Assembly (NCBI GenBank): GCA_019359155.1
Contig: JAHHHV010000013.1
Span: forward strand, 1-57,500
Source of the DNA: Pegethrix bostrychoides GSE-TBD4-15B
GTDB taxonomy: Bacteria; Cyanobacteriota; Cyanobacteriia; Elainellales; Elainellaceae
Length of the DNA stretch: 57,500 bases
Direction: 5' to 3'
Shown: positions 1-57,500 of the stretch, piece after piece
Numbering within the stretch: position 1 is the first letter of the stretch
Layout: each line of letters opens with the position of its first letter
Notes under the pieces: model-generated
What the model saw: the letters and a program-made list of their open reading frames with translations, nothing else
Databases searched by the model: none
Told to the model about the DNA's origin: nothing
Made by a program: the position numbers and the translations under genes

Positions 1-2
1 CG

Positions 3-86
3 GTGACGACTCAGTTCACGCCGCTTAACTCCCTTCTAGGTTACCCCTCAGGTGGCCTCGCTTTCGTTCCCCTCATCGCTGCTTAA
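3..86 (+). CDS. possible 3' end of an unidentified gene cut by the window edge
   Basis: The only frame open through the first 86 bases reads about 27 residues ending in FVPLIAA and a TAA stop. The other frames, including the minus strand, are closed by stops. I do not recognise the peptide, and an open frame this short could be chance. Nothing else can be assigned between it and the next gene-like stretch at about 236. Confidence 0.2.
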   Translation: MTTQFTPLNSLLGYPSGGLAFVPLIAA

Positions 87-235
87 TTAATATAGCGAAC
101 AGCTCAGGAAACTGTCAACAAAAGTTTGACCGAAAGTTTTAGAGCATCGCTGAAAGCACTGCTGTGTAAGATTTCTGAATCCTGGTTGACTGACAGATCT
201 TTTGCCCCTTATCCCCCAACCCCTTCTCCAATCGT

Positions 236-705
236 GTGTACTGGCTTTGTGGGTTGTCCTCTACCACACTTCGTCATATCACTCAGCTTTTTGAGAATGC
301 GGGCGAAATTCTTGCGCCCTTTTCGGAAGCACAGATTGGATATGGTCTGGACTATCTGATTGGTAGAGGTACAGAAGATAGTGAACTGCATCTCCTCAGC
401 AACGAAACTATTCCCTTGGCTGACCGACAGCGCTGTGTTCGTTCAATCTTCAGTTTATTCCAGAGTTGCTTTGCCAAGCGCTGTTCTGCTGACTCTTATC
501 AGCTGAGTCAAGCTAGCGGCAATCCGTTAGATTACACCTGCTACGGGTGGTGGGATAGTTTTCCATCACTCCAGGGCACTGAGCTGAGAGCAGACATTAG
601 AGAAGTTCGGCAGAGAATTCTGTCGCTTGGCTCTATGATTTGCCGCGAAAGTGTGGAGTATACCGAACCGTATTAGTCTGTGTCATGCTGCACAATCTTG
701 GCAGA
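236..705 (+). pseudogene. degraded conserved cyanobacterial hypothetical protein
   Basis: The core reads as a real protein, with LFENAGEILAPFSEAQI followed by RQRCVRSIFSLFQSCFAKR and then CYGWWDSFPSL. I recognise this as a cyanobacterial family of unknown function whose members normally continue into a tail resembling ESALHGLGHW. Here the frame runs out at 676 in an unrelated tail (ESVEYTEPY). A match to the expected tail (LHNLG) appears in another frame at 688-702, so a frameshift or small rearrangement has broken the C-terminus. The N-terminus is also doubtful. The only start in this frame is a GTG at 236, while a different frame opened by TTG at 126 gives an N-terminal-like stretch (TESFRASLKALL). 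The gene is probably decaying. Function is unknown. Confidence 0.45.
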
Positions 706-749
706 CAGGGAGTGCAGATTTGTCAAGGATTAGTGAATCGAGCCAGCAG

Positions 750-2123
750 CTAAACGACTCGATTTTGGCGGATGCATTCGGCGTACCAATGGGCGCTGGA
801 CTTTGGTACGCGCTGTTGAGTGGCGTAGTCTATATAAGTGATGCCGAAGCGGCGGTCGTAGCCCCAAGCCCATTCAAAGTTGTCGAGTAAGCTCCAGACA
901 AAGTAGCCTTTGAGCGGGTAGCCTTCGCAGATAGCGCGGTGGGCTGAGCGCAGGTATTGCTGCAAAAACAGGATGCGATCGGTGTCGAGGACTTCGCCGT
1001 TGGTGGTGAGTTCGTCCTCAGCCGCACAGCCGTTTTCGGTGATGAAGATGGGCAGATCAGGGCGATTTAAGGTTTCGCTGATGTGGCGAATGCCCCAGTA
1101 GGTGGAGTCGGGTGCAAAGAATAGCCAGGGCATATGCAGCTTGGGATAGCTTTTGGGAAAGCTGAGAAATTCGTATCCCGGCGCTTGGTCGATGGCACGG
1201 ACTAGAGTGCCGGAATAGTTGTTGAAGCCGAAGGCATCTAAAGGCTGATGGATAATTTTGAGATCGCCGTCCTGGATATCGGGTGCGTCTGCGCCGAGTT
1301 GTTTGAGTAGAGCAGGACTGTACTGTCCAGTAAGCGCGGGTTCAGCGATGCCGCCGTTGGTTCCGTTTAAATGAAAGGCAGTTTGGGCAGCGGCAATATG
1401 TTCGGGCGTTTCGGCAATCGGGACGGTGGGGACAAAGTTATCGACGAGCGCAATGGAGCAGGGGACGAGGGAAGCGGCTCGAATTGCTTGACAGGCCATG
1501 CCGTGAGCTAAAAGCGCGTGATGTGAGGTTTGCCAAACTTCTTTGGCGCTGCTGACGATGGTTCCGGGCGCGTGAATCGGGACTTGGCCGATACCGTAGC
1601 CGATATGCGTGAAGCAAAAAATTTCGTTGATCGTCATCCAATGGGTGATCCGATCGCCCAGTTCGCGCACTACAAGCCCCGCATAGTCGCTGAAGTCTTT
1701 GGCGATTTCACGACTGCGCCAAGAACCGTAAAGATTCTCCAACGCCTGTGGGCTGTCCCAGTGAAACAGCGTGGCGTGAGGCGTAATGCCATGCTGGTGC
1801 AGGCAGTCTACTAGGCGTTTATAAAAGTCGAGTCCAGGTTGGTTAGCCGCACCTCGGCCATCGGGCAAGATGCGCGGCCAGGATAGGCTGAAGCGATAGT
1901 GGCGGATGCCCAGTTCCGCCATCAGCTTGATGTCAGATGCGTAGCGATTGTAGTGATCACAGGCGACCGCGCCCGTGTCGTTGTTCAGCACTCGTCCAGG
2001 CTGAGCGCTGAAGGTATCCCAGACGCTGGGTTTGCGGCCACCCGTAGCAGCAGCGCCTTCGATTTGGTAGGCAGCGGTGGCGGCTCCCCAAATAAAATCG
2101 GCAGGAAACGAGTAGCTTGACAT
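750..2123 (-). CDS. GH1 family beta-glucosidase
   Basis: A 457-residue glycoside hydrolase family 1 enzyme, expected to release glucose from beta-glucosides by a retaining mechanism. The start of the TIM barrel (FIWGAATAAYQIEGA) lies directly after the ATG at 2123, which I prefer over in-frame starts at 2162 and 2216 because GH1 proteins normally begin just before this motif. The catalytic nucleophile is Glu363 in FITENG. The acid/base is Glu167, but its motif reads TINEIF where the family usually has T-x-NEP. The aglycone/glucose-site motif WSLLDNFEWAWGY is intact. There is no signal peptide, so it is probably cytoplasmic. It lies downstream of the membrane-protein gene at 2213 on the same strand. 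Family assignment is secure, substrate is not. Confidence 0.93.
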   Translation of the reverse strand: MSSYSFPADFIWGAATAAYQIEGAAATGGRKPSVWDTFSAQPGRVLNNDTGAVACDHYNRYASDIKLMAELGIRHYRFSLSWPRILPDGRGAANQPGLDFYKRLVDCLHQHGITPHATLFHWDSPQALENLYGSWRSREIAKDFSDYAGLVVRELGDRITHWMTINEIFCFTHIGYGIGQVPIHAPGTIVSSAKEVWQTSHHALLAHGMACQAIRAASLVPCSIALVDNFVPTVPIAETPEHIAAAQTAFHLNGTNGGIAEPALTGQYSPALLKQLGADAPDIQDGDLKIIHQPLDAFGFNNYSGTLVRAIDQAPGYEFLSFPKSYPKLHMPWLFFAPDSTYWGIRHISETLNRPDLPIFITENGCAAEDELTTNGEVLDTDRILFLQQYLRSAHRAICEGYPLKGYFVWSLLDNFEWAWGYDRRFGITYIDYATQQRVPKSSAHWYAECIRQNRVV

Positions 2124-2212
2124 TGTTTTTGGGGAGGGCTGAGCGGAATTCGGGCTGTTCATCCAAACTGTAGCAAGCAGACTTTGCCAAACGTGCCTGC
2201 CGTTTGCGACTG

Positions 2213-2833
2213 TCACGAGAACTTGCCTCCGGCAAATCGGCTGATTGCCTGCTGACAGACAATCCAGAAGTACAGGGCAATATTGGCCTGACTCAGTACT
2301 TTGGGAATGCCTTCTAAAAAGTCAGTCAGCCCTTGATTGGGGATATGCAGCGAGTCAATGCCGATGCCAACTGCCAGAATTCCTACGCCAAGTAGCAGAA
2401 TTAAATAAGGTGTCTGAAGAATTTGCTGACGGCAGCTAACCAGGTAAAGCGCCAGCACGACCGCATAGACCAAGATTACAGTGGGCTTGCCGATGCCGGA
2501 AGCAGATAAATGAATGTGAATTCGGTAAATTTCGTTGAGCAGAAATCCGCCCGTAAACAGCGCGGAAGCCAGGATGAAGCGGGTTTCAGATGAGCTTTCG
2601 GAAAATGGCTGGGAGCGCAGCAGACTGTAAGTGAAGAGGCAGACGATGGGCGGGACGGCGCAAAGCATCTGAAATAGATGTGTCAGCGCGCCGATTGTGA
2701 TGTGCGGGTAGCTTTCGGGGTGCAGAAATAAGGCTTTAACCGACAGCCCTGACAGCTCTACATAGCCAGTCAGGGCTGCAATCAGTAGCAAAAAACCGCC
2801 ATTCAGCCAGAGTAAGGCTTGATAGATTGGCAT
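2213..2833 (-). CDS. multi-pass membrane protein of unknown function
   Basis: A 206-residue, very hydrophobic protein with about six predicted membrane segments, starting with a long one at residues 5-25 (ALLWLNGGFLLLIAALTGYV). I recognise no catalytic or transport motif. Its start codon (ATG at 2833) lies 18 bases downstream of the small HMA-like gene's stop on the same strand, and the beta-glucosidase follows, so the three may be cotranscribed. Function is unknown. Confidence 0.7.
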   Translation of the reverse strand: MPIYQALLWLNGGFLLLIAALTGYVELSGLSVKALFLHPESYPHITIGALTHLFQMLCAVPPIVCLFTYSLLRSQPFSESSSETRFILASALFTGGFLLNEIYRIHIHLSASGIGKPTVILVYAVVLALYLVSCRQQILQTPYLILLLGVGILAVGIGIDSLHIPNQGLTDFLEGIPKVLSQANIALYFWIVCQQAISRFAGGKFS

Positions 2834-2851
2834 TCCAGAATCACAAGCGAC

Positions 2852-3043
2852 CTAAGCAACAGTATGACCTGTCACCGTGATCAGTTGCTTGAATGTCTCT
2901 GCCGATGCATTCGATTCAATCGTGACAGTTTTGGCTTCTACGTCAATATCAACTGAGGCTTCTGGCTCTGAGGTCAGGATGGTTTCTTTGAGGTGCTTGG
3001 CGGATTCTAGAGTTAGGGACGGAACGCTGAGTTTGAGAGCCAT
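2852..3043 (-). CDS. small HMA-fold protein lacking the CxxC metal site
   Basis: A 63-residue protein with the beta-alpha-beta-beta-alpha-beta pattern of heavy-metal-associated domains: first strand (KLSVPSLTLES), helix (AKHLKETILT), central strands (ASVDIDVEAKTVTIES), helix (ETFKQLITVTGH). Classic HMA domains bind copper or other soft metals through an MxCxxC loop after the first strand. Here that loop is PSLTLES and the whole protein has no cysteine, so it is unlikely to bind metal in the usual way. It may act as a protein-interaction module. It is the first gene of a minus-strand set with the membrane protein and the beta-glucosidase. The fold is inferred from the pattern alone. Confidence 0.65.
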   Translation of the reverse strand: MALKLSVPSLTLESAKHLKETILTSEPEASVDIDVEAKTVTIESNASAETFKQLITVTGHTVA

Positions 3044-3227
3044 AGGGTTTATACCTTTGGTGCCAGGATAGTTACAGGACTATTTTTGAGTCTTTCTATG
3101 AAGTTCGTCACTCAACCCTAGAGAGATTTCTCTCACCCTAATCACCTGCATCCAAGATAAAGTTAGGTTGAGCAATCTGCAAACTGTGCCCAAGCTAACC
3201 AAACCGAACCCAATAGGAAACCTGAGT

Positions 3228-3698
3228 ATGAGCGCCTACGAACTTGATTTGGATTCTGAAGCCGGAACTTCAGGAGAAGCTAGCGTCAGCATGAACTATA
3301 TAGAAGTGATCGAAACGGTGATCTCTAGCCTGCAACAAGACCAGAGTGCCATGGTCAGCCATACGGACGGCGGCTACCTGTGGAAGTTTAAGTACGGTAG
3401 CGCTGAGGTTTTTGTGCAGCTGATGGGGCTGAGCGAAGAAGATATCCTAACCGTCTGGTCACCCATCTTGAAGCTGCCTGTGCAGAATGAAGCCCAGCTT
3501 TTGCGGCGACTCATGGAAATGAACTGGGCGGGCACCTTTGAGTCGCGGTTTGCAATTGTCAACGATCAGGTGGTGGTGAACACGCAGCGGACATTGGCCG
3601 AGCTGTCTCCGGCTGAGGTGTCGCGAAACATCACGATTGTGGCAACGATTGCTGACGACAACGACGATGCGTTACAGGCCGAGTTTGCGGCCAGTTGA
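3228..3698 (+). CDS. YbjN domain protein (CesT/YbjN chaperone-like fold)
   Basis: A 156-residue acidic protein with the cyanobacterial YbjN pattern: an N-terminal helix (YIEVIETVISSLQQDQ), a beta-rich middle (GGYLWKFKYGSAEVFVQLMG) and a C-terminal helix-strand segment (LMEMNWAGTFESRFAIVNDQ). The fold is shared with type III secretion chaperones, but the role in cyanobacteria is not established. I start at the ATG at 3228 because AGGAAA sits about nine bases upstream. An in-frame TTG at 3168 would add 20 residues. The stop TGA (3696-3698) overlaps the TTG start of the following lipoate-ligase-like gene in the sequence TTGA, so the two are probably translationally coupled. Confidence 0.8.
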   Translation: MSAYELDLDSEAGTSGEASVSMNYIEVIETVISSLQQDQSAMVSHTDGGYLWKFKYGSAEVFVQLMGLSEEDILTVWSPILKLPVQNEAQLLRRLMEMNWAGTFESRFAIVNDQVVVNTQRTLAELSPAEVSRNITIVATIADDNDDALQAEFAAS

Positions 3699-4429
3699 GC
3701 GATGATTGCCTCTGGCGGCTAATTCCAGTTTTAGAAGCCGCTGGCTCCTTACAAATGGCGATTGATCGCTGGCTTTTGGAGCAGCATCGGCTGGGGTTAC
3801 ATCCACCGACGCTGCGGTTCTATTGTTGGCAACCGATCGCCATTTCGCTAGGGTTTCATCAGAAGCGCTATCCGGAAGCTTGGCAGAATTTGAGCTGGTG
3901 CGGTCAGACCGTCGAGCTAGTACGACGACCGAGCGGCGGACGAGCTGTGCTGCACCAAGGAGACTTGACCTATGCGGTGGTTGCCTCTGGATTTACGGGC
4001 AGTCGAATGCAGGCGTATCAGGAAATCTGCGCGTTTTTGATCGAGGGCTGGCGCTCGCTGGGGGTTGAGCTGACCTACGGTGAGGCGGGGCGAGGCTACA
4101 TTCACAGTCCCAACTGCTTTGGCACAGCAACTGGTGCGGATCTGGTTACGCCTAATGGTATCAAGCTGATTGGCAGCGCTCAGTTGCGGCTAGGCACAGC
4201 AATTCTTCAGCATGGCTCAATGCGGCTTGCCCCTGACTTAAAGCTATTTCGTCAGGTGTTTGGCACAGAAATGTCAGATTGTCCGCTGCCGACTAGCGAT
4301 CGCGTGATTGAGGCGTTGACGCAGGCTGCTCAGATCTGTTTTGGCATCCGGCTTCAGACAAACCCCCTGACTCAAGCCGAATGGCAGGACATCTCGACCT
4401 ATCAGACTCAGTATGAGCTGACCCTGTAA
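3695..4429 (+). CDS. lipoate-protein ligase A family protein
   Basis: A 244-residue protein of the biotin/lipoate ligase (LplA) fold, which activates lipoate or octanoate and transfers it to lipoyl domains. The cofactor-binding motif is RRPSGGRAVLHQGDLTYAVV, and the adenylate-binding lysine is expected in NGIKLIGSAQLR. Enzymes of this length usually lack the small accessory domain of E. coli LplA, so this could be an LplA, an octanoyltransferase of the LipM type or a related transferase. The TTG start at 3695 overlaps the stop of the YbjN gene and keeps the WRLIP segment that normally opens these proteins. An ATG about 20 codons in would remove part of the fold. Confidence 0.85.
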   Translation: MSDDCLWRLIPVLEAAGSLQMAIDRWLLEQHRLGLHPPTLRFYCWQPIAISLGFHQKRYPEAWQNLSWCGQTVELVRRPSGGRAVLHQGDLTYAVVASGFTGSRMQAYQEICAFLIEGWRSLGVELTYGEAGRGYIHSPNCFGTATGADLVTPNGIKLIGSAQLRLGTAILQHGSMRLAPDLKLFRQVFGTEMSDCPLPTSDRVIEALTQAAQICFGIRLQTNPLTQAEWQDISTYQTQYELTL

Positions 4430-4583
4430 TAGAGTTCAGCAGCTTTTCTAGGGAAACTACTGAAACGATTTGTGCATAGAAATTTCGCTACAAATATCTC
4501 GTGTAAAGACTGATGTGCAAATCGTTACATTTGTTAGTAATATAGGAGCAATCCACAAATAAGCATTTTTGCTCATTGCCGCC

Positions 4584-6260
4584 ATGGTAGATCAATTCCC
4601 TTGGATCACTGCGATCGTCTTACTTCCCCTCATTGCTGCCTTTGCAGTCCCGGTCATCCCCGATAAAGAGGGCAAAACCTTACGCTGGTATGCCCTCAGC
4701 ATCGGCATCGCTGACTTTGCTCTGATGTGCTATGCCTTCTGGACGCATTATGATGCGAGTCTCTCCTCGTTTCAGATGGTGGAGCGATACAGCTGGATTC
4801 CGCAGCTCGGCCTGAGCTGGACAGTTTCAGTAGATGGTGTTTCGATGCCGCTGGTGCTGCTGGCAGGGCTGGTGACGACGCTTTCGATCTTTGCGGCCTG
4901 GCAGGTCAACCGCAAGCCTCGCCTGTTCTACTTTCTGATGTTGGTACTCTACGCCGCGCAGATTGGCGTATTTGTCGCCCAAGACTTGATGTTATTCTTC
5001 ATCGCTTGGGAAATCGAGCTGATTCCGGTCTATCTGCTGATCTCAATTTGGGGCGGACAGCGACGGCGCTATGCGGCTACCAAGTTTCTGCTCTACACGG
5101 CGGCTTCTTCGGTGTTCATTCTGGTGGCGGCACTGGCACTGGCCTTCTCCGGCGATACCCTCACCTTTGACATTGCCGAGTTGGGGATGAAGAACTATTC
5201 GCTAGTGCTGGAACTGCTGCTCTATGCGGGTCTGCTGGTGGCCTTTGGGGTAAAGCTGGCGATTTTCCCGCTGCATACTTGGTTGCCCGATGCACATGGT
5301 GAAGCTTCGGCTCCGGTTTCGATGATTTTGGCAGGCGTGCTGCTGAAGATGGGCGGCTACGGGCTAATTCGGCTCAACCTAGGGCTACTGCCGGAGGCGC
5401 ATATTTACTTTGCCCCCGTGCTGGCGATTTTGGGCGTGGTGAATATTATCTACGGCGCATTCAACTCGTTTGCTCAGCCAAACATGAAGCGGCGACTGGC
5501 CTATTCATCAGTGTCGCACATGGGCTTTGTGTTGCTGGGAATTGCGTCTTTCACTGATTTGGGCGTAAGCGGCGCGATGCTGCAAATGATTTCGCACGGT
5601 CTGATTGCGGCGGTGCTGTTCTTCTTGGCGGGTGTCACCTACGACCGGACGCATACGCTGTCGCTGGAAGAAATGGGCGGGATTGGTCGAGTGATGCCGA
5701 AGGTGTTCGCACTGTTTACGGCGGCTTCAATGGCTTCGCTGGCGCTCCCCGGCATGAGTGGCTTTGTGGGTGAGTTTGAAGTATTTGTGGGCGTGGCGAC
5801 CAGCGATATCTACAGCGCTACCTTCCGCACGGTGACGATTGGGCTGGCGGCAGTAGGATTGATCCTCACCCCGATTTATCTGCTCTCGATGCTTCGCGAA
5901 GTGTTCTACAGCGCTGAAGCCATGCCCAATTGCGACATAGACAACAGCCAGGTTACAAATGCGGGCGATCACGAGGCGGTTTGCTTTGGCACCAACTGCG
6001 TTATGCCCGCCAACGCCATTTACAGCGATGCCAAGCCGCGTGAGCTGTTTATCGCGCTCAGCTTCCTGGCTTTGATTGTGGCAATTGGGGTGTATCCAAA
6101 GCTGGCTACGCAGATGTATGACGTGACGACGGTAGCGGTGAACAGCCATTTGCGCGAGTCCTACAGTCAGGTGGCGCAGCAGAATCCGCAGATCTACGCC
6201 AAGGGATTTCTACTGCCGCAAGAGACAGAAGCAGCTCCCGTTTTAGGAATCCTGCCTTAA
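4584..6260 (+). CDS. ndhD: NAD(P)H-quinone oxidoreductase chain 4 (NdhD)
   Basis: A proton-pumping antiporter-like subunit of the thylakoid NDH-1 complex, which feeds respiratory and cyclic electron flow into plastoquinone. It is about 558 residues long with some 14 membrane segments. The family signature is clear: the pump glutamate in [20 protein letters not shown] and the broken-helix lysine/histidine regions [15 protein letters not shown] and [10 protein letters not shown]. The long-form C-terminus, with a Cys-bearing loop ([12 protein letters not shown]), resembles NdhD1 of NDH-1L. I chose ATG 4584, giving [16 protein letters not shown] as is usual. A TTG at 4569 is an alternative. ndhF is not next to it in this window. 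A terminator follows at 6310. Confidence 0.96.
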
Positions 6261-6309
6261 GTCTCTGTTTGTGGCAATTGAGTTTCGTGACAATTGAGTT
6301 TGGATCTGA

Positions 6310-6342
6310 AGGGGTTGCTTTGATAGAGAGCAGCCCTTTTTT
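6310..6342 (+). terminator. rho-independent terminator after ndhD
   Basis: A GC-rich stem (AGGGGTTGCT pairing with AGCAGCCCT, imperfect) with a short loop is followed by six T residues. It lies about 50 bases downstream of the ndhD stop. Confidence 0.7.
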
Positions 6343-6516
6343 GTGAGCTTTTGCAAGACTGCTTTCGCCCGTCTCGCAGCCGAATGAGTACAATAGACCG
6401 TAGGCTTGGGGAGTCTGATGCGGCTTTGAGCAGTAGAGCTAGCCCTTCAGGAATGCTGACCCATTAGCCTGTATCTATTGGTCTATATCTTTGTTCGACA
6501 GAATTCTGCGTCGTAC

Positions 6517-8817
6517 ATGACTCCTCCCCCGTCCCAGAGACCTAAACCGCAGTCTGAAACACAGCCGCCTTCCCAGCAGCCCGCGCCCAAAACGCTGCTG
6601 GGAGCGATTACTCAGGCCGTCCGCACCGTTCAGGCCAAGGTTGACTTTTCGCAGCTCCAGATCAAGCCAAACGCCAAAGTCCCTGAACTCTGGGTGCAGG
6701 ATGCGGAAGCACTCAAAGCCGATGTTTATCCGCTGCTGGGCGAGCGTTATCTGCTGGGACGCAGCTCCAAGTCCTGCGATATCGTGATCCGCAACCCGGT
6801 CGTGAGTCAGGTGCATCTCTCCTTGACCCGTGACCAACGCCAGCGCAACGCGCCCTTTATTATCCGCGATGAGAACTCCACCAACGGCATCTATCGCGGC
6901 AAGCGACGGCTGAGCAAACTGCCCTTAAAGCATGGCGACGTGCTGACTTTAGGGCCACCCGAACTAGCCGCAGCCGTCAAAATCCAGTATCACAATCCGC
7001 CGCCCTGGTATGTCAAGACGGCGCGATACGGGCTATATGGCTTCACGGGCTTGACGGCGCTAACGGCGCTCTGGGTGGGTGTCGAATGGCAGCGATTTGC
7101 CGTGCGGCCTTTGCCCGCTTCAGTGCAGGGGCCAGTTGTCGTCTATTCCAGAGATGGCGAAACGCCGCTGCGCGCCACCGAAACTAGGGCGCACCTAGAG
7201 CTAAAGCGGCTCTCCGACTATTCGCCCTTCCTACCCAAAGCAGTCATCGCCTCAGAAGACTCGCGCTACTACTGGCATTTGGGCGTTGACCCAATTGGAA
7301 TCTCGCGCGCCCTCGTCACCAACGTCAAAGGCGGCGAAATCCGTGAGGGTGGCAGTACGGTGACGCAGCAGCTCGCCCGCAGCATCTTCCGCGACTACGT
7401 GGGCACTGCCGACTCAGCCGGACGCAAGCTGCGTGAGGCGGTAGTGGCGCTGAAGCTGGAAACTTTTTACAGTAAAGACGACCTGATGCTGACCTACCTA
7501 AATCGGGTCTATTTGGGCAACGGCAACTATGGCTTTGAAGATGCGGCACAGTTTTACTTCGGCAAGTCGGCTAAAGATCTAGATTTATCCGAGTCGGCGA
7601 CGCTAATCGGCATTTTGCCGGCTCCCAATGCCTTCAACCCAGTGCGCGACTACCAAACCGCCGTCGAATTCCGCGACCGGGTGCTGAATCGGATGGTGGT
7701 GCTGGGCATGGTCAGCGCCGACGAAGCGCAGCGGGCTAGACGCTCACGGATCGAGATCAATCCTGATGCAATCAAAGAACTCGAGAGCACCCGCGCTCCT
7801 TACTTTTACGGCGAAGTCTTCAGCGAAATCGAGCGGTTGCTGGGCGAGCAGCTGGCTCAGGAAGGCAATTTCATTGTCGAAAGCACGCTGGATCTGGGCA
7901 TTCAGGCTGAGGCCGAGGCTTCTTTGCAAAATGCGGTCGCTACAACGGGCGCGGCCAGAGGCTTTTCGCAGGGCGCGGTGATCACGCTGGACTCCCAGAG
8001 CGGCGCGGTGTTGGCGATGGTCGGCGGGGTTGATTTTGGCCAGAGCCAGTTTAACCGCGCCACCCAAGCCTATCGTCAGCCGGGATCAACCTTCAAAGCT
8101 TTTGCCTACACTGCCGCGATTGAGCAGGGCATTGCTCCTGGCACTGCTTACTCCTGCGCACCGTTGGATTGGCAAGGGCAGTTTTTTGAAGGCTGTCGCT
8201 CTGGGGCGGGCAGCCTCGATATGTATAGCGGACTGGCTCAGTCTGAAAACGTGGTAGCGCTGCGGATTGGCGAAGAGACAGGACTGGATGCCGTGGTGCG
8301 TACCGCCCAAAAGCTGGGGATTACGGCCAAGCTCGAAGCAGTACCGGGAATGATTTTGGGTCAAAACGAGGTGACGCTGATGGAGTTGACCGGAGCCTAC
8401 AGCGTCTTGGCAAATCGCGGCGTGCGGAATCGACCGCATACAATCAATCGCATCCTCGACAGCAGCGACTGCCAAAACTTTGACGATTACCGCACCTGTC
8501 GCGTCATCTACGATTCGCAAAAAGATGCCGAAATCAATCAAACTGTCCTGAACCCAGACTTGGCCGATACCATGACCAGCCTATTGCAAGGGGTCGTGCA
8601 GTCTGGCACAGGTCGAGCGGCGGCGCTGGGGTTGGGAGAAGCAGGCAAAACGGGCACCACCAACGACTATGTAGACCTCTGGTTTGTCGGCTATGTGCCG
8701 AGCCAGTCTTTGACCACAGGCATCTGGTTTGGCAATGACGATAACAGCCCGACCAGCGGCAGCAGCGGCGATGCGGCTCAGCTCTGGGGCGACTATATGC
8801 AGCGAATTGTCCGGTAG
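6517..8817 (+). CDS. class A penicillin-binding protein with N-terminal FHA domain
   Basis: A bifunctional peptidoglycan synthase (glycosyltransferase GT51 plus transpeptidase) of about 766 residues. From the N-terminus there is a proline-rich leader, then a cytoplasmic FHA domain at about residues 70-155 (GRSSKSCDIVI, SQVH, STNGIY), a membrane segment at about 170-190, the GT51 domain with catalytic Glu247 in SEDSRYYWHLG and GGSTVTQQLAR, and the transpeptidase with Ser524 in SxxK (STFK), SEN at 576-578 and KTGT at 711-714. All catalytic motifs are intact. FHA domains read phosphothreonine, so activity may respond to a Ser/Thr kinase (inference). I chose ATG 6517 over an upstream start at 6478. 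Confidence 0.95.
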   Translation: MTPPPSQRPKPQSETQPPSQQPAPKTLLGAITQAVRTVQAKVDFSQLQIKPNAKVPELWVQDAEALKADVYPLLGERYLLGRSSKSCDIVIRNPVVSQVHLSLTRDQRQRNAPFIIRDENSTNGIYRGKRRLSKLPLKHGDVLTLGPPELAAAVKIQYHNPPPWYVKTARYGLYGFTGLTALTALWVGVEWQRFAVRPLPASVQGPVVVYSRDGETPLRATETRAHLELKRLSDYSPFLPKAVIASEDSRYYWHLGVDPIGISRALVTNVKGGEIREGGSTVTQQLARSIFRDYVGTADSAGRKLREAVVALKLETFYSKDDLMLTYLNRVYLGNGNYGFEDAAQFYFGKSAKDLDLSESATLIGILPAPNAFNPVRDYQTAVEFRDRVLNRMVVLGMVSADEAQRARRSRIEINPDAIKELESTRAPYFYGEVFSEIERLLGEQLAQEGNFIVESTLDLGIQAEAEASLQNAVATTGAARGFSQGAVITLDSQSGAVLAMVGGVDFGQSQFNRATQAYRQPGSTFKAFAYTAAIEQGIAPGTAYSCAPLDWQGQFFEGCRSGAGSLDMYSGLAQSENVVALRIGEETGLDAVVRTAQKLGITAKLEAVPGMILGQNEVTLMELTGAYSVLANRGVRNRPHTINRILDSSDCQNFDDYRTCRVIYDSQKDAEINQTVLNPDLADTMTSLLQGVVQSGTGRAAALGLGEAGKTGTTNDYVDLWFVGYVPSQSLTTGIWFGNDDNSPTSGSSGDAAQLWGDYMQRIVR

Positions 8818-9017
8818 CTGGGTGTTTCAGTCCTATAAACCCGATGCGAGCCCGAATTTAGCAGAAAGATGTCTTTCATTTTGCTGCGATTCACAAATAG
8901 ATCGGATATGATCACGAGCAAAGCAGTATTTGACAGCGAATGAGGCGATATTTTGTCTGCTGATTTCGAGCAGTTTTAATGCTGTGCCCCCCTGTGTCGA
9001 ATGGTTTGGAGAGGATC

Positions 9018-9299
9018 GTGACTATTTACGTTGGCAACCTGTCTTTTCAGGCGACTGAAGAAGATCTGCGAGAAGTGTTTGCTGAGTATGGCGAAGTGAG
9101 CCGAATTAGTTTGCCGACCGATCGGGAAACAGGCCGCAAACGAGGTTTTGCGTTTGTCGAAATGAAAGAAGATGCACAAGAAGATCAGGCGATCTCGGAG
9201 CTAGACGGAGCCGAATGGCTAGGCCGGGAAATTCGGGTAAATAAGGCCAAACCCCGTGAGGGTAGCGGCGGCGGCGGTGCTCGCAGAAGCGACTACTAA
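9018..9299 (+). CDS. RNA-binding protein with one RRM domain (Rbp type)
   Basis: A 93-residue protein of the cyanobacterial cold-responsive Rbp family. A single RRM fills most of it, with RNP2 (IYVGNLSF) at residues 3-10 and RNP1 (RGFAFVEM) about 30 residues later. A short glycine-rich, basic tail (SGGGGARRSDY) follows. These proteins bind single-stranded RNA and are often induced by cold, though that is known of the family and not shown here. I start at GTG 9018 because GGAGAGGAT lies just upstream, and because VTIYVGNL is how these proteins begin. An ATG at 8979 would add an unlikely 13-residue leader. Confidence 0.93.
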   Translation: MTIYVGNLSFQATEEDLREVFAEYGEVSRISLPTDRETGRKRGFAFVEMKEDAQEDQAISELDGAEWLGREIRVNKAKPREGSGGGGARRSDY

Positions 9300-9385
9300 A
9301 GCGGGTTGACCCACAGGAAAAATTGTGAGCCCCTTTGCTCAACTATCTGTTCAGCGAGGTTTAGCGTAAGTCTTGTAAGCTGTCC

Positions 9386-10879
9386 ATGTCTCGGATCCGC
9401 CTGATCAGTATCGCGGTCGGTATCCTGGTAGCATTGGGGCTAGTTGCAGGGCTTTTCGACTCTTTGCAGCGCCTCTATGCAGGTCTGGCGCTGATTTCGC
9501 CTTGGCTAGCTAGCCTGCTGCTCGTCTTGCTGGTAGCAGCGGTGATTGCGGCTTTAGCTGGGTTGGCCTACTATCTGGCAATATTTGGTCGCTCCCCATC
9601 TCGACCTCCAACGCCCAGCATCTCTGCCGATCGGTCTGAGGCAGCGCAAGAGAATCTGGTGGCCATGCGGCAGCAGGTCGCACAGATTCAGGATGAGGTG
9701 GTGCGGCAGGCATTGCTGGAGCAGTCCGAGGCGATCGAGCGCGATTTGTCACAGCAGGCTTTGACAGTCGTGGTGTTTGGGGTCGGATCGGCAGGCAAAA
9801 CCTCGCTGGTCAATGCCATTATGGGGCAGATTGTGGGCGAAGTGGGCGCGCCGATGGGCACAACCACGTACCAAAGGCAAACTTATCGACTCCAGCTTCA
9901 GGGGGCAAATCGCGAAATTCTGATTATCGACACGCCGGGCGTTCAGGAAACGGGGGCAGGCGGCAGCCAGCGTGAGCAGATCGCCAGACAGCTAGCCACC
10001 GACGCTGACCTGCTGCTATTTGTGATTGATAACGATCTGCGTCAGTCGGAATTTGAGCTACTGCAAACGCTGAACGAAATCGGCAAGCGGCTGCTGATTG
10101 TGTTCAACAAAGCCGATCTGTATCTCGAAGCCGATCAGCAGCAGATTTTAGAGCGGCTGCATCAACGCCTGCCGATTTTGGCCGAAGATCTGGTGGCGGT
10201 TGCGGCCAACCCTCGTCCCTTAATCCTGCCAGATGGCGAAGTTCAGCCTGAGCCTGAGATTTTGCCGCTCTTGACCCGGATGGCGGCAGTGCTGCGAGCA
10301 GAGGGCGAAGATCTGGTGGCGGACAATATTTTGCTACGTTCCCAGCGTTTAGGCGAAGAGACGCGCCGCTTGATCAACGCGCAGCGACAGCAACAGGCTG
10401 AGAAAATTGTGGAGCGATTTCAGTGGATTGGAGCCGGGGTCGTGGCGGCCACGCCGTTGCCAGGAGTTGATCTGCTGGCAACGGCAGCCATCAATGCTCA
10501 AATGGTAGTCGAGTTGGGGCAGGTTTATGACTGCGAAATGAATCTGGAGCGTGGCAAAGAGCTAGCTTTGTCGCTAGCCAAAACGCTGGTCAGTCTGGGT
10601 GTAGTGCGGGGCGCGATCGAGATTTTCTCGGTAGCTCTGCAAACCAACGTCGGCACTTTTTTGGTGGGGCGAGCCATTCAGGGCGTGACTGCCGCCTATT
10701 TGACTCGGATCGCAGGCAAAAGCTTCATCCAGTATTTTCAGCGCAACCAGAACTGGGGCGATGGCGGCATCAGCGAAGTGGTGCAGGAGCAGTTTCGCCT
10801 CAACCGCCGCGATCAGTTCGTCAAGGCATTTGTGCAAGAAGCGCTAGAGCGAGTCGTGAGACCACTGACCAATCAGTGA
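9386..10879 (+). CDS. membrane-anchored GTPase with C-terminal DUF697 domain
   Basis: A 497-residue protein. Two N-terminal membrane segments (about residues 5-25 and 38-66) are followed by a coiled region and then an Era-like G domain: P-loop GVGSAGKTS near residue 131, switch TTTYQ, G3 DTPG and G4 NKAD. The C-terminal part (AAAINAQMVVELGQVYD and on) matches the DUF697/YcjF-like domain common in cyanobacterial GTPases. The cellular role is unknown, and membrane-associated stress or envelope functions are only guesses. The gene converges with malQ, and the two stop regions overlap by seven bases. Confidence 0.87.
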   Translation: MSRIRLISIAVGILVALGLVAGLFDSLQRLYAGLALISPWLASLLLVLLVAAVIAALAGLAYYLAIFGRSPSRPPTPSISADRSEAAQENLVAMRQQVAQIQDEVVRQALLEQSEAIERDLSQQALTVVVFGVGSAGKTSLVNAIMGQIVGEVGAPMGTTTYQRQTYRLQLQGANREILIIDTPGVQETGAGGSQREQIARQLATDADLLLFVIDNDLRQSEFELLQTLNEIGKRLLIVFNKADLYLEADQQQILERLHQRLPILAEDLVAVAANPRPLILPDGEVQPEPEILPLLTRMAAVLRAEGEDLVADNILLRSQRLGEETRRLINAQRQQQAEKIVERFQWIGAGVVAATPLPGVDLLATAAINAQMVVELGQVYDCEMNLERGKELALSLAKTLVSLGVVRGAIEIFSVALQTNVGTFLVGRAIQGVTAAYLTRIAGKSFIQYFQRNQNWGDGGISEVVQEQFRLNRRDQFVKAFVQEALERVVRPLTNQ

Positions 10880-12387
10880 TGCTCATTTGACTTCGGTAAG
10901 CGCCCATAAATCTCGGTCATTGAACGCAGCCGATCGCGAATCTCAGGCGTTAAGACTCCTGGCTCGTAGCGCCAGCTCCAGTTTCCCATGTCCGCACTGG
11001 GCGAATTCATCCGAGACTCGGTTTCTAAACCCAGTAAATCCTGGAGCTGAATAATGGCCAAATCGCTGACTGAACTCATCGCCAGCCGGATTAAGTCCCA
11101 GTGAATTCCGTCTGGACTGGTGCAGCCCAAATAGCGCCGCACATGCTCTTGAGCCTCCGGCGAACGCTTGTTGAACCAGCCCAGCGTGGTGTCGTTGTCA
11201 TGCGTGCCCGTGTAGACAACGCTATTGGTGCAATAGTTAAACGGCAGATAGGGGTTTTCAGCGTCCGAATCGAAGGCGAATTGCAGGATCTTCATGCCAG
11301 GGAAGCCAAATTCATCCCGCAGCTCTTCTACTTCGTCGGTGATCAGCCCCAGATCTTCTGCGACAATTGGCAGGTTGCCCAACGCCTCGTGCAGTCGCGT
11401 GAAGAAAGTCTTTCCTGGAGCCTGAATCCATTCGCCGTTGATGGCCGTGGTTTCACGCTGCGGCACAGACCAGTAGGCTTCAAAGCCGCGAAAATGGTCA
11501 ATGCGAATCAGATCAACGCAGTCCAGCATCGCCTCAAATCGCTGAATCCACCACTGAAAGTCCTGCTCCTGCAAGCGCTGCCAGTTGTAGATCGGGTTGC
11601 CCCAGAGCTGCCCCGTCTCGCTGAAGTAGTCGGGCGGCACGCCTGCGACGGCTATGGGCAGGCCAGTCGCCTCATCAAGTTGAAAAATGTCAGGATGCGC
11701 CCAAACCTCAGCGCTGTCATGCGCCACGTAGATCGGTAGGTCGCCTAGAATCTGGATGCCACGTTCGTTGGCAAACCGCTTTAGGTCATGCCACTGCTGG
11801 AAAAACTGAAACTGCAAAAACTGATGAAAGAAAATCTTGGCTGACAGGGTTTGACGCGCTGCCTCTAGAGCTGAGGGCTTCCGAATCCGCACGCCCGTTT
11901 CCCAGGTATACCAGCTATCGCCGTTGTTGGCATCTTTGAGCGCCATAAACAGTGCGTAGTCATCTAGCCAGTCGGCCTTTTCGCGGCAGAACTCCGCGAA
12001 AGCTGCTTGCTGTTCCGGAGCAGCTTGGGTCTTGAAGGCGGCGCTGGCTTTTTTGAGCAGGGGCAGCTTCAGGAAAATCACCCAACCAAAATCTACCTGC
12101 TGCGGCAGCTCCGGTAGAGTGTCTAGGTCTTCGTTGCTCAACCAGCCTTGATCTCGCAGCCGCTCCAGACTGATCAGCAGCGGATTGCCCGCGATCGCTG
12201 AAAAGCATTGGTAGGGCGAATCACCGTAGCCCGTCGGGCCAAGCGGCAAAATCTGCCAGATCGATTGACCGCTCTCGGCCAAAAACTCGATAAATCGATA
12301 GGCTTCAGATCCGAGATCGCCCACACCAAAGCGGCTAGGAAACGACGTAGGATGCAGCAGAATACCGCTAGCTCTAGGGAAAGGCAT
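10873..12387 (-). CDS. malQ: 4-alpha-glucanotransferase (amylomaltase)
   Basis: A 504-residue GH77 enzyme that disproportionates maltodextrins and acts in glycogen breakdown in the cytoplasm. The N-terminus RASGILLHPTSFPSRFGVGD is diagnostic. The catalytic nucleophile is Asp297 in RIDHFRGFE, the acid/base is Glu344 in VAEDLG and the third carboxylate is Asp397 in GTHDNDT. Length is standard and nothing is missing. It may share a transcript with the RND pump gene upstream on the same strand, but the 166-base gap is large enough for its own promoter. Confidence 0.97.
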   Translation of the reverse strand: MPFPRASGILLHPTSFPSRFGVGDLGSEAYRFIEFLAESGQSIWQILPLGPTGYGDSPYQCFSAIAGNPLLISLERLRDQGWLSNEDLDTLPELPQQVDFGWVIFLKLPLLKKASAAFKTQAAPEQQAAFAEFCREKADWLDDYALFMALKDANNGDSWYTWETGVRIRKPSALEAARQTLSAKIFFHQFLQFQFFQQWHDLKRFANERGIQILGDLPIYVAHDSAEVWAHPDIFQLDEATGLPIAVAGVPPDYFSETGQLWGNPIYNWQRLQEQDFQWWIQRFEAMLDCVDLIRIDHFRGFEAYWSVPQRETTAINGEWIQAPGKTFFTRLHEALGNLPIVAEDLGLITDEVEELRDEFGFPGMKILQFAFDSDAENPYLPFNYCTNSVVYTGTHDNDTTLGWFNKRSPEAQEHVRRYLGCTSPDGIHWDLIRLAMSSVSDLAIIQLQDLLGLETESRMNSPSADMGNWSWRYEPGVLTPEIRDRLRSMTEIYGRLPKSNEHH

Positions 12388-12553
12388 AGAAAACTGGTGG
12401 GTTGATAAGTGAACAGGGCGCTAGGTAGCAATTGCTGAAAACGGCGCAGACTCATTCTCTCGCCCTGCCGCATCTTGAGCATCTATCTCGTGAAACAATT
12501 TGAAACAATTGCCGCCATCCGACTTTAACATGCGCTCAACTCAGGCTCGCAAC

Positions 12554-15500
12554 CTAACGCGAGCTGACCTCAGAAGGCGGCATTGGCTGAGCTGACTTAT
12601 CGAGCTTGTTGGGCTTGGGCGGAAACAGTCGATCGGTAGATTGCTTGATCACAATGTAGAGAATCGGCACCAAAAACAGACTGAGAAACGTAGCGACCAA
12701 ATAGCCGCCTACCAGAGCCGTCCCCAATGACTGGCGGCTCGATGCCCCAGCCCCAGCCGCAATCGCCAGCGGGAAGAAGCCCACCAAACTGGAAATCCCG
12801 GTCATCAAGATCGGTCGCAGTCGCTCTTGAGCGGCCTCGATCGCCGCCTGCGGAATCGTCAAGCCCTGTTCGCGCAGCTGATTCGCATATTCCACAATCA
12901 GAATCGCGTTTTTGCTGGCCAGACCAATCAGCATCACCAGCGCAATCTGACAGTAGACATCGTTGGGGATGCCGCGTAGAAACACCGCGCTCAGCGCCCC
13001 CAAAATCGCCAGCGGCACCGTCAGCATAATAATCGCCGGATCGACATAGCTTTCATACTGCGCCGCCAGCGCCAGAAACACCAGCACCAGACCCAGGCCA
13101 AAAATCAGCGGAGCCTGACTGCCAGAAGTGATTTCTTCCAGCGCCGTCCCCGTCCATTCAAACCCCATCCCGACTGGCAGCACCTCAGCTGCCGTCTGCT
13201 CCATCGCGGCAATGGCCTGCCCCGAACTCGTACCTGGAGCCGTCGCGCCCTGCACCGAAATCGAGCGGTAGAGGTTGTAATGCGTAATCGTCTGGGCGCT
13301 GGTGGTTGGTTCCACCGTTACCAGGTTGCTGAGCTGGATCATCTGGTCATCTTCTGAGCGGACATAGAGGGCTGAAATATCTTCAGGCTGAGAGCGAAAC
13401 TGCTGATCGGCCTGGATATAAACCCGGTAATTGCGCCGATCGAGCGTGAAGTCGTTGACATACTGCGAGCCAAGAAAGGCTTGCAGCGTTGAAAATAGAT
13501 CATCAATCTGGACGTTCAGCGCCTTAGCTTTTTCGCGGTCTACCGAAATTTCAAACTGTGGTGTGTTGGCAGCATAGGTAGAAAATACACCCTGTACCGT
13601 CGGACTCTGATTCGCAGCGCCCAAAAAGGCATTGAAGTTAGCGACAAATTCATTCAGGGGCAAGTTGCCGCGCCTGTCTTGCAGCTCTAGCTGAAAACCG
13701 CCAAAGTTGCCCAAGCCCTGAATTGCCGGCGGGTTGAGCGCAAAAATATTCGCCTCCGGGATGCCGAAGTAGCCCTGCTGCGCCGCGCCAATCAACGCCT
13801 CAACCTTTTGCTCAGCTTGCTTCCGCTCTTCCCAGGGCTTGAGCAGCGTAAACATAATCCCCTGGTTGGGTGCGACCCCAGCAAAGCTAAAGCCCGTCAC
13901 GGCAAAGTTGGACTGCACATCCGGCAGCTCCATCACCTGCGCCGAAGCTTTATCTAAGATTTTTTTGGTGTAGTTCAGCGAAACGCCTTCGGGAGCCTGC
14001 ACCAGAGTAATAAAGTAGCCTTGATCTTCCTCTGGCAAAAAGGCTGACGGCACGGTGCGATACATCCAGCCAGTCAGCACCAGCGAGGCAACAAACAGCG
14101 CGATGATGATCCCGCGAAACCGACTCAGCCAGCCCAGTGAGCGCTGATAACGCCGCCGAATGCTCTCTAGCATCCGATTAAACCTGTCAAAAAAGCGGCC
14201 AACTGGCCCATGCGTCTCCTGACGCGGACGCAGCAGCAGCGCCGAGAGCGCCGGAGTTAGCGTCAGCGCATTAAACGTCGAAACGGCAATTGAAAAAGCA
14301 ATCGTTAAGGCGAACTGCTGATAAATTGCGCCCGTTGTACCTGGGAAAAAGGCAACTGGCACAAACACTGCCATCAGCACCAGCGAGGTGGCAATTACGG
14401 CGCCAGACAGCTCCGCCATTGCCTCTTTAGCAGCCTGAAACGGCGGTAGTCCCCGGTCTTGGACTTTGGTGGCAATTGCTTCCACCACCACAATCGCGTC
14501 ATCTACGACTACCCCGGTCGCCAGCGTCAGGCCAAATAGCGTCAGCGTGTTCAGCGAAAACCCAAAGGTGCGGGTGAAAATAAACGTGCCAATCAGCGCC
14601 ACCGGAATTGTCAGGCTGGGAATCACCGTCGTGCGCCAATCCTGCAAAAATAGATAGAGCACTAGCACGACTAGCGCCACAGCCATTAAGAGCGTGATCA
14701 CCACATCTGTCAAAGAGGCTGAGACAAACATTGTGGTGTCAAAGGCAATCGCATATTTCAAGTCGGGCGGAAAGTCGGTCTGGAGCCGCTCTAGCTCGTC
14801 ACGAATCGCCTCAGCCGTACTAAGGGCGTTGGTGTTGGGTCGCTGCGTAATCCCCAAGCCAATCGCCGGATGGCCGTTGAAGGTGAGGTCAGTGCCATAG
14901 TTTTCAGCGCCTAGCTCCACTCGCCCCACATCTTTCAGCCGCACTAGCGCCCCGTTTTCGGCGGTTTTGAGCACCAGATTTTCAAATTCTGAAACTTCCG
15001 TCAGGCGGCTAACGGCTCGCAGGTTGAACTGATATTCCTGGTCTTCAGGCGCAGGCTGCTGACCAATTTGCCCTGCCCCAACCTGAATGTTTTGCTCCCG
15101 AATCGCATCAGCCACATCTTGAGCCGTCAGCGACCGACCGGCCAGCTTTGTCGGATCGAGCCAGAGCCGCATCGCGTATTTGCGTTCGCCAAAAATTTCG
15201 ATTGATCCCACGCCCGGTATGCGCCGCAGCCCGTCCACCATGTAGATGTTGGCGTAGTTGCTCATAAACAGACTGTCGTACTTGTCTTCGTCTGAATAAA
15301 GCGAAATCGCCATCAAAAAGTTGCTGGACTGTTGATTGACCACCACGCCCGTCTGAGTCACGTCCGTTGGCAGCAGCGGCTGCACCCGCGATACCCGGTT
15401 TTGGACGTTGACGGTGGCAATATCTGGATCTTGACCGCCATCAAATGTCACCGTGATCTGGCTCGTGCCGTCGCTGGTGCTGTTGGAGCTGATGTACCGC

Positions 15501-15724
15501 ATCCCCTTAACACCGTTGATCTCGCGCTCCAGCACGTTAGTTACGGCATTTTCGACCGTCTCGGCATCGGCTCCGGTGTAGTTAGAGGTGACGACCACCT
15601 GCACCGGGGCAATCTCTGGAAATTGGGAGATCGGCAGCGTCAGACCCGCCACCACGCCCAGAAAGACGATCACGATCGCAATGGCCGTCGTGAAGATTGG
15701 GCGCTTGATGAAGTAGTTAACCAT
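12554..15724 (-). CDS. RND efflux pump, HAE-1 (AcrB-like) family
   Basis: A 1056-residue inner-membrane proton-driven drug or hydrophobe exporter. It has the standard layout of one membrane helix, a large periplasmic loop, six helices, a second loop and five helices. The start MVNYFIKRPIFTTAIAIVI is typical, and the helix-4 proton-relay aspartate pair is present in GVVVDDAIVVVEA. The start at 15724 removes a 28-residue leader that the family lacks. The pump normally works with a periplasmic adaptor and an outer-membrane channel. Neither is adjacent; the adaptor at 40669 belongs to a MacB-type operon. Substrate is unknown. Confidence 0.95.
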   Translation of the reverse strand: MVNYFIKRPIFTTAIAIVIVFLGVVAGLTLPISQFPEIAPVQVVVTSNYTGADAETVENAVTNVLEREINGVKGMRYISSNSTSDGTSQITVTFDGGQDPDIATVNVQNRVSRVQPLLPTDVTQTGVVVNQQSSNFLMAISLYSDEDKYDSLFMSNYANIYMVDGLRRIPGVGSIEIFGERKYAMRLWLDPTKLAGRSLTAQDVADAIREQNIQVGAGQIGQQPAPEDQEYQFNLRAVSRLTEVSEFENLVLKTAENGALVRLKDVGRVELGAENYGTDLTFNGHPAIGLGITQRPNTNALSTAEAIRDELERLQTDFPPDLKYAIAFDTTMFVSASLTDVVITLLMAVALVVLVLYLFLQDWRTTVIPSLTIPVALIGTFIFTRTFGFSLNTLTLFGLTLATGVVVDDAIVVVEAIATKVQDRGLPPFQAAKEAMAELSGAVIATSLVLMAVFVPVAFFPGTTGAIYQQFALTIAFSIAVSTFNALTLTPALSALLLRPRQETHGPVGRFFDRFNRMLESIRRRYQRSLGWLSRFRGIIIALFVASLVLTGWMYRTVPSAFLPEEDQGYFITLVQAPEGVSLNYTKKILDKASAQVMELPDVQSNFAVTGFSFAGVAPNQGIMFTLLKPWEERKQAEQKVEALIGAAQQGYFGIPEANIFALNPPAIQGLGNFGGFQLELQDRRGNLPLNEFVANFNAFLGAANQSPTVQGVFSTYAANTPQFEISVDREKAKALNVQIDDLFSTLQAFLGSQYVNDFTLDRRNYRVYIQADQQFRSQPEDISALYVRSEDDQMIQLSNLVTVEPTTSAQTITHYNLYRSISVQGATAPGTSSGQAIAAMEQTAAEVLPVGMGFEWTGTALEEITSGSQAPLIFGLGLVLVFLALAAQYESYVDPAIIMLTVPLAILGALSAVFLRGIPNDVYCQIALVMLIGLASKNAILIVEYANQLREQGLTIPQAAIEAAQERLRPILMTGISSLVGFFPLAIAAGAGASSRQSLGTALVGGYLVATFLSLFLVPILYIVIKQSTDRLFPPKPNKLDKSAQPMPPSEVSSR

Positions 15725-15923
15725 GAGGTCTTGGGGGTGACGGGTGGCGCATTGAAAGCCAGGAATCAGGCTGATAGGTAGGCTATCAGGAAAAATAATC
15801 ACAAGCATCGTCTAGCTGGGTGATTACAAAACTGACAAGCTGTAGTACGAACTTTTGTATCACAACTATCGGCAACTCGGATCAGCCCCAGATATTTTTA
15901 GATGGTTTAGATGATTATCTGGA

Positions 15924-17753
15924 TCATTTCCGCCGCTCTAAACGTTCTGCGACTGAGGCCGGACGAGTCAGATCACTGTCGGCGTTGCTCAACCAGAGCG
16001 ACTGGTGCGGGATGCCGATCGAAATGCCAGCCTGATCAAACGCCTGCTTGAGTCGCCGTCGATATTCGCGAGCAACTTCCCACTGCTTCAGCGGCAGCGT
16101 CTTGATCCAAAGTCGCACGGTCGCTCCGGTCTCATCCAAATCTTCAACGCCCAAAACTTCTGGCTCATCTAGGATAATTGCCTGCCAGTCTCTATCCTGA
16201 CTCATCGACTGCGCCACCTGTCGAATCACCCCCAGCGCCTGCTCTAGATCGGACTCATAGGCAACGCTGACGCTCAAATCCACCCGCGACCATTCTTTGG
16301 AGAGGTTCTGCACCACCGTGATGGCGCTGTTGGGAATCGTGATCAAATGCCCCTGCGAACTGCGGAGCTGGGTGATTCGCAAATTCAGGTTTTCGACTAG
16401 GCCAGACACTTCGCCAATCGTCACCACGTCCCCCACGCCAAACTGATCTTCCAGCAAGATCAAAAAGCCGTTGATCATGTCTTTGATCAGGTTTTGGGAG
16501 GCTAGCGAAATCCCAACGCCGACGATGCCAGTCAGGGTAAGCAGCGCCGGACTGATTGACAGACCCAGCAGCGCCAGCGCCACCACCACGCCGATGCTGA
16601 CAAGCAGCAGCGCCGAGATGCTCTTGGTCACGCGCGAGAAGGTTGTAAATCTCAGCACCAGTCGCTGCGAGCCGCCTTGAGGACTGTCTTGAGCCCCAGG
16701 TGACATACTCGTGCCGTTCTGCAACACCCAAAACAGATGGTCAATCGCCGTTTCGCTGAGCCGAATCACTAGATAGGTGCATAGCGCCACAATCAGCAGC
16801 CGCAGCGGCACCTGTACCCAAGTGATAATCAAAGGCTGTAGCCAGCGGCTCTGAGGAAACAGCCCCAAAATTGCAAAAATCCCCAGCCCCCAGACCAAAA
16901 TCTGACTGAGCTGCAACAGCCGCCGCTTGATGTCGTTAGTTCGCTGCTGCTGGCGATTGGTAGTTTGCTGCTGAAGCAGGGTTGCCGTCTCAGGTGAGTC
17001 CTGTAGTGGAGCGACCGCAATCTGGGCTTTGTTGACCTGGGTTTGAGCGGTGAGACTCCGCCGCTGAGCCTGGAGTCGCCGCTGAGCCAGACTTAGCCCC
17101 AGCGTCAGCAGCCCCATGCTCAGCAAAATTACTGCCGCCCATTGCCCCTGCTGGCGCAAAAACTGCGGCTGACGTTCTCGCTGAGCAGTCAACAGAGCCG
17201 ATTCCACAATGGCCTGAACTTCTTCCGCCCAATCTGCCGCACTCATGCTGTTGGTTTGAGCATCTAGCGAAGTCACGGTCATCAACTCTTCAGCCTGGGG
17301 CTGCCCCTGACGGTCATAGCGCAAGTAGATCACGGGCTGACGGCTGCTACTGTCGGTTTCAACCAAAACCCGCAGGCTGTCCGGGTCGAAGCTAGCCGCC
17401 ACCAGTTGGGTGAGGCGATCTTCAATGGTCTGGACGCGCGATTCGATTGGGGTTGTCGCTTCAGGCGTATTGTCCTGAACGGCAGGTGCGGCAATCGTGA
17501 ACAGCTTGCGGCCATCCAGCCGGATTAGCCCTCTAGCGAGTTCAGGCGAATTAGAGTCGAGCAAGCTATTGAACTGGCTTAAATTGGTTTCGAGCTGACG
17601 CAGCGGTGATTGCAAAGTATCCATTGGGCTGCGCGGAACTTGCCCTACTGCCACGGAACCGGAGGCCATTACAATCAACAGGCTCATCAGCAGGCTCACC
17701 AGAAAGCCCGCTGACCCGCGCTGAAGCTGACCGAATCGAAGCAAATGCTGCAT
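15924..17753 (-). CDS. MscS-family mechanosensitive channel with periplasmic N-domain
   Basis: A 609-residue protein. An N-terminal signal/anchor segment (SLLMSLLIVMASGSVAVG) is followed by a periplasmic region of about 150 residues, several membrane helices and a C-terminal MscS core. The pore-lining TM3 and beta domain are evident in GIVGVGISLASQNLIKDM and DQFGVGDVVTIGEVSGLVEN, with the family motif ITIPNSAI. These channels release solutes on hypo-osmotic shock. The extra N-terminal domain makes it longer than E. coli MscS (286 residues). The RND gene follows on the same strand after about 200 bases. Confidence 0.93.
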   Translation of the reverse strand: MQHLLRFGQLQRGSAGFLVSLLMSLLIVMASGSVAVGQVPRSPMDTLQSPLRQLETNLSQFNSLLDSNSPELARGLIRLDGRKLFTIAAPAVQDNTPEATTPIESRVQTIEDRLTQLVAASFDPDSLRVLVETDSSSRQPVIYLRYDRQGQPQAEELMTVTSLDAQTNSMSAADWAEEVQAIVESALLTAQRERQPQFLRQQGQWAAVILLSMGLLTLGLSLAQRRLQAQRRSLTAQTQVNKAQIAVAPLQDSPETATLLQQQTTNRQQQRTNDIKRRLLQLSQILVWGLGIFAILGLFPQSRWLQPLIITWVQVPLRLLIVALCTYLVIRLSETAIDHLFWVLQNGTSMSPGAQDSPQGGSQRLVLRFTTFSRVTKSISALLLVSIGVVVALALLGLSISPALLTLTGIVGVGISLASQNLIKDMINGFLILLEDQFGVGDVVTIGEVSGLVENLNLRITQLRSSQGHLITIPNSAITVVQNLSKEWSRVDLSVSVAYESDLEQALGVIRQVAQSMSQDRDWQAIILDEPEVLGVEDLDETGATVRLWIKTLPLKQWEVAREYRRRLKQAFDQAGISIGIPHQSLWLSNADSDLTRPASVAERLERRK

Positions 17754-17790
17754 TCGTTTGACTCCTTTTAGAAACTTCTAGAAATTTTTC

Positions 17791-17834
17791 AAATGGCCTT
17801 CTAAATGGCCTTCTAAATGGCAAGCCAAATGGCA
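17791..17834. repeat. short tandem repeat with AAATGGC core
   Basis: The heptamer AAATGGC occurs four times in 44 bases upstream of the MscS gene. The first three copies are part of a 12-base unit (AAATGGCCTTCT). This is probably slippage, with no sign of protein coding. The rest of the 300-base stretch between 17754 and 18053 shows nothing I can assign. Confidence 0.7.
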
Positions 17835-18053
17835 GCTAGCCGGCTAGTAAATCCTCATCGAGACTTCTGCGGAATTTGGCCGATGGCGATTGAAGTGGGA
17901 TGATAGAGCCATTTGCATCGCTGGATTCTACGCTGGATCCTAACTGGATGTTTTACCTAGATGTCCTGACTCGTGATCTTAGCTTGGCGTTCTGCTGACC
18001 TCATCTATACTTTTAGCCCCATCACTCCTGCATCCCTCATCACAACATATCTC

Positions 18054-18467
18054 ATGGCAAAACTTAGAGTGGCTCCCTATTTGGCCGGGATGGCTCTCGT
18101 TGGGCTAGGTGTCGCAATGGCAGTCACCAATCCCGGCGAAGCCGCCTACAGAGACTATGCGGCGCGCCGCTTAACCCAGCAGCTTCAAGAAAATGAATGC
18201 GTCAAGCTAGATGCCTCCTACCGCGACCTCTGCAAGCTCTTAGATCGCGAACAGGGACAAACCCTGCTGAAGCGACTTGTAGACGACAACACAGAGCGCC
18301 AGAACTACCTGCTGTTTAGCCTCTACAAAACCAGCTTCTCGACGAACGATGTCCTGCCGTCATTTTTGAGCGGACTGCTGTCGCTGCCAGAAATTTCTTA
18401 CCAAACCGAAAGCATCGGGGTATTCGGCCAGTTCCAGATCTACCGAGTCGACAAGCAGCAGAGCTAG
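18054..18467 (+). CDS. DUF4359 domain protein
   Basis: A 137-residue protein with an N-terminal membrane or signal segment (PYLAGMALVGLGVAMAVTNP), a polar middle with two cysteines (ENECVKLDASYRDLCKLL) and a C-terminal segment GVFGQFQIYRV. I recognise the pattern as DUF4359, found widely in cyanobacteria with no assigned role. I start at ATG 18054 because the signal segment follows at once. An ATG at 17973 would put an unlikely leader before it. The stop overlaps the stop of convergent lnt by four bases. Confidence 0.75.
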   Translation: MAKLRVAPYLAGMALVGLGVAMAVTNPGEAAYRDYAARRLTQQLQENECVKLDASYRDLCKLLDREQGQTLLKRLVDDNTERQNYLLFSLYKTSFSTNDVLPSFLSGLLSLPEISYQTESIGVFGQFQIYRVDKQQS

Positions 18468-20032
18468 AAGCTGTGGCTCGTGCGCCAACGCAGCCAGCCC
18501 AGCAGCGCCAGACCCAGTAAAGACAGCCCCAGCAGCAGCAGGGTCAGCCAGTTTCCCCAGCGCAGATAGAGCGTCTGAGCCGAGCGCTGGTAGATCGTAT
18601 GAAGATGCGTTTCGGCTGTTCTAAAGCCAGAGCGCCACTGAATCCGCCCATGCGGGTCAATCACGCCCGAATAGCCTGTGTTGGTAGCTCGCACCGCCCA
18701 ACGGCTCGTTTCAATTGCCCGCATTACATCATGCGCCTGATGCTGCGCCATCAGCCCTCTGCCATAAGGGTCATTGTTGGAGGCCGTTAGGATAAACTGC
18801 CCGCCCGTCGCTGCCTGCCGCCGGAACAGCTCCGGAAAGGCCGAGTCGTAGCAGATGCCAGCAATCGCCAGCCCAAAGGGAGTTTGCAGCTGCTGATTGA
18901 AGCTGCCGGGGCGCATCGAGAGGCCCACGGGCGACAGACGGCCAATCAGCTGACCCAGCAGTGGCTCGAACGGGATATACTCGCCCAGCGGCACCAGCTT
19001 TACCTTGTCGTACTGACCGACAACTTCGCCCTGCCCATCCAGGCTAAACAAGGTCTGAGTAGTCTTGCCCTGCTGCCAGCCTACCGTGCCCAGCCATGCC
19101 GGAGTTCCCTGCTGCTGGATTGCGACATAGAGCGGGTTTTGGGCAGGCCGGTTGATCCAGAGCCAGGGCAGCGCGCCTTCGGGAGTCAAAACGGCCTCCG
19201 CGCCCTCGGCCACCAGCGCTCTGTAACCTTCTAGATAGCTGCGGCTAGATAGACTCTGATCAAACAGCTTGACGCGCGTTGGCACATTGCCCTGCACCAA
19301 GCCAATCTTCAGCGCCTGAGCCGGGAGATCGCGCAGCGGCTGGCTAGAGAGCCAAAATCCGATACCGTGCAGCAGCAGCAGCAACCCAGCAGCGCAGGCC
19401 AAGTATCGCAGCGCACGCCGCTGGGGTCGAGCCATCCAGGCTTCAGCCAGCAGACCGTTGCAGGCCACAATTGCGGCGCTGATTGGGAACGGGCCAGAGA
19501 GCTGCCCCAAATGCAGAATTGCCAGATTGGCGGGGCTTTGGGTGTAGGCGAGCATTGTCCAGTCGAGAATGCTCTGATTCCAGATCGCCTCCAGTCCAGA
19601 CCAGAGGCTAGCGCCTAGCAAGATCCGCAGTCCCGCTGGCAGAGCCTGACTCCAGCCCATCAGCCTTGCCCAAATCACGACAAGCGCCGATCCCCAGAGC
19701 GTAATTGCCGCCCAGCAAAACCCGGTCACAGCAAGGCTGGCCAGCCAGGGAACGCCCATCCAGGTGAGCGGATGCAGATCGCGAATCCAGGAGAGCGCCA
19801 GCCCGTGATAGCCCAAACTCCAGCAGAGCGCCACAGGCCACGGGGAGCGAGCAGATCGCTGAGTCAACAGCCAGAGCGGAGCCAGCGCTATCCAGGCCAG
19901 CCACCAGGCGTTGAGCGGAGCTGGAGCCAACCCCATCAAAATCCCGCTGCCAAAAGAAATTAAAAGCGGCTGATCCACAGCCAGATTTGAAAACAACGGG
20001 GTAGTCTTGATCGTAGTCCCTCTGAGCGGCAT
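18464..20032 (-). CDS. lnt: apolipoprotein N-acyltransferase
   Basis: A 522-residue inner-membrane enzyme that adds the third acyl chain to the N-terminal cysteine of lipoproteins. An N-terminal bundle of membrane helices is followed by a periplasmic nitrilase-like domain and a last C-terminal helix. The catalytic triad is visible: Glu in LTPEGALPW, Lys in YDKVKLVPLGEY and Cys in GICYDSAFPE. The divergent gene 114 bases away encodes a predicted lipoprotein. Confidence 0.95.
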   Translation of the reverse strand: MPLRGTTIKTTPLFSNLAVDQPLLISFGSGILMGLAPAPLNAWWLAWIALAPLWLLTQRSARSPWPVALCWSLGYHGLALSWIRDLHPLTWMGVPWLASLAVTGFCWAAITLWGSALVVIWARLMGWSQALPAGLRILLGASLWSGLEAIWNQSILDWTMLAYTQSPANLAILHLGQLSGPFPISAAIVACNGLLAEAWMARPQRRALRYLACAAGLLLLLHGIGFWLSSQPLRDLPAQALKIGLVQGNVPTRVKLFDQSLSSRSYLEGYRALVAEGAEAVLTPEGALPWLWINRPAQNPLYVAIQQQGTPAWLGTVGWQQGKTTQTLFSLDGQGEVVGQYDKVKLVPLGEYIPFEPLLGQLIGRLSPVGLSMRPGSFNQQLQTPFGLAIAGICYDSAFPELFRRQAATGGQFILTASNNDPYGRGLMAQHQAHDVMRAIETSRWAVRATNTGYSGVIDPHGRIQWRSGFRTAETHLHTIYQRSAQTLYLRWGNWLTLLLLGLSLLGLALLGWLRWRTSHSF

Positions 20033-20146
20033 ACCCGAACTGTCTCCCTATCGTCATGTCTTGAGGCGCTGAGTGGCGCTGAGCCTGGTATTGCTCAGCA
20101 TAAGGGATTTTGCCAAACGCCTCGCGCCTGTTCACTATTTAGCCCT

Positions 20147-21391
20147 ATGTCTCGCCCAGCACCCAGCCGATATTCACGCTTCGCTCAGCTCTTGGCTGGC
20201 AGTCTGTTGGTGGCAAGCTGCGGCAGTGAGCCAGGAGCCAAACCGCTGCTGCACCAGGAGATTTCAACCCAGATTCAGGGCTGGCTGGCGCAGCAGCCGG
20301 AGGTTCAGCTCAAGTCCAGCCTGTTTCCCCTTGCCACCGAAAGCAAGCTCTCGCAAACGCTAGAGCGCCATAGCAAGGCCATGAAACTGCCGGGAGCAGT
20401 AGTCGCCATTGCTGCTTCCCAACAAACCTGGGTGCAGGCTACCGGATCGTCCGATCTCGATCAGCAAGTGGCGCTGCAACCCGACGACCGATTTCGATTG
20501 GGCAACCTGAGCGAGCTGTTTGCGGCTGTGGTTTGCCTTCAGCTGGTCGAAGAAGAGTCGCTCAGCCTCAAAGATCCGATTGCCAACTGGCTGCCCACCG
20601 AAATTAGCCGCTCAATTCCGGATGCCAAAAAAATCACGGTGCGGCAGCTGCTTAACCATACCAGCGCCTTACCGGATCTGGATGTGGCAGCCTTTGAGCA
20701 GGCAGTTAAGGCCGATCCGAGCCATCGCTGGACAGCTGCGGAGATGATGCCATTTATGACGCAGCCAGCTAGCCGAGCCAGAGGCGGCTTCACCTATTCG
20801 CGGCTCAACTATCTGCTGCTAGAGCTGATTATCGAGCGAGCAGGCGGCAGTTCGCTGGCTGAGGCGATTCAAACGCGGATTGTGCAGCCGCTCGATCTCA
20901 AAAATACCTACGTTGAGCTGAGCGCTACCAAAACCATCGCCCATGGCTATCAGGACTGGGATGGGGACGGCTCCCGCGAGGATGTGACTCAGCCGCTGAT
21001 CAACACCGGGCTGGGGCTGGGCAATCAGGCCATGATTTCCAACGCGCCAGATTTGATCCGATTTTTCCAAGCCTTATTTCAGCAGAAAAAGCTGCTCACT
21101 CCCGCTGCACAGCAGCAGATGCTCACGATTGTTGAAATGCGGAAAGGTGGCTACGGTCTGGGGATTCTCAACTCATTAACCCGCTGGGGCGAAACTTGGG
21201 GACAGACCGATGCAGATGCAACTGGCTTTTCATCTGCTGTGGTTTACCTGCCGGTGCATGATCTGATTGTCGTGGCTTGGACGAATACAGCCAACGCTGA
21301 AAGCCAGCCCATCAGCTTAATTGATGCCAGTCTAGAAATTGTGCTGGGCAATCTCTCTAAAATTCCGGCTAGCGCCACCACGCAGTGGTAG
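20147..21391 (+). CDS. lipoprotein of the beta-lactamase/serine hydrolase fold with lost catalytic residues
   Basis: A 414-residue protein. A lipobox (LVASC, lipidated Cys25) follows a signal segment, so it should be a membrane-anchored lipoprotein. The rest follows the class C beta-lactamase/esterase fold (PGAVVAIAA, LNHTSALPDL, DPIANWLP). The catalytic motifs do not survive. Where family members read FRIASVTKTF it reads FRLGNLSELF, placing Asn120 and Glu123 where Ser and Lys should be. The YSN motif is YSR (217-219), and the late His/Lys-Thr-Gly motif is ATG. The length is normal and the frame is intact, so this is likely a pseudoenzyme with a binding or structural role. It is divergent from lnt. 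Confidence 0.85.
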   Translation: MSRPAPSRYSRFAQLLAGSLLVASCGSEPGAKPLLHQEISTQIQGWLAQQPEVQLKSSLFPLATESKLSQTLERHSKAMKLPGAVVAIAASQQTWVQATGSSDLDQQVALQPDDRFRLGNLSELFAAVVCLQLVEEESLSLKDPIANWLPTEISRSIPDAKKITVRQLLNHTSALPDLDVAAFEQAVKADPSHRWTAAEMMPFMTQPASRARGGFTYSRLNYLLLELIIERAGGSSLAEAIQTRIVQPLDLKNTYVELSATKTIAHGYQDWDGDGSREDVTQPLINTGLGLGNQAMISNAPDLIRFFQALFQQKKLLTPAAQQQMLTIVEMRKGGYGLGILNSLTRWGETWGQTDADATGFSSAVVYLPVHDLIVVAWTNTANAESQPISLIDASLEIVLGNLSKIPASATTQW

Positions 21392-21417
21392 TTTACATCA
21401 CACTGAGCGAGTCGATG

Positions 21418-22512
21418 TCAGGGAATGACGATTTGCACAATTGTATTTTTCACGTGCGGCTCTGGGTCGGGTGGTAATGTCTCTGGAGCTGATATCTCTG
21501 GGGCTGCTATCTCTGGGGCTGGCGCATTAATTGTCACGATTGTCTGGCTAACTTGAGGGCTGCTATCCGGCAAAATTAGCTCGGCTAGCGAGTGAATGAT
21601 TCTGGGTTCTGGTTGGAGTTCTGGTTGGGGTTTATCAGCAGGACTTGAGGCAGTCTGCTCTGGAACCGCGATTGAAATCAAGGCGCTACCGGAAGCCTGC
21701 TTAACTGCCGCAGGGCTGGCTGTTGCAGGACTGGCTTTCACAGGCTGAGCTGCGTCTTGAGTCGCGTCTGCTGTTGCAGGAACCGAACGAGAATCTGAGG
21801 CGGGGGCATCAACAGGTTGAGACGGAGGCACAAGTTCGACAGGCTCAGGTTCGACAGGTGCAGGTTCGACAGGCGCAAGTTCGACAGGCTCGACAGGTGC
21901 AGGTGAAACCATAGGCAAAATCTGCCGAACCCGCAGGCCAATGAGAGTGAAATCTTCAGCAATTTTGGCGGTTGGATAGGGCGGCATCAGCTTGCTGTCT
22001 GGCGTCAGCAGCACGGGCAAAACGCTGGCTGGAACCTGCAAAACCAAATGAGCCAGCAAAAAACTCACCATCGCCAGCAGCAGCCCGCCCCAGCGCCCTC
22101 CGGCAACCGACACTAGCCGAATCTCAGGGATCCATTGGTTGAGCTGCCACAGAATTGTCAGCGCTAGCCCCGCGACAATCAGCGTTACAATCCGGCCAAT
22201 CGGCGCTTTAAACTGAGCCAAAATCCGGCGCTGCATTTGGCTGAGCTGCTCAGGCTTGAGCGCCACCACCAGCAGGCTAAAAATACCGAACGGGCGCTGC
22301 CACTGCATCCAGACAATGGGAGCAATCCCGGCGACCGCAACGAGCAGCAGCACGAAGGGTCTCGGCAGGGTGCTGCTGGCTCTTAGCCCCGCTAGACAAA
22401 CATCTAAGAAGAGCGGCAGGGCAGCAATTCCGGCTAGATGCAGCCAGAGGTAAGGTTCAGATTTCGCGGCGCTCTTGGCCACTGCCGTTCTAGGTTGAGT
22501 TCTTGCTTGCAT
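21418..22512 (-). CDS. low-complexity-tail membrane protein
   Basis: A 364-residue protein of two very different halves. Residues 20-170 carry four or five membrane segments (LHLAGIAALPLFLDVCLAGL, VLLLVAVAGIAPIVW and others). From about 195 on it is a long Pro/Glu/Val/Ala-rich tail with repeated VEPxPVE units and little predicted order. I recognise this as the cyanobacterial low-complexity-tail membrane protein type, whose role is unknown. The tail carries a DNA repeat (see 21831). It converges with the lipoprotein gene. Confidence 0.75.
   Translation of the reverse strand: MQARTQPRTAVAKSAAKSEPYLWLHLAGIAALPLFLDVCLAGLRASSTLPRPFVLLLVAVAGIAPIVWMQWQRPFGIFSLLVVALKPEQLSQMQRRILAQFKAPIGRIVTLIVAGLALTILWQLNQWIPEIRLVSVAGGRWGGLLLAMVSFLLAHLVLQVPASVLPVLLTPDSKLMPPYPTAKIAEDFTLIGLRVRQILPMVSPAPVEPVELAPVEPAPVEPEPVELVPPSQPVDAPASDSRSVPATADATQDAAQPVKASPATASPAAVKQASGSALISIAVPEQTASSPADKPQPELQPEPRIIHSLAELILPDSSPQVSQTIVTINAPAPEIAAPEISAPETLPPDPEPHVKNTIVQIVIP
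21831..21904. repeat. intragenic minisatellite (TTCGACAGG core)
   Basis: Short units built on TTCGACAGGT/CGCA are repeated about five times and encode the Val-Glu-Pro repeats of the low-complexity tail. Copy number probably varies between strains by slippage. Confidence 0.75.
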
Positions 22513-23227
22513 TCTGTCCTCTCAATTCCACAGCGCTCTCTCGATCCTAATACCGGACGGAACCTGCAGCTGAAGAGATTAAGGTTTGCCCTTAGCTTTG
22601 CCCCCTAGCAATATCTGGTTTGGCTCATGCGATTGGGCGAAGCCAGCCGTCCGTTCCGTAGTTACTCTGAAGACAGGTTTTGAGCAAGTGCTACACTTGA
22701 TTTTGTTCGTTAATTGGGCTTTAAGAGCGTTGAAATATTTTTCATTAGCTGGACACCCCTGGACTCGGTGGGATCTGGAAATGAAACTACAGCGTCGGCG
22801 CTTCTCAGATCCAGCACTCTCCTGGGCGGATCGCTGTGAAGGGCCCAGTATGCGCTGATCGATCTGTAACTGAAGGTTTGCAGGTGATGCCCACGGCATC
22901 GACGATCCCTAGCCCAGGGAGCTTCGCAAACTCGGTCGATCATCGCTAGCCAGAGTTTTTACCAACTAAATCGCCAACTAAGTTTGCCAACTGAACCAGG
23001 CTGACGCAATTTGCTGCGCCGTAGCTCATTTGCTGCGCCGTAACGGACGAGTGATAGCGGCCATTTTGTAGGTTTGCTACGTAGCCGCTGATATAACCAT
23101 TCGCTGGCTCAGCAGGGCTTTTTTGGGTTGGCAACAAGATGCAGTCTGGCGGCAGTTTTTCACGTTTGTCTAGGCAATTTCCGCAATTATTATCCGTAAC
23201 TATTCCGCAACTATTAGGAGAGCCACC
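22513..23227. other. 715-base stretch without a convincing gene
   Basis: Several short frames overlap here on both strands (for example 22586-22858 and 22579-22899), but none resembles a known protein. The last 250 bases contain short local repeats: CCAACTAA/CCAACTGA-type units around 22960-22995 and two copies of TTTGCTGCGCCGTA near 23009-23042. I see no tRNA, tmRNA, RNase P RNA or SRP RNA hallmark. A non-coding RNA or a decayed gene remains possible. Confidence 0.5.
23181..23215 (+). promoter_or_regulatory. three near-identical 11-mers before the homospermidine-type gene
   Basis: CCGCAATTATT (23181), CCGTAACTATT (23194) and CCGCAACTATT (23205) form an imperfect tandem set directly before the AGGAG ribosome site of the gene starting at 23228. 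Their place in the 5' leader suggests an operator or leader element, but slippage is just as possible. Confidence 0.35.
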
Positions 23228-24424
23228 ATGTCATTGCTAAGCCACAAGATTGCTTCTGCACCCATGCCCGCCGATATCAACCTAGTTGATTTAATCGACA
23301 ACTACTTCACAGCCTACAATTCAGCGCGGCTGCGCGAAATTTGCCATCTGCTGAGCCGTGAGGTGATGCAAGCTGGCGTGACCGTCGGCCTGAGCTTGTC
23401 CGGCGCGCTAACTCCAGCCGGGTTTGGCGTTTCGGCACTGTCGCCCCTGATTCGGCATGGATTTGTGGACTGGATAATCAGCACGGGCGCTAATCTGTAC
23501 CACGATTTGCACTACGGTCTAGGGCTAGATCTTTACGCCAGCAACCCGTTCGTCGATGATGCCAAGCTGCGCCAAGAAGGGCGGATTCGCATCTACGACA
23601 TTGTGTTCGGCTATGACGTGCTGCTCGAAACCGACGCTTTTATTCGCGAGCTACTCAAGGCCGAGCCGTTCCAGAAGCAAATGGGCACAGCCGAATTTCA
23701 CTACCTGCTGGGCAAATATATCCACGCCGTCGAGCAGCAGCTTGGAGTGCAGCATCCTTGCTTGCTCTCTACCGCTTACGAGTGCGGTGTCCCCATTTAC
23801 ACGTCCTCACCAGGCGATAGCTCGATTGGCATGAACGTGGCAGCGCTGGCGCTAGAAGGCTCCAAGCTATTGATCGACCCCTCAATGGATGTCAACGAGA
23901 CGGCAGCAATTGTCTATGCGGCTCGTGAGTCCGGCATTCCAGAGGTCGAAGGCAAGAGCGCAGCACTGATTTTAGGCGGCGGCAGTCCCAAAAACTTTCT
24001 GCTGCAAACCCAGCCGCAGCTGCATGAAGTCTTAGGCTTGGAAGAGCGCGGCCATGACTACTTCGTGCAAATCACCGATGCGCGACCCGATACGGGCGGG
24101 CTATCCGGCGCGACTCCCTCTGAGGCCGTGAGCTGGGGCAAGGTCGATCCCGAAGAGCTGCCCAACACGATTGTTTGCTACACCGACAGCACGATCGCGC
24201 TGCCGATTTTGACCGCCTATGTGATCAACCAGGCTCCAGCGCGTCCGCTGAAGCGGCTCTATGACCGCCGCGAAGCCATGCTGGAGACGATGCGCGCTGA
24301 CTACCTGGCGGCAAAACACCAGCAAGCACTGCCCCCTAGCCCCATTGCTGAGGTGGCGAAGTCTGCTCAAATGGCGACCCGTCCCCAAACTTATCCCTGC
24401 GGAACGCCGATTCGCACTCGCTAG
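23228..24424 (+). CDS. deoxyhypusine-synthase-like protein, probable homospermidine biosynthesis enzyme
   Basis: A 398-residue protein of the deoxyhypusine synthase fold. Bacteria lack hypusine, and bacterial members are thought to transfer the aminobutyl group of spermidine to putrescine, making sym-homospermidine with NAD. The NAD-binding segment [12 protein letters not shown] and the active-site segment SEAVSWGKV are present. Lys305 in the latter aligns with the lysine that carries the imine intermediate, so an active enzyme is expected. ATG 23228 has an AGGAG site upstream. It is slightly longer than human DHS because of a Pro/Ala-rich C-terminal tail. No other polyamine gene is adjacent. 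Confidence 0.88.
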
Positions 24425-24528
24425 CGGAGCACAGGCGCTTCTAGAAGCAATTCTTCTAGAAGCATCCAGGCCATCCCAGCTTTCCCAACCTCAGCAATCA
24501 GGTCTGGGGAAGCTGTCTTGGTAACACT

Positions 24529-25869
24529 CTAAATCTCCTGCATACTGGTCAAGACCTGCCGATAGCCGCTGGCCTGCCCCTGCTTCAGATAAAGCTCTGC
24601 GGCGCGCTGGTAGTCGGCCATTGCCGCCGTCAGATTGCCGGTTGCCGCCAGCAGTTCGCCGCGACGGTAGTAAGCATCAACATTGCTGGGGTTACTGCGA
24701 ATTGCCTGCGTGAAGTTTCGCAGTGCGTCCTGTAGGTTGCCGATCTGGGCTAGAGCTTGGCCGCGAGCGGTCAATGCAGCTGCGTCAGTTGGGTTGATGG
24801 CCAGGTAGTCCTCATAGTCTTGGGCAGCTTCACGGGCTGCGCCTACGGCCAAGTAGGCATCGGCTCGTCCCTTCAGCGCATCGCTATAGTCGGGGTGAAT
24901 CGAGAGCGCCCGATTGTAGTCATCGATTGCCCCCTCATAGTCGCCACCAATCGCTCGCAAATCGCCACGCACCTTGTTGGCTTCAGCCGCGTTGGCATCC
25001 AAGCTGATCGCAGTTTCCACGTCAGCCATTGCTGCCTCAGAATCATTCAAAGCCGCCAGCGCCAGTCCCCGTCCCAGATAGGCTTCGGCATAGTCGGGCT
25101 GTAAGTTAATCGCTCGGCTATAGTCAGAAATAGCCCGCCCCGGCTCTGCCAAACTGGCATAGACGACGCCTCGATTGTAGTAGGCGACGGGCGAGTCAGA
25201 TTGATACTTCACGGCCTGATTGAGATCGGCTAGAGCCGCTTCAGTTTCGCCCATCTCATAGCGCAGGCTGCCCCGGTTCAAATAGGCATCTCCGTAGCCT
25301 TTATCTAGCGCAATTGCCTGACTCAAATCAGCAATTGCGGCAGTGCTATTGCCCTGATCGCTGTAGATTATGCCGCGATAGAAATAGGCCGGCGCAGCTT
25401 TGGCGTTGAGCGCTAAGGACTGACCAAAGTCAGAGAGGGCGGCAGATGCGTCATCGAGCTGATAGTTGGCGAAGCCGCGATAAAAGTAGGCATCAGCCAA
25501 GTAGGAGTCGGGTGGCTCTGGCGCCAGCTCGATCGCCCGGTCATAGTCGGCTCGCGCCGCCCCATAGTCTTCAGTAGCAGCCAGGGTGATGCCGCGCTGC
25601 AAATAGGCGACTCCGTATTCAGGGTTGATCTGAATGGCCTGATCAAACCTATCGAGAGCGCTGCTGTAATCTTGCCGCTTCAGGAACTCAAGTCCGGCTT
25701 TATAAGATCTCTCAGCACTAGGCTGCTCAACGGGTGCAGCAGGTGCAGCGGGTGCAGTAGGCGCAGGCGCTACCGGAGTCTGGGTCTGAGCTAGAACCGG
25801 AGCCGTCAGCAAAAGACCGCTCAGGTAGGTCACGACCGCAGATGTAACGATTGGAAATGAAGAATTCAT
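24529..25869 (-). CDS. exported TPR-repeat protein
   Basis: A 446-residue protein with a signal peptide (cleavage likely after VLA at residue 27) and a Pro/Ala-rich linker. About eleven consecutive 34-residue TPR units follow, from residue 50 to 430. Each has the W/Y-x-x-L/I-G-x-x-Y-x-x-A pattern, for example GVAYLQRGITLAATEDYGAA. TPR arrays are protein-binding scaffolds, and this one should be periplasmic. The ATG has GAGGG upstream. No enzymatic domain is present. Confidence 0.88.
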   Translation of the reverse strand: MNSSFPIVTSAVVTYLSGLLLTAPVLAQTQTPVAPAPTAPAAPAAPVEQPSAERSYKAGLEFLKRQDYSSALDRFDQAIQINPEYGVAYLQRGITLAATEDYGAARADYDRAIELAPEPPDSYLADAYFYRGFANYQLDDASAALSDFGQSLALNAKAAPAYFYRGIIYSDQGNSTAAIADLSQAIALDKGYGDAYLNRGSLRYEMGETEAALADLNQAVKYQSDSPVAYYNRGVVYASLAEPGRAISDYSRAINLQPDYAEAYLGRGLALAALNDSEAAMADVETAISLDANAAEANKVRGDLRAIGGDYEGAIDDYNRALSIHPDYSDALKGRADAYLAVGAAREAAQDYEDYLAINPTDAAALTARGQALAQIGNLQDALRNFTQAIRSNPSNVDAYYRRGELLAATGNLTAAMADYQRAAELYLKQGQASGYRQVLTSMQEI

Positions 25870-25947
25870 CGATTTACCCTCGCAGGCTTGCAGGTGTAAC
25901 TACACTTTACCTTTTACGAAGAATTCCCCAGCTTTCAATAGCATCTG

Positions 25948-26319
25948 TCAAGCTGCCTGTGTATCTGCCCGATTGTCTGCCCGATTGTCTGCCCGATTGT
26001 CTGCCCGAATATAGGCTTGCAGATGCGCGGGCAGCTTCGGGGAACTGGCCGAACCTAGCAAAGCATTCAGCCGCTCTTGCAGCAGCGACATGAAAAACTC
26101 AATCTCTTGCTCTGCGCTTTTACGCAGACAGCTTGCTAGCTGATGACGCACCAGACTGTAGGACTCGACGGCTGCTTCAAGCAAGTCAAACAGCTCATGA
26201 ATCGGCGCATCGACGTAGGTAAATGCAATTTCGCTCAGGCTTTGCTGTGGCAGAAAGTTGAAATCAGTAGATTGAGCTAATAGCTCTAGCTCGGTAAAGT
26301 CGGCGTTCATGACGTTCAT
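25948..26319 (-). CDS. small helical hypothetical protein with a RADN repeat tail
   Basis: A 123-residue protein, mostly helical and acidic at the N-terminus (DFTELELLAQSTDFNFLPQ), with two long helices (HELFDLLEAAVESYSLVRH, EIEFFMSLLQERLNALL). The end is RADN repeated three times plus RADT, encoded by a 12-base DNA repeat. Two ATGs nine bases apart (26319, 26310) could each serve as start. I do not recognise the family. Confidence 0.6.
   Translation of the reverse strand: MNVMNADFTELELLAQSTDFNFLPQQSLSEIAFTYVDAPIHELFDLLEAAVESYSLVRHQLASCLRKSAEQEIEFFMSLLQERLNALLGSASSPKLPAHLQAYIRADNRADNRADNRADTQAA
25965..26010. repeat. 12-base tandem repeat CTGCCCGATTGT
   Basis: Three perfect copies and one partial copy in a row. 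They code in frame for the repeated RADN tail of the small protein at 25948. The unit length is a multiple of three, so copy changes would keep the frame. Confidence 0.9.
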
Positions 26320-26627
26320 GGTCAGTGATGGTAGAGTTCCTGGTGAGCAAGAGCGAAGTTGGACAACGCTCTGCGATCTTTAAATTATCTGTAAATTATT
26401 GGATTGTATCCGTCAGGTGTACGGGCATTTTTGCGGAGGCTGGCGCGAAAGCTTCGTAAACCTACGGAGTTGTCTTTAAAAAACTCGTGGCAACTTGATT
26501 AAATTCTGGCAGGTTTCATGAAGCTGCCAGCTGCTCAGCAAACAAGCCGCAGCAAAAAGGGCAGTAAACCTACTGCCCTGAAGTAATTCTCGATTCTGTA
26601 GAGAGGCTCAGTGATCCAGCTACTCGA
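26320..26627. other. 308-base gap between ndhH and the RADN-tail gene
   Basis: It contains the ndhH terminator (26554-26580) and, nearer 26330, what is presumably the promoter of the RADN-tail gene. I see no further gene or RNA. Confidence 0.5.
26554..26580 (-). terminator. rho-independent terminator after ndhH
   Basis: On the minus strand CAGGGCAGTA, a four-base loop and TACTGCCCT form a near-perfect stem followed by a T run. It lies about 50 bases beyond the ndhH stop. Confidence 0.85.
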
Positions 26628-27815
26628 CTAGCGATCAACTGATCCCATAATGATGTCGATGCTGCCCAAGATGACGACGAGATCAGCCACCTTAACGCCC
26701 TTCAGCAAATGCGGCAGGATTTGCAGATTGTTGAAGTCAGCCGCTCGGATCTTAAACCGCCAGGGAAACACGCTATCGTCTCCAATCACGTAAATGCCGA
26801 CCTCGCCTTTGCCCGTCTCAACCCGCACGTAGTTCTCGCCTTTGGGGATTTTGAAGGTGGGGGCAATTTTCTTGCTGATGAACTGGTAGTCAGAGTTTTT
26901 CGCCCAATCTGATTTGGGGCCCTCAGCGATCCGTTTCGCCTCGAGGTTTTCGTAAGAGCCGCCCGGTAGAGCCTTCAGCGCCTGCCGCAGAATCTTGATC
27001 GACTCGCGCATTTCGCGCACCCGCACCAGATATCGGGCAAAACAGTCGCCTGCGGTTTCCCACTGCACGTCCCAGTCAAAATCGTCGTAGCATTCGTAGT
27101 GATCCACCTTCCGCAAATCCCACTGCACCCCAGAAGCCCGCAGCATCGGGCCAGAGAGCGCCCAGTTCAGCGCATCTTCGCGGCTAATTGTGCCAATGCC
27201 CTCCACCCGCCGCCGGAAGATCGGGTTGTTGGTAATCAGCTTCTCGTACTCATCGACCTTGGGCAGAAAATAGTCGCAGAAGTCTTCGCATTTCTCGACC
27301 CAGCCATAGGGCAGATCGACCGCCACACCGCCAATCCGCCAGTAGTTATTGTTGACCATCCGGTAGCCAGTAGCCGCTTCCCAAAGGTCGTAGATTAGCT
27401 CGCGCTCGCGGAAGATGTAGAAGAAGGGGGTCTGAGCGCCACAGTCTGCCAGGAAAGGGCCAAGCCAGAGCAGATGGTTAGCAATCCGGTTGAGTTCGAG
27501 CATGATGACCCGAATGTAGCTGGCACGTTTGGGAACGGGCACGTCAGCCAGCTTTTCAATCGCGTTGACGACGATGGCTTCGTTAAACATGCCTGCCGCA
27601 TAGTCCCAACGGCTGACGTAAGGAATGTACATCACCGGCGTGCGGCTTTCGGCAATTTTTTCCATGCCTCGGTGCAGATAGCCCAATACAGGCTCGCAGT
27701 CTACGACATCTTCCCCGTCGAGGGTGACAATCAGCCGCAGCACGCCATGCATGGAGGGATGGTGTGGCCCCATGTTGAGCACCATCGGTTCGGTCTTAGT
27801 TTCCATCAGAGTCAT
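26628..27815 (-). CDS. ndhH: NAD(P)H-quinone oxidoreductase subunit H (NdhH)
   Basis: A 395-residue (49 kDa-type) subunit of the peripheral arm of NDH-1, contributing with NdhK to the plastoquinone pocket near cluster N2. The quinone-site motif [12 protein letters not shown] opens the protein. RGMEKIAE, the family box [13 protein letters not shown] and the C-terminal DIIMGSVDR are all intact. The start at 27815 has GGGGAG just upstream and gives the usual length. A longer frame to 27881 is not needed. Standalone ndhH is normal in cyanobacteria. Confidence 0.97.
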
Positions 27816-28030
27816 GTCTGTCTCCCCGTTGGCTCTAGATTCGGCAGGTAGTTTTGCTAATCTGACAAGCTTAAATCTCACAAACCTCTGTAAATAGAGG
27901 CTTTAAGCGTTTGTATAGGTTTTTAAACTTTTACCCTCTCATTATAGGGATAGATAGGCGGTCAAACCGTTACAGATCGCAGATTTGCGACCCTATAGTT
28001 GATCAAGGCACTCTCCTCGCGGTGAATCTA

Positions 28031-28087
28031 GAGTTCAGGCCACTAGTTCAGGCCATTAGTTCAGGCCAATCAGGCCACTCAAGCCAA
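28031..28087. repeat. short direct repeats (AGTTCAGGCCA)
   Basis: AGTTCAGGCCA appears three times and CAATCAGGCCA/CAAGCCAATCA-type variants follow, in the gap just after the small ParM-associated gene. No coding or hairpin role is evident. Confidence 0.7.
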
Positions 28088-28095
28088 TCAGATCA

Positions 28096-28476
28096 TTAAA
28101 AATCTTCCAGCAACGGGGCCAACCGCGACAGCAGCGGATCGACTTCGGCGACAGCGGGCGCTGCCTGCATTTTTTCTTCGAGCTGAGTTAAGCGCTCAGC
28201 CAGCTGCTGAACCTGCTGACGAAGCGCCGCGAGGTCTGGGTTGGGAATCGAGTCAGCGGGTTCGGCATCGGCTGAAACCAGCATCAGCCGCAGTGCCGCC
28301 TTACAGAGATCGCTGAAGCTAGCGTATGAGCCACTGTCTAAGAGCTGCTCGACCGTTCGCAGCAGGCTTTGGTCAGCCTCGACTGCTGTAAACTTGACGA
28401 GCATTGGTTTTGAGCTAGAGGATTTGCTAGGGGTCATGGGCAGCAGGTCAAAACCTGAGTGATCGCCAGCGCTCAC
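28096..28476 (-). CDS. small partner of the ParM-like protein (ParR-like candidate)
   Basis: A 126-residue protein with three parts: a Ser/Lys-rich leader, a segment resembling a ribbon-helix-helix or similar small DNA-binding unit (MLVKFTAVEADQ, then YASFSDLCKAALRLML) and a coiled coil (LRQQVQQLAERLTQLEEKMQ) ending in DPLLSRLAPLLEDF. It lies on the same strand as the actin-like gene at 29379 and was presumably its downstream operon partner before an insertion sequence entered between them. That order matches plasmid parM-parR pairs, in which ParR binds DNA and caps the filament. The partnership is inferred from position and layout. The GTG at 28476 is the likely start, and an ATG at 28437 is an alternative. 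Confidence 0.6.
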   Translation of the reverse strand: MSAGDHSGFDLLPMTPSKSSSSKPMLVKFTAVEADQSLLRTVEQLLDSGSYASFSDLCKAALRLMLVSADAEPADSIPNPDLAALRQQVQQLAERLTQLEEKMQAAPAVAEVDPLLSRLAPLLEDF

Positions 28477-28510
28477 CCTGATTGTTTCACGTTTGATTTT
28501 GAATGCCTAG

Positions 28511-29348
28511 GGCGTGTCATCAATTAGGTAAGCTGGAGTTAGCAAATCTTTAGAGATGGACAAACAAGACTAGCAATGACGACGCGACGTTACGCGCTAC
28601 GAGATGACCAGTGGGAACGGATCAAAGACTTACTGCCTGGACGCGAGGGCTATGTAGGGGTGACGGCAAAGGACAATCGGTTGTTTGTCGAAGCGGTGTT
28701 GTTCCGCTACCGAGCAGGCATTCCCTGGCGAGACTTGCCAGCCCGATTTGGGGATTTTCGCGTCGTTCATACTCGCTTTAGTCGCTGGGCAAAGAGCGGG
28801 GTATGGGAAAGAGTGTTTCAGCACTTAGCTGAGGATGCCGATAACGAATACGCCATGATTGACTCCACCATTGTGCGCGCCCACCAGCACAGTGCTGGGG
28901 CAAAGGGGAGGAGCCAGAAGCAGAAGCAATTGGTCGCAGCAAAGGGGGATTGAGTACCAAAATTCATGCCGTTGTCGATGCACTGGGCAACCCTGTGAGG
29001 TTTCACCTTACCCCAGGACAAGCCAGTGACTTAGAAGGAGCCGACCACCTATTGCCGGGTGTTGTGGCAGAGACAATCTTGGGGGATAAGGGGTACGATG
29101 CCGATGAACGGGTGATTGAGCCACTGCAAGCGCAGGGAAAGACAGCAGTGATTCCGCCGCGCCGCAACCGCAAGCAGCTACGGGAGTATGACAAGGATTT
29201 GTACAAAGCGCGGCATCTGATTGAAAACTTCTTTGCCAAGCTGAAGCAGTATCGAGCGATTGCTACCCGTTACGATAAACGGGCAAGGAATTTTCTAGGA
29301 GCGATTTATTTAGCTGCTTCCGTCATTTGGCTCAATTGATGACACGCC
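28511..29348 (+). mobile_element. complete IS5-type (IS427-like) insertion sequence, 838 bp
   Basis: Perfect terminal inverted repeats (AGGGCGTGTCATCAATT on the left, its complement on the right, including flanking A/T) bound one transposase gene. CTAG lies at both outer edges (28507-28510 and 29349-29352). The target duplication is therefore CTAG, or TA if the repeat is taken to begin one base further out; the palindromic site makes the two readings equivalent. Size, ends and the frameshifted transposase fit the IS427 group of IS5. Perfect ends and an unbroken gene suggest recent insertion. Confidence 0.93.
28576..29339 (+). CDS. IS5-family transposase made by -1 frameshifting
   Basis: A DDE transposase split over two frames. 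The first frame (28576-28953) gives the N-terminal helix-turn-helix region and the first catalytic Asp in AMIDSTIVRAHQHS. The second, in the -1 frame, runs to 29339 and carries the second Asp (ILGDKGYDAD) and the Glu (LIENFFAKLKQ). A slip at GCA AAG GGG (28900-28908) joins them into about 254 residues and restores the junction EEPEAEAIGRSKGGLSTK seen in unsplit relatives. The slippery A-AAG-GGG run and the open overlap favour programmed frameshifting over decay. Confidence 0.9.
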
Positions 29349-29378
29349 CTAGCCCAGATGTTGCTCAGCCCAAAGTTA

Positions 29379-30455
29379 TCAGCCAACCACAGCCAGCCTA
29401 TTTTGAATCACCGCCAGCTGCATTTCGCCGTAGATATACTGACCCAGCGCATTTGCCCGCCGCGAGGGCTTGGCCAGATGACCTTTGAGCTGAGCTTCTT
29501 TGAGCAGAGGCCGAAACTCAGTCCAGAAAAACTCGCCGCCGCCGCCGCTGACGACGACATCGGTGACGCGCTCCGGCAGCCAGTCCATCAGCCGAGAGGA
29601 CAGCTCGCGGGCAAAGCTGCGGCGCAGGCTGGGCAGCATATCATCGAGGTTAGTGGGTCGAGTCGCGCCTCTGGGACGAAAAAACCGCTCGCCTTCCGGT
29701 CGGTTCACGGCAGTAATCAGCGAGAGTGACTGGCTGTCTGCCCCCTGAATCTGAGCCGCCACCTGCTCATAAAACTGGCTCATGGCAAACGGCACACTCT
29801 TAGAAGCGCCTCTGGCGAACCGAAACCGATCGATCATCAGAAAATCAGTGGTCTGGTGGCCGATATCAACCACGGCAATCGAGAGCTGCGGAAAGTCGGG
29901 ACTGGAGGCTTTTTTGTCTTGAGCTTCGCACCAGATTAGGCTGCCGTAGCCTTCTGGCATTACCCAGACGCGTTCAATGTCAATGCTGGTCAGCTCACCC
30001 CGATAGCTCATGACATGCGGCGAACGCAGCAGACTAGTAATCTGCTCTTTCTCGCGGTCAAACTGCTCTTGCGAATAATAGGGCAACCCTAGCACCACCG
30101 AGATTTTATCTTGGAGGCTGAAGTAGCCCACGGCGGCTAGCACCTTCACCAGCGCGTCCTCGACTTTGGACTGGCCGACTCCCAAGTTCGCCCCAAAGTC
30201 AGCAGCAAGCTGACCAATCGCATAGCCCCGTCCCTGAAACTCTAGCCACATGTCCAGCAGCGGATCGGTGGGCTGCGACTCGAAGCCGCCTCGCCGCACC
30301 TGCTCGACGCTGAGATGCGCGACATTGGCCGGAATCAGCACAACTTCGTCAGGATTGCGGCAAAGGCAGGCTTTCGTCGAAGTTCGACCGAGATCGACGC
30401 TGAGAACTGAACCAAGCGAAAATTGTCCCGAACGTGCAGCTAGCTTGACCACCAT
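29379..30455 (-). CDS. ParM/StbA-like actin-family ATPase
   Basis: A 358-residue actin-like protein. Phosphate-1 loop: LSVDLGRTSTKACL near residue 20. Phosphate-2 loop: VVDIGHQTTDF near 197. Adenosine motif: VVVSGGGGEFF near 305. Plasmid ParM proteins form filaments that push DNA copies apart. Chromosomal relatives in cyanobacteria have no settled role. ATG 30455 has GGAGAG eight bases upstream, and a TTG two codons earlier is less likely. Its probable operon partner (28096) is now separated from it by the IS element, which transcribes in the opposite direction. Confidence 0.87.
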   Translation of the reverse strand: MVVKLAARSGQFSLGSVLSVDLGRTSTKACLCRNPDEVVLIPANVAHLSVEQVRRGGFESQPTDPLLDMWLEFQGRGYAIGQLAADFGANLGVGQSKVEDALVKVLAAVGYFSLQDKISVVLGLPYYSQEQFDREKEQITSLLRSPHVMSYRGELTSIDIERVWVMPEGYGSLIWCEAQDKKASSPDFPQLSIAVVDIGHQTTDFLMIDRFRFARGASKSVPFAMSQFYEQVAAQIQGADSQSLSLITAVNRPEGERFFRPRGATRPTNLDDMLPSLRRSFARELSSRLMDWLPERVTDVVVSGGGGEFFWTEFRPLLKEAQLKGHLAKPSRRANALGQYIYGEMQLAVIQNRLAVVG

Positions 30456-30836
30456 ATTCAATGCTCTCCGGATTAAATTAAACAGAAGTCATGAAACCTG
30501 TATAGCGCGAGCCATGCCTTAAGAATAGTACATTCGAACTGAAAAAAATGCCGAGTTCAACCACCCGTATCAGATTCCTGAAAGCTACTGACGGGAATTC
30601 TGGAGGCGCTTTCGAGAGGAGCTTTCAGGATGAGATTGTGCGGAAGAGCAAATTTAGGTTAAATTTAATTAAGATTGGTTCTCAGTTAACAAAATTCGAT
30701 ATGCGAATTGACCTGTGAATTAATGGCGACTTTGGTGCGGCATTTGACCTCAAAGTCGTCAGCTATATGTGCTTGATATGCAATTGATCGGCGATTTACG
30801 CTCAAGCTTTACCCAACAATTTGAGGCAGTTTAACT
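30456..30836. other. 381-base divergent region between the ParM-like gene and ftsH
   Basis: An AT-rich central part (30655-30720) separates the two start regions and should hold both promoters. The clearest element is the inverted repeat at 30693. I see no gene in it. Confidence 0.5.
30693..30709. promoter_or_regulatory. inverted repeat AATTCG-N5-CGAATT upstream of ftsH
   Basis: A perfect six-base dyad with a five-base spacer in the AT-rich part of the divergent intergenic region. This is the size of a regulator-binding site, but no factor can be named. Confidence 0.4.
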
Positions 30837-32723
30837 ATGAAACTTTCCTGGAGAATTGTGCTCCTCTGGACATTGCCGCTCCTGGTCGTCGGCTTTTTCA
30901 TCTGGCAGGGCGCATTTTCTACTACAGCCATTAACGCTGGCAGCAATACCGCTAGCACCCGCATGACCTACGGGCGGTTCCTGGACTATCTAGGCCAAAA
31001 CCGGATTACCAGCGTCGATTTTTATGAAAATGGCCGCACGGCAATTGTGGAAGCCACCGATCCGGAGCTGGACGATCGCGTCCAGCGGCTGCGGGTCGAT
31101 CTTCCCGGCAACGCGCCTGAGCTGATTTCTAAGCTGCGAGCCGACCATATTGCCTTTGACGTGCATCCACCCCGCAACGATGGCGCAATCTGGGGACTGC
31201 TGGGCAATTTGATTTTCCCGGTGCTGCTGATTGGCGGTCTGTTTTTCTTGTTCCGGCGCTCTAATAACGTGCCGGGTGGCCCTGGACAGGCGATGAACTT
31301 CGGCAAGTCGAAGGCGCGTTTCATGATGGAGGCCAAGACGGGCGTGCTGTTTGACGACGTGGCGGGCGTTGAAGAAGCCAAAGAAGACCTGCAAGAAGTT
31401 GTCACCTTTTTGAAGAAGCCTGAGCGCTTCACCGCAGTGGGTGCCAAGATTCCCAGAGGTGTTTTGCTAGTCGGCCCCCCAGGTACAGGCAAAACCCTGC
31501 TGGCAAAAGCAATTGCGGGCGAAGCGGGCGTGCCTTTCTTCAGCATTTCCGGCTCGGAATTTGTAGAGATGTTTGTCGGGGTTGGCGCTTCGCGAGTGCG
31601 CGACCTGTTCAAAAAAGCCAAAGAAAACGCCCCCTGCATTATCTTTATCGACGAGATTGATGCGGTGGGTCGGCAGCGCGGCGCGGGCATTGGCGGCGGC
31701 AACGACGAGCGCGAGCAAACCCTCAACCAGCTCCTCACCGAGATGGACGGCTTTGAGGGCAACACTGGCATTATCATCATCGCGGCCACTAACCGCCCCG
31801 ACGTATTGGATTCGGCGCTGCTGCGTCCCGGTCGCTTTGATCGCCAAGTGACGGTAGACGTACCCGATATTAAAGGTCGTCTAGAAGTCTTGCAGGTTCA
31901 TGCCCGCGACAAGAAAATTTCTGAGTCAGTCTCTCTAGAGTCAATTGCGCGGCGGACTCCTGGCTTTACGGGCGCTGACTTAGCCAACCTGCTGAATGAG
32001 GCAGCGATTCTCACTGCCCGTCGTCGCAAGGAAGCCATGACCATCCTGGAAATCGATGATGCAGTCGATCGGGTTGTGGCGGGCATGGAAGGTACGCCGC
32101 TGGTAGACAGCAAGAGCAAGCGGCTGATTGCCTACCACGAAATTGGCCATGCCATTGTGGGGACGCTGGTGCAGGCGCATGATCCGGTGCAAAAAGTGAC
32201 GCTGATTCCGCGCGGGCAAGCCCAGGGACTCACCTGGTTTACACCGAATGAAGAGCAGGGCTTGATCTCGCGCTCCCAGATGATGGCGCGGATTACAGGC
32301 GCACTCGGTGGTCGCGCGGCAGAGCAGGTGATCTTTGGGGACGCTGAAATCACCACGGGCGCAGGTGGCGACTTGCAGATGGTGTCGGGAATGGCTCGGC
32401 AGATGGTGACGCGATTTGGCATGTCAGATCTCGGCCCGCTATCGCTGGAAAGTCAGCAGGGCGAGGTTTTCTTGGGTCGGGATTGGACAACACGCTCGGA
32501 GTATTCCAACGAGATTGCCAGCCGGATTGACGCTCAGGTGCGTACCATTGCCGAACATTGCTATAGCGATGCCTGCAAGATCGTTGAAGAGAACCGAGTC
32601 GTGATTGATCGTCTGGTCGATCTGCTGATTGAAAAAGAGACCATCGATGGCGATGAGTTCCGGCAGATTGTGGCAGAGTACACGGTCGTCCCCGAAAAAG
32701 AGCAGTACGTGCCGAAGCTCTAA
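30837..32723 (+). CDS. ftsH: ATP-dependent zinc metalloprotease FtsH
   Basis: A 628-residue membrane-bound AAA+ protease that removes damaged membrane proteins. Thylakoid members take part in photosystem II repair. Two N-terminal membrane helices (about 6-24 and 119-139) enclose a lumenal or periplasmic domain. The AAA module has Walker A GPPGTGKT (213-220), Walker [12 protein letters not shown] and the second region of homology up to RPGRFDR. The protease has the zinc motif HEIGH (434-438). All motifs are intact. Cyanobacteria have several FtsH copies, and which one this is cannot be told from sequence inspection alone. Confidence 0.97.
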
Positions 32724-32776
32724 TCTATATAGATGACAGGTACTGCACAGCTCAGGTTGAACAGATGAAACAATAG

Positions 32777-32806
32777 GCTGAGTCGGACTTCCGGCTCGGC
32801 TTTTTT
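32777..32806 (+). terminator. rho-independent terminator after ftsH
   Basis: GCTGAGTCGG, the loop ACTT and CCGGCTCGGC form a ten-pair stem (two G-U pairs) followed by six T residues. Confidence 0.9.
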
Positions 32807-32916
32807 GATTTGAATCAGTTTGATCTGAATCAGCAGATTCACGACCTGCCCAGTTTGTTTGACCAGTTTTCTCTAAAATGTAAAGACTTTGACTGCCCTT
32901 TCCCCCAGAGTCCGGC

Positions 32917-33549
32917 ATGATTAGCTACCTCAAAGGCACCGTTGCCGCCATCCATAAGCCCGCTGCCGGACGGGTCATTCTAACGCTGGAGGTGAATCAG
33001 ATTGGCTATGACCTGCAAATCACGCCTCGGCTGCTGCAAGCGCTCTCTGCTCAAGCCGCCAATGAACCTGTGCAGATCTTCACCCATCAGCAGGTGCGCG
33101 ATGACCAGATTGTGCTGTTTGGCTTTGGCTCAGTTGCCGAACGCGATCTGTTTCGGCAGCTAACCAGCGTCAGCGGCGTTGGCCCCCAAATTGCCATGGC
33201 GCTGCTCGACGGCATGAGCCTCAGCGACGTGATTCAGGCGATCGTCAGCGGCAACACCCGGATGCTGTCGCGCACCCCCGGCATTGGCGCTAAAACCGCC
33301 GAGCGCATTGCCCTAGAGCTGAAAAACAAACTGGTCGAATGGCGGCAGCAGTCTGGCATTACCACCACGCCCGATGCCAGCCCTGCCGGAACGGTACAGG
33401 AAGAAGTGGAAATCACCCTGATGGCGCTGGGCTACAGCAACAGCGAAATTATTCAGGCGCTCCGCGCCGTAGGCCAGCAAACCGCGCTCGCCAAAACCGA
33501 CAATGCCGAAGACTGGATTCGCGAGGCAATTGCTTGGCTGAGTCGATAG
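32917..33549 (+). CDS. ruvA: Holliday junction branch migration protein RuvA
   Basis: A 210-residue DNA-repair protein that binds four-way junctions as a tetramer and loads the RuvB helicase. It has an OB-fold N-domain (MISYLKGTVAAI to about 65), two helix-hairpin-helix units (LTSVSGVGPQIAMALL, LSRTPGIGAKTAERI) and a C-terminal domain that contacts RuvB (EVEITLMALGYSNSEI). The length is typical. ruvB is not adjacent. Confidence 0.97.
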   Translation: MISYLKGTVAAIHKPAAGRVILTLEVNQIGYDLQITPRLLQALSAQAANEPVQIFTHQQVRDDQIVLFGFGSVAERDLFRQLTSVSGVGPQIAMALLDGMSLSDVIQAIVSGNTRMLSRTPGIGAKTAERIALELKNKLVEWRQQSGITTTPDASPAGTVQEEVEITLMALGYSNSEIIQALRAVGQQTALAKTDNAEDWIREAIAWLSR

Positions 33550-33631
33550 TAAAAATCTCTCAATCTGCGGAATAGGCACAGTTGAGACCACAGCAGCGTA
33601 AAATAGGCCAGCGTTGCTTGGAGTGAAACCC

Positions 33632-34744
33632 GTGAATCTTGGTCAGTGGCTTAGCATTCTCTGCCTGCTGATTGTGCTGGTATTTGTCTGGCAGATTCGG
33701 CAGGTGCTGCTGCTAGTCTTTACAGCAGTCGTGCTGGCGGTGGCGCTCAACCAGATTGTGCGTCAGTTCCAGAAGCGGGGGATGCCGCGCAGTCGGGCGT
33801 TGCTACTGGCGTTGAGTGCAGCGGCGCTGCTAGCGGTTCTGATTACCTACGTGATTGTGCCGCCCTTTGTTGATCAGTTTCTCCAGCTAATTGCGCTCGT
33901 TCCTCAGGGCCTGAAGCAGGTTGTTTTTTGGGTTGAACGCTTACTGAACAACCGGCCCAACTGGCTAGCCGGGATTGAGCTGCCCAACTCAACTAGCCTG
34001 GTTGATCAAGTTCAGATTTTGCTGAGCGCCGTTCTGCCCAACTTTTTTGCGGTGTTCTCAGGCTCGCTTGGAGCTTTGCTGCAAACTCTGCTGGTGCTAA
34101 TCTTTACGCTGATGCTGCTGGCAAATCCCGCCTCCTACCGCAGTGCCCTAATTCAGATCTGTCCAGCTTTCTATCGCAGTCGGCTAGATACCGTCTTGAC
34201 TAAAAGCGAGGCGGCTCTGGGGAGTTGGCTGGGGGGCGCGCTGATTAGCTCTTCCGCTGTGGCGTTGCTCAGTGCCATTGGCCTGTGGTCGTTGCAGATT
34301 GACTTTGTGCTGGCGCAGGCATTGCTGGCCGGGTTGCTCAACTTTATTCCTAACATTGGCCCAACGCTGAGCATGGTGTTTCCGCTGACGGTGGCCGCTC
34401 TGGACACGCCCTGGAAAATGCTGGCAGTAGTAGTGCTTTATCTAGTAATCCAGAACTTAGAGGCTTACCTAATCACGCCCACAATTATGGCCAATCAGGT
34501 TTCGCTGCTGCCCGCAATGACCCTGGCCGCTCAGCTCGTGTTTGCACGATTCTTCGGCTTTTTGGGGCTGCTGCTGGCGCTGCCGCTGGCCGTGATTGCC
34601 AAGACGTTTATTCAAGAAATCTTGATTGTCGACATTCTAGATCAGTGGCAGCGCCCCCAGCAGCACAGAGATTCCATGAATGCTCACAGTGATTCGCTCA
34701 GCGAGAATCCATTTCAGCTCCCCCCTGAAACCGATCTGTACTAA
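33632..34744 (+). CDS. AI-2E family transporter (PerM-like)
   Basis: A 370-residue inner-membrane protein with seven or eight membrane helices. The pattern is diagnostic: LGQWLSILCLLIVLVFVWQI at the start, GGALISSSAVALLSAIGLW in the middle and LLAGLLNFIPNIGPTLS near the end. The family includes quorum-signal exporters and Na+/H+ antiporters, so the substrate is open. I chose GTG 33632 because GGAG lies nine bases upstream, and because relatives start with NLGQW. An in-frame TTG at 33614 is less likely. It follows ruvA by about 80 bases and may be cotranscribed. Confidence 0.9.
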   Translation: MNLGQWLSILCLLIVLVFVWQIRQVLLLVFTAVVLAVALNQIVRQFQKRGMPRSRALLLALSAAALLAVLITYVIVPPFVDQFLQLIALVPQGLKQVVFWVERLLNNRPNWLAGIELPNSTSLVDQVQILLSAVLPNFFAVFSGSLGALLQTLLVLIFTLMLLANPASYRSALIQICPAFYRSRLDTVLTKSEAALGSWLGGALISSSAVALLSAIGLWSLQIDFVLAQALLAGLLNFIPNIGPTLSMVFPLTVAALDTPWKMLAVVVLYLVIQNLEAYLITPTIMANQVSLLPAMTLAAQLVFARFFGFLGLLLALPLAVIAKTFIQEILIVDILDQWQRPQQHRDSMNAHSDSLSENPFQLPPETDLY

Positions 34745-34909
34745 ACACAGCAGATTAGCGACCAGATGTGGAGAACGCTGAGGCTTCAAGGTTGCTTCAT
34801 CAACAAAGCCTCGTGCCAGCACGCTGGCGAGTCAGGCAATTGCTAAGGCGATAATGACAGATGGAGCTTTTAGAGAGAGCTGCCCCGAATATTGTTCAAA
34901 GCGCCTCCC

Positions 34910-37267
34910 ATGACTCATCTGCCGCCTGCTATCCACTCACCTGATGCCGCTTCGGTCAGCCGGCTAGATTTGATCACCCACGCCAAGCGACAGGCAGCGC
35001 TGACGGCACTTGGACAAAAGGCGCTGGCGGGCATTGAACTCCCTGAGCTGTTTCAGGCGGCAACAGCGATGGTTGAGCAGATTTTGCAGCTACCCCACAG
35101 CCAGATTTGGCAGGTGCTCTCGGATGGCAGCACTGTACAGGCGATGGCTGGCTCAACACCTCAATCGCCAGATCTGCCTCAACTGCAAGATATTCAGCAA
35201 GCCCTGGGCTGGACGGATCAAGAACCGTTTGTAATTAGCGTCTACTTGCCGCACCAGAGCCCCGACTGGCTGCCGCCTGAGAGCCAAAGCAGCATCAGCT
35301 TCTTGATTCCTGGCCAGACCAAGCCGCTGGGCATCCTCTGCGCCCATGCGCCAACTGTCCGCGACTTTACCGCCGATGACCTGCATTTTTTGCAGGCGAT
35401 TACGCATCTGCTGGCCACCGCCCTAGAACGCAAGCGTTCGGAGGCTCTGCTGCAAACCCAGACCCGCATTCTGGAGAGCATCGCGGCAGGCTCAGATCTC
35501 CAGCAGGTGTTCAATAGCCTTTGCCTGCTGCTGGAACAGCAGTCCCCCGGTGTACTCTGCTCCATTTTGCTGCTGGATGCCGAAGCGGGGCGGATGCGAG
35601 CCGGAGCCGCGCCCAGCCTCTCTCACGAAGTTGCCGCTGCCTTAGACGGGCTGGTGATTGGCGAAGGCACTGGATCCTGCGGCACGGCAGCCTACCGGGG
35701 CGAGGCCATATTTGTTACGAATGTCGCCACCGATCCGGTCTGGGCACTCTACCGCGATTTTGCAATTGGCCACAATATTCACGCCTGCTGGTCAACCCCA
35801 TTTCTGTCGCAGGCAGGGGAGGTGCTGGGCACCTTTGCGCTGTCGCATTGCATTCCTTGTGAGCCAACCGCACATCATTTGGAAATGATGAAAACCGCCG
35901 CTCATTTAGCCAGCATTGCGGTTGAGGGGCATCGTGCCGCCGCCCAGCTCAAGCAGCAAGCACTCTACGATGCCCTGACGGGACTGCCCAATCGGGTGCT
36001 GTTTTTGGAGCAGCTACAGCAGCGGCTGCATCAACAAAATCAGCAGAACCAGCAGCAGTCGGGATTTGCAGTGCTGTTTTTGGATGTCGATCAGTTTAAG
36101 TTAATCAATGACAGTCTGGGGCATACGGTTGGCGACCAAATGCTGATTGAAATTGCCCAGCGGCTCCAGTACTGCCTCAGCTCGCAAGAAACCTTTGCCC
36201 GACTCAGTGGCGATGAATTTGCGATCTTGCTAAATACCGTTGAAGATACAGCCCAGGCGCAGGTGTTGGCAAACGAGCTACAAATGGCGCTCTCACAGCC
36301 GCTGAAGCTGAAAGAGCATGAAGTTTTTGCCTCGGTCAGTATTGGGATTGCTCATTCGTCCAACAGCTACGGCTACGCCGAAGAGCTATTGCGCGATGCG
36401 GATACGGCCATGTATCGGGCTAAGGCGCTGGGACGCGAGCGATATGTGACGTTTGATCAGACCATGCATACGCAAACCGTGGCACGGCTTCAGATGGAGA
36501 TTGATCTGCGTCGGGCGGCGGAAGAGCTGACAGTCCAGCATCGCTCTCAGTTTCAGCTCTACTATCAGCCGATTGTCTCGCTCTCCAGTCAAAAAATAGT
36601 CGGGTTTGAAGCGCTGATTCGCTGGCAGCATCCAGAGCGCGGGCTGGTGTCGCCGCTAGAGTTCATTCCAATTGCCGAAGAAACCGGGCTGATTTTGCCG
36701 ATTGGCCGCTGGGTGCTGCAATCGGCCTGTGGGCAGATGCGAACCTGGCAGCAGATGGGGCTGGGACAATCGCTGGTGATGAGCGTCAACGTTTCAGGCT
36801 CTCAGTTTTTGCAGCCCAACTTTGCCTCCGAGATTAAAGAAGCCCTGAGCCTGAGTCAAATCGCTGCCGCCAACCTGAAGCTGGAGATTACCGAGAGTTT
36901 GTTGATGGAGGCTTCGCCCTCGGTGATTGCTCAATTTGAGCTGCTGCAAGCGCTGGGCATCAAGCTGAGTCTGGATGACTTTGGCACAGGATATTCTTCG
37001 CTCAGCTATCTCTATCGCTTCCCAATTCACACACTAAAAATTGATCGCTCGTTTGTGCAAAACGTCGGCAAGGGGCAGGCCAAGTTGGTACAGACGATTG
37101 CCGCTTTGGCACAGGGCTTGGACATGGACACAGTGGCCGAAGGGGTGGAAACGCCGGAGCAGCTAGCTCAAATGCAGGCATTGGGCTGTGACTACTACCA
37201 GGGCTATCTGTTTTCGCCGCCTGTTCCGGCAGAGGCTGCGACTCGCCTCTTGCAGCAGGCCGGATAG
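34910..37267 (+). CDS. GAF-GAF-GGDEF-EAL cyclic-di-GMP signalling protein
   Basis: A 785-residue cytoplasmic protein. Two GAF-type sensor domains come first; the second at about 190-340 is clearer (GTGSCGTAAYRGEAIFVTNV). A diguanylate cyclase domain follows with the active-site loop SGDEF (a common working variant of GGDEF) and DALTGLPNR at its start. A phosphodiesterase EAL domain comes last, with EALIRW, NVSGSQF, EITES, DDFGTGYSS, KIDRSF and AEGVET. Both catalytic sets look complete, so it could make and break c-di-GMP. No RxxD inhibitory site precedes SGDEF. ATG 34910 is favoured over a TTG at 34892. Confidence 0.93.
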   Translation: MTHLPPAIHSPDAASVSRLDLITHAKRQAALTALGQKALAGIELPELFQAATAMVEQILQLPHSQIWQVLSDGSTVQAMAGSTPQSPDLPQLQDIQQALGWTDQEPFVISVYLPHQSPDWLPPESQSSISFLIPGQTKPLGILCAHAPTVRDFTADDLHFLQAITHLLATALERKRSEALLQTQTRILESIAAGSDLQQVFNSLCLLLEQQSPGVLCSILLLDAEAGRMRAGAAPSLSHEVAAALDGLVIGEGTGSCGTAAYRGEAIFVTNVATDPVWALYRDFAIGHNIHACWSTPFLSQAGEVLGTFALSHCIPCEPTAHHLEMMKTAAHLASIAVEGHRAAAQLKQQALYDALTGLPNRVLFLEQLQQRLHQQNQQNQQQSGFAVLFLDVDQFKLINDSLGHTVGDQMLIEIAQRLQYCLSSQETFARLSGDEFAILLNTVEDTAQAQVLANELQMALSQPLKLKEHEVFASVSIGIAHSSNSYGYAEELLRDADTAMYRAKALGRERYVTFDQTMHTQTVARLQMEIDLRRAAEELTVQHRSQFQLYYQPIVSLSSQKIVGFEALIRWQHPERGLVSPLEFIPIAEETGLILPIGRWVLQSACGQMRTWQQMGLGQSLVMSVNVSGSQFLQPNFASEIKEALSLSQIAAANLKLEITESLLMEASPSVIAQFELLQALGIKLSLDDFGTGYSSLSYLYRFPIHTLKIDRSFVQNVGKGQAKLVQTIAALAQGLDMDTVAEGVETPEQLAQMQALGCDYYQGYLFSPPVPAEAATRLLQQAG

Positions 37268-37288
37268 TGGCGACGCAACAATCAAACT

Positions 37289-38281
37289 CTAGATAGAGCA
37301 GTCATGCCGCTTTTGCTGTTCAAGCATTGAGAGCGATAGCGTCTCGTATAGGCGCACTAAGATGCCGTTGTCAGGCGTAATTTGAATGGCTCGTTCAAGG
37401 TCGATCACGGCTTCTCTGAGGCGTTTGAGTCCAATCAAGACGATGGCTCGATTGGCAAAAATAGCTGCATCGTTAGGATTTAACTCCAGCGCTTTCGTGA
37501 AATCAGAGAGTGCGCTAGACAGATCGAGTAATTTATAGTGAACGACACCTCGATTCGACCAAAATACGGCGTTGTTTGGAGCTAGCCTCAAGGCGCGATT
37601 CAGATCCAGAATCGCTTGCTCAAACTGCTGAGTATCGCTGAGCAGACAGCTTCGATCCCAATATAGGAACGGGTTATCTGGTTCTTTGGCAATCGCCTGA
37701 TTGTAGAGTAGAAGAGCAAATTTAAGTACGTCAGTCTGGGTTTTACGCAGCGTGAAATCATCCCAGGGAATATTGACCGCCGCACAGAATTCGGACATAG
37801 TGCTAAACACCTTAAAGATACCCTGATGCAGCTCTTTGCGGGCAACGCCAGTCAGGCTGTAAGTCAAAGGCTGTGAATTGGCAGAAGCAGGAGCCGCAGC
37901 AATTTCAGGCTCTTTGGGCGAGAGCACAATCGTCTGATTAAGAAGCTGGCTGAAACACTGCGGATCAAGACGAATCGCCTGCCCAAAGTCAGCCGTTGAT
38001 CGCTCTGTTTCTCCCAGCTTGTTGTAGGTGAGTCCGCGATTGATATAGAGCGCAAACAGATTTGGCGCAAGTTCTAGAGCGCGACTCAGGTCGTTGAGCG
38101 CCTGCTGATAGCAGCCCTGAGTGTAGTAGACTGTAGCGCGATTGGCGTAGGCGCAGATTGAGCCTGAATCATGCTGGAGCGCAGCTGTGAATAAGCCAAT
38201 CGCGTTCTCTGTCTGACCATTTTGGAAATCGATAATGCCGCGTTCAATCAGCGAGCCAGCGATCAAGAGAGAATTTGTCAT
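37289..38281 (-). CDS. TPR-repeat protein at the end of the MacAB-like operon
   Basis: A 330-residue protein with TPR units in two blocks (about 10-115 and 200-315). They flank an unusual centre (EFCAAVNIPWDDFTLRKTQ) that is not TPR. There is no signal peptide. A strong ribosome site, AGGAGG, precedes the ATG. It is the last of five tightly spaced minus-strand genes after adaptor, permease, ATPase and the half-TPR protein, so it may help assemble or regulate that exporter. The function is inferred only from position. Confidence 0.82.
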   Translation of the reverse strand: MTNSLLIAGSLIERGIIDFQNGQTENAIGLFTAALQHDSGSICAYANRATVYYTQGCYQQALNDLSRALELAPNLFALYINRGLTYNKLGETERSTADFGQAIRLDPQCFSQLLNQTIVLSPKEPEIAAAPASANSQPLTYSLTGVARKELHQGIFKVFSTMSEFCAAVNIPWDDFTLRKTQTDVLKFALLLYNQAIAKEPDNPFLYWDRSCLLSDTQQFEQAILDLNRALRLAPNNAVFWSNRGVVHYKLLDLSSALSDFTKALELNPNDAAIFANRAIVLIGLKRLREAVIDLERAIQITPDNGILVRLYETLSLSMLEQQKRHDCSI

Positions 38282-38317
38282 TGAGCCTCCTTAGGTGGAT
38301 AAATTTTGGGGTGATTT

Positions 38318-38602
38318 TTAGGGTGAATCCAGCGGCACAATTTGAGTCGTCAAACCGTCCTGAATATAGACCGCCGACTGCGAGTTAAATCCTGAATCGA
38401 GTTTGTTGAGCGAGATCAGAATCGTAATTTCCTGCGTAATGTCCTGACAGGACAAATTCATTGCTCCAACGGGACTCACAGCGACATAGACAGAGCCAGA
38501 GTTTTGTCGAAGTGCCTGCACAAAACAGCTCAACGCCATCTCTAAATCGCCCTGTTGCAGATCGGCCATGCCTTGATCAACCAGATTTTTTAATGAATTC
38601 AT
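38318..38602 (-). CDS. half-TPR small protein in the MacAB-like operon
   Basis: A 94-residue protein. Residues 1-37 form a single TPR-like helix pair (LVDQGMADLQQGDLEMALSC) that matches the first TPR of the next gene (LIERGIIDFQNGQTENAIGL), with an SGS following in both. The remaining 55 residues (DITQEITILISLNKLD and on) are strand-rich and I do not recognise them. The gene lies 18 bases after the ATPase and 36 before the TPR protein. It may have arisen by partial duplication of its neighbour. Confidence 0.6.
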   Translation of the reverse strand: MNSLKNLVDQGMADLQQGDLEMALSCFVQALRQNSGSVYVAVSPVGAMNLSCQDITQEITILISLNKLDSGFNSQSAVYIQDGLTTQIVPLDSP

Positions 38603-38620
38603 GTGACTGTCCTGATGAGA

Positions 38621-39313
38621 TTAGTGAGCCAGCGTTGGACTATGGTGGTAAACATCCAGGATCAAACCGTCTCGAATATGCACAATCTGCTGAGTCTGCG
38701 CCGCAACATCTGGCTCATGGGTAACAATGACAATCGTGATGCCCTGCTGATTTAATGCAGTCAGTAAATCCATTACCTCCTGGGCTGTCTTCGTGTCGAG
38801 CGCGCCAGTCGGCTCATCGGCTAGCACTAGCGCGGGCTGGTTAATCAAGGCGCGGGCAATGGCCACCCGCTGCTGCTGTCCTCCCGAAAGCTGGTTGGGG
38901 CGGTTGTTGAGCCGATTGGCCAATCCCACCTGGCTCAGCACTTGGGCAGCGCGTTTTTGACGCTGGGGTTTAGGTATACCCGCATAGACCATCGGCAGCA
39001 TCACGTTTTCGAGTGCGGTCAGACGCGGCAGCAGATTAAACTGCTGGAACACAAACCCAATCTGCTGATTGCGAATATAGGCCAGCTCATCGTCGCTCAA
39101 AGTCGTTAAATCATCGCCTTCTAGCAGATAGCTGCCAGCCGTTGGGCGGTCTAGGCAGCCGATGATATTCATCAGCGTAGACTTGCCAGAGCCTGACGCA
39201 CCCATAATCGCCATATACTCACCCGTCTTAATTTCCAGGTTAATACCGCGTAGAACGGGCATCTCGACTTCTCCCAGATAGTAGGTTTTGGTAATGTTCT
39301 GAAGCTCAATCAT
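38621..39313 (-). CDS. ABC transporter ATPase, MacB/LolD type
   Basis: A 230-residue nucleotide-binding subunit. Walker A is GASGSGKST, the Q-loop is in [14 protein letters not shown], the signature is [15 protein letters not shown], Walker B is [13 protein letters not shown] and the switch histidine is in VTHEPDVA. This is the small ATPase type that pairs with MacB_PCD/FtsX permeases, and the permease is 27 bases upstream. In E. coli MacB the two domains are fused. Here they are separate. Confidence 0.94.
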
Positions 39314-39339
39314 GGCTTTATAAAAATAGACTGGCTCAT

Positions 39340-40662
39340 CTATTCACTCCGTAACGCCACAATTGGATCGAGTCGAGCTGCATTTTGAGCTGGGACAACC
39401 CCGGCGGCGAGTCCCACCGCGATCGATAGCGAGAAGCCTGCGACAATAGATTGAACCGAAATAATCAGGGGAATCTGAAAAGCGGTGGCGGCGGCAGCAG
39501 CTAGAACTATACCGCCGCCAATTCCAATGCTGCCGCCTACCGTAGAGACTAGAACGGCTTCAATTAAAAACTGGCTCTGAACTGTCTGATTGGTTGCGCC
39601 CAGCGCTTTGCGAAGGCCAACTTCTTTGGTGCGCTCCACTACCGTTACCAGCATAATATTGGCAATGCCAATGCCGCCTACCACCAGAGAAATTCCGGCC
39701 ACCGCCGATACCATTAGCGTTAAGGTGCTCATCACGGTGTTAAACGTATTGATAATATCAACCTGATTCGTGATATTGAAGTCATCGTCATCGGGTGGAT
39801 AAATGTTATGCCGCAGGCGCAGCAAATTCGTCACCTGAAATTGAGCGGTGTCCAGCTCCTCGCTGCTGTCGGTCAACAGCCATAATCCGGTGATTGCTGT
39901 CCCGGAGAGGGCATTGTTGCCCACGAGTTGCAGCGACATGTTAGTGAGCGGAATATAGACCATATCATCTTGATCTTGACTGCCGACCGCTCCTTTTGCT
40001 TCCATCACGCCAATCACCTGATAGCTCTTTTGCTGAATCCGAATCACTTCTCCCACGGGATCACGATTGCCAAACAGCTGGTCTCGCACTTTTGCTCCCA
40101 GCACCGCCACCGAGCGAGCGCTATCGAGATCGGCCTGCGTAAAAAATAGGCCAAACTCAGGATAGATATTTTTGACCTCAGAGTAATTGAGGTCGGTTCC
40201 AATAATCGTTGTAGATACATTCTCATCTCCATAGATTACCTGCACAGAGGGCTTTTGCAGATAGGCAGTCACCGCCTTCGCCACCGTCACCTGCTCGGCA
40301 ATCACTTCTGCATCTTCCCAAGTGAGCGTTGAGCTAGAACCTATTCCCTGGCTGATTCCCGCTTGAGTTTTAGAAGCGCCAGCCATTACCATCATCACGT
40401 TCGTTCCCAGAGCTTGAATCTGTTTCTCAGTCGATTTCTGCACGCCTTGACCAATCGAGGTAATGGCCACAACTGAACCAATGCCAATAATCATTCCCAG
40501 CATGGTCAAACCTGTGCGGAGTCGATTACTCAAGAGCGAATCAACCGCCATCTGGGTCACATCCAGCAATAAAGCTGAGCTAGATGCGGCAGATTTGGGT
40601 GCGGCAGGTTTGGATGCAGCAGATTTGGGTGGGACAGTTCTTCTCCACATATGATGTTTCAT
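39340..40662 (-). CDS. MacB-type ABC permease (FtsX family)
   Basis: A 440-residue inner-membrane subunit. One helix near residues 48-68 (LRTGLTMLGMIIGIGSVVAI) is followed by a large periplasmic MacB_PCD domain (to about 310) and three C-terminal helices with FtsX-type EVGLRKALGA. It transmits ATPase motion to a periplasmic adaptor, extruding macrolides, lipids or peptides. The N-terminus carries a low-complexity KSAASKPAAPKSAASSSA insert, coded by a local DNA repeat, that relatives lack. It begins six bases after the adaptor gene stop. Confidence 0.93.
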   Translation of the reverse strand: MKHHMWRRTVPPKSAASKPAAPKSAASSSALLLDVTQMAVDSLLSNRLRTGLTMLGMIIGIGSVVAITSIGQGVQKSTEKQIQALGTNVMMVMAGASKTQAGISQGIGSSSTLTWEDAEVIAEQVTVAKAVTAYLQKPSVQVIYGDENVSTTIIGTDLNYSEVKNIYPEFGLFFTQADLDSARSVAVLGAKVRDQLFGNRDPVGEVIRIQQKSYQVIGVMEAKGAVGSQDQDDMVYIPLTNMSLQLVGNNALSGTAITGLWLLTDSSEELDTAQFQVTNLLRLRHNIYPPDDDDFNITNQVDIINTFNTVMSTLTLMVSAVAGISLVVGGIGIANIMLVTVVERTKEVGLRKALGATNQTVQSQFLIEAVLVSTVGGSIGIGGGIVLAAAAATAFQIPLIISVQSIVAGFSLSIAVGLAAGVVPAQNAARLDPIVALRSE

Positions 40663-40668
40663 CTCGGT

Positions 40669-41976
40669 TCACGGCCTGCTGTCAAAGGGTGGAAACGCGA
40701 AGGACTTCGCAGACTTGGGCAACCCAATCAGCACCCGTTCATCGCCCTGCAAGCCTGAATAAGCCTCGGTCTGATTCCCCATTGTCAGACCCGTCTGAAT
40801 CGGCTGAAACTCAGTTTGATCATCATCTGACTGGATGTAAACACCCGTCTGGTTCTCTTGCCGCACAATCGCCACCGTGGGCACCATGACGGCATCCTCC
40901 AGCTTGCCCACCTGGAAATCCACAGAGACATTCATCCCAGAGCGCAGCAGTTCCTCTGGATCGACCAGGGAAACCTTGACTTCAAAGCTGGTGACGTTCT
41001 GCTGCACTGTAGACTGAGGCGCAATTTCGGCGACGGTTCCCGTAAAGGTTCGCCCTGGAAACGCATCGGCTTGAATTAGCGCAGTCTGCCCGACGCGCAG
41101 TCGTCCAATGCTGGTTTCGGGAACGTTTGCCACAATCCGATTTTTAGTGCCCAGCGCCAAGATTGAAGAAGAAGTGGCCGAATTTTCGGCGCTGGCTGCG
41201 GTGGTGGGCGCAACGAACGCACCCGGATCAGCATATTTTCGCACCACCGTGCCGCTAAACGGAGCGCGAATCACCATATCGTCTAGCTGAGACTGGATTT
41301 GATCAACCGCCCCCTGCGCTGCGGCCTCTGCGGCCTCTGCGGCCTGAATATCTTCGATGCGCGGCCCCGTTGTCTGGATCGTTAGACCTTCCCGTGCCTG
41401 CGCCACCTGCGCCTTTGCCGTCGCTCGCCGGGACTCAGAACCTGCCAGATCGCGGCGAGATAGTGCCCCATCTGCATAGAGAGCTTTGTCTTGCTCTAGG
41501 GTTAGCTCTGCTTCTTTTAGGACGGCATTGGCCTCGTCGAGTTTGGCTTGGGCTTCCGCAATCTCTTCCGGGCGATTGCCTGCCCGCAGCTTTTGCAGAT
41601 TGGCTGAGGCCGAGGCGAGATTGCCCGTCATTTGGGCGAGCTGACCGCGCAGATTCGAGTCATCCATTTCGGCAATGATCTGGCCAGCCTTGACCTGATC
41701 ACCCTCCCTCACCAGCAGTCGCTTCAGCAAGCCCGACGTTTTGGGGCTGACGTTAATCGATCGCTCTGGCTCGACCGATCCATTTGCCGTCACAACAATT
41801 GGTAGGGTTTGACGCTTCACCTGGACGGTTTCAGCCCCATCTTGAGTAACGGGATTGCGGATTGACTGCTGTATAGTCAGCAGCGTTCCGCCCGTTAGCG
41901 ACAGTAGCAGCAATCCCTGTATCCAGCGGCGGGCTGTAAAGAAATTGGATGGCGCAGTCCGCATTGTTTTTTGCAT
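40669..41976 (-). CDS. HlyD/MacA-type periplasmic adaptor protein
   Basis: A 435-residue membrane-fusion protein. A single N-terminal membrane anchor (IQGLLLLSLTGGTLLTIQQS) is followed by a lipoyl half-motif (VTANGSVEPERSINVSPKTS), a long alpha-hairpin (about 115-240), the second lipoyl half (MVIRAPFSGTVVRKYADPG), a beta-barrel and a membrane-proximal domain (MVPTVAIVRQENQTGVYI). It bridges the MacB-type permease and an outer-membrane channel such as TolC, which is not in the window. It is the first gene of the operon; the 134-base gap before it should hold the promoter. Confidence 0.92.
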   Translation of the reverse strand: MQKTMRTAPSNFFTARRWIQGLLLLSLTGGTLLTIQQSIRNPVTQDGAETVQVKRQTLPIVVTANGSVEPERSINVSPKTSGLLKRLLVREGDQVKAGQIIAEMDDSNLRGQLAQMTGNLASASANLQKLRAGNRPEEIAEAQAKLDEANAVLKEAELTLEQDKALYADGALSRRDLAGSESRRATAKAQVAQAREGLTIQTTGPRIEDIQAAEAAEAAAQGAVDQIQSQLDDMVIRAPFSGTVVRKYADPGAFVAPTTAASAENSATSSSILALGTKNRIVANVPETSIGRLRVGQTALIQADAFPGRTFTGTVAEIAPQSTVQQNVTSFEVKVSLVDPEELLRSGMNVSVDFQVGKLEDAVMVPTVAIVRQENQTGVYIQSDDDQTEFQPIQTGLTMGNQTEAYSGLQGDERVLIGLPKSAKSFAFPPFDSRP

Positions 41977-42110
41977 CGCTCTGGCACTCGTGAATCATTA
42001 GCCTTGATCTTAGGAAACTCGCTGAGCTGGCACATGGATCAAACTTCCTAAATCAGCTGCGACTAAAGTACCAGATTGAATACAAGCGAGACAAAAAACT
42101 AGATAGCAAA

Positions 42111-44240
42111 CTAGGGGCGCTGTCGATTCAGCAGTTCCTGCACATCGCGATCAGAGGTATAGCGGTAGCCAAAGGCCGCATCGCCAGACTCATCCAAAAT
42201 TTCGGGCGTGAGCAGCACGATCACCTCACGACGCTGATTGTTTTGGCTCGTGCTGCGGAATAGCGCTCCCAAAATCGGAATATCGCCCAAAATCGGCACT
42301 TTGGTAACGGTAGATCGATCAGAATCCTGGATAATCCCAGAGAGGATCAGCGTTTGGCCGTCGCGCAGCCGCACCTGTCCTGATTGCAGCGAGCGTGAGG
42401 AGAGCAGGGTGGTTAACGAGCCGTCCGGGTTTTCCTGCTGTCCTGCCGGAGCCGTGATTGTCGGCGCTACCGAAAGCGAGACAAAGCCATTGTCGTCGAT
42501 GCGGTCAATCGCCACAGCCAGCGTCAGTCCAGCGGCTCGCGGATCGTCCTGATCAAAGCTCACTACCTCGCCTGTATCGCTGAACGTGGTTGTGCCAGTC
42601 GTCGTCGAAACTTCCTCGGTAATCGCCACGGTTGCGGTCTGGCCTTCCTGCACCAGCAGGGTGGGATCAGTCAGCACTTGGGCGTTGCCTTCCTGGATTT
42701 GGGCGTTCAGCTCAGCCGCAAAGGCGTTGCGCGAGTTGCCCTCTGAACCCTCACCATTAAAGTCGTTAATATTTACCGTGAGTGCGCCCTGATTTGACTG
42801 CGTGAAGATATCGTTGATGCCAAACGAAAAGCTGCTGCTGAAGTCTTCAATTGCCGACAGATTGATATCAATCACCCGCACATTCACCGCCACCTGCCGC
42901 CGCCGCAGATCGAGCTGAACCAGTTGAGCGGTGGCAATGCGGATTTGCTCAGGCGAGCCAGCCAGCGTGATCATGTTGGTGCGCTCATCGCCAAATACCA
43001 GTAGTCCCCGCAAAGGCGGTGCTGAATCCTGATAGTCTACTCGCTGGGTTTCTAGCCGCTGCTCTGTGGTGGTCTGCGTTTGGGTCACGGCTGCTGGAAT
43101 CGCGGCGGTGTCCTCCTCAGATAGCGACTGCACTGCAACGGCATTGACGCTGGTGACTAAGCGCTCTCGGCTGACCGCGCTCTCGGCTCCCATTGCTACC
43201 AAAAAGTTGAGCGCTACGCCCACCTGCACCTGATTCACCCGCAGGCTGCGAACGGCCAAATTACGCGCCGCAGTTGGCAGCCGACTGCCCACAAAAATCG
43301 TCCGGCCTCTGCGGTTGGCCTCTAGCCCCACGAGCTGCAAAACCGAGTTAAATACGTTTTGAATCGACTCATTTTCGATATCCAAAGATACCGTAATCTC
43401 GCGGTTGGCCAGCGGATCGGCAGCATTGGTTACAGCATTGGTTGCAGCATTGGGTTCAGACTCAGGATCGCTAAAAGCTAGGTTGAGATCTGCCGCCCGC
43501 GCCAGCAGCGCCAGCACATCTTTGACAGGCGCATTGCGGAGCACCAGACGCGGCACGACTTCTGCTGTCTCCAGATTGACTAAGCCTGCTGAAGCATCTG
43601 TGGTCGCGACCGCAATATCTCCCACCGGAGGCGGAATTGCTCTCGGCAATGTATCTGGGAATGCATTTGGGACAGATCGCGCCGCACCTGGATTAGGGCT
43701 AAACGAAACAGCTGGATCGGGGACAAGCACGGCTGGATTGGGAACTGGACTAACGGCAGGACTGGTAGAAGGAGTAGCAGAAGGACTAGCAGCTGCTTGA
43801 TCAGGAATCGCGTAGACATTAAAGGTAATGCCTGGTTGACCTCGCCGAGTTAGCTCACCTGAAAGCGTCTGGGATTTACTCGTGACCACAATTCGCACAT
43901 TATCCGGCTCAAATTGGGTAACGACAATTGAGGCAATGCCGGGAGCGGGATTATTCTGCTCAAACGAATCTCCATCTGCCAAATCTAGCGTTGCATTCAC
44001 CAGATCAGCAGTCCAAACATTTTGGCGAGTTGCCATCAAAACCTGGGGCGGCTGCGGCATTTGGGCTGCTGACAGCACCAGTTCAAAGCCATCGCTAGTC
44101 GGCTGAATGGAGATAGCCTGAATCTTGACGGGAGCTGCCCAAACGGGCTGAGCCAGCCCCAGAATACTGCCCATTAAAACTGTTGACACGACTGCTGATA
44201 CTGCCGTTGGTACGGTCGGTAACGGATCACTCCAGATCAC
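42111..44240 (-). CDS. type IV pilus secretin PilQ family protein with AMIN domain
   Basis: A 709-residue outer-membrane secretin. It has a signal peptide (cleavage likely after VWA), an AMIN domain at about 38-140 (cell-wall binding), a low-complexity Pro/Ala/Ser linker (150-205), an STN/N-domain at about 230-265 (VPRLVLRNAPVKDVLALLAR), further N-domains and the secretin barrel with VPILGDIPILGALFRS near the end. The GTG start is well supported by GAGGAG just upstream. Cyanobacterial pilQ usually follows pilMNO. Here a two-component pair stands upstream instead, so this could be a second copy or a relocated pilQ. I withhold a gene symbol for that reason. Confidence 0.88.
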   Translation of the reverse strand: MIWSDPLPTVPTAVSAVVSTVLMGSILGLAQPVWAAPVKIQAISIQPTSDGFELVLSAAQMPQPPQVLMATRQNVWTADLVNATLDLADGDSFEQNNPAPGIASIVVTQFEPDNVRIVVTSKSQTLSGELTRRGQPGITFNVYAIPDQAAASPSATPSTSPAVSPVPNPAVLVPDPAVSFSPNPGAARSVPNAFPDTLPRAIPPPVGDIAVATTDASAGLVNLETAEVVPRLVLRNAPVKDVLALLARAADLNLAFSDPESEPNAATNAVTNAADPLANREITVSLDIENESIQNVFNSVLQLVGLEANRRGRTIFVGSRLPTAARNLAVRSLRVNQVQVGVALNFLVAMGAESAVSRERLVTSVNAVAVQSLSEEDTAAIPAAVTQTQTTTEQRLETQRVDYQDSAPPLRGLLVFGDERTNMITLAGSPEQIRIATAQLVQLDLRRRQVAVNVRVIDINLSAIEDFSSSFSFGINDIFTQSNQGALTVNINDFNGEGSEGNSRNAFAAELNAQIQEGNAQVLTDPTLLVQEGQTATVAITEEVSTTTGTTTFSDTGEVVSFDQDDPRAAGLTLAVAIDRIDDNGFVSLSVAPTITAPAGQQENPDGSLTTLLSSRSLQSGQVRLRDGQTLILSGIIQDSDRSTVTKVPILGDIPILGALFRSTSQNNQRREVIVLLTPEILDESGDAAFGYRYTSDRDVQELLNRQRP

Positions 44241-44299
44241 TTGATTCTCCTCACGCTACAGGTTCTAGTCGGTGAATCCCTAAATGCTAGGAGGCAAGT

Positions 44300-44411
44300 G
44301 TCAGTCCAGCATGGAGCAAAAGTCCCAGGTCGATTAGTCCTATAGTCTCAAGTCAGCCTTGGCGCAATCGGGACTATAGAGCTAGACCGCGAAGGCAAGG
44401 TAGGACTTTAG
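44300..44411. promoter_or_regulatory. cluster of GGACT(A/T)TAG motifs upstream of the secretin gene
   Basis: Within 112 bases there are AAAGTCCCA, TAGTCCTATAGTCTC, GGGACTATAG and TAGGACTTTAG, all variants of one half-site on either strand. The cluster sits 60-170 bases upstream of the secretin start and just beyond the response-regulator stop. The same 11-mer TAGGACTTTAG recurs at 46597 and 48380. A binding site of the neighbouring NarL-type or LuxR-type regulator is likely, but this is inference. Confidence 0.55.
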
Positions 44412-44439
44412 GGCGATGGCAATTTTGCACAAGCCCGAT

Positions 44440-45126
44440 TTAATCAAGCTTGAGCTGCGGTAAAAATGTATTGGCCAAGATGGCGGCCTGGGTGCGATCT
44501 CGCAAATTTAAGCGGTTCAAGATGCTGGTAACGTGATTTTTGACAGTTCGCACTGAAATAAACAGCTTTTCAGCAATTTCCTGATTGCTCGACCCGGTTG
44601 CAATGAGCTGCAACACTTCACGCTCTCTGGGGGTCAGCTCCGCTAGTTCTGGCGGCAAGCTAGCCGTCGGAACTGACGGAGCTACTGGAGCCGAAACCTC
44701 ATTAGAGACGAGAACCGTAGGCATCAGCGCTTTCTCAAACAGCCCTGGCCCTAGATGCGTATAGCCCTTATGGATGGCTCGAACAGCTTCTGCCACCTCA
44801 TCTGAAAGCGTATCTTTGAGTAAATAGCCTCTAGCGCCAAACCGCATGGCTTGGAGCAAATATTCATCATCATCAAAAGTCGTCAGCACCAGCACTTTCA
44901 CAGTCGGAAATCGCTGATTGATCTGCTGAATTGCGGTCACGCCGTCCATCACCGGCATGCGAATATCCATCAGCACGACATCTGGCTGCAAGGCTGCCAC
45001 CTGTGCCAGTGCCGTTTGGCCATTATCAGCATCACCTACCACAGCAATATCTGGCTTTGTATCCAGCAGACTTTTAAGTCCTTGCCGAATAATGGCCTGA
45101 TCATCAACGAGCAGTACGCGAATCAT
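44440..45126 (-). CDS. NarL/LuxR-family response regulator
   Basis: A 228-residue two-domain regulator. The receiver domain has the acidic pair in LLVDDQ, phosphoacceptor Asp54 in [13 protein letters not shown], a conserved Thr in [11 protein letters not shown] and Lys in GYLLKD. A Pro/Val-rich linker leads to a LuxR-type helix-turn-helix ([38 protein letters not shown]). Its gene begins five bases after the histidine kinase stop, so the two form a cognate pair. Confidence 0.95.
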
Positions 45127-45131
45127 GGAAC

Positions 45132-46391
45132 TTATCCGGGTAAGAGATCGGGTAAAGGAATCGACACAGTGATATAGCAGCCGTGATTGGGTTGAGCAAT
45201 CAGCGTAAACTGACCGCCCAACGCCATGGTGCGCTCGCGGATTCCTTGCAGGCCAAATCCCGTTCTGTTCAGGCTTGGGTCGAAGCCACAGCCGTTGTCA
45301 GCCACGACGAGAATCAACTCTCGATCTATAGATCGCAGCTGTACTTTGACACGAGTTGCTGAACTGTGCTTATATGTATTTACTAACGCTTCTTGAATGA
45401 TTCGACAGACAACAATGCTAACTTCAGCAGGGACGGCTGCATTGAGATCAAATAAATAGTCGAGCTGCACCGCTGAACTTTGCTGGAACTCCTGCACCGC
45501 AGTCGTAATAGCCTGCTCTAGCGTCTGGCCTTTAGTGGAGCGAGACCGTAATGTGGAGACTGACTGCCGCACCTCTTGCAGCGACTTCGAGCAGAGCTGC
45601 TTGGCCTGAGTCAAGAACATCTGCGTTTTTTCGGCCTCGGCAGGGCAGAACAGCAGCGCATTTTCCAATTGAATACTCTGAGCTGTCAGCGTATGCCCTA
45701 AGGCATCGTGAATCTCGCGCGCAATTCGGTTCCGTTCTTGAAGCGTTGCCTGATTTTCGATCTGCGCGGCATAGCGCTGAAGCTGCTCATGAGCCGTGGC
45801 CAAATCCTTGCGACTCTGGCGTTCTGCAAGCAGATGATTGACGAGCAGCATTACGGAGGTGAGCACCAGCCCAAATGAAAGACCCCCATGAAACTTTAAG
45901 AGCAAGATTGTGTTTTCAGAAGATAAGGACTGAGGAGTGTTTGTATCTCTGACTGAATTTAGAACTGAAGTCATAAACTGATCCATCGGGCCACTCTTGT
46001 TAAAGAAGAGTACTGCAAGTGTAAAGGCCAAGCAGACCACAATCAATTGTCCCAACGGCTTAAACATTTGGCTGCTGCGGATTGCAATCAGCATGACCAG
46101 AATTGGAATGGTGCGATTCTGACCCGTCACCAGAATTGGCAGCAGCATCAAGCCGAACTCTAAAGCGGTATACAGAATCTTAGAGAGCGTCTGGCTGGGC
46201 AACCGCAGCCCCATCATCCCTAGTCCAACTGTGCAGAGCAGCTCCAGAGCTGAGAACTGGATAAAAGGCTGGAGCGGAACGGGCATGACAGCTGTTACCA
46301 ACGCCATGCCCAGCAGAAGCCATTCTAAATAGAGCAGCAGACGGAACGGGCGGCTGGGTGCTGGCATAAGCTGACGAGCAGAGATTTTCAT
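45132..46391 (-). CDS. NarL-partner sensor histidine kinase (HisKA_3 type)
   Basis: A 419-residue membrane kinase. About six N-terminal helices (20-190) have short loops only, so it probably senses something in or near the membrane. A coiled-coil linker, an H-box with His228 in [15 protein letters not shown] and an ATPase domain with DNGCGFD and [11 protein letters not shown] follow. This is the DesK/NarX-type dimerisation family. It is the first gene of the pair with the regulator at 44440. Confidence 0.93.
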
Positions 46392-46597
46392 CCGGTAAGT
46401 TAAAAAGCGACAATACCGCAGTCTGAAGCGGTTGTCCTCTAGTGTATTTGACTGGCACGAATTATTCCCAGTGTGAAATGTCCTAATCTTTCCCGTCCAG
46501 CCTGGTACTTTAGTCTCATTTTACTGAGTCTAGCTAGAAATATTCACCCTGCTTCTCTGCACACTCGCTCTCTAAACCTGCTGCCCCGGACAGTTCT

Positions 46598-46611
46598 AGG
46601 ACTTTAGTCCT
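46598..46611. promoter_or_regulatory. perfect palindrome AGGACTTTAGTCCT in the divergent kinase/LuxR region
   Basis: This dyad (AGGAC-TTTA-GTCCT) contains the 11-mer TAGGACTTTAG shared with 44401 and 48380. It lies about 107 bases before the small LuxR gene and 207 before the kinase gene. A degenerate partner (TACTTTAGTCTC) is at 46505. The remainder of the 326-base region (46392-46717) shows no gene. Confidence 0.55.
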
Positions 46612-46717
46612 GTCGCATTTGGGACATTTGCCTCATGTGCTGTAAGTCTCTCAGCCTCTATAGTTTTTCTATGGAAATTCCACGATTTTCTCTATCCAAG
46701 GCTTGTCAGGTTCGCTG

Positions 46718-47011
46718 ATGTTGAAAGCTCCCACCATCCTAAATTGGTTTGCTATGAAGTCAAACAAAACGCAACAAGAATTCTACTGTCGAGATTTGCG
46801 ATCCAATCAATATCCGTTTCACCTCTCGCATCGAGAACAGGAAGTGCTGAAACTGCTTGTAGAAGGGCACAGCAACAGTGAAATGGCAACTCTGCTTCAC
46901 CTCAGCGTCAGCACAATCAAAACTTATATTCGCAGTCTGATGAACAAATTTGCAGTTGAGCATCGCATCCAGATTGCGGTATTTGCAGTTCGTCACCAAA
47001 TGGTCGAGTGA
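46718..47011 (+). CDS. small LuxR-type DNA-binding protein
   Basis: A 97-residue protein that is little more than a LuxR helix-turn-helix (LSHREQEVLKLLVEGHSNSE, then LLHLSVSTIKTYIRSLMNKF). There is no receiver or ligand-binding domain. Such stand-alone domains can bind DNA as dimers without phosphorylation or act as partners of larger regulators. I chose ATG 46718. A TTG at 46703 and an internal ATG at 46754 are alternatives. It is transcribed divergently from the two-component pair and towards three exported-protein genes. Confidence 0.85.
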   Translation: MLKAPTILNWFAMKSNKTQQEFYCRDLRSNQYPFHLSHREQEVLKLLVEGHSNSEMATLLHLSVSTIKTYIRSLMNKFAVEHRIQIAVFAVRHQMVE

Positions 47012-47095
47012 ATGGTTGAGTAATCTGTAGAACTCATTAATCTTGCGCTTGAATATCCTACGGATACAGACGAGTCAACTTATGGAGATGTAAAC

Positions 47096-47557
47096 ATGAA
47101 GACAATTCGTGCCAACCTATGGGTATATCCGCTGCTGAGCGCTGCTGTAGCTCTCATGGGTTTACCTGTTTCAGCAGAGCCATCATCAATCACCGTCAAC
47201 GTGACCGGAGTTCACTCCCAGTCGGGATCGGTCATGGTTTGCCTGTGGCGACAGCAAGACAAGGATTTCCCGGTTTGTTCGAGCACTGCGGCAATGCAGT
47301 ACATCACGGCTCAGTCAAATAATGCAAGCGCTACCGTGACATTTCAGAATGTTCCAGCTGGCGAATACGCGGTTTCGGCCTTTCACGATGAGAACCAAAA
47401 CGGCACGCTGGATCGAGGCTTCATGGGTAGACCTGAAGAGGGGATTGGGTTTTCCAACATGACGGCTCAGGGAGGACAGGGGCGACCAACGTTTGACAAG
47501 GCAAAATTTACAGTGAATGGTCAGAAGTCGATTGCTCTATCACTCTTGTACTTCTAA
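47096..47557 (+). CDS. exported DUF2141 protein
   Basis: A 153-residue protein with a signal peptide (cleavage likely after VSA, residue 27) and the beta-sandwich pattern of DUF2141: ITVNVTGVHSQSGSVMVCLW, VPAGEYAVSAFHDENQNGTL and the acidic-aromatic segment GIGFSNM. Two cysteines (in MVCLW and PVCSS) could pair. The family is common in envelopes of bacteria, with no firm function. ATG 47096 lies 84 bases after the LuxR gene, and a terminator follows at 47572, so the two may form one unit. Confidence 0.85.
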   Translation: MKTIRANLWVYPLLSAAVALMGLPVSAEPSSITVNVTGVHSQSGSVMVCLWRQQDKDFPVCSSTAAMQYITAQSNNASATVTFQNVPAGEYAVSAFHDENQNGTLDRGFMGRPEEGIGFSNMTAQGGQGRPTFDKAKFTVNGQKSIALSLLYF

Positions 47558-47571
47558 AGTTTCATGGATTT

Positions 47572-47595
47572 GCAAAAACGTTTTGCTTTTATTCG
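47572..47595 (+). terminator. terminator after the DUF2141 gene
   Basis: GCAAAA, a short loop and TTTTGC are followed by TTTTATT. A second inverted repeat (CGAGAATTC with GAATTCTCG) follows at 47599-47624. Confidence 0.6.
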
Positions 47596-47708
47596 CATCG
47601 AGAATTCACAGTTGAGAATTCTCGATTCTTATCGTCTAGCTTCTTATTCTGACGCGACTTAACAGATTCAATCACTTTCAATCACTTCTGACATCTTACC
47701 AAAACCAC

Positions 47709-48341
47709 ATGCTCCACCCTTCGACTCGGTTGTTTTCGATGGCTCTCAATATGGCTCTAATTCTGACATTGGGGGAGCAAGTCGTTCAAGCTCAATCTTC
47801 GCAGACCGCAGTCAATGCTGAAACTTCTTCTCGTCTAGCTCAACCCTCGCCGTCACCTGATGTAACACCATCTGATGTAACACCATCTGATGCGACACCA
47901 TCTGATGAAACTGCTGAACCGACTGAGTCGCGCCAACCGCGTAACTTCATTGGCGTGGGCGGCAGTATTGGACTGAGCGGTGAAGATATAGGGCTGAGCG
48001 AAAGTGGGTTCGCCATTATGAATAGAAAAGACCTGAATGACAGATTGTCAATTCGAGGCGCTAATGTATTTGGCAGTACTCGGAACGATAATACAATAGC
48101 GCTAACCGTCAACTTTCCAGTTCGATCTAGCTCTGGAGAAACGCAGTTGATCCCTTTTGTGGGCGGGGGTCTACTGATTTCGTCAAAGGGTCTGTTTAAC
48201 GATGTGCTTGTGCGCGGACTAGCAACCGGAGGCATTGATGTTCCGCTCTCCCGTCGATTTACCGCCACCAGTGCCGTCAACGTCGGATTCACTGACCCGG
48301 TCGCTGTAGGTGTAGGACTAGGCGTAATGTACGGATTCTAG
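47709..48341 (+). CDS. probable outer-membrane beta-barrel protein
   Basis: A 210-residue protein. A signal peptide (cleavage likely after VQA, residue 28) is followed by a TPSD-repeat linker (50-68, coded by a 15-base DNA repeat at 47858-47911) and about eight amphipathic strands (NFIGVGGSIGLSG, NTIALTVNFPV, TQLIPFVGGGLLISS). It ends in GVGLGVMYGF, and a C-terminal Phe is the usual signal for outer-membrane assembly. It is the second of three exported proteins in a row. No specific family recognised. Confidence 0.7.
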   Translation: MLHPSTRLFSMALNMALILTLGEQVVQAQSSQTAVNAETSSRLAQPSPSPDVTPSDVTPSDATPSDETAEPTESRQPRNFIGVGGSIGLSGEDIGLSESGFAIMNRKDLNDRLSIRGANVFGSTRNDNTIALTVNFPVRSSSGETQLIPFVGGGLLISSKGLFNDVLVRGLATGGIDVPLSRRFTATSAVNVGFTDPVAVGVGLGVMYGF

Positions 48342-48379
48342 AGCTTGAGCTAAAAGTTCTGTTTTGAACACCGCTGAGC

Positions 48380-48390
48380 CTAAAGTCCTA
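48380..48390 (-). promoter_or_regulatory. third copy of TAGGACTTTAG, before the CX11C protein gene
   Basis: On the minus strand this reads TTCTAGGACTTTAG, identical over 14 bases to the copy at 46594-46607. It is about 100 bases upstream of the gene at 48488, a distance like that at the small LuxR gene. Confidence 0.5.
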
Positions 48391-48487
48391 GAAGCGATTT
48401 AGGGCTGGAGGCTCATGCAGGCGAGCAACAGTCGAGCTTAGAGTAGAGGCATCAGAGATGACAATATACGCAGAGAGGAATTAAATC

Positions 48488-48964
48488 ATGCGGTTAATTT
48501 CAAAGACATCACCTTTGCTGGTAGTGTCTCTCAGCCTAATATCCGGCATGTATGACCCGGCTTTCGCTGACAGCCTAAGAAGCGCTTGGGGTCGCCATTC
48601 TGCCAATCAAGACACTCCTAGCGTCATCAATCGCTCTATTCCATTACAAGCACAGTCTCTGCCTTTTCCGCCCTTTAGAGATGAACATAGAAATTTTGAA
48701 GAGGATGTCCAAGACTGTTATGCTGAGAACAGCCGCCGCGATCGCAAGGAATGCTTCAAAGACCTACGCCGCGATCAAGCTGATAGTCGAGAAGAAATAG
48801 AAGCAGATCTCCAAGACTGTTTTGACGAAGACGATCGGGATGATCGTCAAGACTGCCTGGAAGATTTGCAGGATGATGAACGCAACAGCTGGAATCGCTC
48901 TCGACCCGGCTGGAGTCCAATCAGTCCGCCTAGACCAACATCGCGAAACAGAGATTTCTGGTAG
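48488..48964 (+). CDS. exported acidic protein with twin CX11C repeats
   Basis: A 158-residue protein with a signal peptide (cleavage likely after AFA, residue 27). Two copies of a 34-residue unit occupy 70-137 (VQDCYAENSRRDRKECFKDL and LQDCFDEDDRDDRQDCLEDL). Each has cysteines spaced CX11C (77/89 and 111/123) between charged helices. Helical hairpins pinned by disulfides, or a metal-binding surface, would fit. The tail is Pro/Arg-rich. I know of no named family. It is third in the exported-protein series and has a TAGGACTTTAG motif upstream. Confidence 0.7.
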   Translation: MRLISKTSPLLVVSLSLISGMYDPAFADSLRSAWGRHSANQDTPSVINRSIPLQAQSLPFPPFRDEHRNFEEDVQDCYAENSRRDRKECFKDLRRDQADSREEIEADLQDCFDEDDRDDRQDCLEDLQDDERNSWNRSRPGWSPISPPRPTSRNRDFW

Positions 48965-48989
48965 AGTGCAAGTCATAGGGGTTTAGAGA

Positions 48990-49440
48990 GCAGAGTAAAG
49001 TTCTTGACCCCAAATTTTCGCACCGTTCCACCCAACGATTGGAACGCTCAATCACCCAACGCACTGCCACAGGCACAAACTCTGTTTCCCTTGCGCTGCC
49101 TTCTTTTCCCTTGCGCTGCCTTCTCTGATTTCGAGAGTTTCGCTGACACTTCAAACTAAATCTTGCTCATAATCTCTGGATAAACCTGCTCTAGCGCCTT
49201 CTGTACTTTCTCACAATGCTAGCTAGAGTCGAGCATCATCGTCGTTTTGGCTAGTTCTAGAGGTTTCTGCTGAACGTCGTCAATCTGGTGAGCGAGCATC
49301 TCAATAGCCCCTTGCTGATCAGTGACATTGGCACGGGTGCAGTGAGTAAAAAACGGCAATCCTAGACTATCGACTGCCAGATGCTGGTATAATCCCGTTC
49401 GTCGCTTTGTAGCAACAGCAGTCCTTTGATGGCGCGACTG
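48990..49440 (-). pseudogene. decayed transposase remnant
   Basis: Read on the minus strand, the sequence gives LYQHLAVDSLGLPFFTHCTR, then DQQGAIEMLAHQIDD, TTMMLDSS and stop, VYPEIMSKI and stop, and in another frame FVPVAVRWVIERSNRWVERC. This is the C-terminal half of a DDE transposase of a type common in cyanobacteria (IS5-like). It has two in-frame stops and a frameshift next to a roughly 20-base tandem duplication (TTCCCTTGCGCTGCC at about 49084 and 49104). The N-terminal half is gone. Nothing else is coded in 48965-49653. Confidence 0.8.
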
Positions 49441-49508
49441 CGAACGCTGGGAGCAGTGCAGAGGGTTTGTGAGAGGGTTTGTGATCTGCCCGTTTCCTGC
49501 CTACCATT

Positions 49509-49524
49509 TGTCAAATATTTGACA
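49509..49524. promoter_or_regulatory. perfect 16-bp palindrome upstream of the putA-type gene
   Basis: TGTCAAATATTTGACA is self-complementary and lies about 130 bases before the ATG at 49654, outside the transposase remnant. Size and symmetry fit a dimeric regulator site. No regulator gene is adjacent. Confidence 0.55.
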
Positions 49525-49653
49525 GGATTTCCCTACAGAGCAGATTTGGGATGTCGATTGCCGCTTTAACTTGGACAATAGAGACAGCAGGATCGCTATC
49601 GCTCCATGCTGCTAGTCTTGCCTGACCTAATTTTGAACTGAGGACGAGTTGCT

Positions 49654-52629
49654 ATGGTTTTACAAGCAGAGAAAATTTTTAACCCCTACGAGAGTCAGAC
49701 ACAGGCCATTGCCCGTCAGCTCCTGAGCGCCACCCGCGAGAACCGCAATTTTTTCAGCCAGATGCGCGACCAAATCCGTTGGGATGACAAGCTGTTGGCT
49801 TGGACAATGAGCAATCCGGGGCTGCGAGTGCAGATGTTTCGGTTTATTGACTGTCTGCCCGCGCTACACAGCAAGCCAGAAATTGCGCGGCACATGCAGG
49901 AATATTTGGGCGATGCTTCGGTGGAGCTACCCGCTGCGCTCAAAGGTCTGCTCAGCTTTGCCAGCCCTGAGTCAGTGCCGGGACAGATGGCCGCGACGAC
50001 AGTTTCAACGGCGGTGGAAATGCTGGCGCATAAGTATATTGCAGGCGAAACGATCCAGCAGGTTGTCAAAACAGCAGAAGGCTTGCGGAAACAGAAAATG
50101 ACTTTTACAGTTGATCTGCTGGGTGAAGCTGTCGTCACCGAATCGGAGGCCAAACTGTATCAGGAGCGGTATTTAGAGCTAATGCAGCAGTTGGCCGAAG
50201 CTGCCCAGCGCTGGTCTACGGTCGAGCAGATTGATCAAGCCGACGGACAGCCGCTTCCCAAGGTGCAGGTGACGATGAAGCTGACGGCCTTTTACTCGCA
50301 GTTTGATCCGCTGGATGCGGCAGGCAGCGAGGCACGGGTGAGCGAGCGGATTCGGACGCTGCTGCGTCGGGCGCAGGAGCTAGGGGCGGCGGTGCATTTT
50401 GACATGGAGCAATATGTCTACAAAGATCTGACGCTGGCAATTTTGAAGAAGCTGCTGCTGGAAGAGGAGTTTCGTCACCGTAGCGATTTGGGCGTGACGC
50501 TGCAAGCCTATCTGCGCGATTCCTACGGCGACCTGAAAGACTTAATTGCATGGGCAAAAGAGCGGGGCACGCCGCTGACCGTGCGGTTGGTCAAGGGCGC
50601 TTACTGGGATCAAGAAACGATCAAAGCCAATCAGCATGAGTGGGAAACCCCGGTTTACTCGCAGAAGGAGTCTACCGACGCAAACTTTGAGCAGATGACG
50701 CGACTGCTGCTGGAAAACCATGAGCACCTCTACGCTGCGATTGGTAGCCACAACGTTCGCTCACAGGCTCATGCCATTGCAATTGTGCGGGAGTTGAACA
50801 TTCCGGCGCGGCGGGTGGAACTGCAAGTGCTCTACGGCATGGCTGATAAGCTGGCCAAGGCGCTGGTCGATCAAGGCTTTCGGGTGCGGGTCTACTGCCC
50901 TTACGGCGAGCTGATTCCCGGCATGGCCTATCTGATTCGGCGGCTCTTGGAGAACACAGCCAATTCGTCGTTTTTGCGTCAAAACCTAGAAGAGCGCCCG
51001 GTCGAGGAATTACTGGCAGCTCCGGTGCTGGCGGAAGAACCCGCTGCCCATAAACCCTCCGGCTTCGCTCACTCGCCCGACACCGACTATGCTGACGCAA
51101 ACCAGCGTCAAATCGCCGCCGCCGCCATGCAGTCCGTGCGCCAGCAGCTTGGCAAAACCTACCTGCCGCTGGTAAATGGCGAACGCATCGAAACTGATCA
51201 TCTGGTCGATTCAGTGAATCCTTCCAGCCCCAGCGAAGTGATTGGTCGCGTCGGCTTACTGAACCTCGAGCAGGCCGAAGCCGCCATCCAAGCCGCCAAA
51301 GCTGCATTCCCCGCCTGGAAGAAAAAGCCTGCTCAAGAGCGCGCCAACATTTTGCGAAAAGCCGCTGAGATTATGGAGCAGCGCCGCGCCGAACTCTGCG
51401 CCTGGATGGTGCTGGAAACGGGCAAAGCGCTCGCACAGGCTGATCCGGAAGTGTCCGAGGCCATTGATTTTTGCCGCTTCTACGCGGACGAAATGGAGCG
51501 GCTCGACCAGGGCACAAACTACGACGTATCTGGCGAAAATAACCGCTATCACTATCAGCCGCGCGGCATTTCATTGATTATCTCGCCCTGGAACTTTCCG
51601 CTGGCTATCCCGACCGGCATGACCGTGGCTTCGCTAGTGGCAGGTAACTGTACGCTGCTGAAGCCTGCCGAAGTCTCGTCGGTGATTGCCGCCAAGCTAG
51701 CCGAAATTCTGGTCGAGGCGGGCATTCCCCCTGGCGTATTCCAGTTTGTTCCCGGCAAAGGCGCCACGGTCGGTTCGCATCTGGTGCGCCACCCAGATGT
51801 TCACATGATCACCTTTACCGGCTCCCAAGAAGTCGGCTGCCAAATCTACCGCGAAGCTGCCGAACTCCAGCCCGGACAGAAGCACCTGAAGCGGGTGATT
51901 GCCGAGATGGGCGGCAAAAACGGCATCATCGTAGACGAGAGCGCTGATTTAGATCAGGCGGTGCAGGGCGTAGTCTATTCGGCCTTTGGCTACAGCGGCC
52001 AGAAATGCTCAGCCTGTTCGCGGGTGATTGTGCTGGAGCCAATCTACGAGGCTTTTGTGAATCGGCTGGTGGAGGCGACGCGCTCGCTCAATATCGGCGC
52101 GGCAGAATTGCCCAGCACGCAGGTTGGCCCGGTCATCGACGCGAACGCCCAAAAGCGAATCCTAGACTATATCGAAATCGGCAAATCGGAGGCCAGCGTC
52201 GCATTAGAAATGGCGGCTCCCGAAGGCGGCTATTTCGTCGGCCCGGTTATTTTTACCGAGGTGGCTCCAACTGACCGGATTGCCCAGGAGGAAATCTTTG
52301 GCCCAGTGCTGGCCGTGCTGAAAGCCAAAACCTTCGACGCAGCAATCGAAATGGCCAACAGCACCAACTTTGCCCTGACGGGTGGCCTCTACTCACGCAC
52401 GCCATCCCATATTGAGCAGGCGCAGGCTGACTTTGAGGTGGGCAACCTCTATATCAATCGGCACACCACCGGGGCTGTGGTAGCGCGTCAGCCGTTTGGC
52501 GGCTTCAAGCTCTCTGGCGTGGGTTCTAAGGCGGGTGGCCCCGACTACCTGCTGCAATTTCTAGAGCCGCGCCACATTAGTGAAAACGTGCAGCGGCAGG
52601 GCTTTGCGCCGATTGAGGGAGCCGAATAG
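49654..52629 (+). CDS. bifunctional proline dehydrogenase / P5C dehydrogenase (PutA type)
   Basis: A 991-residue enzyme that oxidises proline to glutamate in two steps. The N-terminal FAD-dependent proline dehydrogenase barrel (to about 455) carries TVDLLGEA, RLVKGAYWDQE, LYGMAD and VYCPYGELIPGMAYLIRRLL. The C-terminal NAD-dependent aldehyde dehydrogenase (about 500-975) has SPWNFPLAIPTGM, FTGSQEVG, the glutamate in IAEMGGKNG and catalytic Cys785 in GQKCSACS. There is no N-terminal DNA-binding domain, so it is not self-repressing as in E. coli. Start ATG 49654 follows GAGGACGAG. Confidence 0.96.
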   Translation: MVLQAEKIFNPYESQTQAIARQLLSATRENRNFFSQMRDQIRWDDKLLAWTMSNPGLRVQMFRFIDCLPALHSKPEIARHMQEYLGDASVELPAALKGLLSFASPESVPGQMAATTVSTAVEMLAHKYIAGETIQQVVKTAEGLRKQKMTFTVDLLGEAVVTESEAKLYQERYLELMQQLAEAAQRWSTVEQIDQADGQPLPKVQVTMKLTAFYSQFDPLDAAGSEARVSERIRTLLRRAQELGAAVHFDMEQYVYKDLTLAILKKLLLEEEFRHRSDLGVTLQAYLRDSYGDLKDLIAWAKERGTPLTVRLVKGAYWDQETIKANQHEWETPVYSQKESTDANFEQMTRLLLENHEHLYAAIGSHNVRSQAHAIAIVRELNIPARRVELQVLYGMADKLAKALVDQGFRVRVYCPYGELIPGMAYLIRRLLENTANSSFLRQNLEERPVEELLAAPVLAEEPAAHKPSGFAHSPDTDYADANQRQIAAAAMQSVRQQLGKTYLPLVNGERIETDHLVDSVNPSSPSEVIGRVGLLNLEQAEAAIQAAKAAFPAWKKKPAQERANILRKAAEIMEQRRAELCAWMVLETGKALAQADPEVSEAIDFCRFYADEMERLDQGTNYDVSGENNRYHYQPRGISLIISPWNFPLAIPTGMTVASLVAGNCTLLKPAEVSSVIAAKLAEILVEAGIPPGVFQFVPGKGATVGSHLVRHPDVHMITFTGSQEVGCQIYREAAELQPGQKHLKRVIAEMGGKNGIIVDESADLDQAVQGVVYSAFGYSGQKCSACSRVIVLEPIYEAFVNRLVEATRSLNIGAAELPSTQVGPVIDANAQKRILDYIEIGKSEASVALEMAAPEGGYFVGPVIFTEVAPTDRIAQEEIFGPVLAVLKAKTFDAAIEMANSTNFALTGGLYSRTPSHIEQAQADFEVGNLYINRHTTGAVVARQPFGGFKLSGVGSKAGGPDYLLQFLEPRHISENVQRQGFAPIEGAE

Positions 52630-52655
52630 CCAGCGCCCTCAGCGGCGATCTAAAC

Positions 52656-52682
52656 TGAGCAGATCGCAAATCGATCTGCTCA
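52656..52682. terminator. perfect hairpin between two convergent genes
   Basis: TGAGCAGATCG and CGATCTGCTCA form an 11-pair stem with a five-base loop between the proline-enzyme gene and the FAD oxidoreductase gene. There is no T run, so it could act in both directions or only stabilise 3' ends. A tandem GGCGCTAGATTT pair follows at 52706-52729. Confidence 0.6.
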
Positions 52683-52721
52683 ACATCAACCCAGCGCGAA
52701 AATCTGGCGCTAGATTTGGCG

Positions 52722-54740
52722 CTAGATTTGCAAAATCCCCTCTGGATTGACCGATAGAATGGGGCGGCGCTGGAGTCCTTCGCGATGCAGGGCTTCGTTG
52801 GCGGCTAAGAGGCCGCTGCTGACAGCACGCTCCATCAGGCCGCAGGGAAACGGCATTTTTACCCAGTCTCCCGCGAACAGCAGATTGCCAATCGCGCTGC
52901 TGGTTTCGGGACGGGCGGCGTAGCTGTTGGGCGGGTAGCCTGAGAAGTTTTTCTGATTGACTAGCTCGCGGTGCAGCAGCTCGGCCTGCCGTAAGTCGGG
53001 CACGATTTCGTATAGCTCTCGCTCAAAAGTAGCTAGTAAATCGGCCTGAGTGGGAAACTCTTTTTCCTTGTAACAGTAGGCATGCAGCTCCACAACGCTG
53101 CCGCCAGTGCGCCCCGCCCATTCGATAAACTGCGCTTGAATCCGGTGGTAGAGCGTGATGCTGTCGGTGAGCTGGTAGCCGGAGAGCGAAGTAAAGTCGC
53201 TATGCGTCCAGTCAAAGTCGCGGTCAAACCAGAAGCGGCAAACCGCAAACGGATCGGCAATCGCCAAGCCCTCGATCTGCTGCTGGAGGGCAACAGGCGC
53301 ACCCACCATCCGCGTCGAGAGCTGCTGCACCCCTGGGACATCGGTGGCGATCACGTAGTAGTCGGCTTCTAGAGTCTGCGCGGTTTGTCCAGTCGGCGAT
53401 GGGACGGAGGCTGTGCCCGCCAGCTGGATCTGCTCGTCTTGGCGTTGCAGAATCTTGAACCGGGGCAAATCACGCTCAGCAGGCGCTTTGACAACGCGCC
53501 CCTCCGCATCAAAAATCGCGCCGTGGCAGGGACAGTGAAACAGCCCGTCGGCCTGTGGCTGCACCGTACAGCCCTGATGCGTGCAGGTGAGCGAGATCGC
53601 CTCTTCGCCGTTGGCAGTAACCGCATACATCTGGTCGCCTGCGCCGTAGTAAGGACTGCTGGAATTCTCCGGCAGAGCCGCAGATATTGGAGCAAACAAC
53701 GGGTTGGGCGTCACCCAAAACGGTACAGCACTGGCGGCATTTCCGGTTTCGTACTGCACTGACTGAATCTGATTCTCGGCACAGTCAATTTGGCTCACCG
53801 AGGCGCTGGTGATAATCTGGCCGCCGTTGGCAAGGATCGCCTGCGCCATTGGCTCCACCAGCGAAGTACCCATATCCTGCTTCGTGCCGTTGAAGGCTAG
53901 CCCTTCCGGATTGCCAAAGAAATAAAAGTGGAAGAACTGCATCAGCTCAGCCGCACTCATCAGGTCGGGCGCGTTCAGGCTGGACTTGGCAAAGGGTAAA
54001 AAGTAGAGGTCGTAGAGTCCCTGCGGAAAGTCGTCGGCCACCCAGTCCGAAACCGAAAGGTGATCGAGCTGCTGGTAGCTTTTTTGGGCGTTGAAGCCGC
54101 TGATGGCGCGAAACACCTGCCAGTGCTTAGGATGTGTCAGGTTGATGCCCCACTGTAGGCGGTTGGGCGAAGAGATGGCTAAATCGACAATGTTCCAGGG
54201 GAAAGCCGAATGGCTAGGCCGGAACACCTCCGGTTGGTACTGCTGCTTAAACACCACCGAATAGGACTTTAGATCCACAAAATTATCTTCAGCGCCCAAC
54301 TCGCTCACCAGGCTTTTGAGGTTGTAATACTGTGGGAAAAAGCCGTGAAACCCGTGCTCCATCCGAAACTGCTCGTCACCCACCTGAATAGTCCAGCTGG
54401 CAATCTTGCCCCCCAGCTGCGGCGAACGCTCCAGCAGCGTCACGGCAAATCCGCGCTGGCTCAGCTCGTAGGCCGAGGCCAAACCTGCTAAGCCGCCGCC
54501 GATCACGACTGCCGTTTTGGGGCTGCTGAGGCGATAGGGCAGCGTCAGGCGGTCGGGCTGATGCACCGTCGGCTGGGGCTTGCTAAAGCGCGAATAGCCC
54601 AGCAGACTCACGCCAGCCCCAACGCCTGCTAGCTTCAGCAGGGTGCGGCGAGAAACTTGGGGGAAGGGTAGTTCTGATTGCTGTGGGGATTCTGAGGATG
54701 GCTGAACGGATGGCTGAAAAATTGGCTGGTCTTGACTCAC
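52722..54740 (-). CDS. Tat-exported FAD oxidoreductase with inserted Rieske domain
   Basis: A 672-residue enzyme of the phytoene-desaturase/amine-oxidase fold. Residues 30-50 hold a twin-arginine signal (SRRTLLKLAGVGAGVSLLGY). The FAD-binding motif VVIGGGLAGLASAYELSQRG follows at about 78, and GLMERAVSSG near the C-terminus closes the FAD domain. Between them, at about 365-430, sits a Rieske 2Fe-2S domain with CTHQGC and CPCHGAIFD (ligands Cys386, His388, Cys403, His406; disulfide pair 391/405). From memory, CrtU/CruE-like carotenoid aromatases of green sulfur bacteria and cyanobacteria combine similar parts, but the substrate here is uncertain. GTG start with GAGGAG upstream. Confidence 0.85.
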   Translation of the reverse strand: MSQDQPIFQPSVQPSSESPQQSELPFPQVSRRTLLKLAGVGAGVSLLGYSRFSKPQPTVHQPDRLTLPYRLSSPKTAVVIGGGLAGLASAYELSQRGFAVTLLERSPQLGGKIASWTIQVGDEQFRMEHGFHGFFPQYYNLKSLVSELGAEDNFVDLKSYSVVFKQQYQPEVFRPSHSAFPWNIVDLAISSPNRLQWGINLTHPKHWQVFRAISGFNAQKSYQQLDHLSVSDWVADDFPQGLYDLYFLPFAKSSLNAPDLMSAAELMQFFHFYFFGNPEGLAFNGTKQDMGTSLVEPMAQAILANGGQIITSASVSQIDCAENQIQSVQYETGNAASAVPFWVTPNPLFAPISAALPENSSSPYYGAGDQMYAVTANGEEAISLTCTHQGCTVQPQADGLFHCPCHGAIFDAEGRVVKAPAERDLPRFKILQRQDEQIQLAGTASVPSPTGQTAQTLEADYYVIATDVPGVQQLSTRMVGAPVALQQQIEGLAIADPFAVCRFWFDRDFDWTHSDFTSLSGYQLTDSITLYHRIQAQFIEWAGRTGGSVVELHAYCYKEKEFPTQADLLATFERELYEIVPDLRQAELLHRELVNQKNFSGYPPNSYAARPETSSAIGNLLFAGDWVKMPFPCGLMERAVSSGLLAANEALHREGLQRRPILSVNPEGILQI

Positions 54741-54851
54741 GCGGATATGAACTCCTCACAGTAGACTTCGACTAGAACTCTATTAAGCATCGTACCGATA
54801 AAAAATAACTCTGCCAATTCCACAAGATCTCTTCCAGGTTCTTTAAACTTT

Positions 54852-55625
54852 ATGAAGTATTGGTACGAAACGCTGGCTGTGGCGCAGCGCATTCTCATCG
54901 AGCTGTTGCGCCGTCGCCGCAGCCTAATTTTCTGGAGCATTTTCCCCATTTCGGTGCTGCTGCTCAACGGCACGATTCTAGCTGCCCGCGCTAATCTGCC
55001 CATGAAACAGGCGATGGAAGCCGCCGCACCGGCAACGTTGGTGGGAGCCGCGCTGTTTTTTAGCTGCTTGGGCGGCAGCGTCGCCACGGTGGTTTCGGAG
55101 CGGGAGCAGTTGACCTTAAAGCGGCTGTTTGTTTCGCCTTTGAGCGGCATCTCGTACTTTCTGGGGATTTTTCTGGCGCACTGCTGTATTGGCCTGGGGC
55201 AAACGCTGTTGGTCTACGCGCTGGCGGCTTTTTGGGGGGCGGAGTTCAGAGGCCAGATCTGGCTGGGGGCGGTGATTATCTTCCTCAGCATCATTGCTTA
55301 CGTCGGGGTGGGCTTTGTGCTGGGGACGCAGTTGGCGAAGCGCACCGAGGATGTGAATTCGCTGGTGGCGGCGTTTGGGGTGCCGCTGCTGATTTTGGGC
55401 GGTGCCTTTTTGCCCAGCTCGCTGTTTCCGCAAAGCCTGCTGGACATCGCTCAGTTCAACCCGATTTATCACATGAATGAGGCTTTGCTGCGGGTGTCGG
55501 CAGGCGGTGAGAGCTTGAGCGAGATTGCACCGCACTTTAAGTTTTTGAGCATTTTTGCCGTGGCAATGGTGGCAGCAGGCTGGCTGTCTTATCGACGAAT
55601 GCTGCAAGTTGAGCGGCGGCTGTAG
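54852..55625 (+). CDS. ABC-2 type transporter permease
   Basis: A 257-residue inner-membrane protein with six helices and the ABC-2 pattern. An N-terminal cytoplasmic helix (YETLAVAQRILIELLRRRRS) is followed by SEREQLTLKRLFVSPLSG between helices 2 and 3 and by FGVPLLILGGAFLPSSLFP before the last. Family members export drugs, polysaccharides or lipids with a separate ATPase, which is not adjacent here. Starts at ATG 54852, 111 bases from the divergent FAD oxidoreductase gene. Confidence 0.88.
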   Translation: MKYWYETLAVAQRILIELLRRRRSLIFWSIFPISVLLLNGTILAARANLPMKQAMEAAAPATLVGAALFFSCLGGSVATVVSEREQLTLKRLFVSPLSGISYFLGIFLAHCCIGLGQTLLVYALAAFWGAEFRGQIWLGAVIIFLSIIAYVGVGFVLGTQLAKRTEDVNSLVAAFGVPLLILGGAFLPSSLFPQSLLDIAQFNPIYHMNEALLRVSAGGESLSEIAPHFKFLSIFAVAMVAAGWLSYRRMLQVERRL

Positions 55626-55773
55626 GCTGCGTCAATTCGGCTGGATGGGAGACTGAAGCTGCATTTGGGGTCGGTGTTAGATGAGACGCTTAGATGAGAC
55701 GCAATGTTTCTGGCTCTATTCATGCAGCTTCGCTCAAGAAATCAAGATACGGGTTTCGACTATCTTTTTAAGA

Positions 55774-56007
55774 TTATCTGAATGTTCTCAAAGGCAATTC
55801 GGTGGGTGCTGCGTCTGAGTCAAACATGACCTGGAATTCGCCTTGCTTCACATAGCGCCGCAGAAATCGGGCGTGGGCATCGGCATCAGAGCGGTGGCGG
55901 GTGCGGGCAATTTCTTGGGGTTTATGCGTGGGAAAAATGGCGATAATCACCCAAGGCTGATATAGATTGCTCATGGCAGCTTGCAAGGAAAGGACTGCTT
56001 GCACCAT
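55774..56007 (-). CDS. small conserved cyanobacterial hypothetical protein
   Basis: 77 residues, with the body YQPWVIIAIFPTHKPQEIAR, then SDADAHARFLRRYVKQGEF and QVMFD. It resembles a group of short cyanobacterial proteins with a W-x-I strand, a Ser-Asp-Ala-Asp turn and a helix. No function known. The ATG at 55974 (MSNLY) is an alternative start that fits relatives better. The first 11 residues then would not be translated. Confidence 0.6.
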   Translation of the reverse strand: MVQAVLSLQAAMSNLYQPWVIIAIFPTHKPQEIARTRHRSDADAHARFLRRYVKQGEFQVMFDSDAAPTELPLRTFR

Positions 56008-56087
56008 AGGAAACTTTCAAATATGAGTCAATAGATTTACTGTAATAGTGAAAGTAAAAACTTTGGCAGTGAGGGGACAATTAAGTT

Positions 56088-56558
56088 TCATGAATCTTCA
56101 AGCTGCTTCAAGACTTCCAGAAAGATATCGCGCTGAGCCTTGCCGCCTTCTTCTAGCATCCGCTTGATTGTCAGCGCGTAGCTCAAGGTATTTTCGTATT
56201 GGGCAGGCATTCCTGGAAAATCGATTCCAGACCCCCAACGCTCTATGGTGTTTTCTTCCACGCCAATGATTCGAGAAAGCAGCTTGACGCACTGGGTGCG
56301 GTAGCCTCTAGATTGCTCTTCATCCTCGGTGGCATTCAGCCAAAGACGGCAAAACTGTCTGGGTTTCATGTGGTGCGGCAAATCATCTGGTGTGATAGAT
56401 GATCTACCTTTACGCTTTAACCACAAAATTTTCACCTGCAAGCATGTAAGGATTAGGGTTAATGTAGCACTAATCAGCAAGCAAAATACTGTAGTTTTTA
56501 CAGTAAGAATAGCTTTGAGCTTTACCCGACTCCCTAATCTGCCACTTGGATAAAGCAT
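56088..56558 (-). CDS. hypothetical protein with possible membrane N-terminus
   Basis: 156 residues. The second half looks like a real conserved cyanobacterial protein (KPRQFCRLWLNATEDEEQSR, LLSRIIGVEENTIERWGSG, YALTIKRMLEEGG), with a helix-turn-helix-like stretch in the middle (VEENTIERWG). The first 45 residues contain a hydrophobic segment (TTVFCLLISATLTLILTCLQ). The true start may be later, near 56402 or the ATG at 56369. Function unknown. Confidence 0.6.
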   Translation of the reverse strand: MLYPSGRLGSRVKLKAILTVKTTVFCLLISATLTLILTCLQVKILWLKRKGRSSITPDDLPHHMKPRQFCRLWLNATEDEEQSRGYRTQCVKLLSRIIGVEENTIERWGSGIDFPGMPAQYENTLSYALTIKRMLEEGGKAQRDIFLEVLKQLEDS

Positions 56559-56642
56559 CTGTAGACTGAAGGCTCTAATTGCTGCTGTAATTCGCTGGAG
56601 AAATTATGATTTGGGTAGATCCCTGTTTGGCTTGACGCATGA

Positions 56643-56789
56643 TCGACCCCCGAAACCTTGAAGGCATTTGTAGAGTACTGCCAGCAGCATTTGCGCGGCG
56701 ACGAGAAAAGCGAGGCGCAGACCTTTCTCACCAAATTTTTTCAGGCGTTTGGGCGTGAAGGCATTAAAGCTGAAGACTTGATAGATTGA
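56643..56789 (+). pseudogene. N-terminal fragment of a large DNA methyltransferase (MmeI/BREX type)
   Basis: The frame reads STPETLKAFVEYCQQHLRGD, then EKSEAQTFLTKFFQAFGREG, and stops at 56789. I recognise this as the first 45 residues of large restriction/BREX-type class I DNA methyltransferases, proteins of roughly 900-1200 residues. An ATG sits at 56639 but is out of frame by one base, as if a single insertion had broken the start. No downstream part of the gene is present before the next gene, so this is a relic of a lost defence gene. Confidence 0.65.
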
Positions 56790-56930
56790 CTTACAACATT
56801 GCCTTGCCAAAAATTTTAAGTACGATAACGTTCCGGCTGAGCAGCTGCAAACAACCTTTACAACACCACAAAGTTCTCTCGGCAATCTGCTCCAGTCGGG
56901 TTGTTATGCGGCTGGCAATTGTACTAAACA

Positions 56931-57392
56931 TTATTCTACAAGTTTCCAATAGAATTCATCTCTTAGATCTATCGCTTCGGAATTAAAACATGATATCAAT
57001 TTATATTTTTTGGAAATCCTACAGATCTTGCTTGCGCCAAATACATTGGAGGTGTAGTAAACCTCTAGTCGAACTCTATATGATTTCTTTATGGAGATGC
57101 AGGAATGGATTTTCTGATCTTCAATAGATACAGGAGGCTCAGGTTCATAACCTCTTTCTTTGAGCCATTGAATTAAATCATCACTAGACATACCGGACGG
57201 CACAAAACTCTCAAGAGGTTTAAGCCTTGTAAGTTTTTCTACAGTGTAGGTAAACCATCTACCTCTAAAGACGCTGAATTCTAGCCAGCTTCCAATACCA
57301 ACTTCTATCCGCAGATCATTAGCTGTAATTTTGTCACTCTCGTTACGAACATCGTAAACAGGCAGTGTATTTCGATTAGGCAGATAGCAGGG
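56931..57392 (-). pseudogene. AT-rich gene of unknown function, 5' end lost at a transposon edge
   Basis: The minus-strand frame is open from the transposase stop at 57395 down to 56931 and reads convincingly as protein: NTLPVYDVRNESDKITANDL, GSWLEFSVFRGRWFTYTVEK, DLIQWLKERGYEPEPP. No ATG, GTG or TTG start exists before the GTG at 57203, well inside the coding-like part. The base composition is visibly richer in A and T than the rest of the window. The likely history is an acquired gene whose 5' end was removed by the insertion at its border. Family not recognised. Confidence 0.55.
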
Positions 57393-57500
57393 TTATTTCA
57401 TTCTAAATAATAACTTGAGTGTGCTCAGACCAAAGCCAGCGAGCCGTTGAGCTTGAGCCATATTCTCAAAACCATTGTGGCGATACAAATTCAGGGCAAA
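57393..57500 (-). CDS. transposase C-terminus, cut by the window edge
   Basis: The last 35 codons read LNLYRHNGFENMAQAQRLAG and GFGLSTLKLLFRMK before a TAA at 57395. I recognise this as the end of a DDE transposase seen in cyanobacteria, but cannot settle the IS family from this piece. The gene continues beyond the window. Confidence 0.7.
   Translation of the reverse strand, partial: FALNLYRHNGFENMAQAQRLAGFGLSTLKLLFRMK

Follow-up and report, generated by a model that had tools for sequence, protein, structure and literature searches.

The window, meaning the whole stretch of 57,500 nucleotides that was analysed, carries a two-component system near export genes. A NarL/LuxR-type response regulator gene (44440..45126, minus strand) encodes receiver and GerE domains, with the nearest solved homologs in the VraR/LiaR/DosR branch. 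A HisKA_3 histidine kinase, the presumed cognate of the regulator, is encoded at 45132..46391 on the same strand and has N-terminal hydrophobic segments (residues 15-190). A gene for a small LuxR/GerE protein of 102 aa (46703..47011, plus strand) is divergent from the kinase. The kinase and the small LuxR gene had been taken as a pair in the first-pass annotation, but the operon partner of the kinase is the response regulator. Also on the minus strand are a stand-alone AMIN-STN-secretin gene of PilQ-like type (42111..44240) and an exporter operon, in which the HlyD/MacA-like adaptor (40669..41976) is the first gene, with a MacB-type permease with MacB_PCD and FtsX domains (39340..40662) and the ABC ATPase of the exporter (38621..39313). 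On the plus strand, a CX11C protein (48488..48964) is a possible regulon member and has relatives in none of the 35 other genomes of the order set (1 of 36, this being its own genome).

An 11-mer, TAGGACTTTAG, had been described as the mark of a local regulon. An exact word scan of the window finds it where it was reported, at 44401, 46597 and 54262 on the plus strand and at 48380 on the minus strand, with no fifth copy even allowing one mismatch. Shuffled windows had a mean of 0.46 matches at up to one mismatch, and four were reached in 0 of 100. The copies at 44401, 46597 and 48380 are all intergenic, as claimed, and the copy at 54262 is coding, within an ORF at 52722-54740. The 14-base identity of the 46597 and 48380 copies is present (TTCTAGGACTTTAG), as is the full palindrome, a perfect GGACTWWAGTCC at 46599 that is the sole exact copy in the 5.72 Mb genome. 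The 11-mer itself is not the functional element that it had been taken for; it is a fragment, one half, of a palindrome approximating RGKACTWWAGTMCY.

A scoring matrix was built from 14 operators of 11 relatives, with the window excluded. The top scores in the 57.5 kb are at 46597 (24.5), 42058 (19.2) and 46503 (16.1), and these are reached by none of the matches in 20 simulated windows. The main predicted operator, TAGGACTTTAGTCCTG (46597..46612), has the core GGACTTTAGTCC at 46599-46610 and is positioned between the divergent kinase and small LuxR genes; palindromes of this type are also found upstream of related kinases in other genomes. The second predicted operator, TGGTACTTTAGTCTCA (46503..46518), is in the same intergenic region, its centre and the start of the kinase being about 120 bp apart, and together with the main site makes a 14-nt direct repeat that is 86% identical. 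The predicted operator of the exporter operon, TGCGACTAAAGTACCA (42058..42073), is centred some 90 bp upstream of the start of the HlyD/MacA-like gene (41976), and each of the three HlyD orthologs nearest to it (L237, L238 and L239, at 58-59% identity) also has a predicted operator upstream. On sequence grounds, the exporter operon (38621-41976) is a member of the predicted regulon. Two better palindromes, at 46505-46516 and 42060-42071, had been overlooked, as had three weaker ones before the secretin, at 44312, 44335 and 44369.

The four sites upstream of the secretin are all weak by the matrix (9.2, 8.5, 5.2 and 4.5). The probable secretin operator is TAGTCCTATAGTCTCA (44335..44350), centred some 102 bp upstream of where the secretin starts, at a score of 9.2 for which 0.45 matches are expected per window. 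A weak copy, CGGGACTATAGAGCTA (44369..44384, score 8.5), forms an inverted-repeat arm with it. The two secretin orthologs nearest to this gene (L267 and L268) have predicted operators upstream, while the more distant HlyD and secretin homologs examined have nothing above 4.8 upstream by the matrix. The copy that had been assigned to the secretin, TAGGACTTTAGGGCGA (44401..44416, score 4.5), has one good half-site and one poor half-site and is the tenth and weakest of the ten listed window matches, a score for which 1.4 matches per window are expected; both this score and the spacing in relatives speak against it as the main site of the secretin. The 54262 copy was treated as chance, being inside an ORF, despite a matrix score of 14.0.

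Scanning of close relatives for the motif had been proposed in the first-pass annotation, and such a scan finds the site conserved upstream of related kinases. Of 94 loci of related histidine kinases, 54 have ACTWWAGT in the 400 bp before the kinase, while the coding controls have it in 3 of 94 and the far upstream controls in 1 of 92; seven scrambled palindromes are present upstream at 0-7 of the 94. A de novo count gives ACTAAAGT as the most frequent 8-mer of these 400-bp regions (53 of 94 upstream regions, 1 of 94 coding). In the relatives, the gene divergent from the kinase is mostly Spy/CpxP-like; of 60 divergent neighbours selected, 53 match the LTXXQ Pfam at E 0.01. The distance from the site centre to the divergent gene start has a median of 99 bp (quartiles 96-103.5, 41 loci), and that to the kinase start has quartiles of 110.5-244.5 (41 loci). 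At L136, another LTxxQ ORF has a further palindrome some 65 bp upstream of it. An LTXXQ gene is missing from the window locus, and a search of the genome with PF07813 gives no match at E 0.001. An LTxxQ-rich ORF is seen on C65, beside a paralogous kinase of the same genome.

Counting against the regulon reading, the strict core is absent within 500 bp in 11 of the 28 loci with helix RTVKN; among loci of this kind, relaxed matches are found in L007, L013 and, weakly, L059, and none in L016 and L106. Also against it, exporter genes are near 5 of 15 named R/K kinase loci, and among these five L159 alone has the strict operator, this being absent at the exporter-linked L163, L169, L211 (helix RTVRNH) and L214 (RTVKAH). 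The secretin is linked to the two-component system in G000, G014 and G015.

The third intergenic copy, TGAGCCTAAAGTCCTA (48375..48390, score 10.3), is ambiguous, being either an operator or part of an RNA hairpin. It is an arm of a hairpin at 48375-48415, and the sequence at 48365-48425, directly behind the stop of an ORF at 47709-48341, has a strong fold of -29 kcal/mol (z -4.1, equalled by 0 of 200 shuffles). A second inverted repeat is present at 44335-44384. A serious alternative, though one given somewhat less than an even chance, is that the copies at 48380 and 44335/44369 are hairpins of the RNA, either terminators or stabilising stems, and not operators. The fold at 44325-44395 is weak against shuffles (z -1.9, with 10 of 200 folding as well), neither hairpin is listed by the terminator scan, which requires a T-run, and the closest secretin orthologs also have operators upstream. 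In addition, some 105 bp separate the centre of the 48375 site from the start at 48488, close to the 99 bp of the relatives. The promoter and terminator scans are themselves near the shuffle background (7 versus 5.0 and 4 versus 6.2), and the window has no Rfam match at gathering scores. The local regulon as first proposed is upheld in part: palindromes before related kinases support autoregulation of the two-component system, and those before the two nearest orthologs of the secretin support its inclusion, whereas the exporter operon had been missed, 44401 is weak, 48380 is ambiguous and 54262 is coding.

It is likely that this is an envelope-stress-type two-component system controlling its own genes, an exporter of MacAB type and the stand-alone secretin of PilQ-like type through RGKACTWWAGTMCY palindromes, a reading drawn from the operators, their conservation, gene linkage and a correlation between recognition helix and operator base. 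The membrane kinase (45132-46391) would phosphorylate the NarL-type response regulator, which would then dimerise on the palindromes and activate, rather than repress, its targets. These would be the operon of the kinase and the regulator, probably together with the divergent small LuxR gene (from 46597 and 46503), the exporter operon of HlyD, MacB and ABC genes (from 42058) and the secretin (from 44335/44369). In other cyanobacteria, the presence of the operator between the kinase and what is mostly a Spy/CpxP-like gene, at a near-fixed distance from the latter, makes an envelope-stress response the most likely, with the local targets of the system apparently exchanged at the window locus. 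A DosR-like hypoxia or redox response would be suggested by the operator core, which is the same as in the DosR test oligo, and by alignable contact residues; in PMC5999986, the gel-shift oligo contains GGACTAAAGTCC and the core DNA-binding residues of DosR are K179, K182 and N183. Such a response is nevertheless improbable here. VraR is a nearer solved homolog of the regulator (E 6.9e-47) than is DevR (E 2.1e-36), the kinase has HisKA_3 and HATPase_c as its only Pfam domains at E 0.001, and the neighbouring genes are Spy/CpxP-like and export genes.

The binder of the palindrome is most likely the response regulator (44440-45126), since base -2 of the operator follows its recognition-helix residue. 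The helix of the window regulator, RTVKNH, aligns with KTVKNY of DevR. R or K occurs with G at base -2 in 16 loci and Gly occurs with T in 68, with zero contrary loci and four ties (2 R and 2 Ser), although only two changes on the tree underlie the correlation, which is not enough for a test that corrects for descent. Kinase paralogs within a genome carry the operator class matching the helix (for example L010 and L035 in G007, L008 and L034 in G016). As a lead only, the strict core is found in 0 of 10 loci where the residue corresponding to K182 is R, compared with 88 of 136 where it is K, and no alternative site emerged for the former. The small LuxR protein (46703-47011) is also a GerE-domain protein encoded beside the site, the main site being centred about 98 bp before its TTG start and 113 from the ATG at 46718, but it is very unlikely to bind the palindrome and regulate its neighbours. 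It has only two matches above 55 bits in 99 kinase neighbourhoods (19 + 80), though operators are common there; one of these, L174, is in the place of the response regulator's own gene and the other, L166, is 7 kb from the kinase. Base -2, furthermore, follows the helix of the response regulator, and the motif given in PMC13421787 for PedR, a one-component protein of the LuxR family from cyanobacteria, is a different one, RWWTRGGYNNYY.

Genome-wide, there are five copies of the 11-mer in 5,724,334 bases, four of these inside the window, which indicates local clustering and not the high copy number of a HIP1-like repeat; the reversed control word has three. There is no genome-wide excess of the palindrome: GACTTTAGTC is found 5 times versus 23 for the reversed control, GGACTWWAGTCC at up to two mismatches 293 times versus 996, and GKACTWWAGTMC at up to one mismatch at 35 places versus 159, the control differing in composition in each comparison. 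Of these 35 near-palindromes, 26 were examined and 25 placed, C13:798 being left out as mis-centred; 15 are intergenic and 10 within ORFs by a crude ORF call, and their neighbouring genes show no evident common theme. Near-palindromes outside the window suggest either that the regulon may be wider or that these other places are chance occurrences. One, at C61:2050/2058, is between two ORFs, one of which is UvrA-like by eye, and another, at C25:6429, is also between two ORFs. It is highly improbable that the copies are due to chance or belong to a dispersed repeat, HIP1-like or otherwise: the coding location of 54262, the poor fit of 44401 and 48380 to the palindrome and the near-palindromes elsewhere are in its favour, but a HIP1-like spread, named at the outset as what would refute a regulon, is excluded by the genome counts (11-mer 5, exact palindrome 1), and the position upstream of kinases is conserved across many genomes. 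This reading is ruled out for 46597, 42058 and 46503, but may hold for 54262 and 44401.

More speculatively, and with considerable doubt, this may be a widespread and apparently undescribed cyanobacterial envelope-stress system with a Cpx-like layout and LiaRS/DosR-type parts. The helix residue (R/K or Gly) would set the outer operator base, separating paralogs in one cell, and some lineages would have redirected the system to an exporter of MacAB type and a private secretin, PilQ-like, which may be the outer-membrane exit of the exporter. Among the best-ranked matches listed, no description of an LTXXQ-linked HisKA_3/NarL system or its operator in cyanobacteria was found in the open-access literature. 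The system occurs in many filamentous cyanobacteria and the finding suggests its output. It yields a testable operator, a named regulator, a near-fixed promoter spacing and a one-residue specificity rule; if this rule is true, changing the helix R to G would move the preference from GGACTWWAGTCC to TGACTWWAGTCA.

The kinase partner of DosR is hypoxia/NO-responsive and has a GAF domain. The window kinase has only HisKA_3, HATPase_c and the N-terminal hydrophobic segments. DosR/DevR of M. tuberculosis shares with the system here a NarL-family regulator, the operator core GGACTWWAGTCC and a K/R-T-V-K-N helix, but it is actinobacterial and differs in kinase architecture, targets and the hypoxia/NO input of DosR. 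VraR is an envelope-stress regulator, and its motif is a palindrome with ACT/AGT half-sites. LiaRS/VraSR of the Firmicutes likewise combine a HisKA_3-type kinase with a NarL regulator, VraR providing the nearest solved structures, and regulate cell-envelope stress responses, though their targets differ from those here. The kinase scores 102.7 bits against the cut-off of 450 of the LiaS NCBIfam model, the LiaF family is absent from the profile matches of the ten window proteins scanned, and the LiaR sequence ATAcGACtcccgGTCtTAT, given in PMC7191749, differs from the operator here. Relatives of the present system resemble CpxRA-CpxP and BaeSR-Spy in that the sensor operon and the gene of an LTXXQ periplasmic protein diverge from a regulatory region that they share, whereas the parts here are NarL-type and HisKA_3 and the window locus lacks the LTXXQ gene. 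In E. coli, these sensor operons are divergent from a periplasmic-protein gene, and Cpx and Bae have OmpR-type regulators and HisKA kinases. All of the exporter parts are present, the HlyD/MacA-like adaptor and MacB-type permease domains being as in MacAB-TolC, but the ATPase is a separate polypeptide and the secretin gene adjoins the exporter. The NCBIfam equivalog cut-offs are not reached for MacA (72.6 of 342) or MacB (221.6 for the permease and 292.2 for the ATPase, of 966), and this is therefore a MacAB-type exporter, not MacAB proper. The window secretin has the AMIN, STN and secretin domains of PilQ of type IV pili, but stands alone rather than in a pilMNOQ cluster, away from pilMNO-like ORFs; it is the second genomic copy, on C92, that is found behind such ORFs, of 374, 284 and 249 aa, laid out like pilMNO and with their identity judged by eye.

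The genes of the locus were assigned with Pfam and NCBIfam as an ABC ATPase (38621–39313), a MacB-type permease (39340–40662), a HlyD/MacA-like adaptor (40669–41976), an AMIN-STN-secretin (42111–44240), a NarL-type response regulator (44440–45126, minus strand), a HisKA_3 kinase (45132–46391, minus strand), a small GerE protein, the small LuxR gene (46703–47011), and a DUF2141 protein (47096–47557). The ORFs 47709–48341 and 48488–48964 matched no family in either database. On the minus strand the kinase comes first, followed by the regulator after a gap of five bases. A TPR protein (37289–38281) lies downstream of the exporter operon, and its relatives adjoin that operon in genomes G005 (46% identity) and G007 (41% identity). 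The family-less protein 47709–48341 has relatives in genome G119 (L135, 53% over 148 aa), where the gene adjoins the exporter operon, and, more weakly matching, in locus L206. A short tandem duplication, in which cccttgcgctgccttct stands twice, was read by eye at ~49080–49130.

Within the order, 28 of 36 genomes have relatives of the kinase at E 1e-30; across the phylum, at least 54 of 386 genomes do at E 1e-65, with the first four candidates per genome scored. Across 94 loci with 400 bp upstream of the predicted kinase start, including the window and its two paralogs, the commonest upstream 8-mer was ACTAAAGT/ACTTTAGT, present in 53 upstream regions versus 1 of 94 coding sequences. Of the 94 upstream regions, 54 contain the palindrome ACTWWAGT, which is in 3 of 94 coding sequences and one of 92 stretches far upstream. 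Seven scrambled control palindromes were found in 0–7 of the 94 upstream regions. Paired palindromes upstream of the kinase in L009, L010, L042 and, when relaxed, L013 are 23–24 bp apart, slightly over two helical turns. This spacing suggests two regulator dimers side by side. Primary and secondary sites are reported for LiaR and VraR in a passage of PMC7191749. Loci L086, L089, L091 and L100, with recognition helix NTVKNY, all have TGTGACTTTTTTCCTA upstream of the kinase in place of the palindrome, possibly an altered operator.

Most of the named loci, the best 80 among the matches listed, have an exported-looking protein of ~135–200 aa with repeated LTxxQ divergent from the kinase. Selection of one minus-strand ORF per locus (120–205 aa, among the first two upstream) gave 60 proteins, with none from 20 of the best 80 loci. 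Pfam LTXXQ matched 53 of these 60 and the NCBIfam Spy model 51 (both E 0.01); one neighbour given in full scores 22.0 against the Pfam cut-off of 24.3, and one is far below the NCBIfam cut-off. The neighbour profile retrieves E. coli Spy structures. Upstream genes and a strict site are both available in 44 named loci, and in 41 of these a divergent gene, mostly but not always the LTxxQ gene, lies within 600 bp of the site. With every ORF taken to begin at its first start codon, the site centre in these 41 is a median of 99 bp from the divergent gene (quartiles 96–103.5, range 10–396), the quartiles to the kinase start are 110.5–244.5 bp, and the site is nearer the divergent gene in 33. Locus L136 has an extra palindrome ~65 bp before another LTxxQ ORF, and L139 has an LTxxQ ORF divergent from its kinase. 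On contig C65 of the window genome, a kinase paralog of the Gly helix class adjoins an LTxxQ-rich ORF, although the PF07813 profile has no match in this genome at E 0.001. On contig C47 (L141, ~8282–10182), repeated FQSPCGEMVVK / VSVPLRGNGRE translations resemble a read-through CRISPR array, close to a near-palindrome at C47:12335.

The helix of the window regulator, RTVKNH, aligns onto KTVKNY of DevR (HMMER). In DosR, K182, N183 and K179 are called core DNA-binding residues, with K182 contacting site bases A12 and G13 (passages of PMC5999986). Helices and operators were compared in 179 loci (171 unique); in 146 the helix can be read and the upstream sequence is 300 bp or longer. Among loci with a strict site, 16 of the 18 that carry R or K at position 179 have G at operator position -2, the other two being ties; with Gly, all 68 have T; with Ser, both loci (n=2) are tied. 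Paralogs within one genome obey the same rule (L010/L035 in G007, L008/L034 in G016). A quick tree of 51 regulators, built on the receiver and linker alone, shows two changes of helix class and two of operator class, which coincide. The correlation in these sequences is therefore perfect, yet represents few independent events, and its Fisher values ignore descent. For the 182 position, in a count that likewise ignores descent, the strict core accompanies K in 88 of 136 loci and R in none of 10.

All four places of the 11-mer TAGGACTTTAG in the first-pass annotation were verified, and no further copy was found in the window with one mismatch allowed; the exporter site at 42058 had been overlooked. 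The genome (5,724,334 bases) contains it five times, four of these in the window, which is the entire contig C13; the count for the reversed control word is three. The related 10-mer GACTTTAGTC occurs at five places, one of them (C77:85163) directly upstream of a paralogous kinase (C77:83856–85034, minus), versus 23 for its control. The exact 12-mer palindrome GGACTWWAGTCC has a single copy, at 46599, and, when up to one mismatch is allowed, GKACTWWAGTMC is found at 35 places, including 42060, 46505 and 46599, versus 159 for the reversed control. These counts rule out a dispersed high-copy repeat for TAGGACTTTAG.

With the window excluded, a matrix was built on 14 operators of relatives; of the 11 relatives used, ten have an R/K helix, and in L011 no regulator was read. 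The matrix matches in the window are, by rank, 46597 (score 24.5), 42058 (19.2, before the exporter), 46503 (16.1), 54262–54277 (14.0), 45960–45975 (11.5, within the kinase gene), 48375 (10.3), 44335 (9.2), 44369 (8.5), 44312 (5.2) and 44401 (4.5). The 54262–54277 match, an exact 11-mer copy inside ORF 52722–54740, is probably due to chance. By coordinates, site centres lie ~90 bp before the adaptor (42058), ~102 bp before the secretin (44335), ~98 bp before the TTG start of the small LuxR gene (46597) and ~105 bp before 48488 (48375), near the 99 bp of the relatives. This spacing favours 44335 over 44401 as the putative secretin operator, and keeps 48375 as a possible one. Against 48375 as an operator, its bases also fold into a hairpin (-29 kcal/mol, z -4.1) directly behind ORF 47709–48341, and no relative of the protein 48488–48964 turned up among the other 35 genomes of the order set.

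Among 30 adaptor loci surveyed (from 40 matches in the order), operators are upstream of the window gene and its three closest orthologs (L237–L239, 58–59% identity), with none before 26 more distant homologs (top score 4.8). Likewise, among 30 secretin loci (from 33 matches), they precede the window gene and its two closest orthologs (L267, L268), with none before the 27 others. Two of the loci surveyed, L265 and L279, have hardly any upstream sequence. The genome's other secretin, on contig C92, is preceded by ORFs laid out like pilMNO, and the window secretin is thus a stand-alone paralog. The palindrome lies between the kinase and a divergent exporter operon in G005, G007, G016 and G119, and a divergent secretin in G014; G015 has secretin, regulator and kinase ordered as in the window. 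In L169, L205 and L211, all lacking a strict operator, the exporter genes lie downstream of an LTxxQ gene and share its orientation. Where the flank is long enough, exporter genes are within 6.5 kb in 5 of 15 R/K loci and in none of 36 Gly loci. A strict operator is present in just one of the five, L159; the remaining four carry helix RTVRNH or RTVKAH. Judged from these sequences, exporter linkage is therefore a trait of the R branch that the strict operator accompanies only in part. Both occur together in the window, G005, G007, G016, G119 and L159.

In the proposed system the kinase would sense an envelope signal and phosphorylate the regulator, a dimer of which would bind the palindrome and activate its own operon as well as the divergent target genes. 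We infer activation, phosphotransfer and stimulus from VraR/LiaR and the gene content. The nearest solved homologs of the regulator are VraR, then DevR, NarL and DesR. LiaRS was rejected on the NCBIfam cut-off. No description of the system was found among the literature matches listed for the palindrome, cyanobacterial LTXXQ/Spy/CpxP and cyanobacterial NarL-type systems. Rre1 and PedR, cyanobacterial members of the domain family, have motifs other than the palindrome (GTNCGGK and RWWTRGGYNNYY, respectively; PMC13421787). DosR has also served as the template for how DegU binds DNA (PMC9263151). The system was not assigned to DosR since its kinase shows no sensor domain of the DosR-partner kind, but the operator core is identical to that of the DosR gel-shift oligo, TTGGGGACTAAAGTCCCTAA (PMC5999986).
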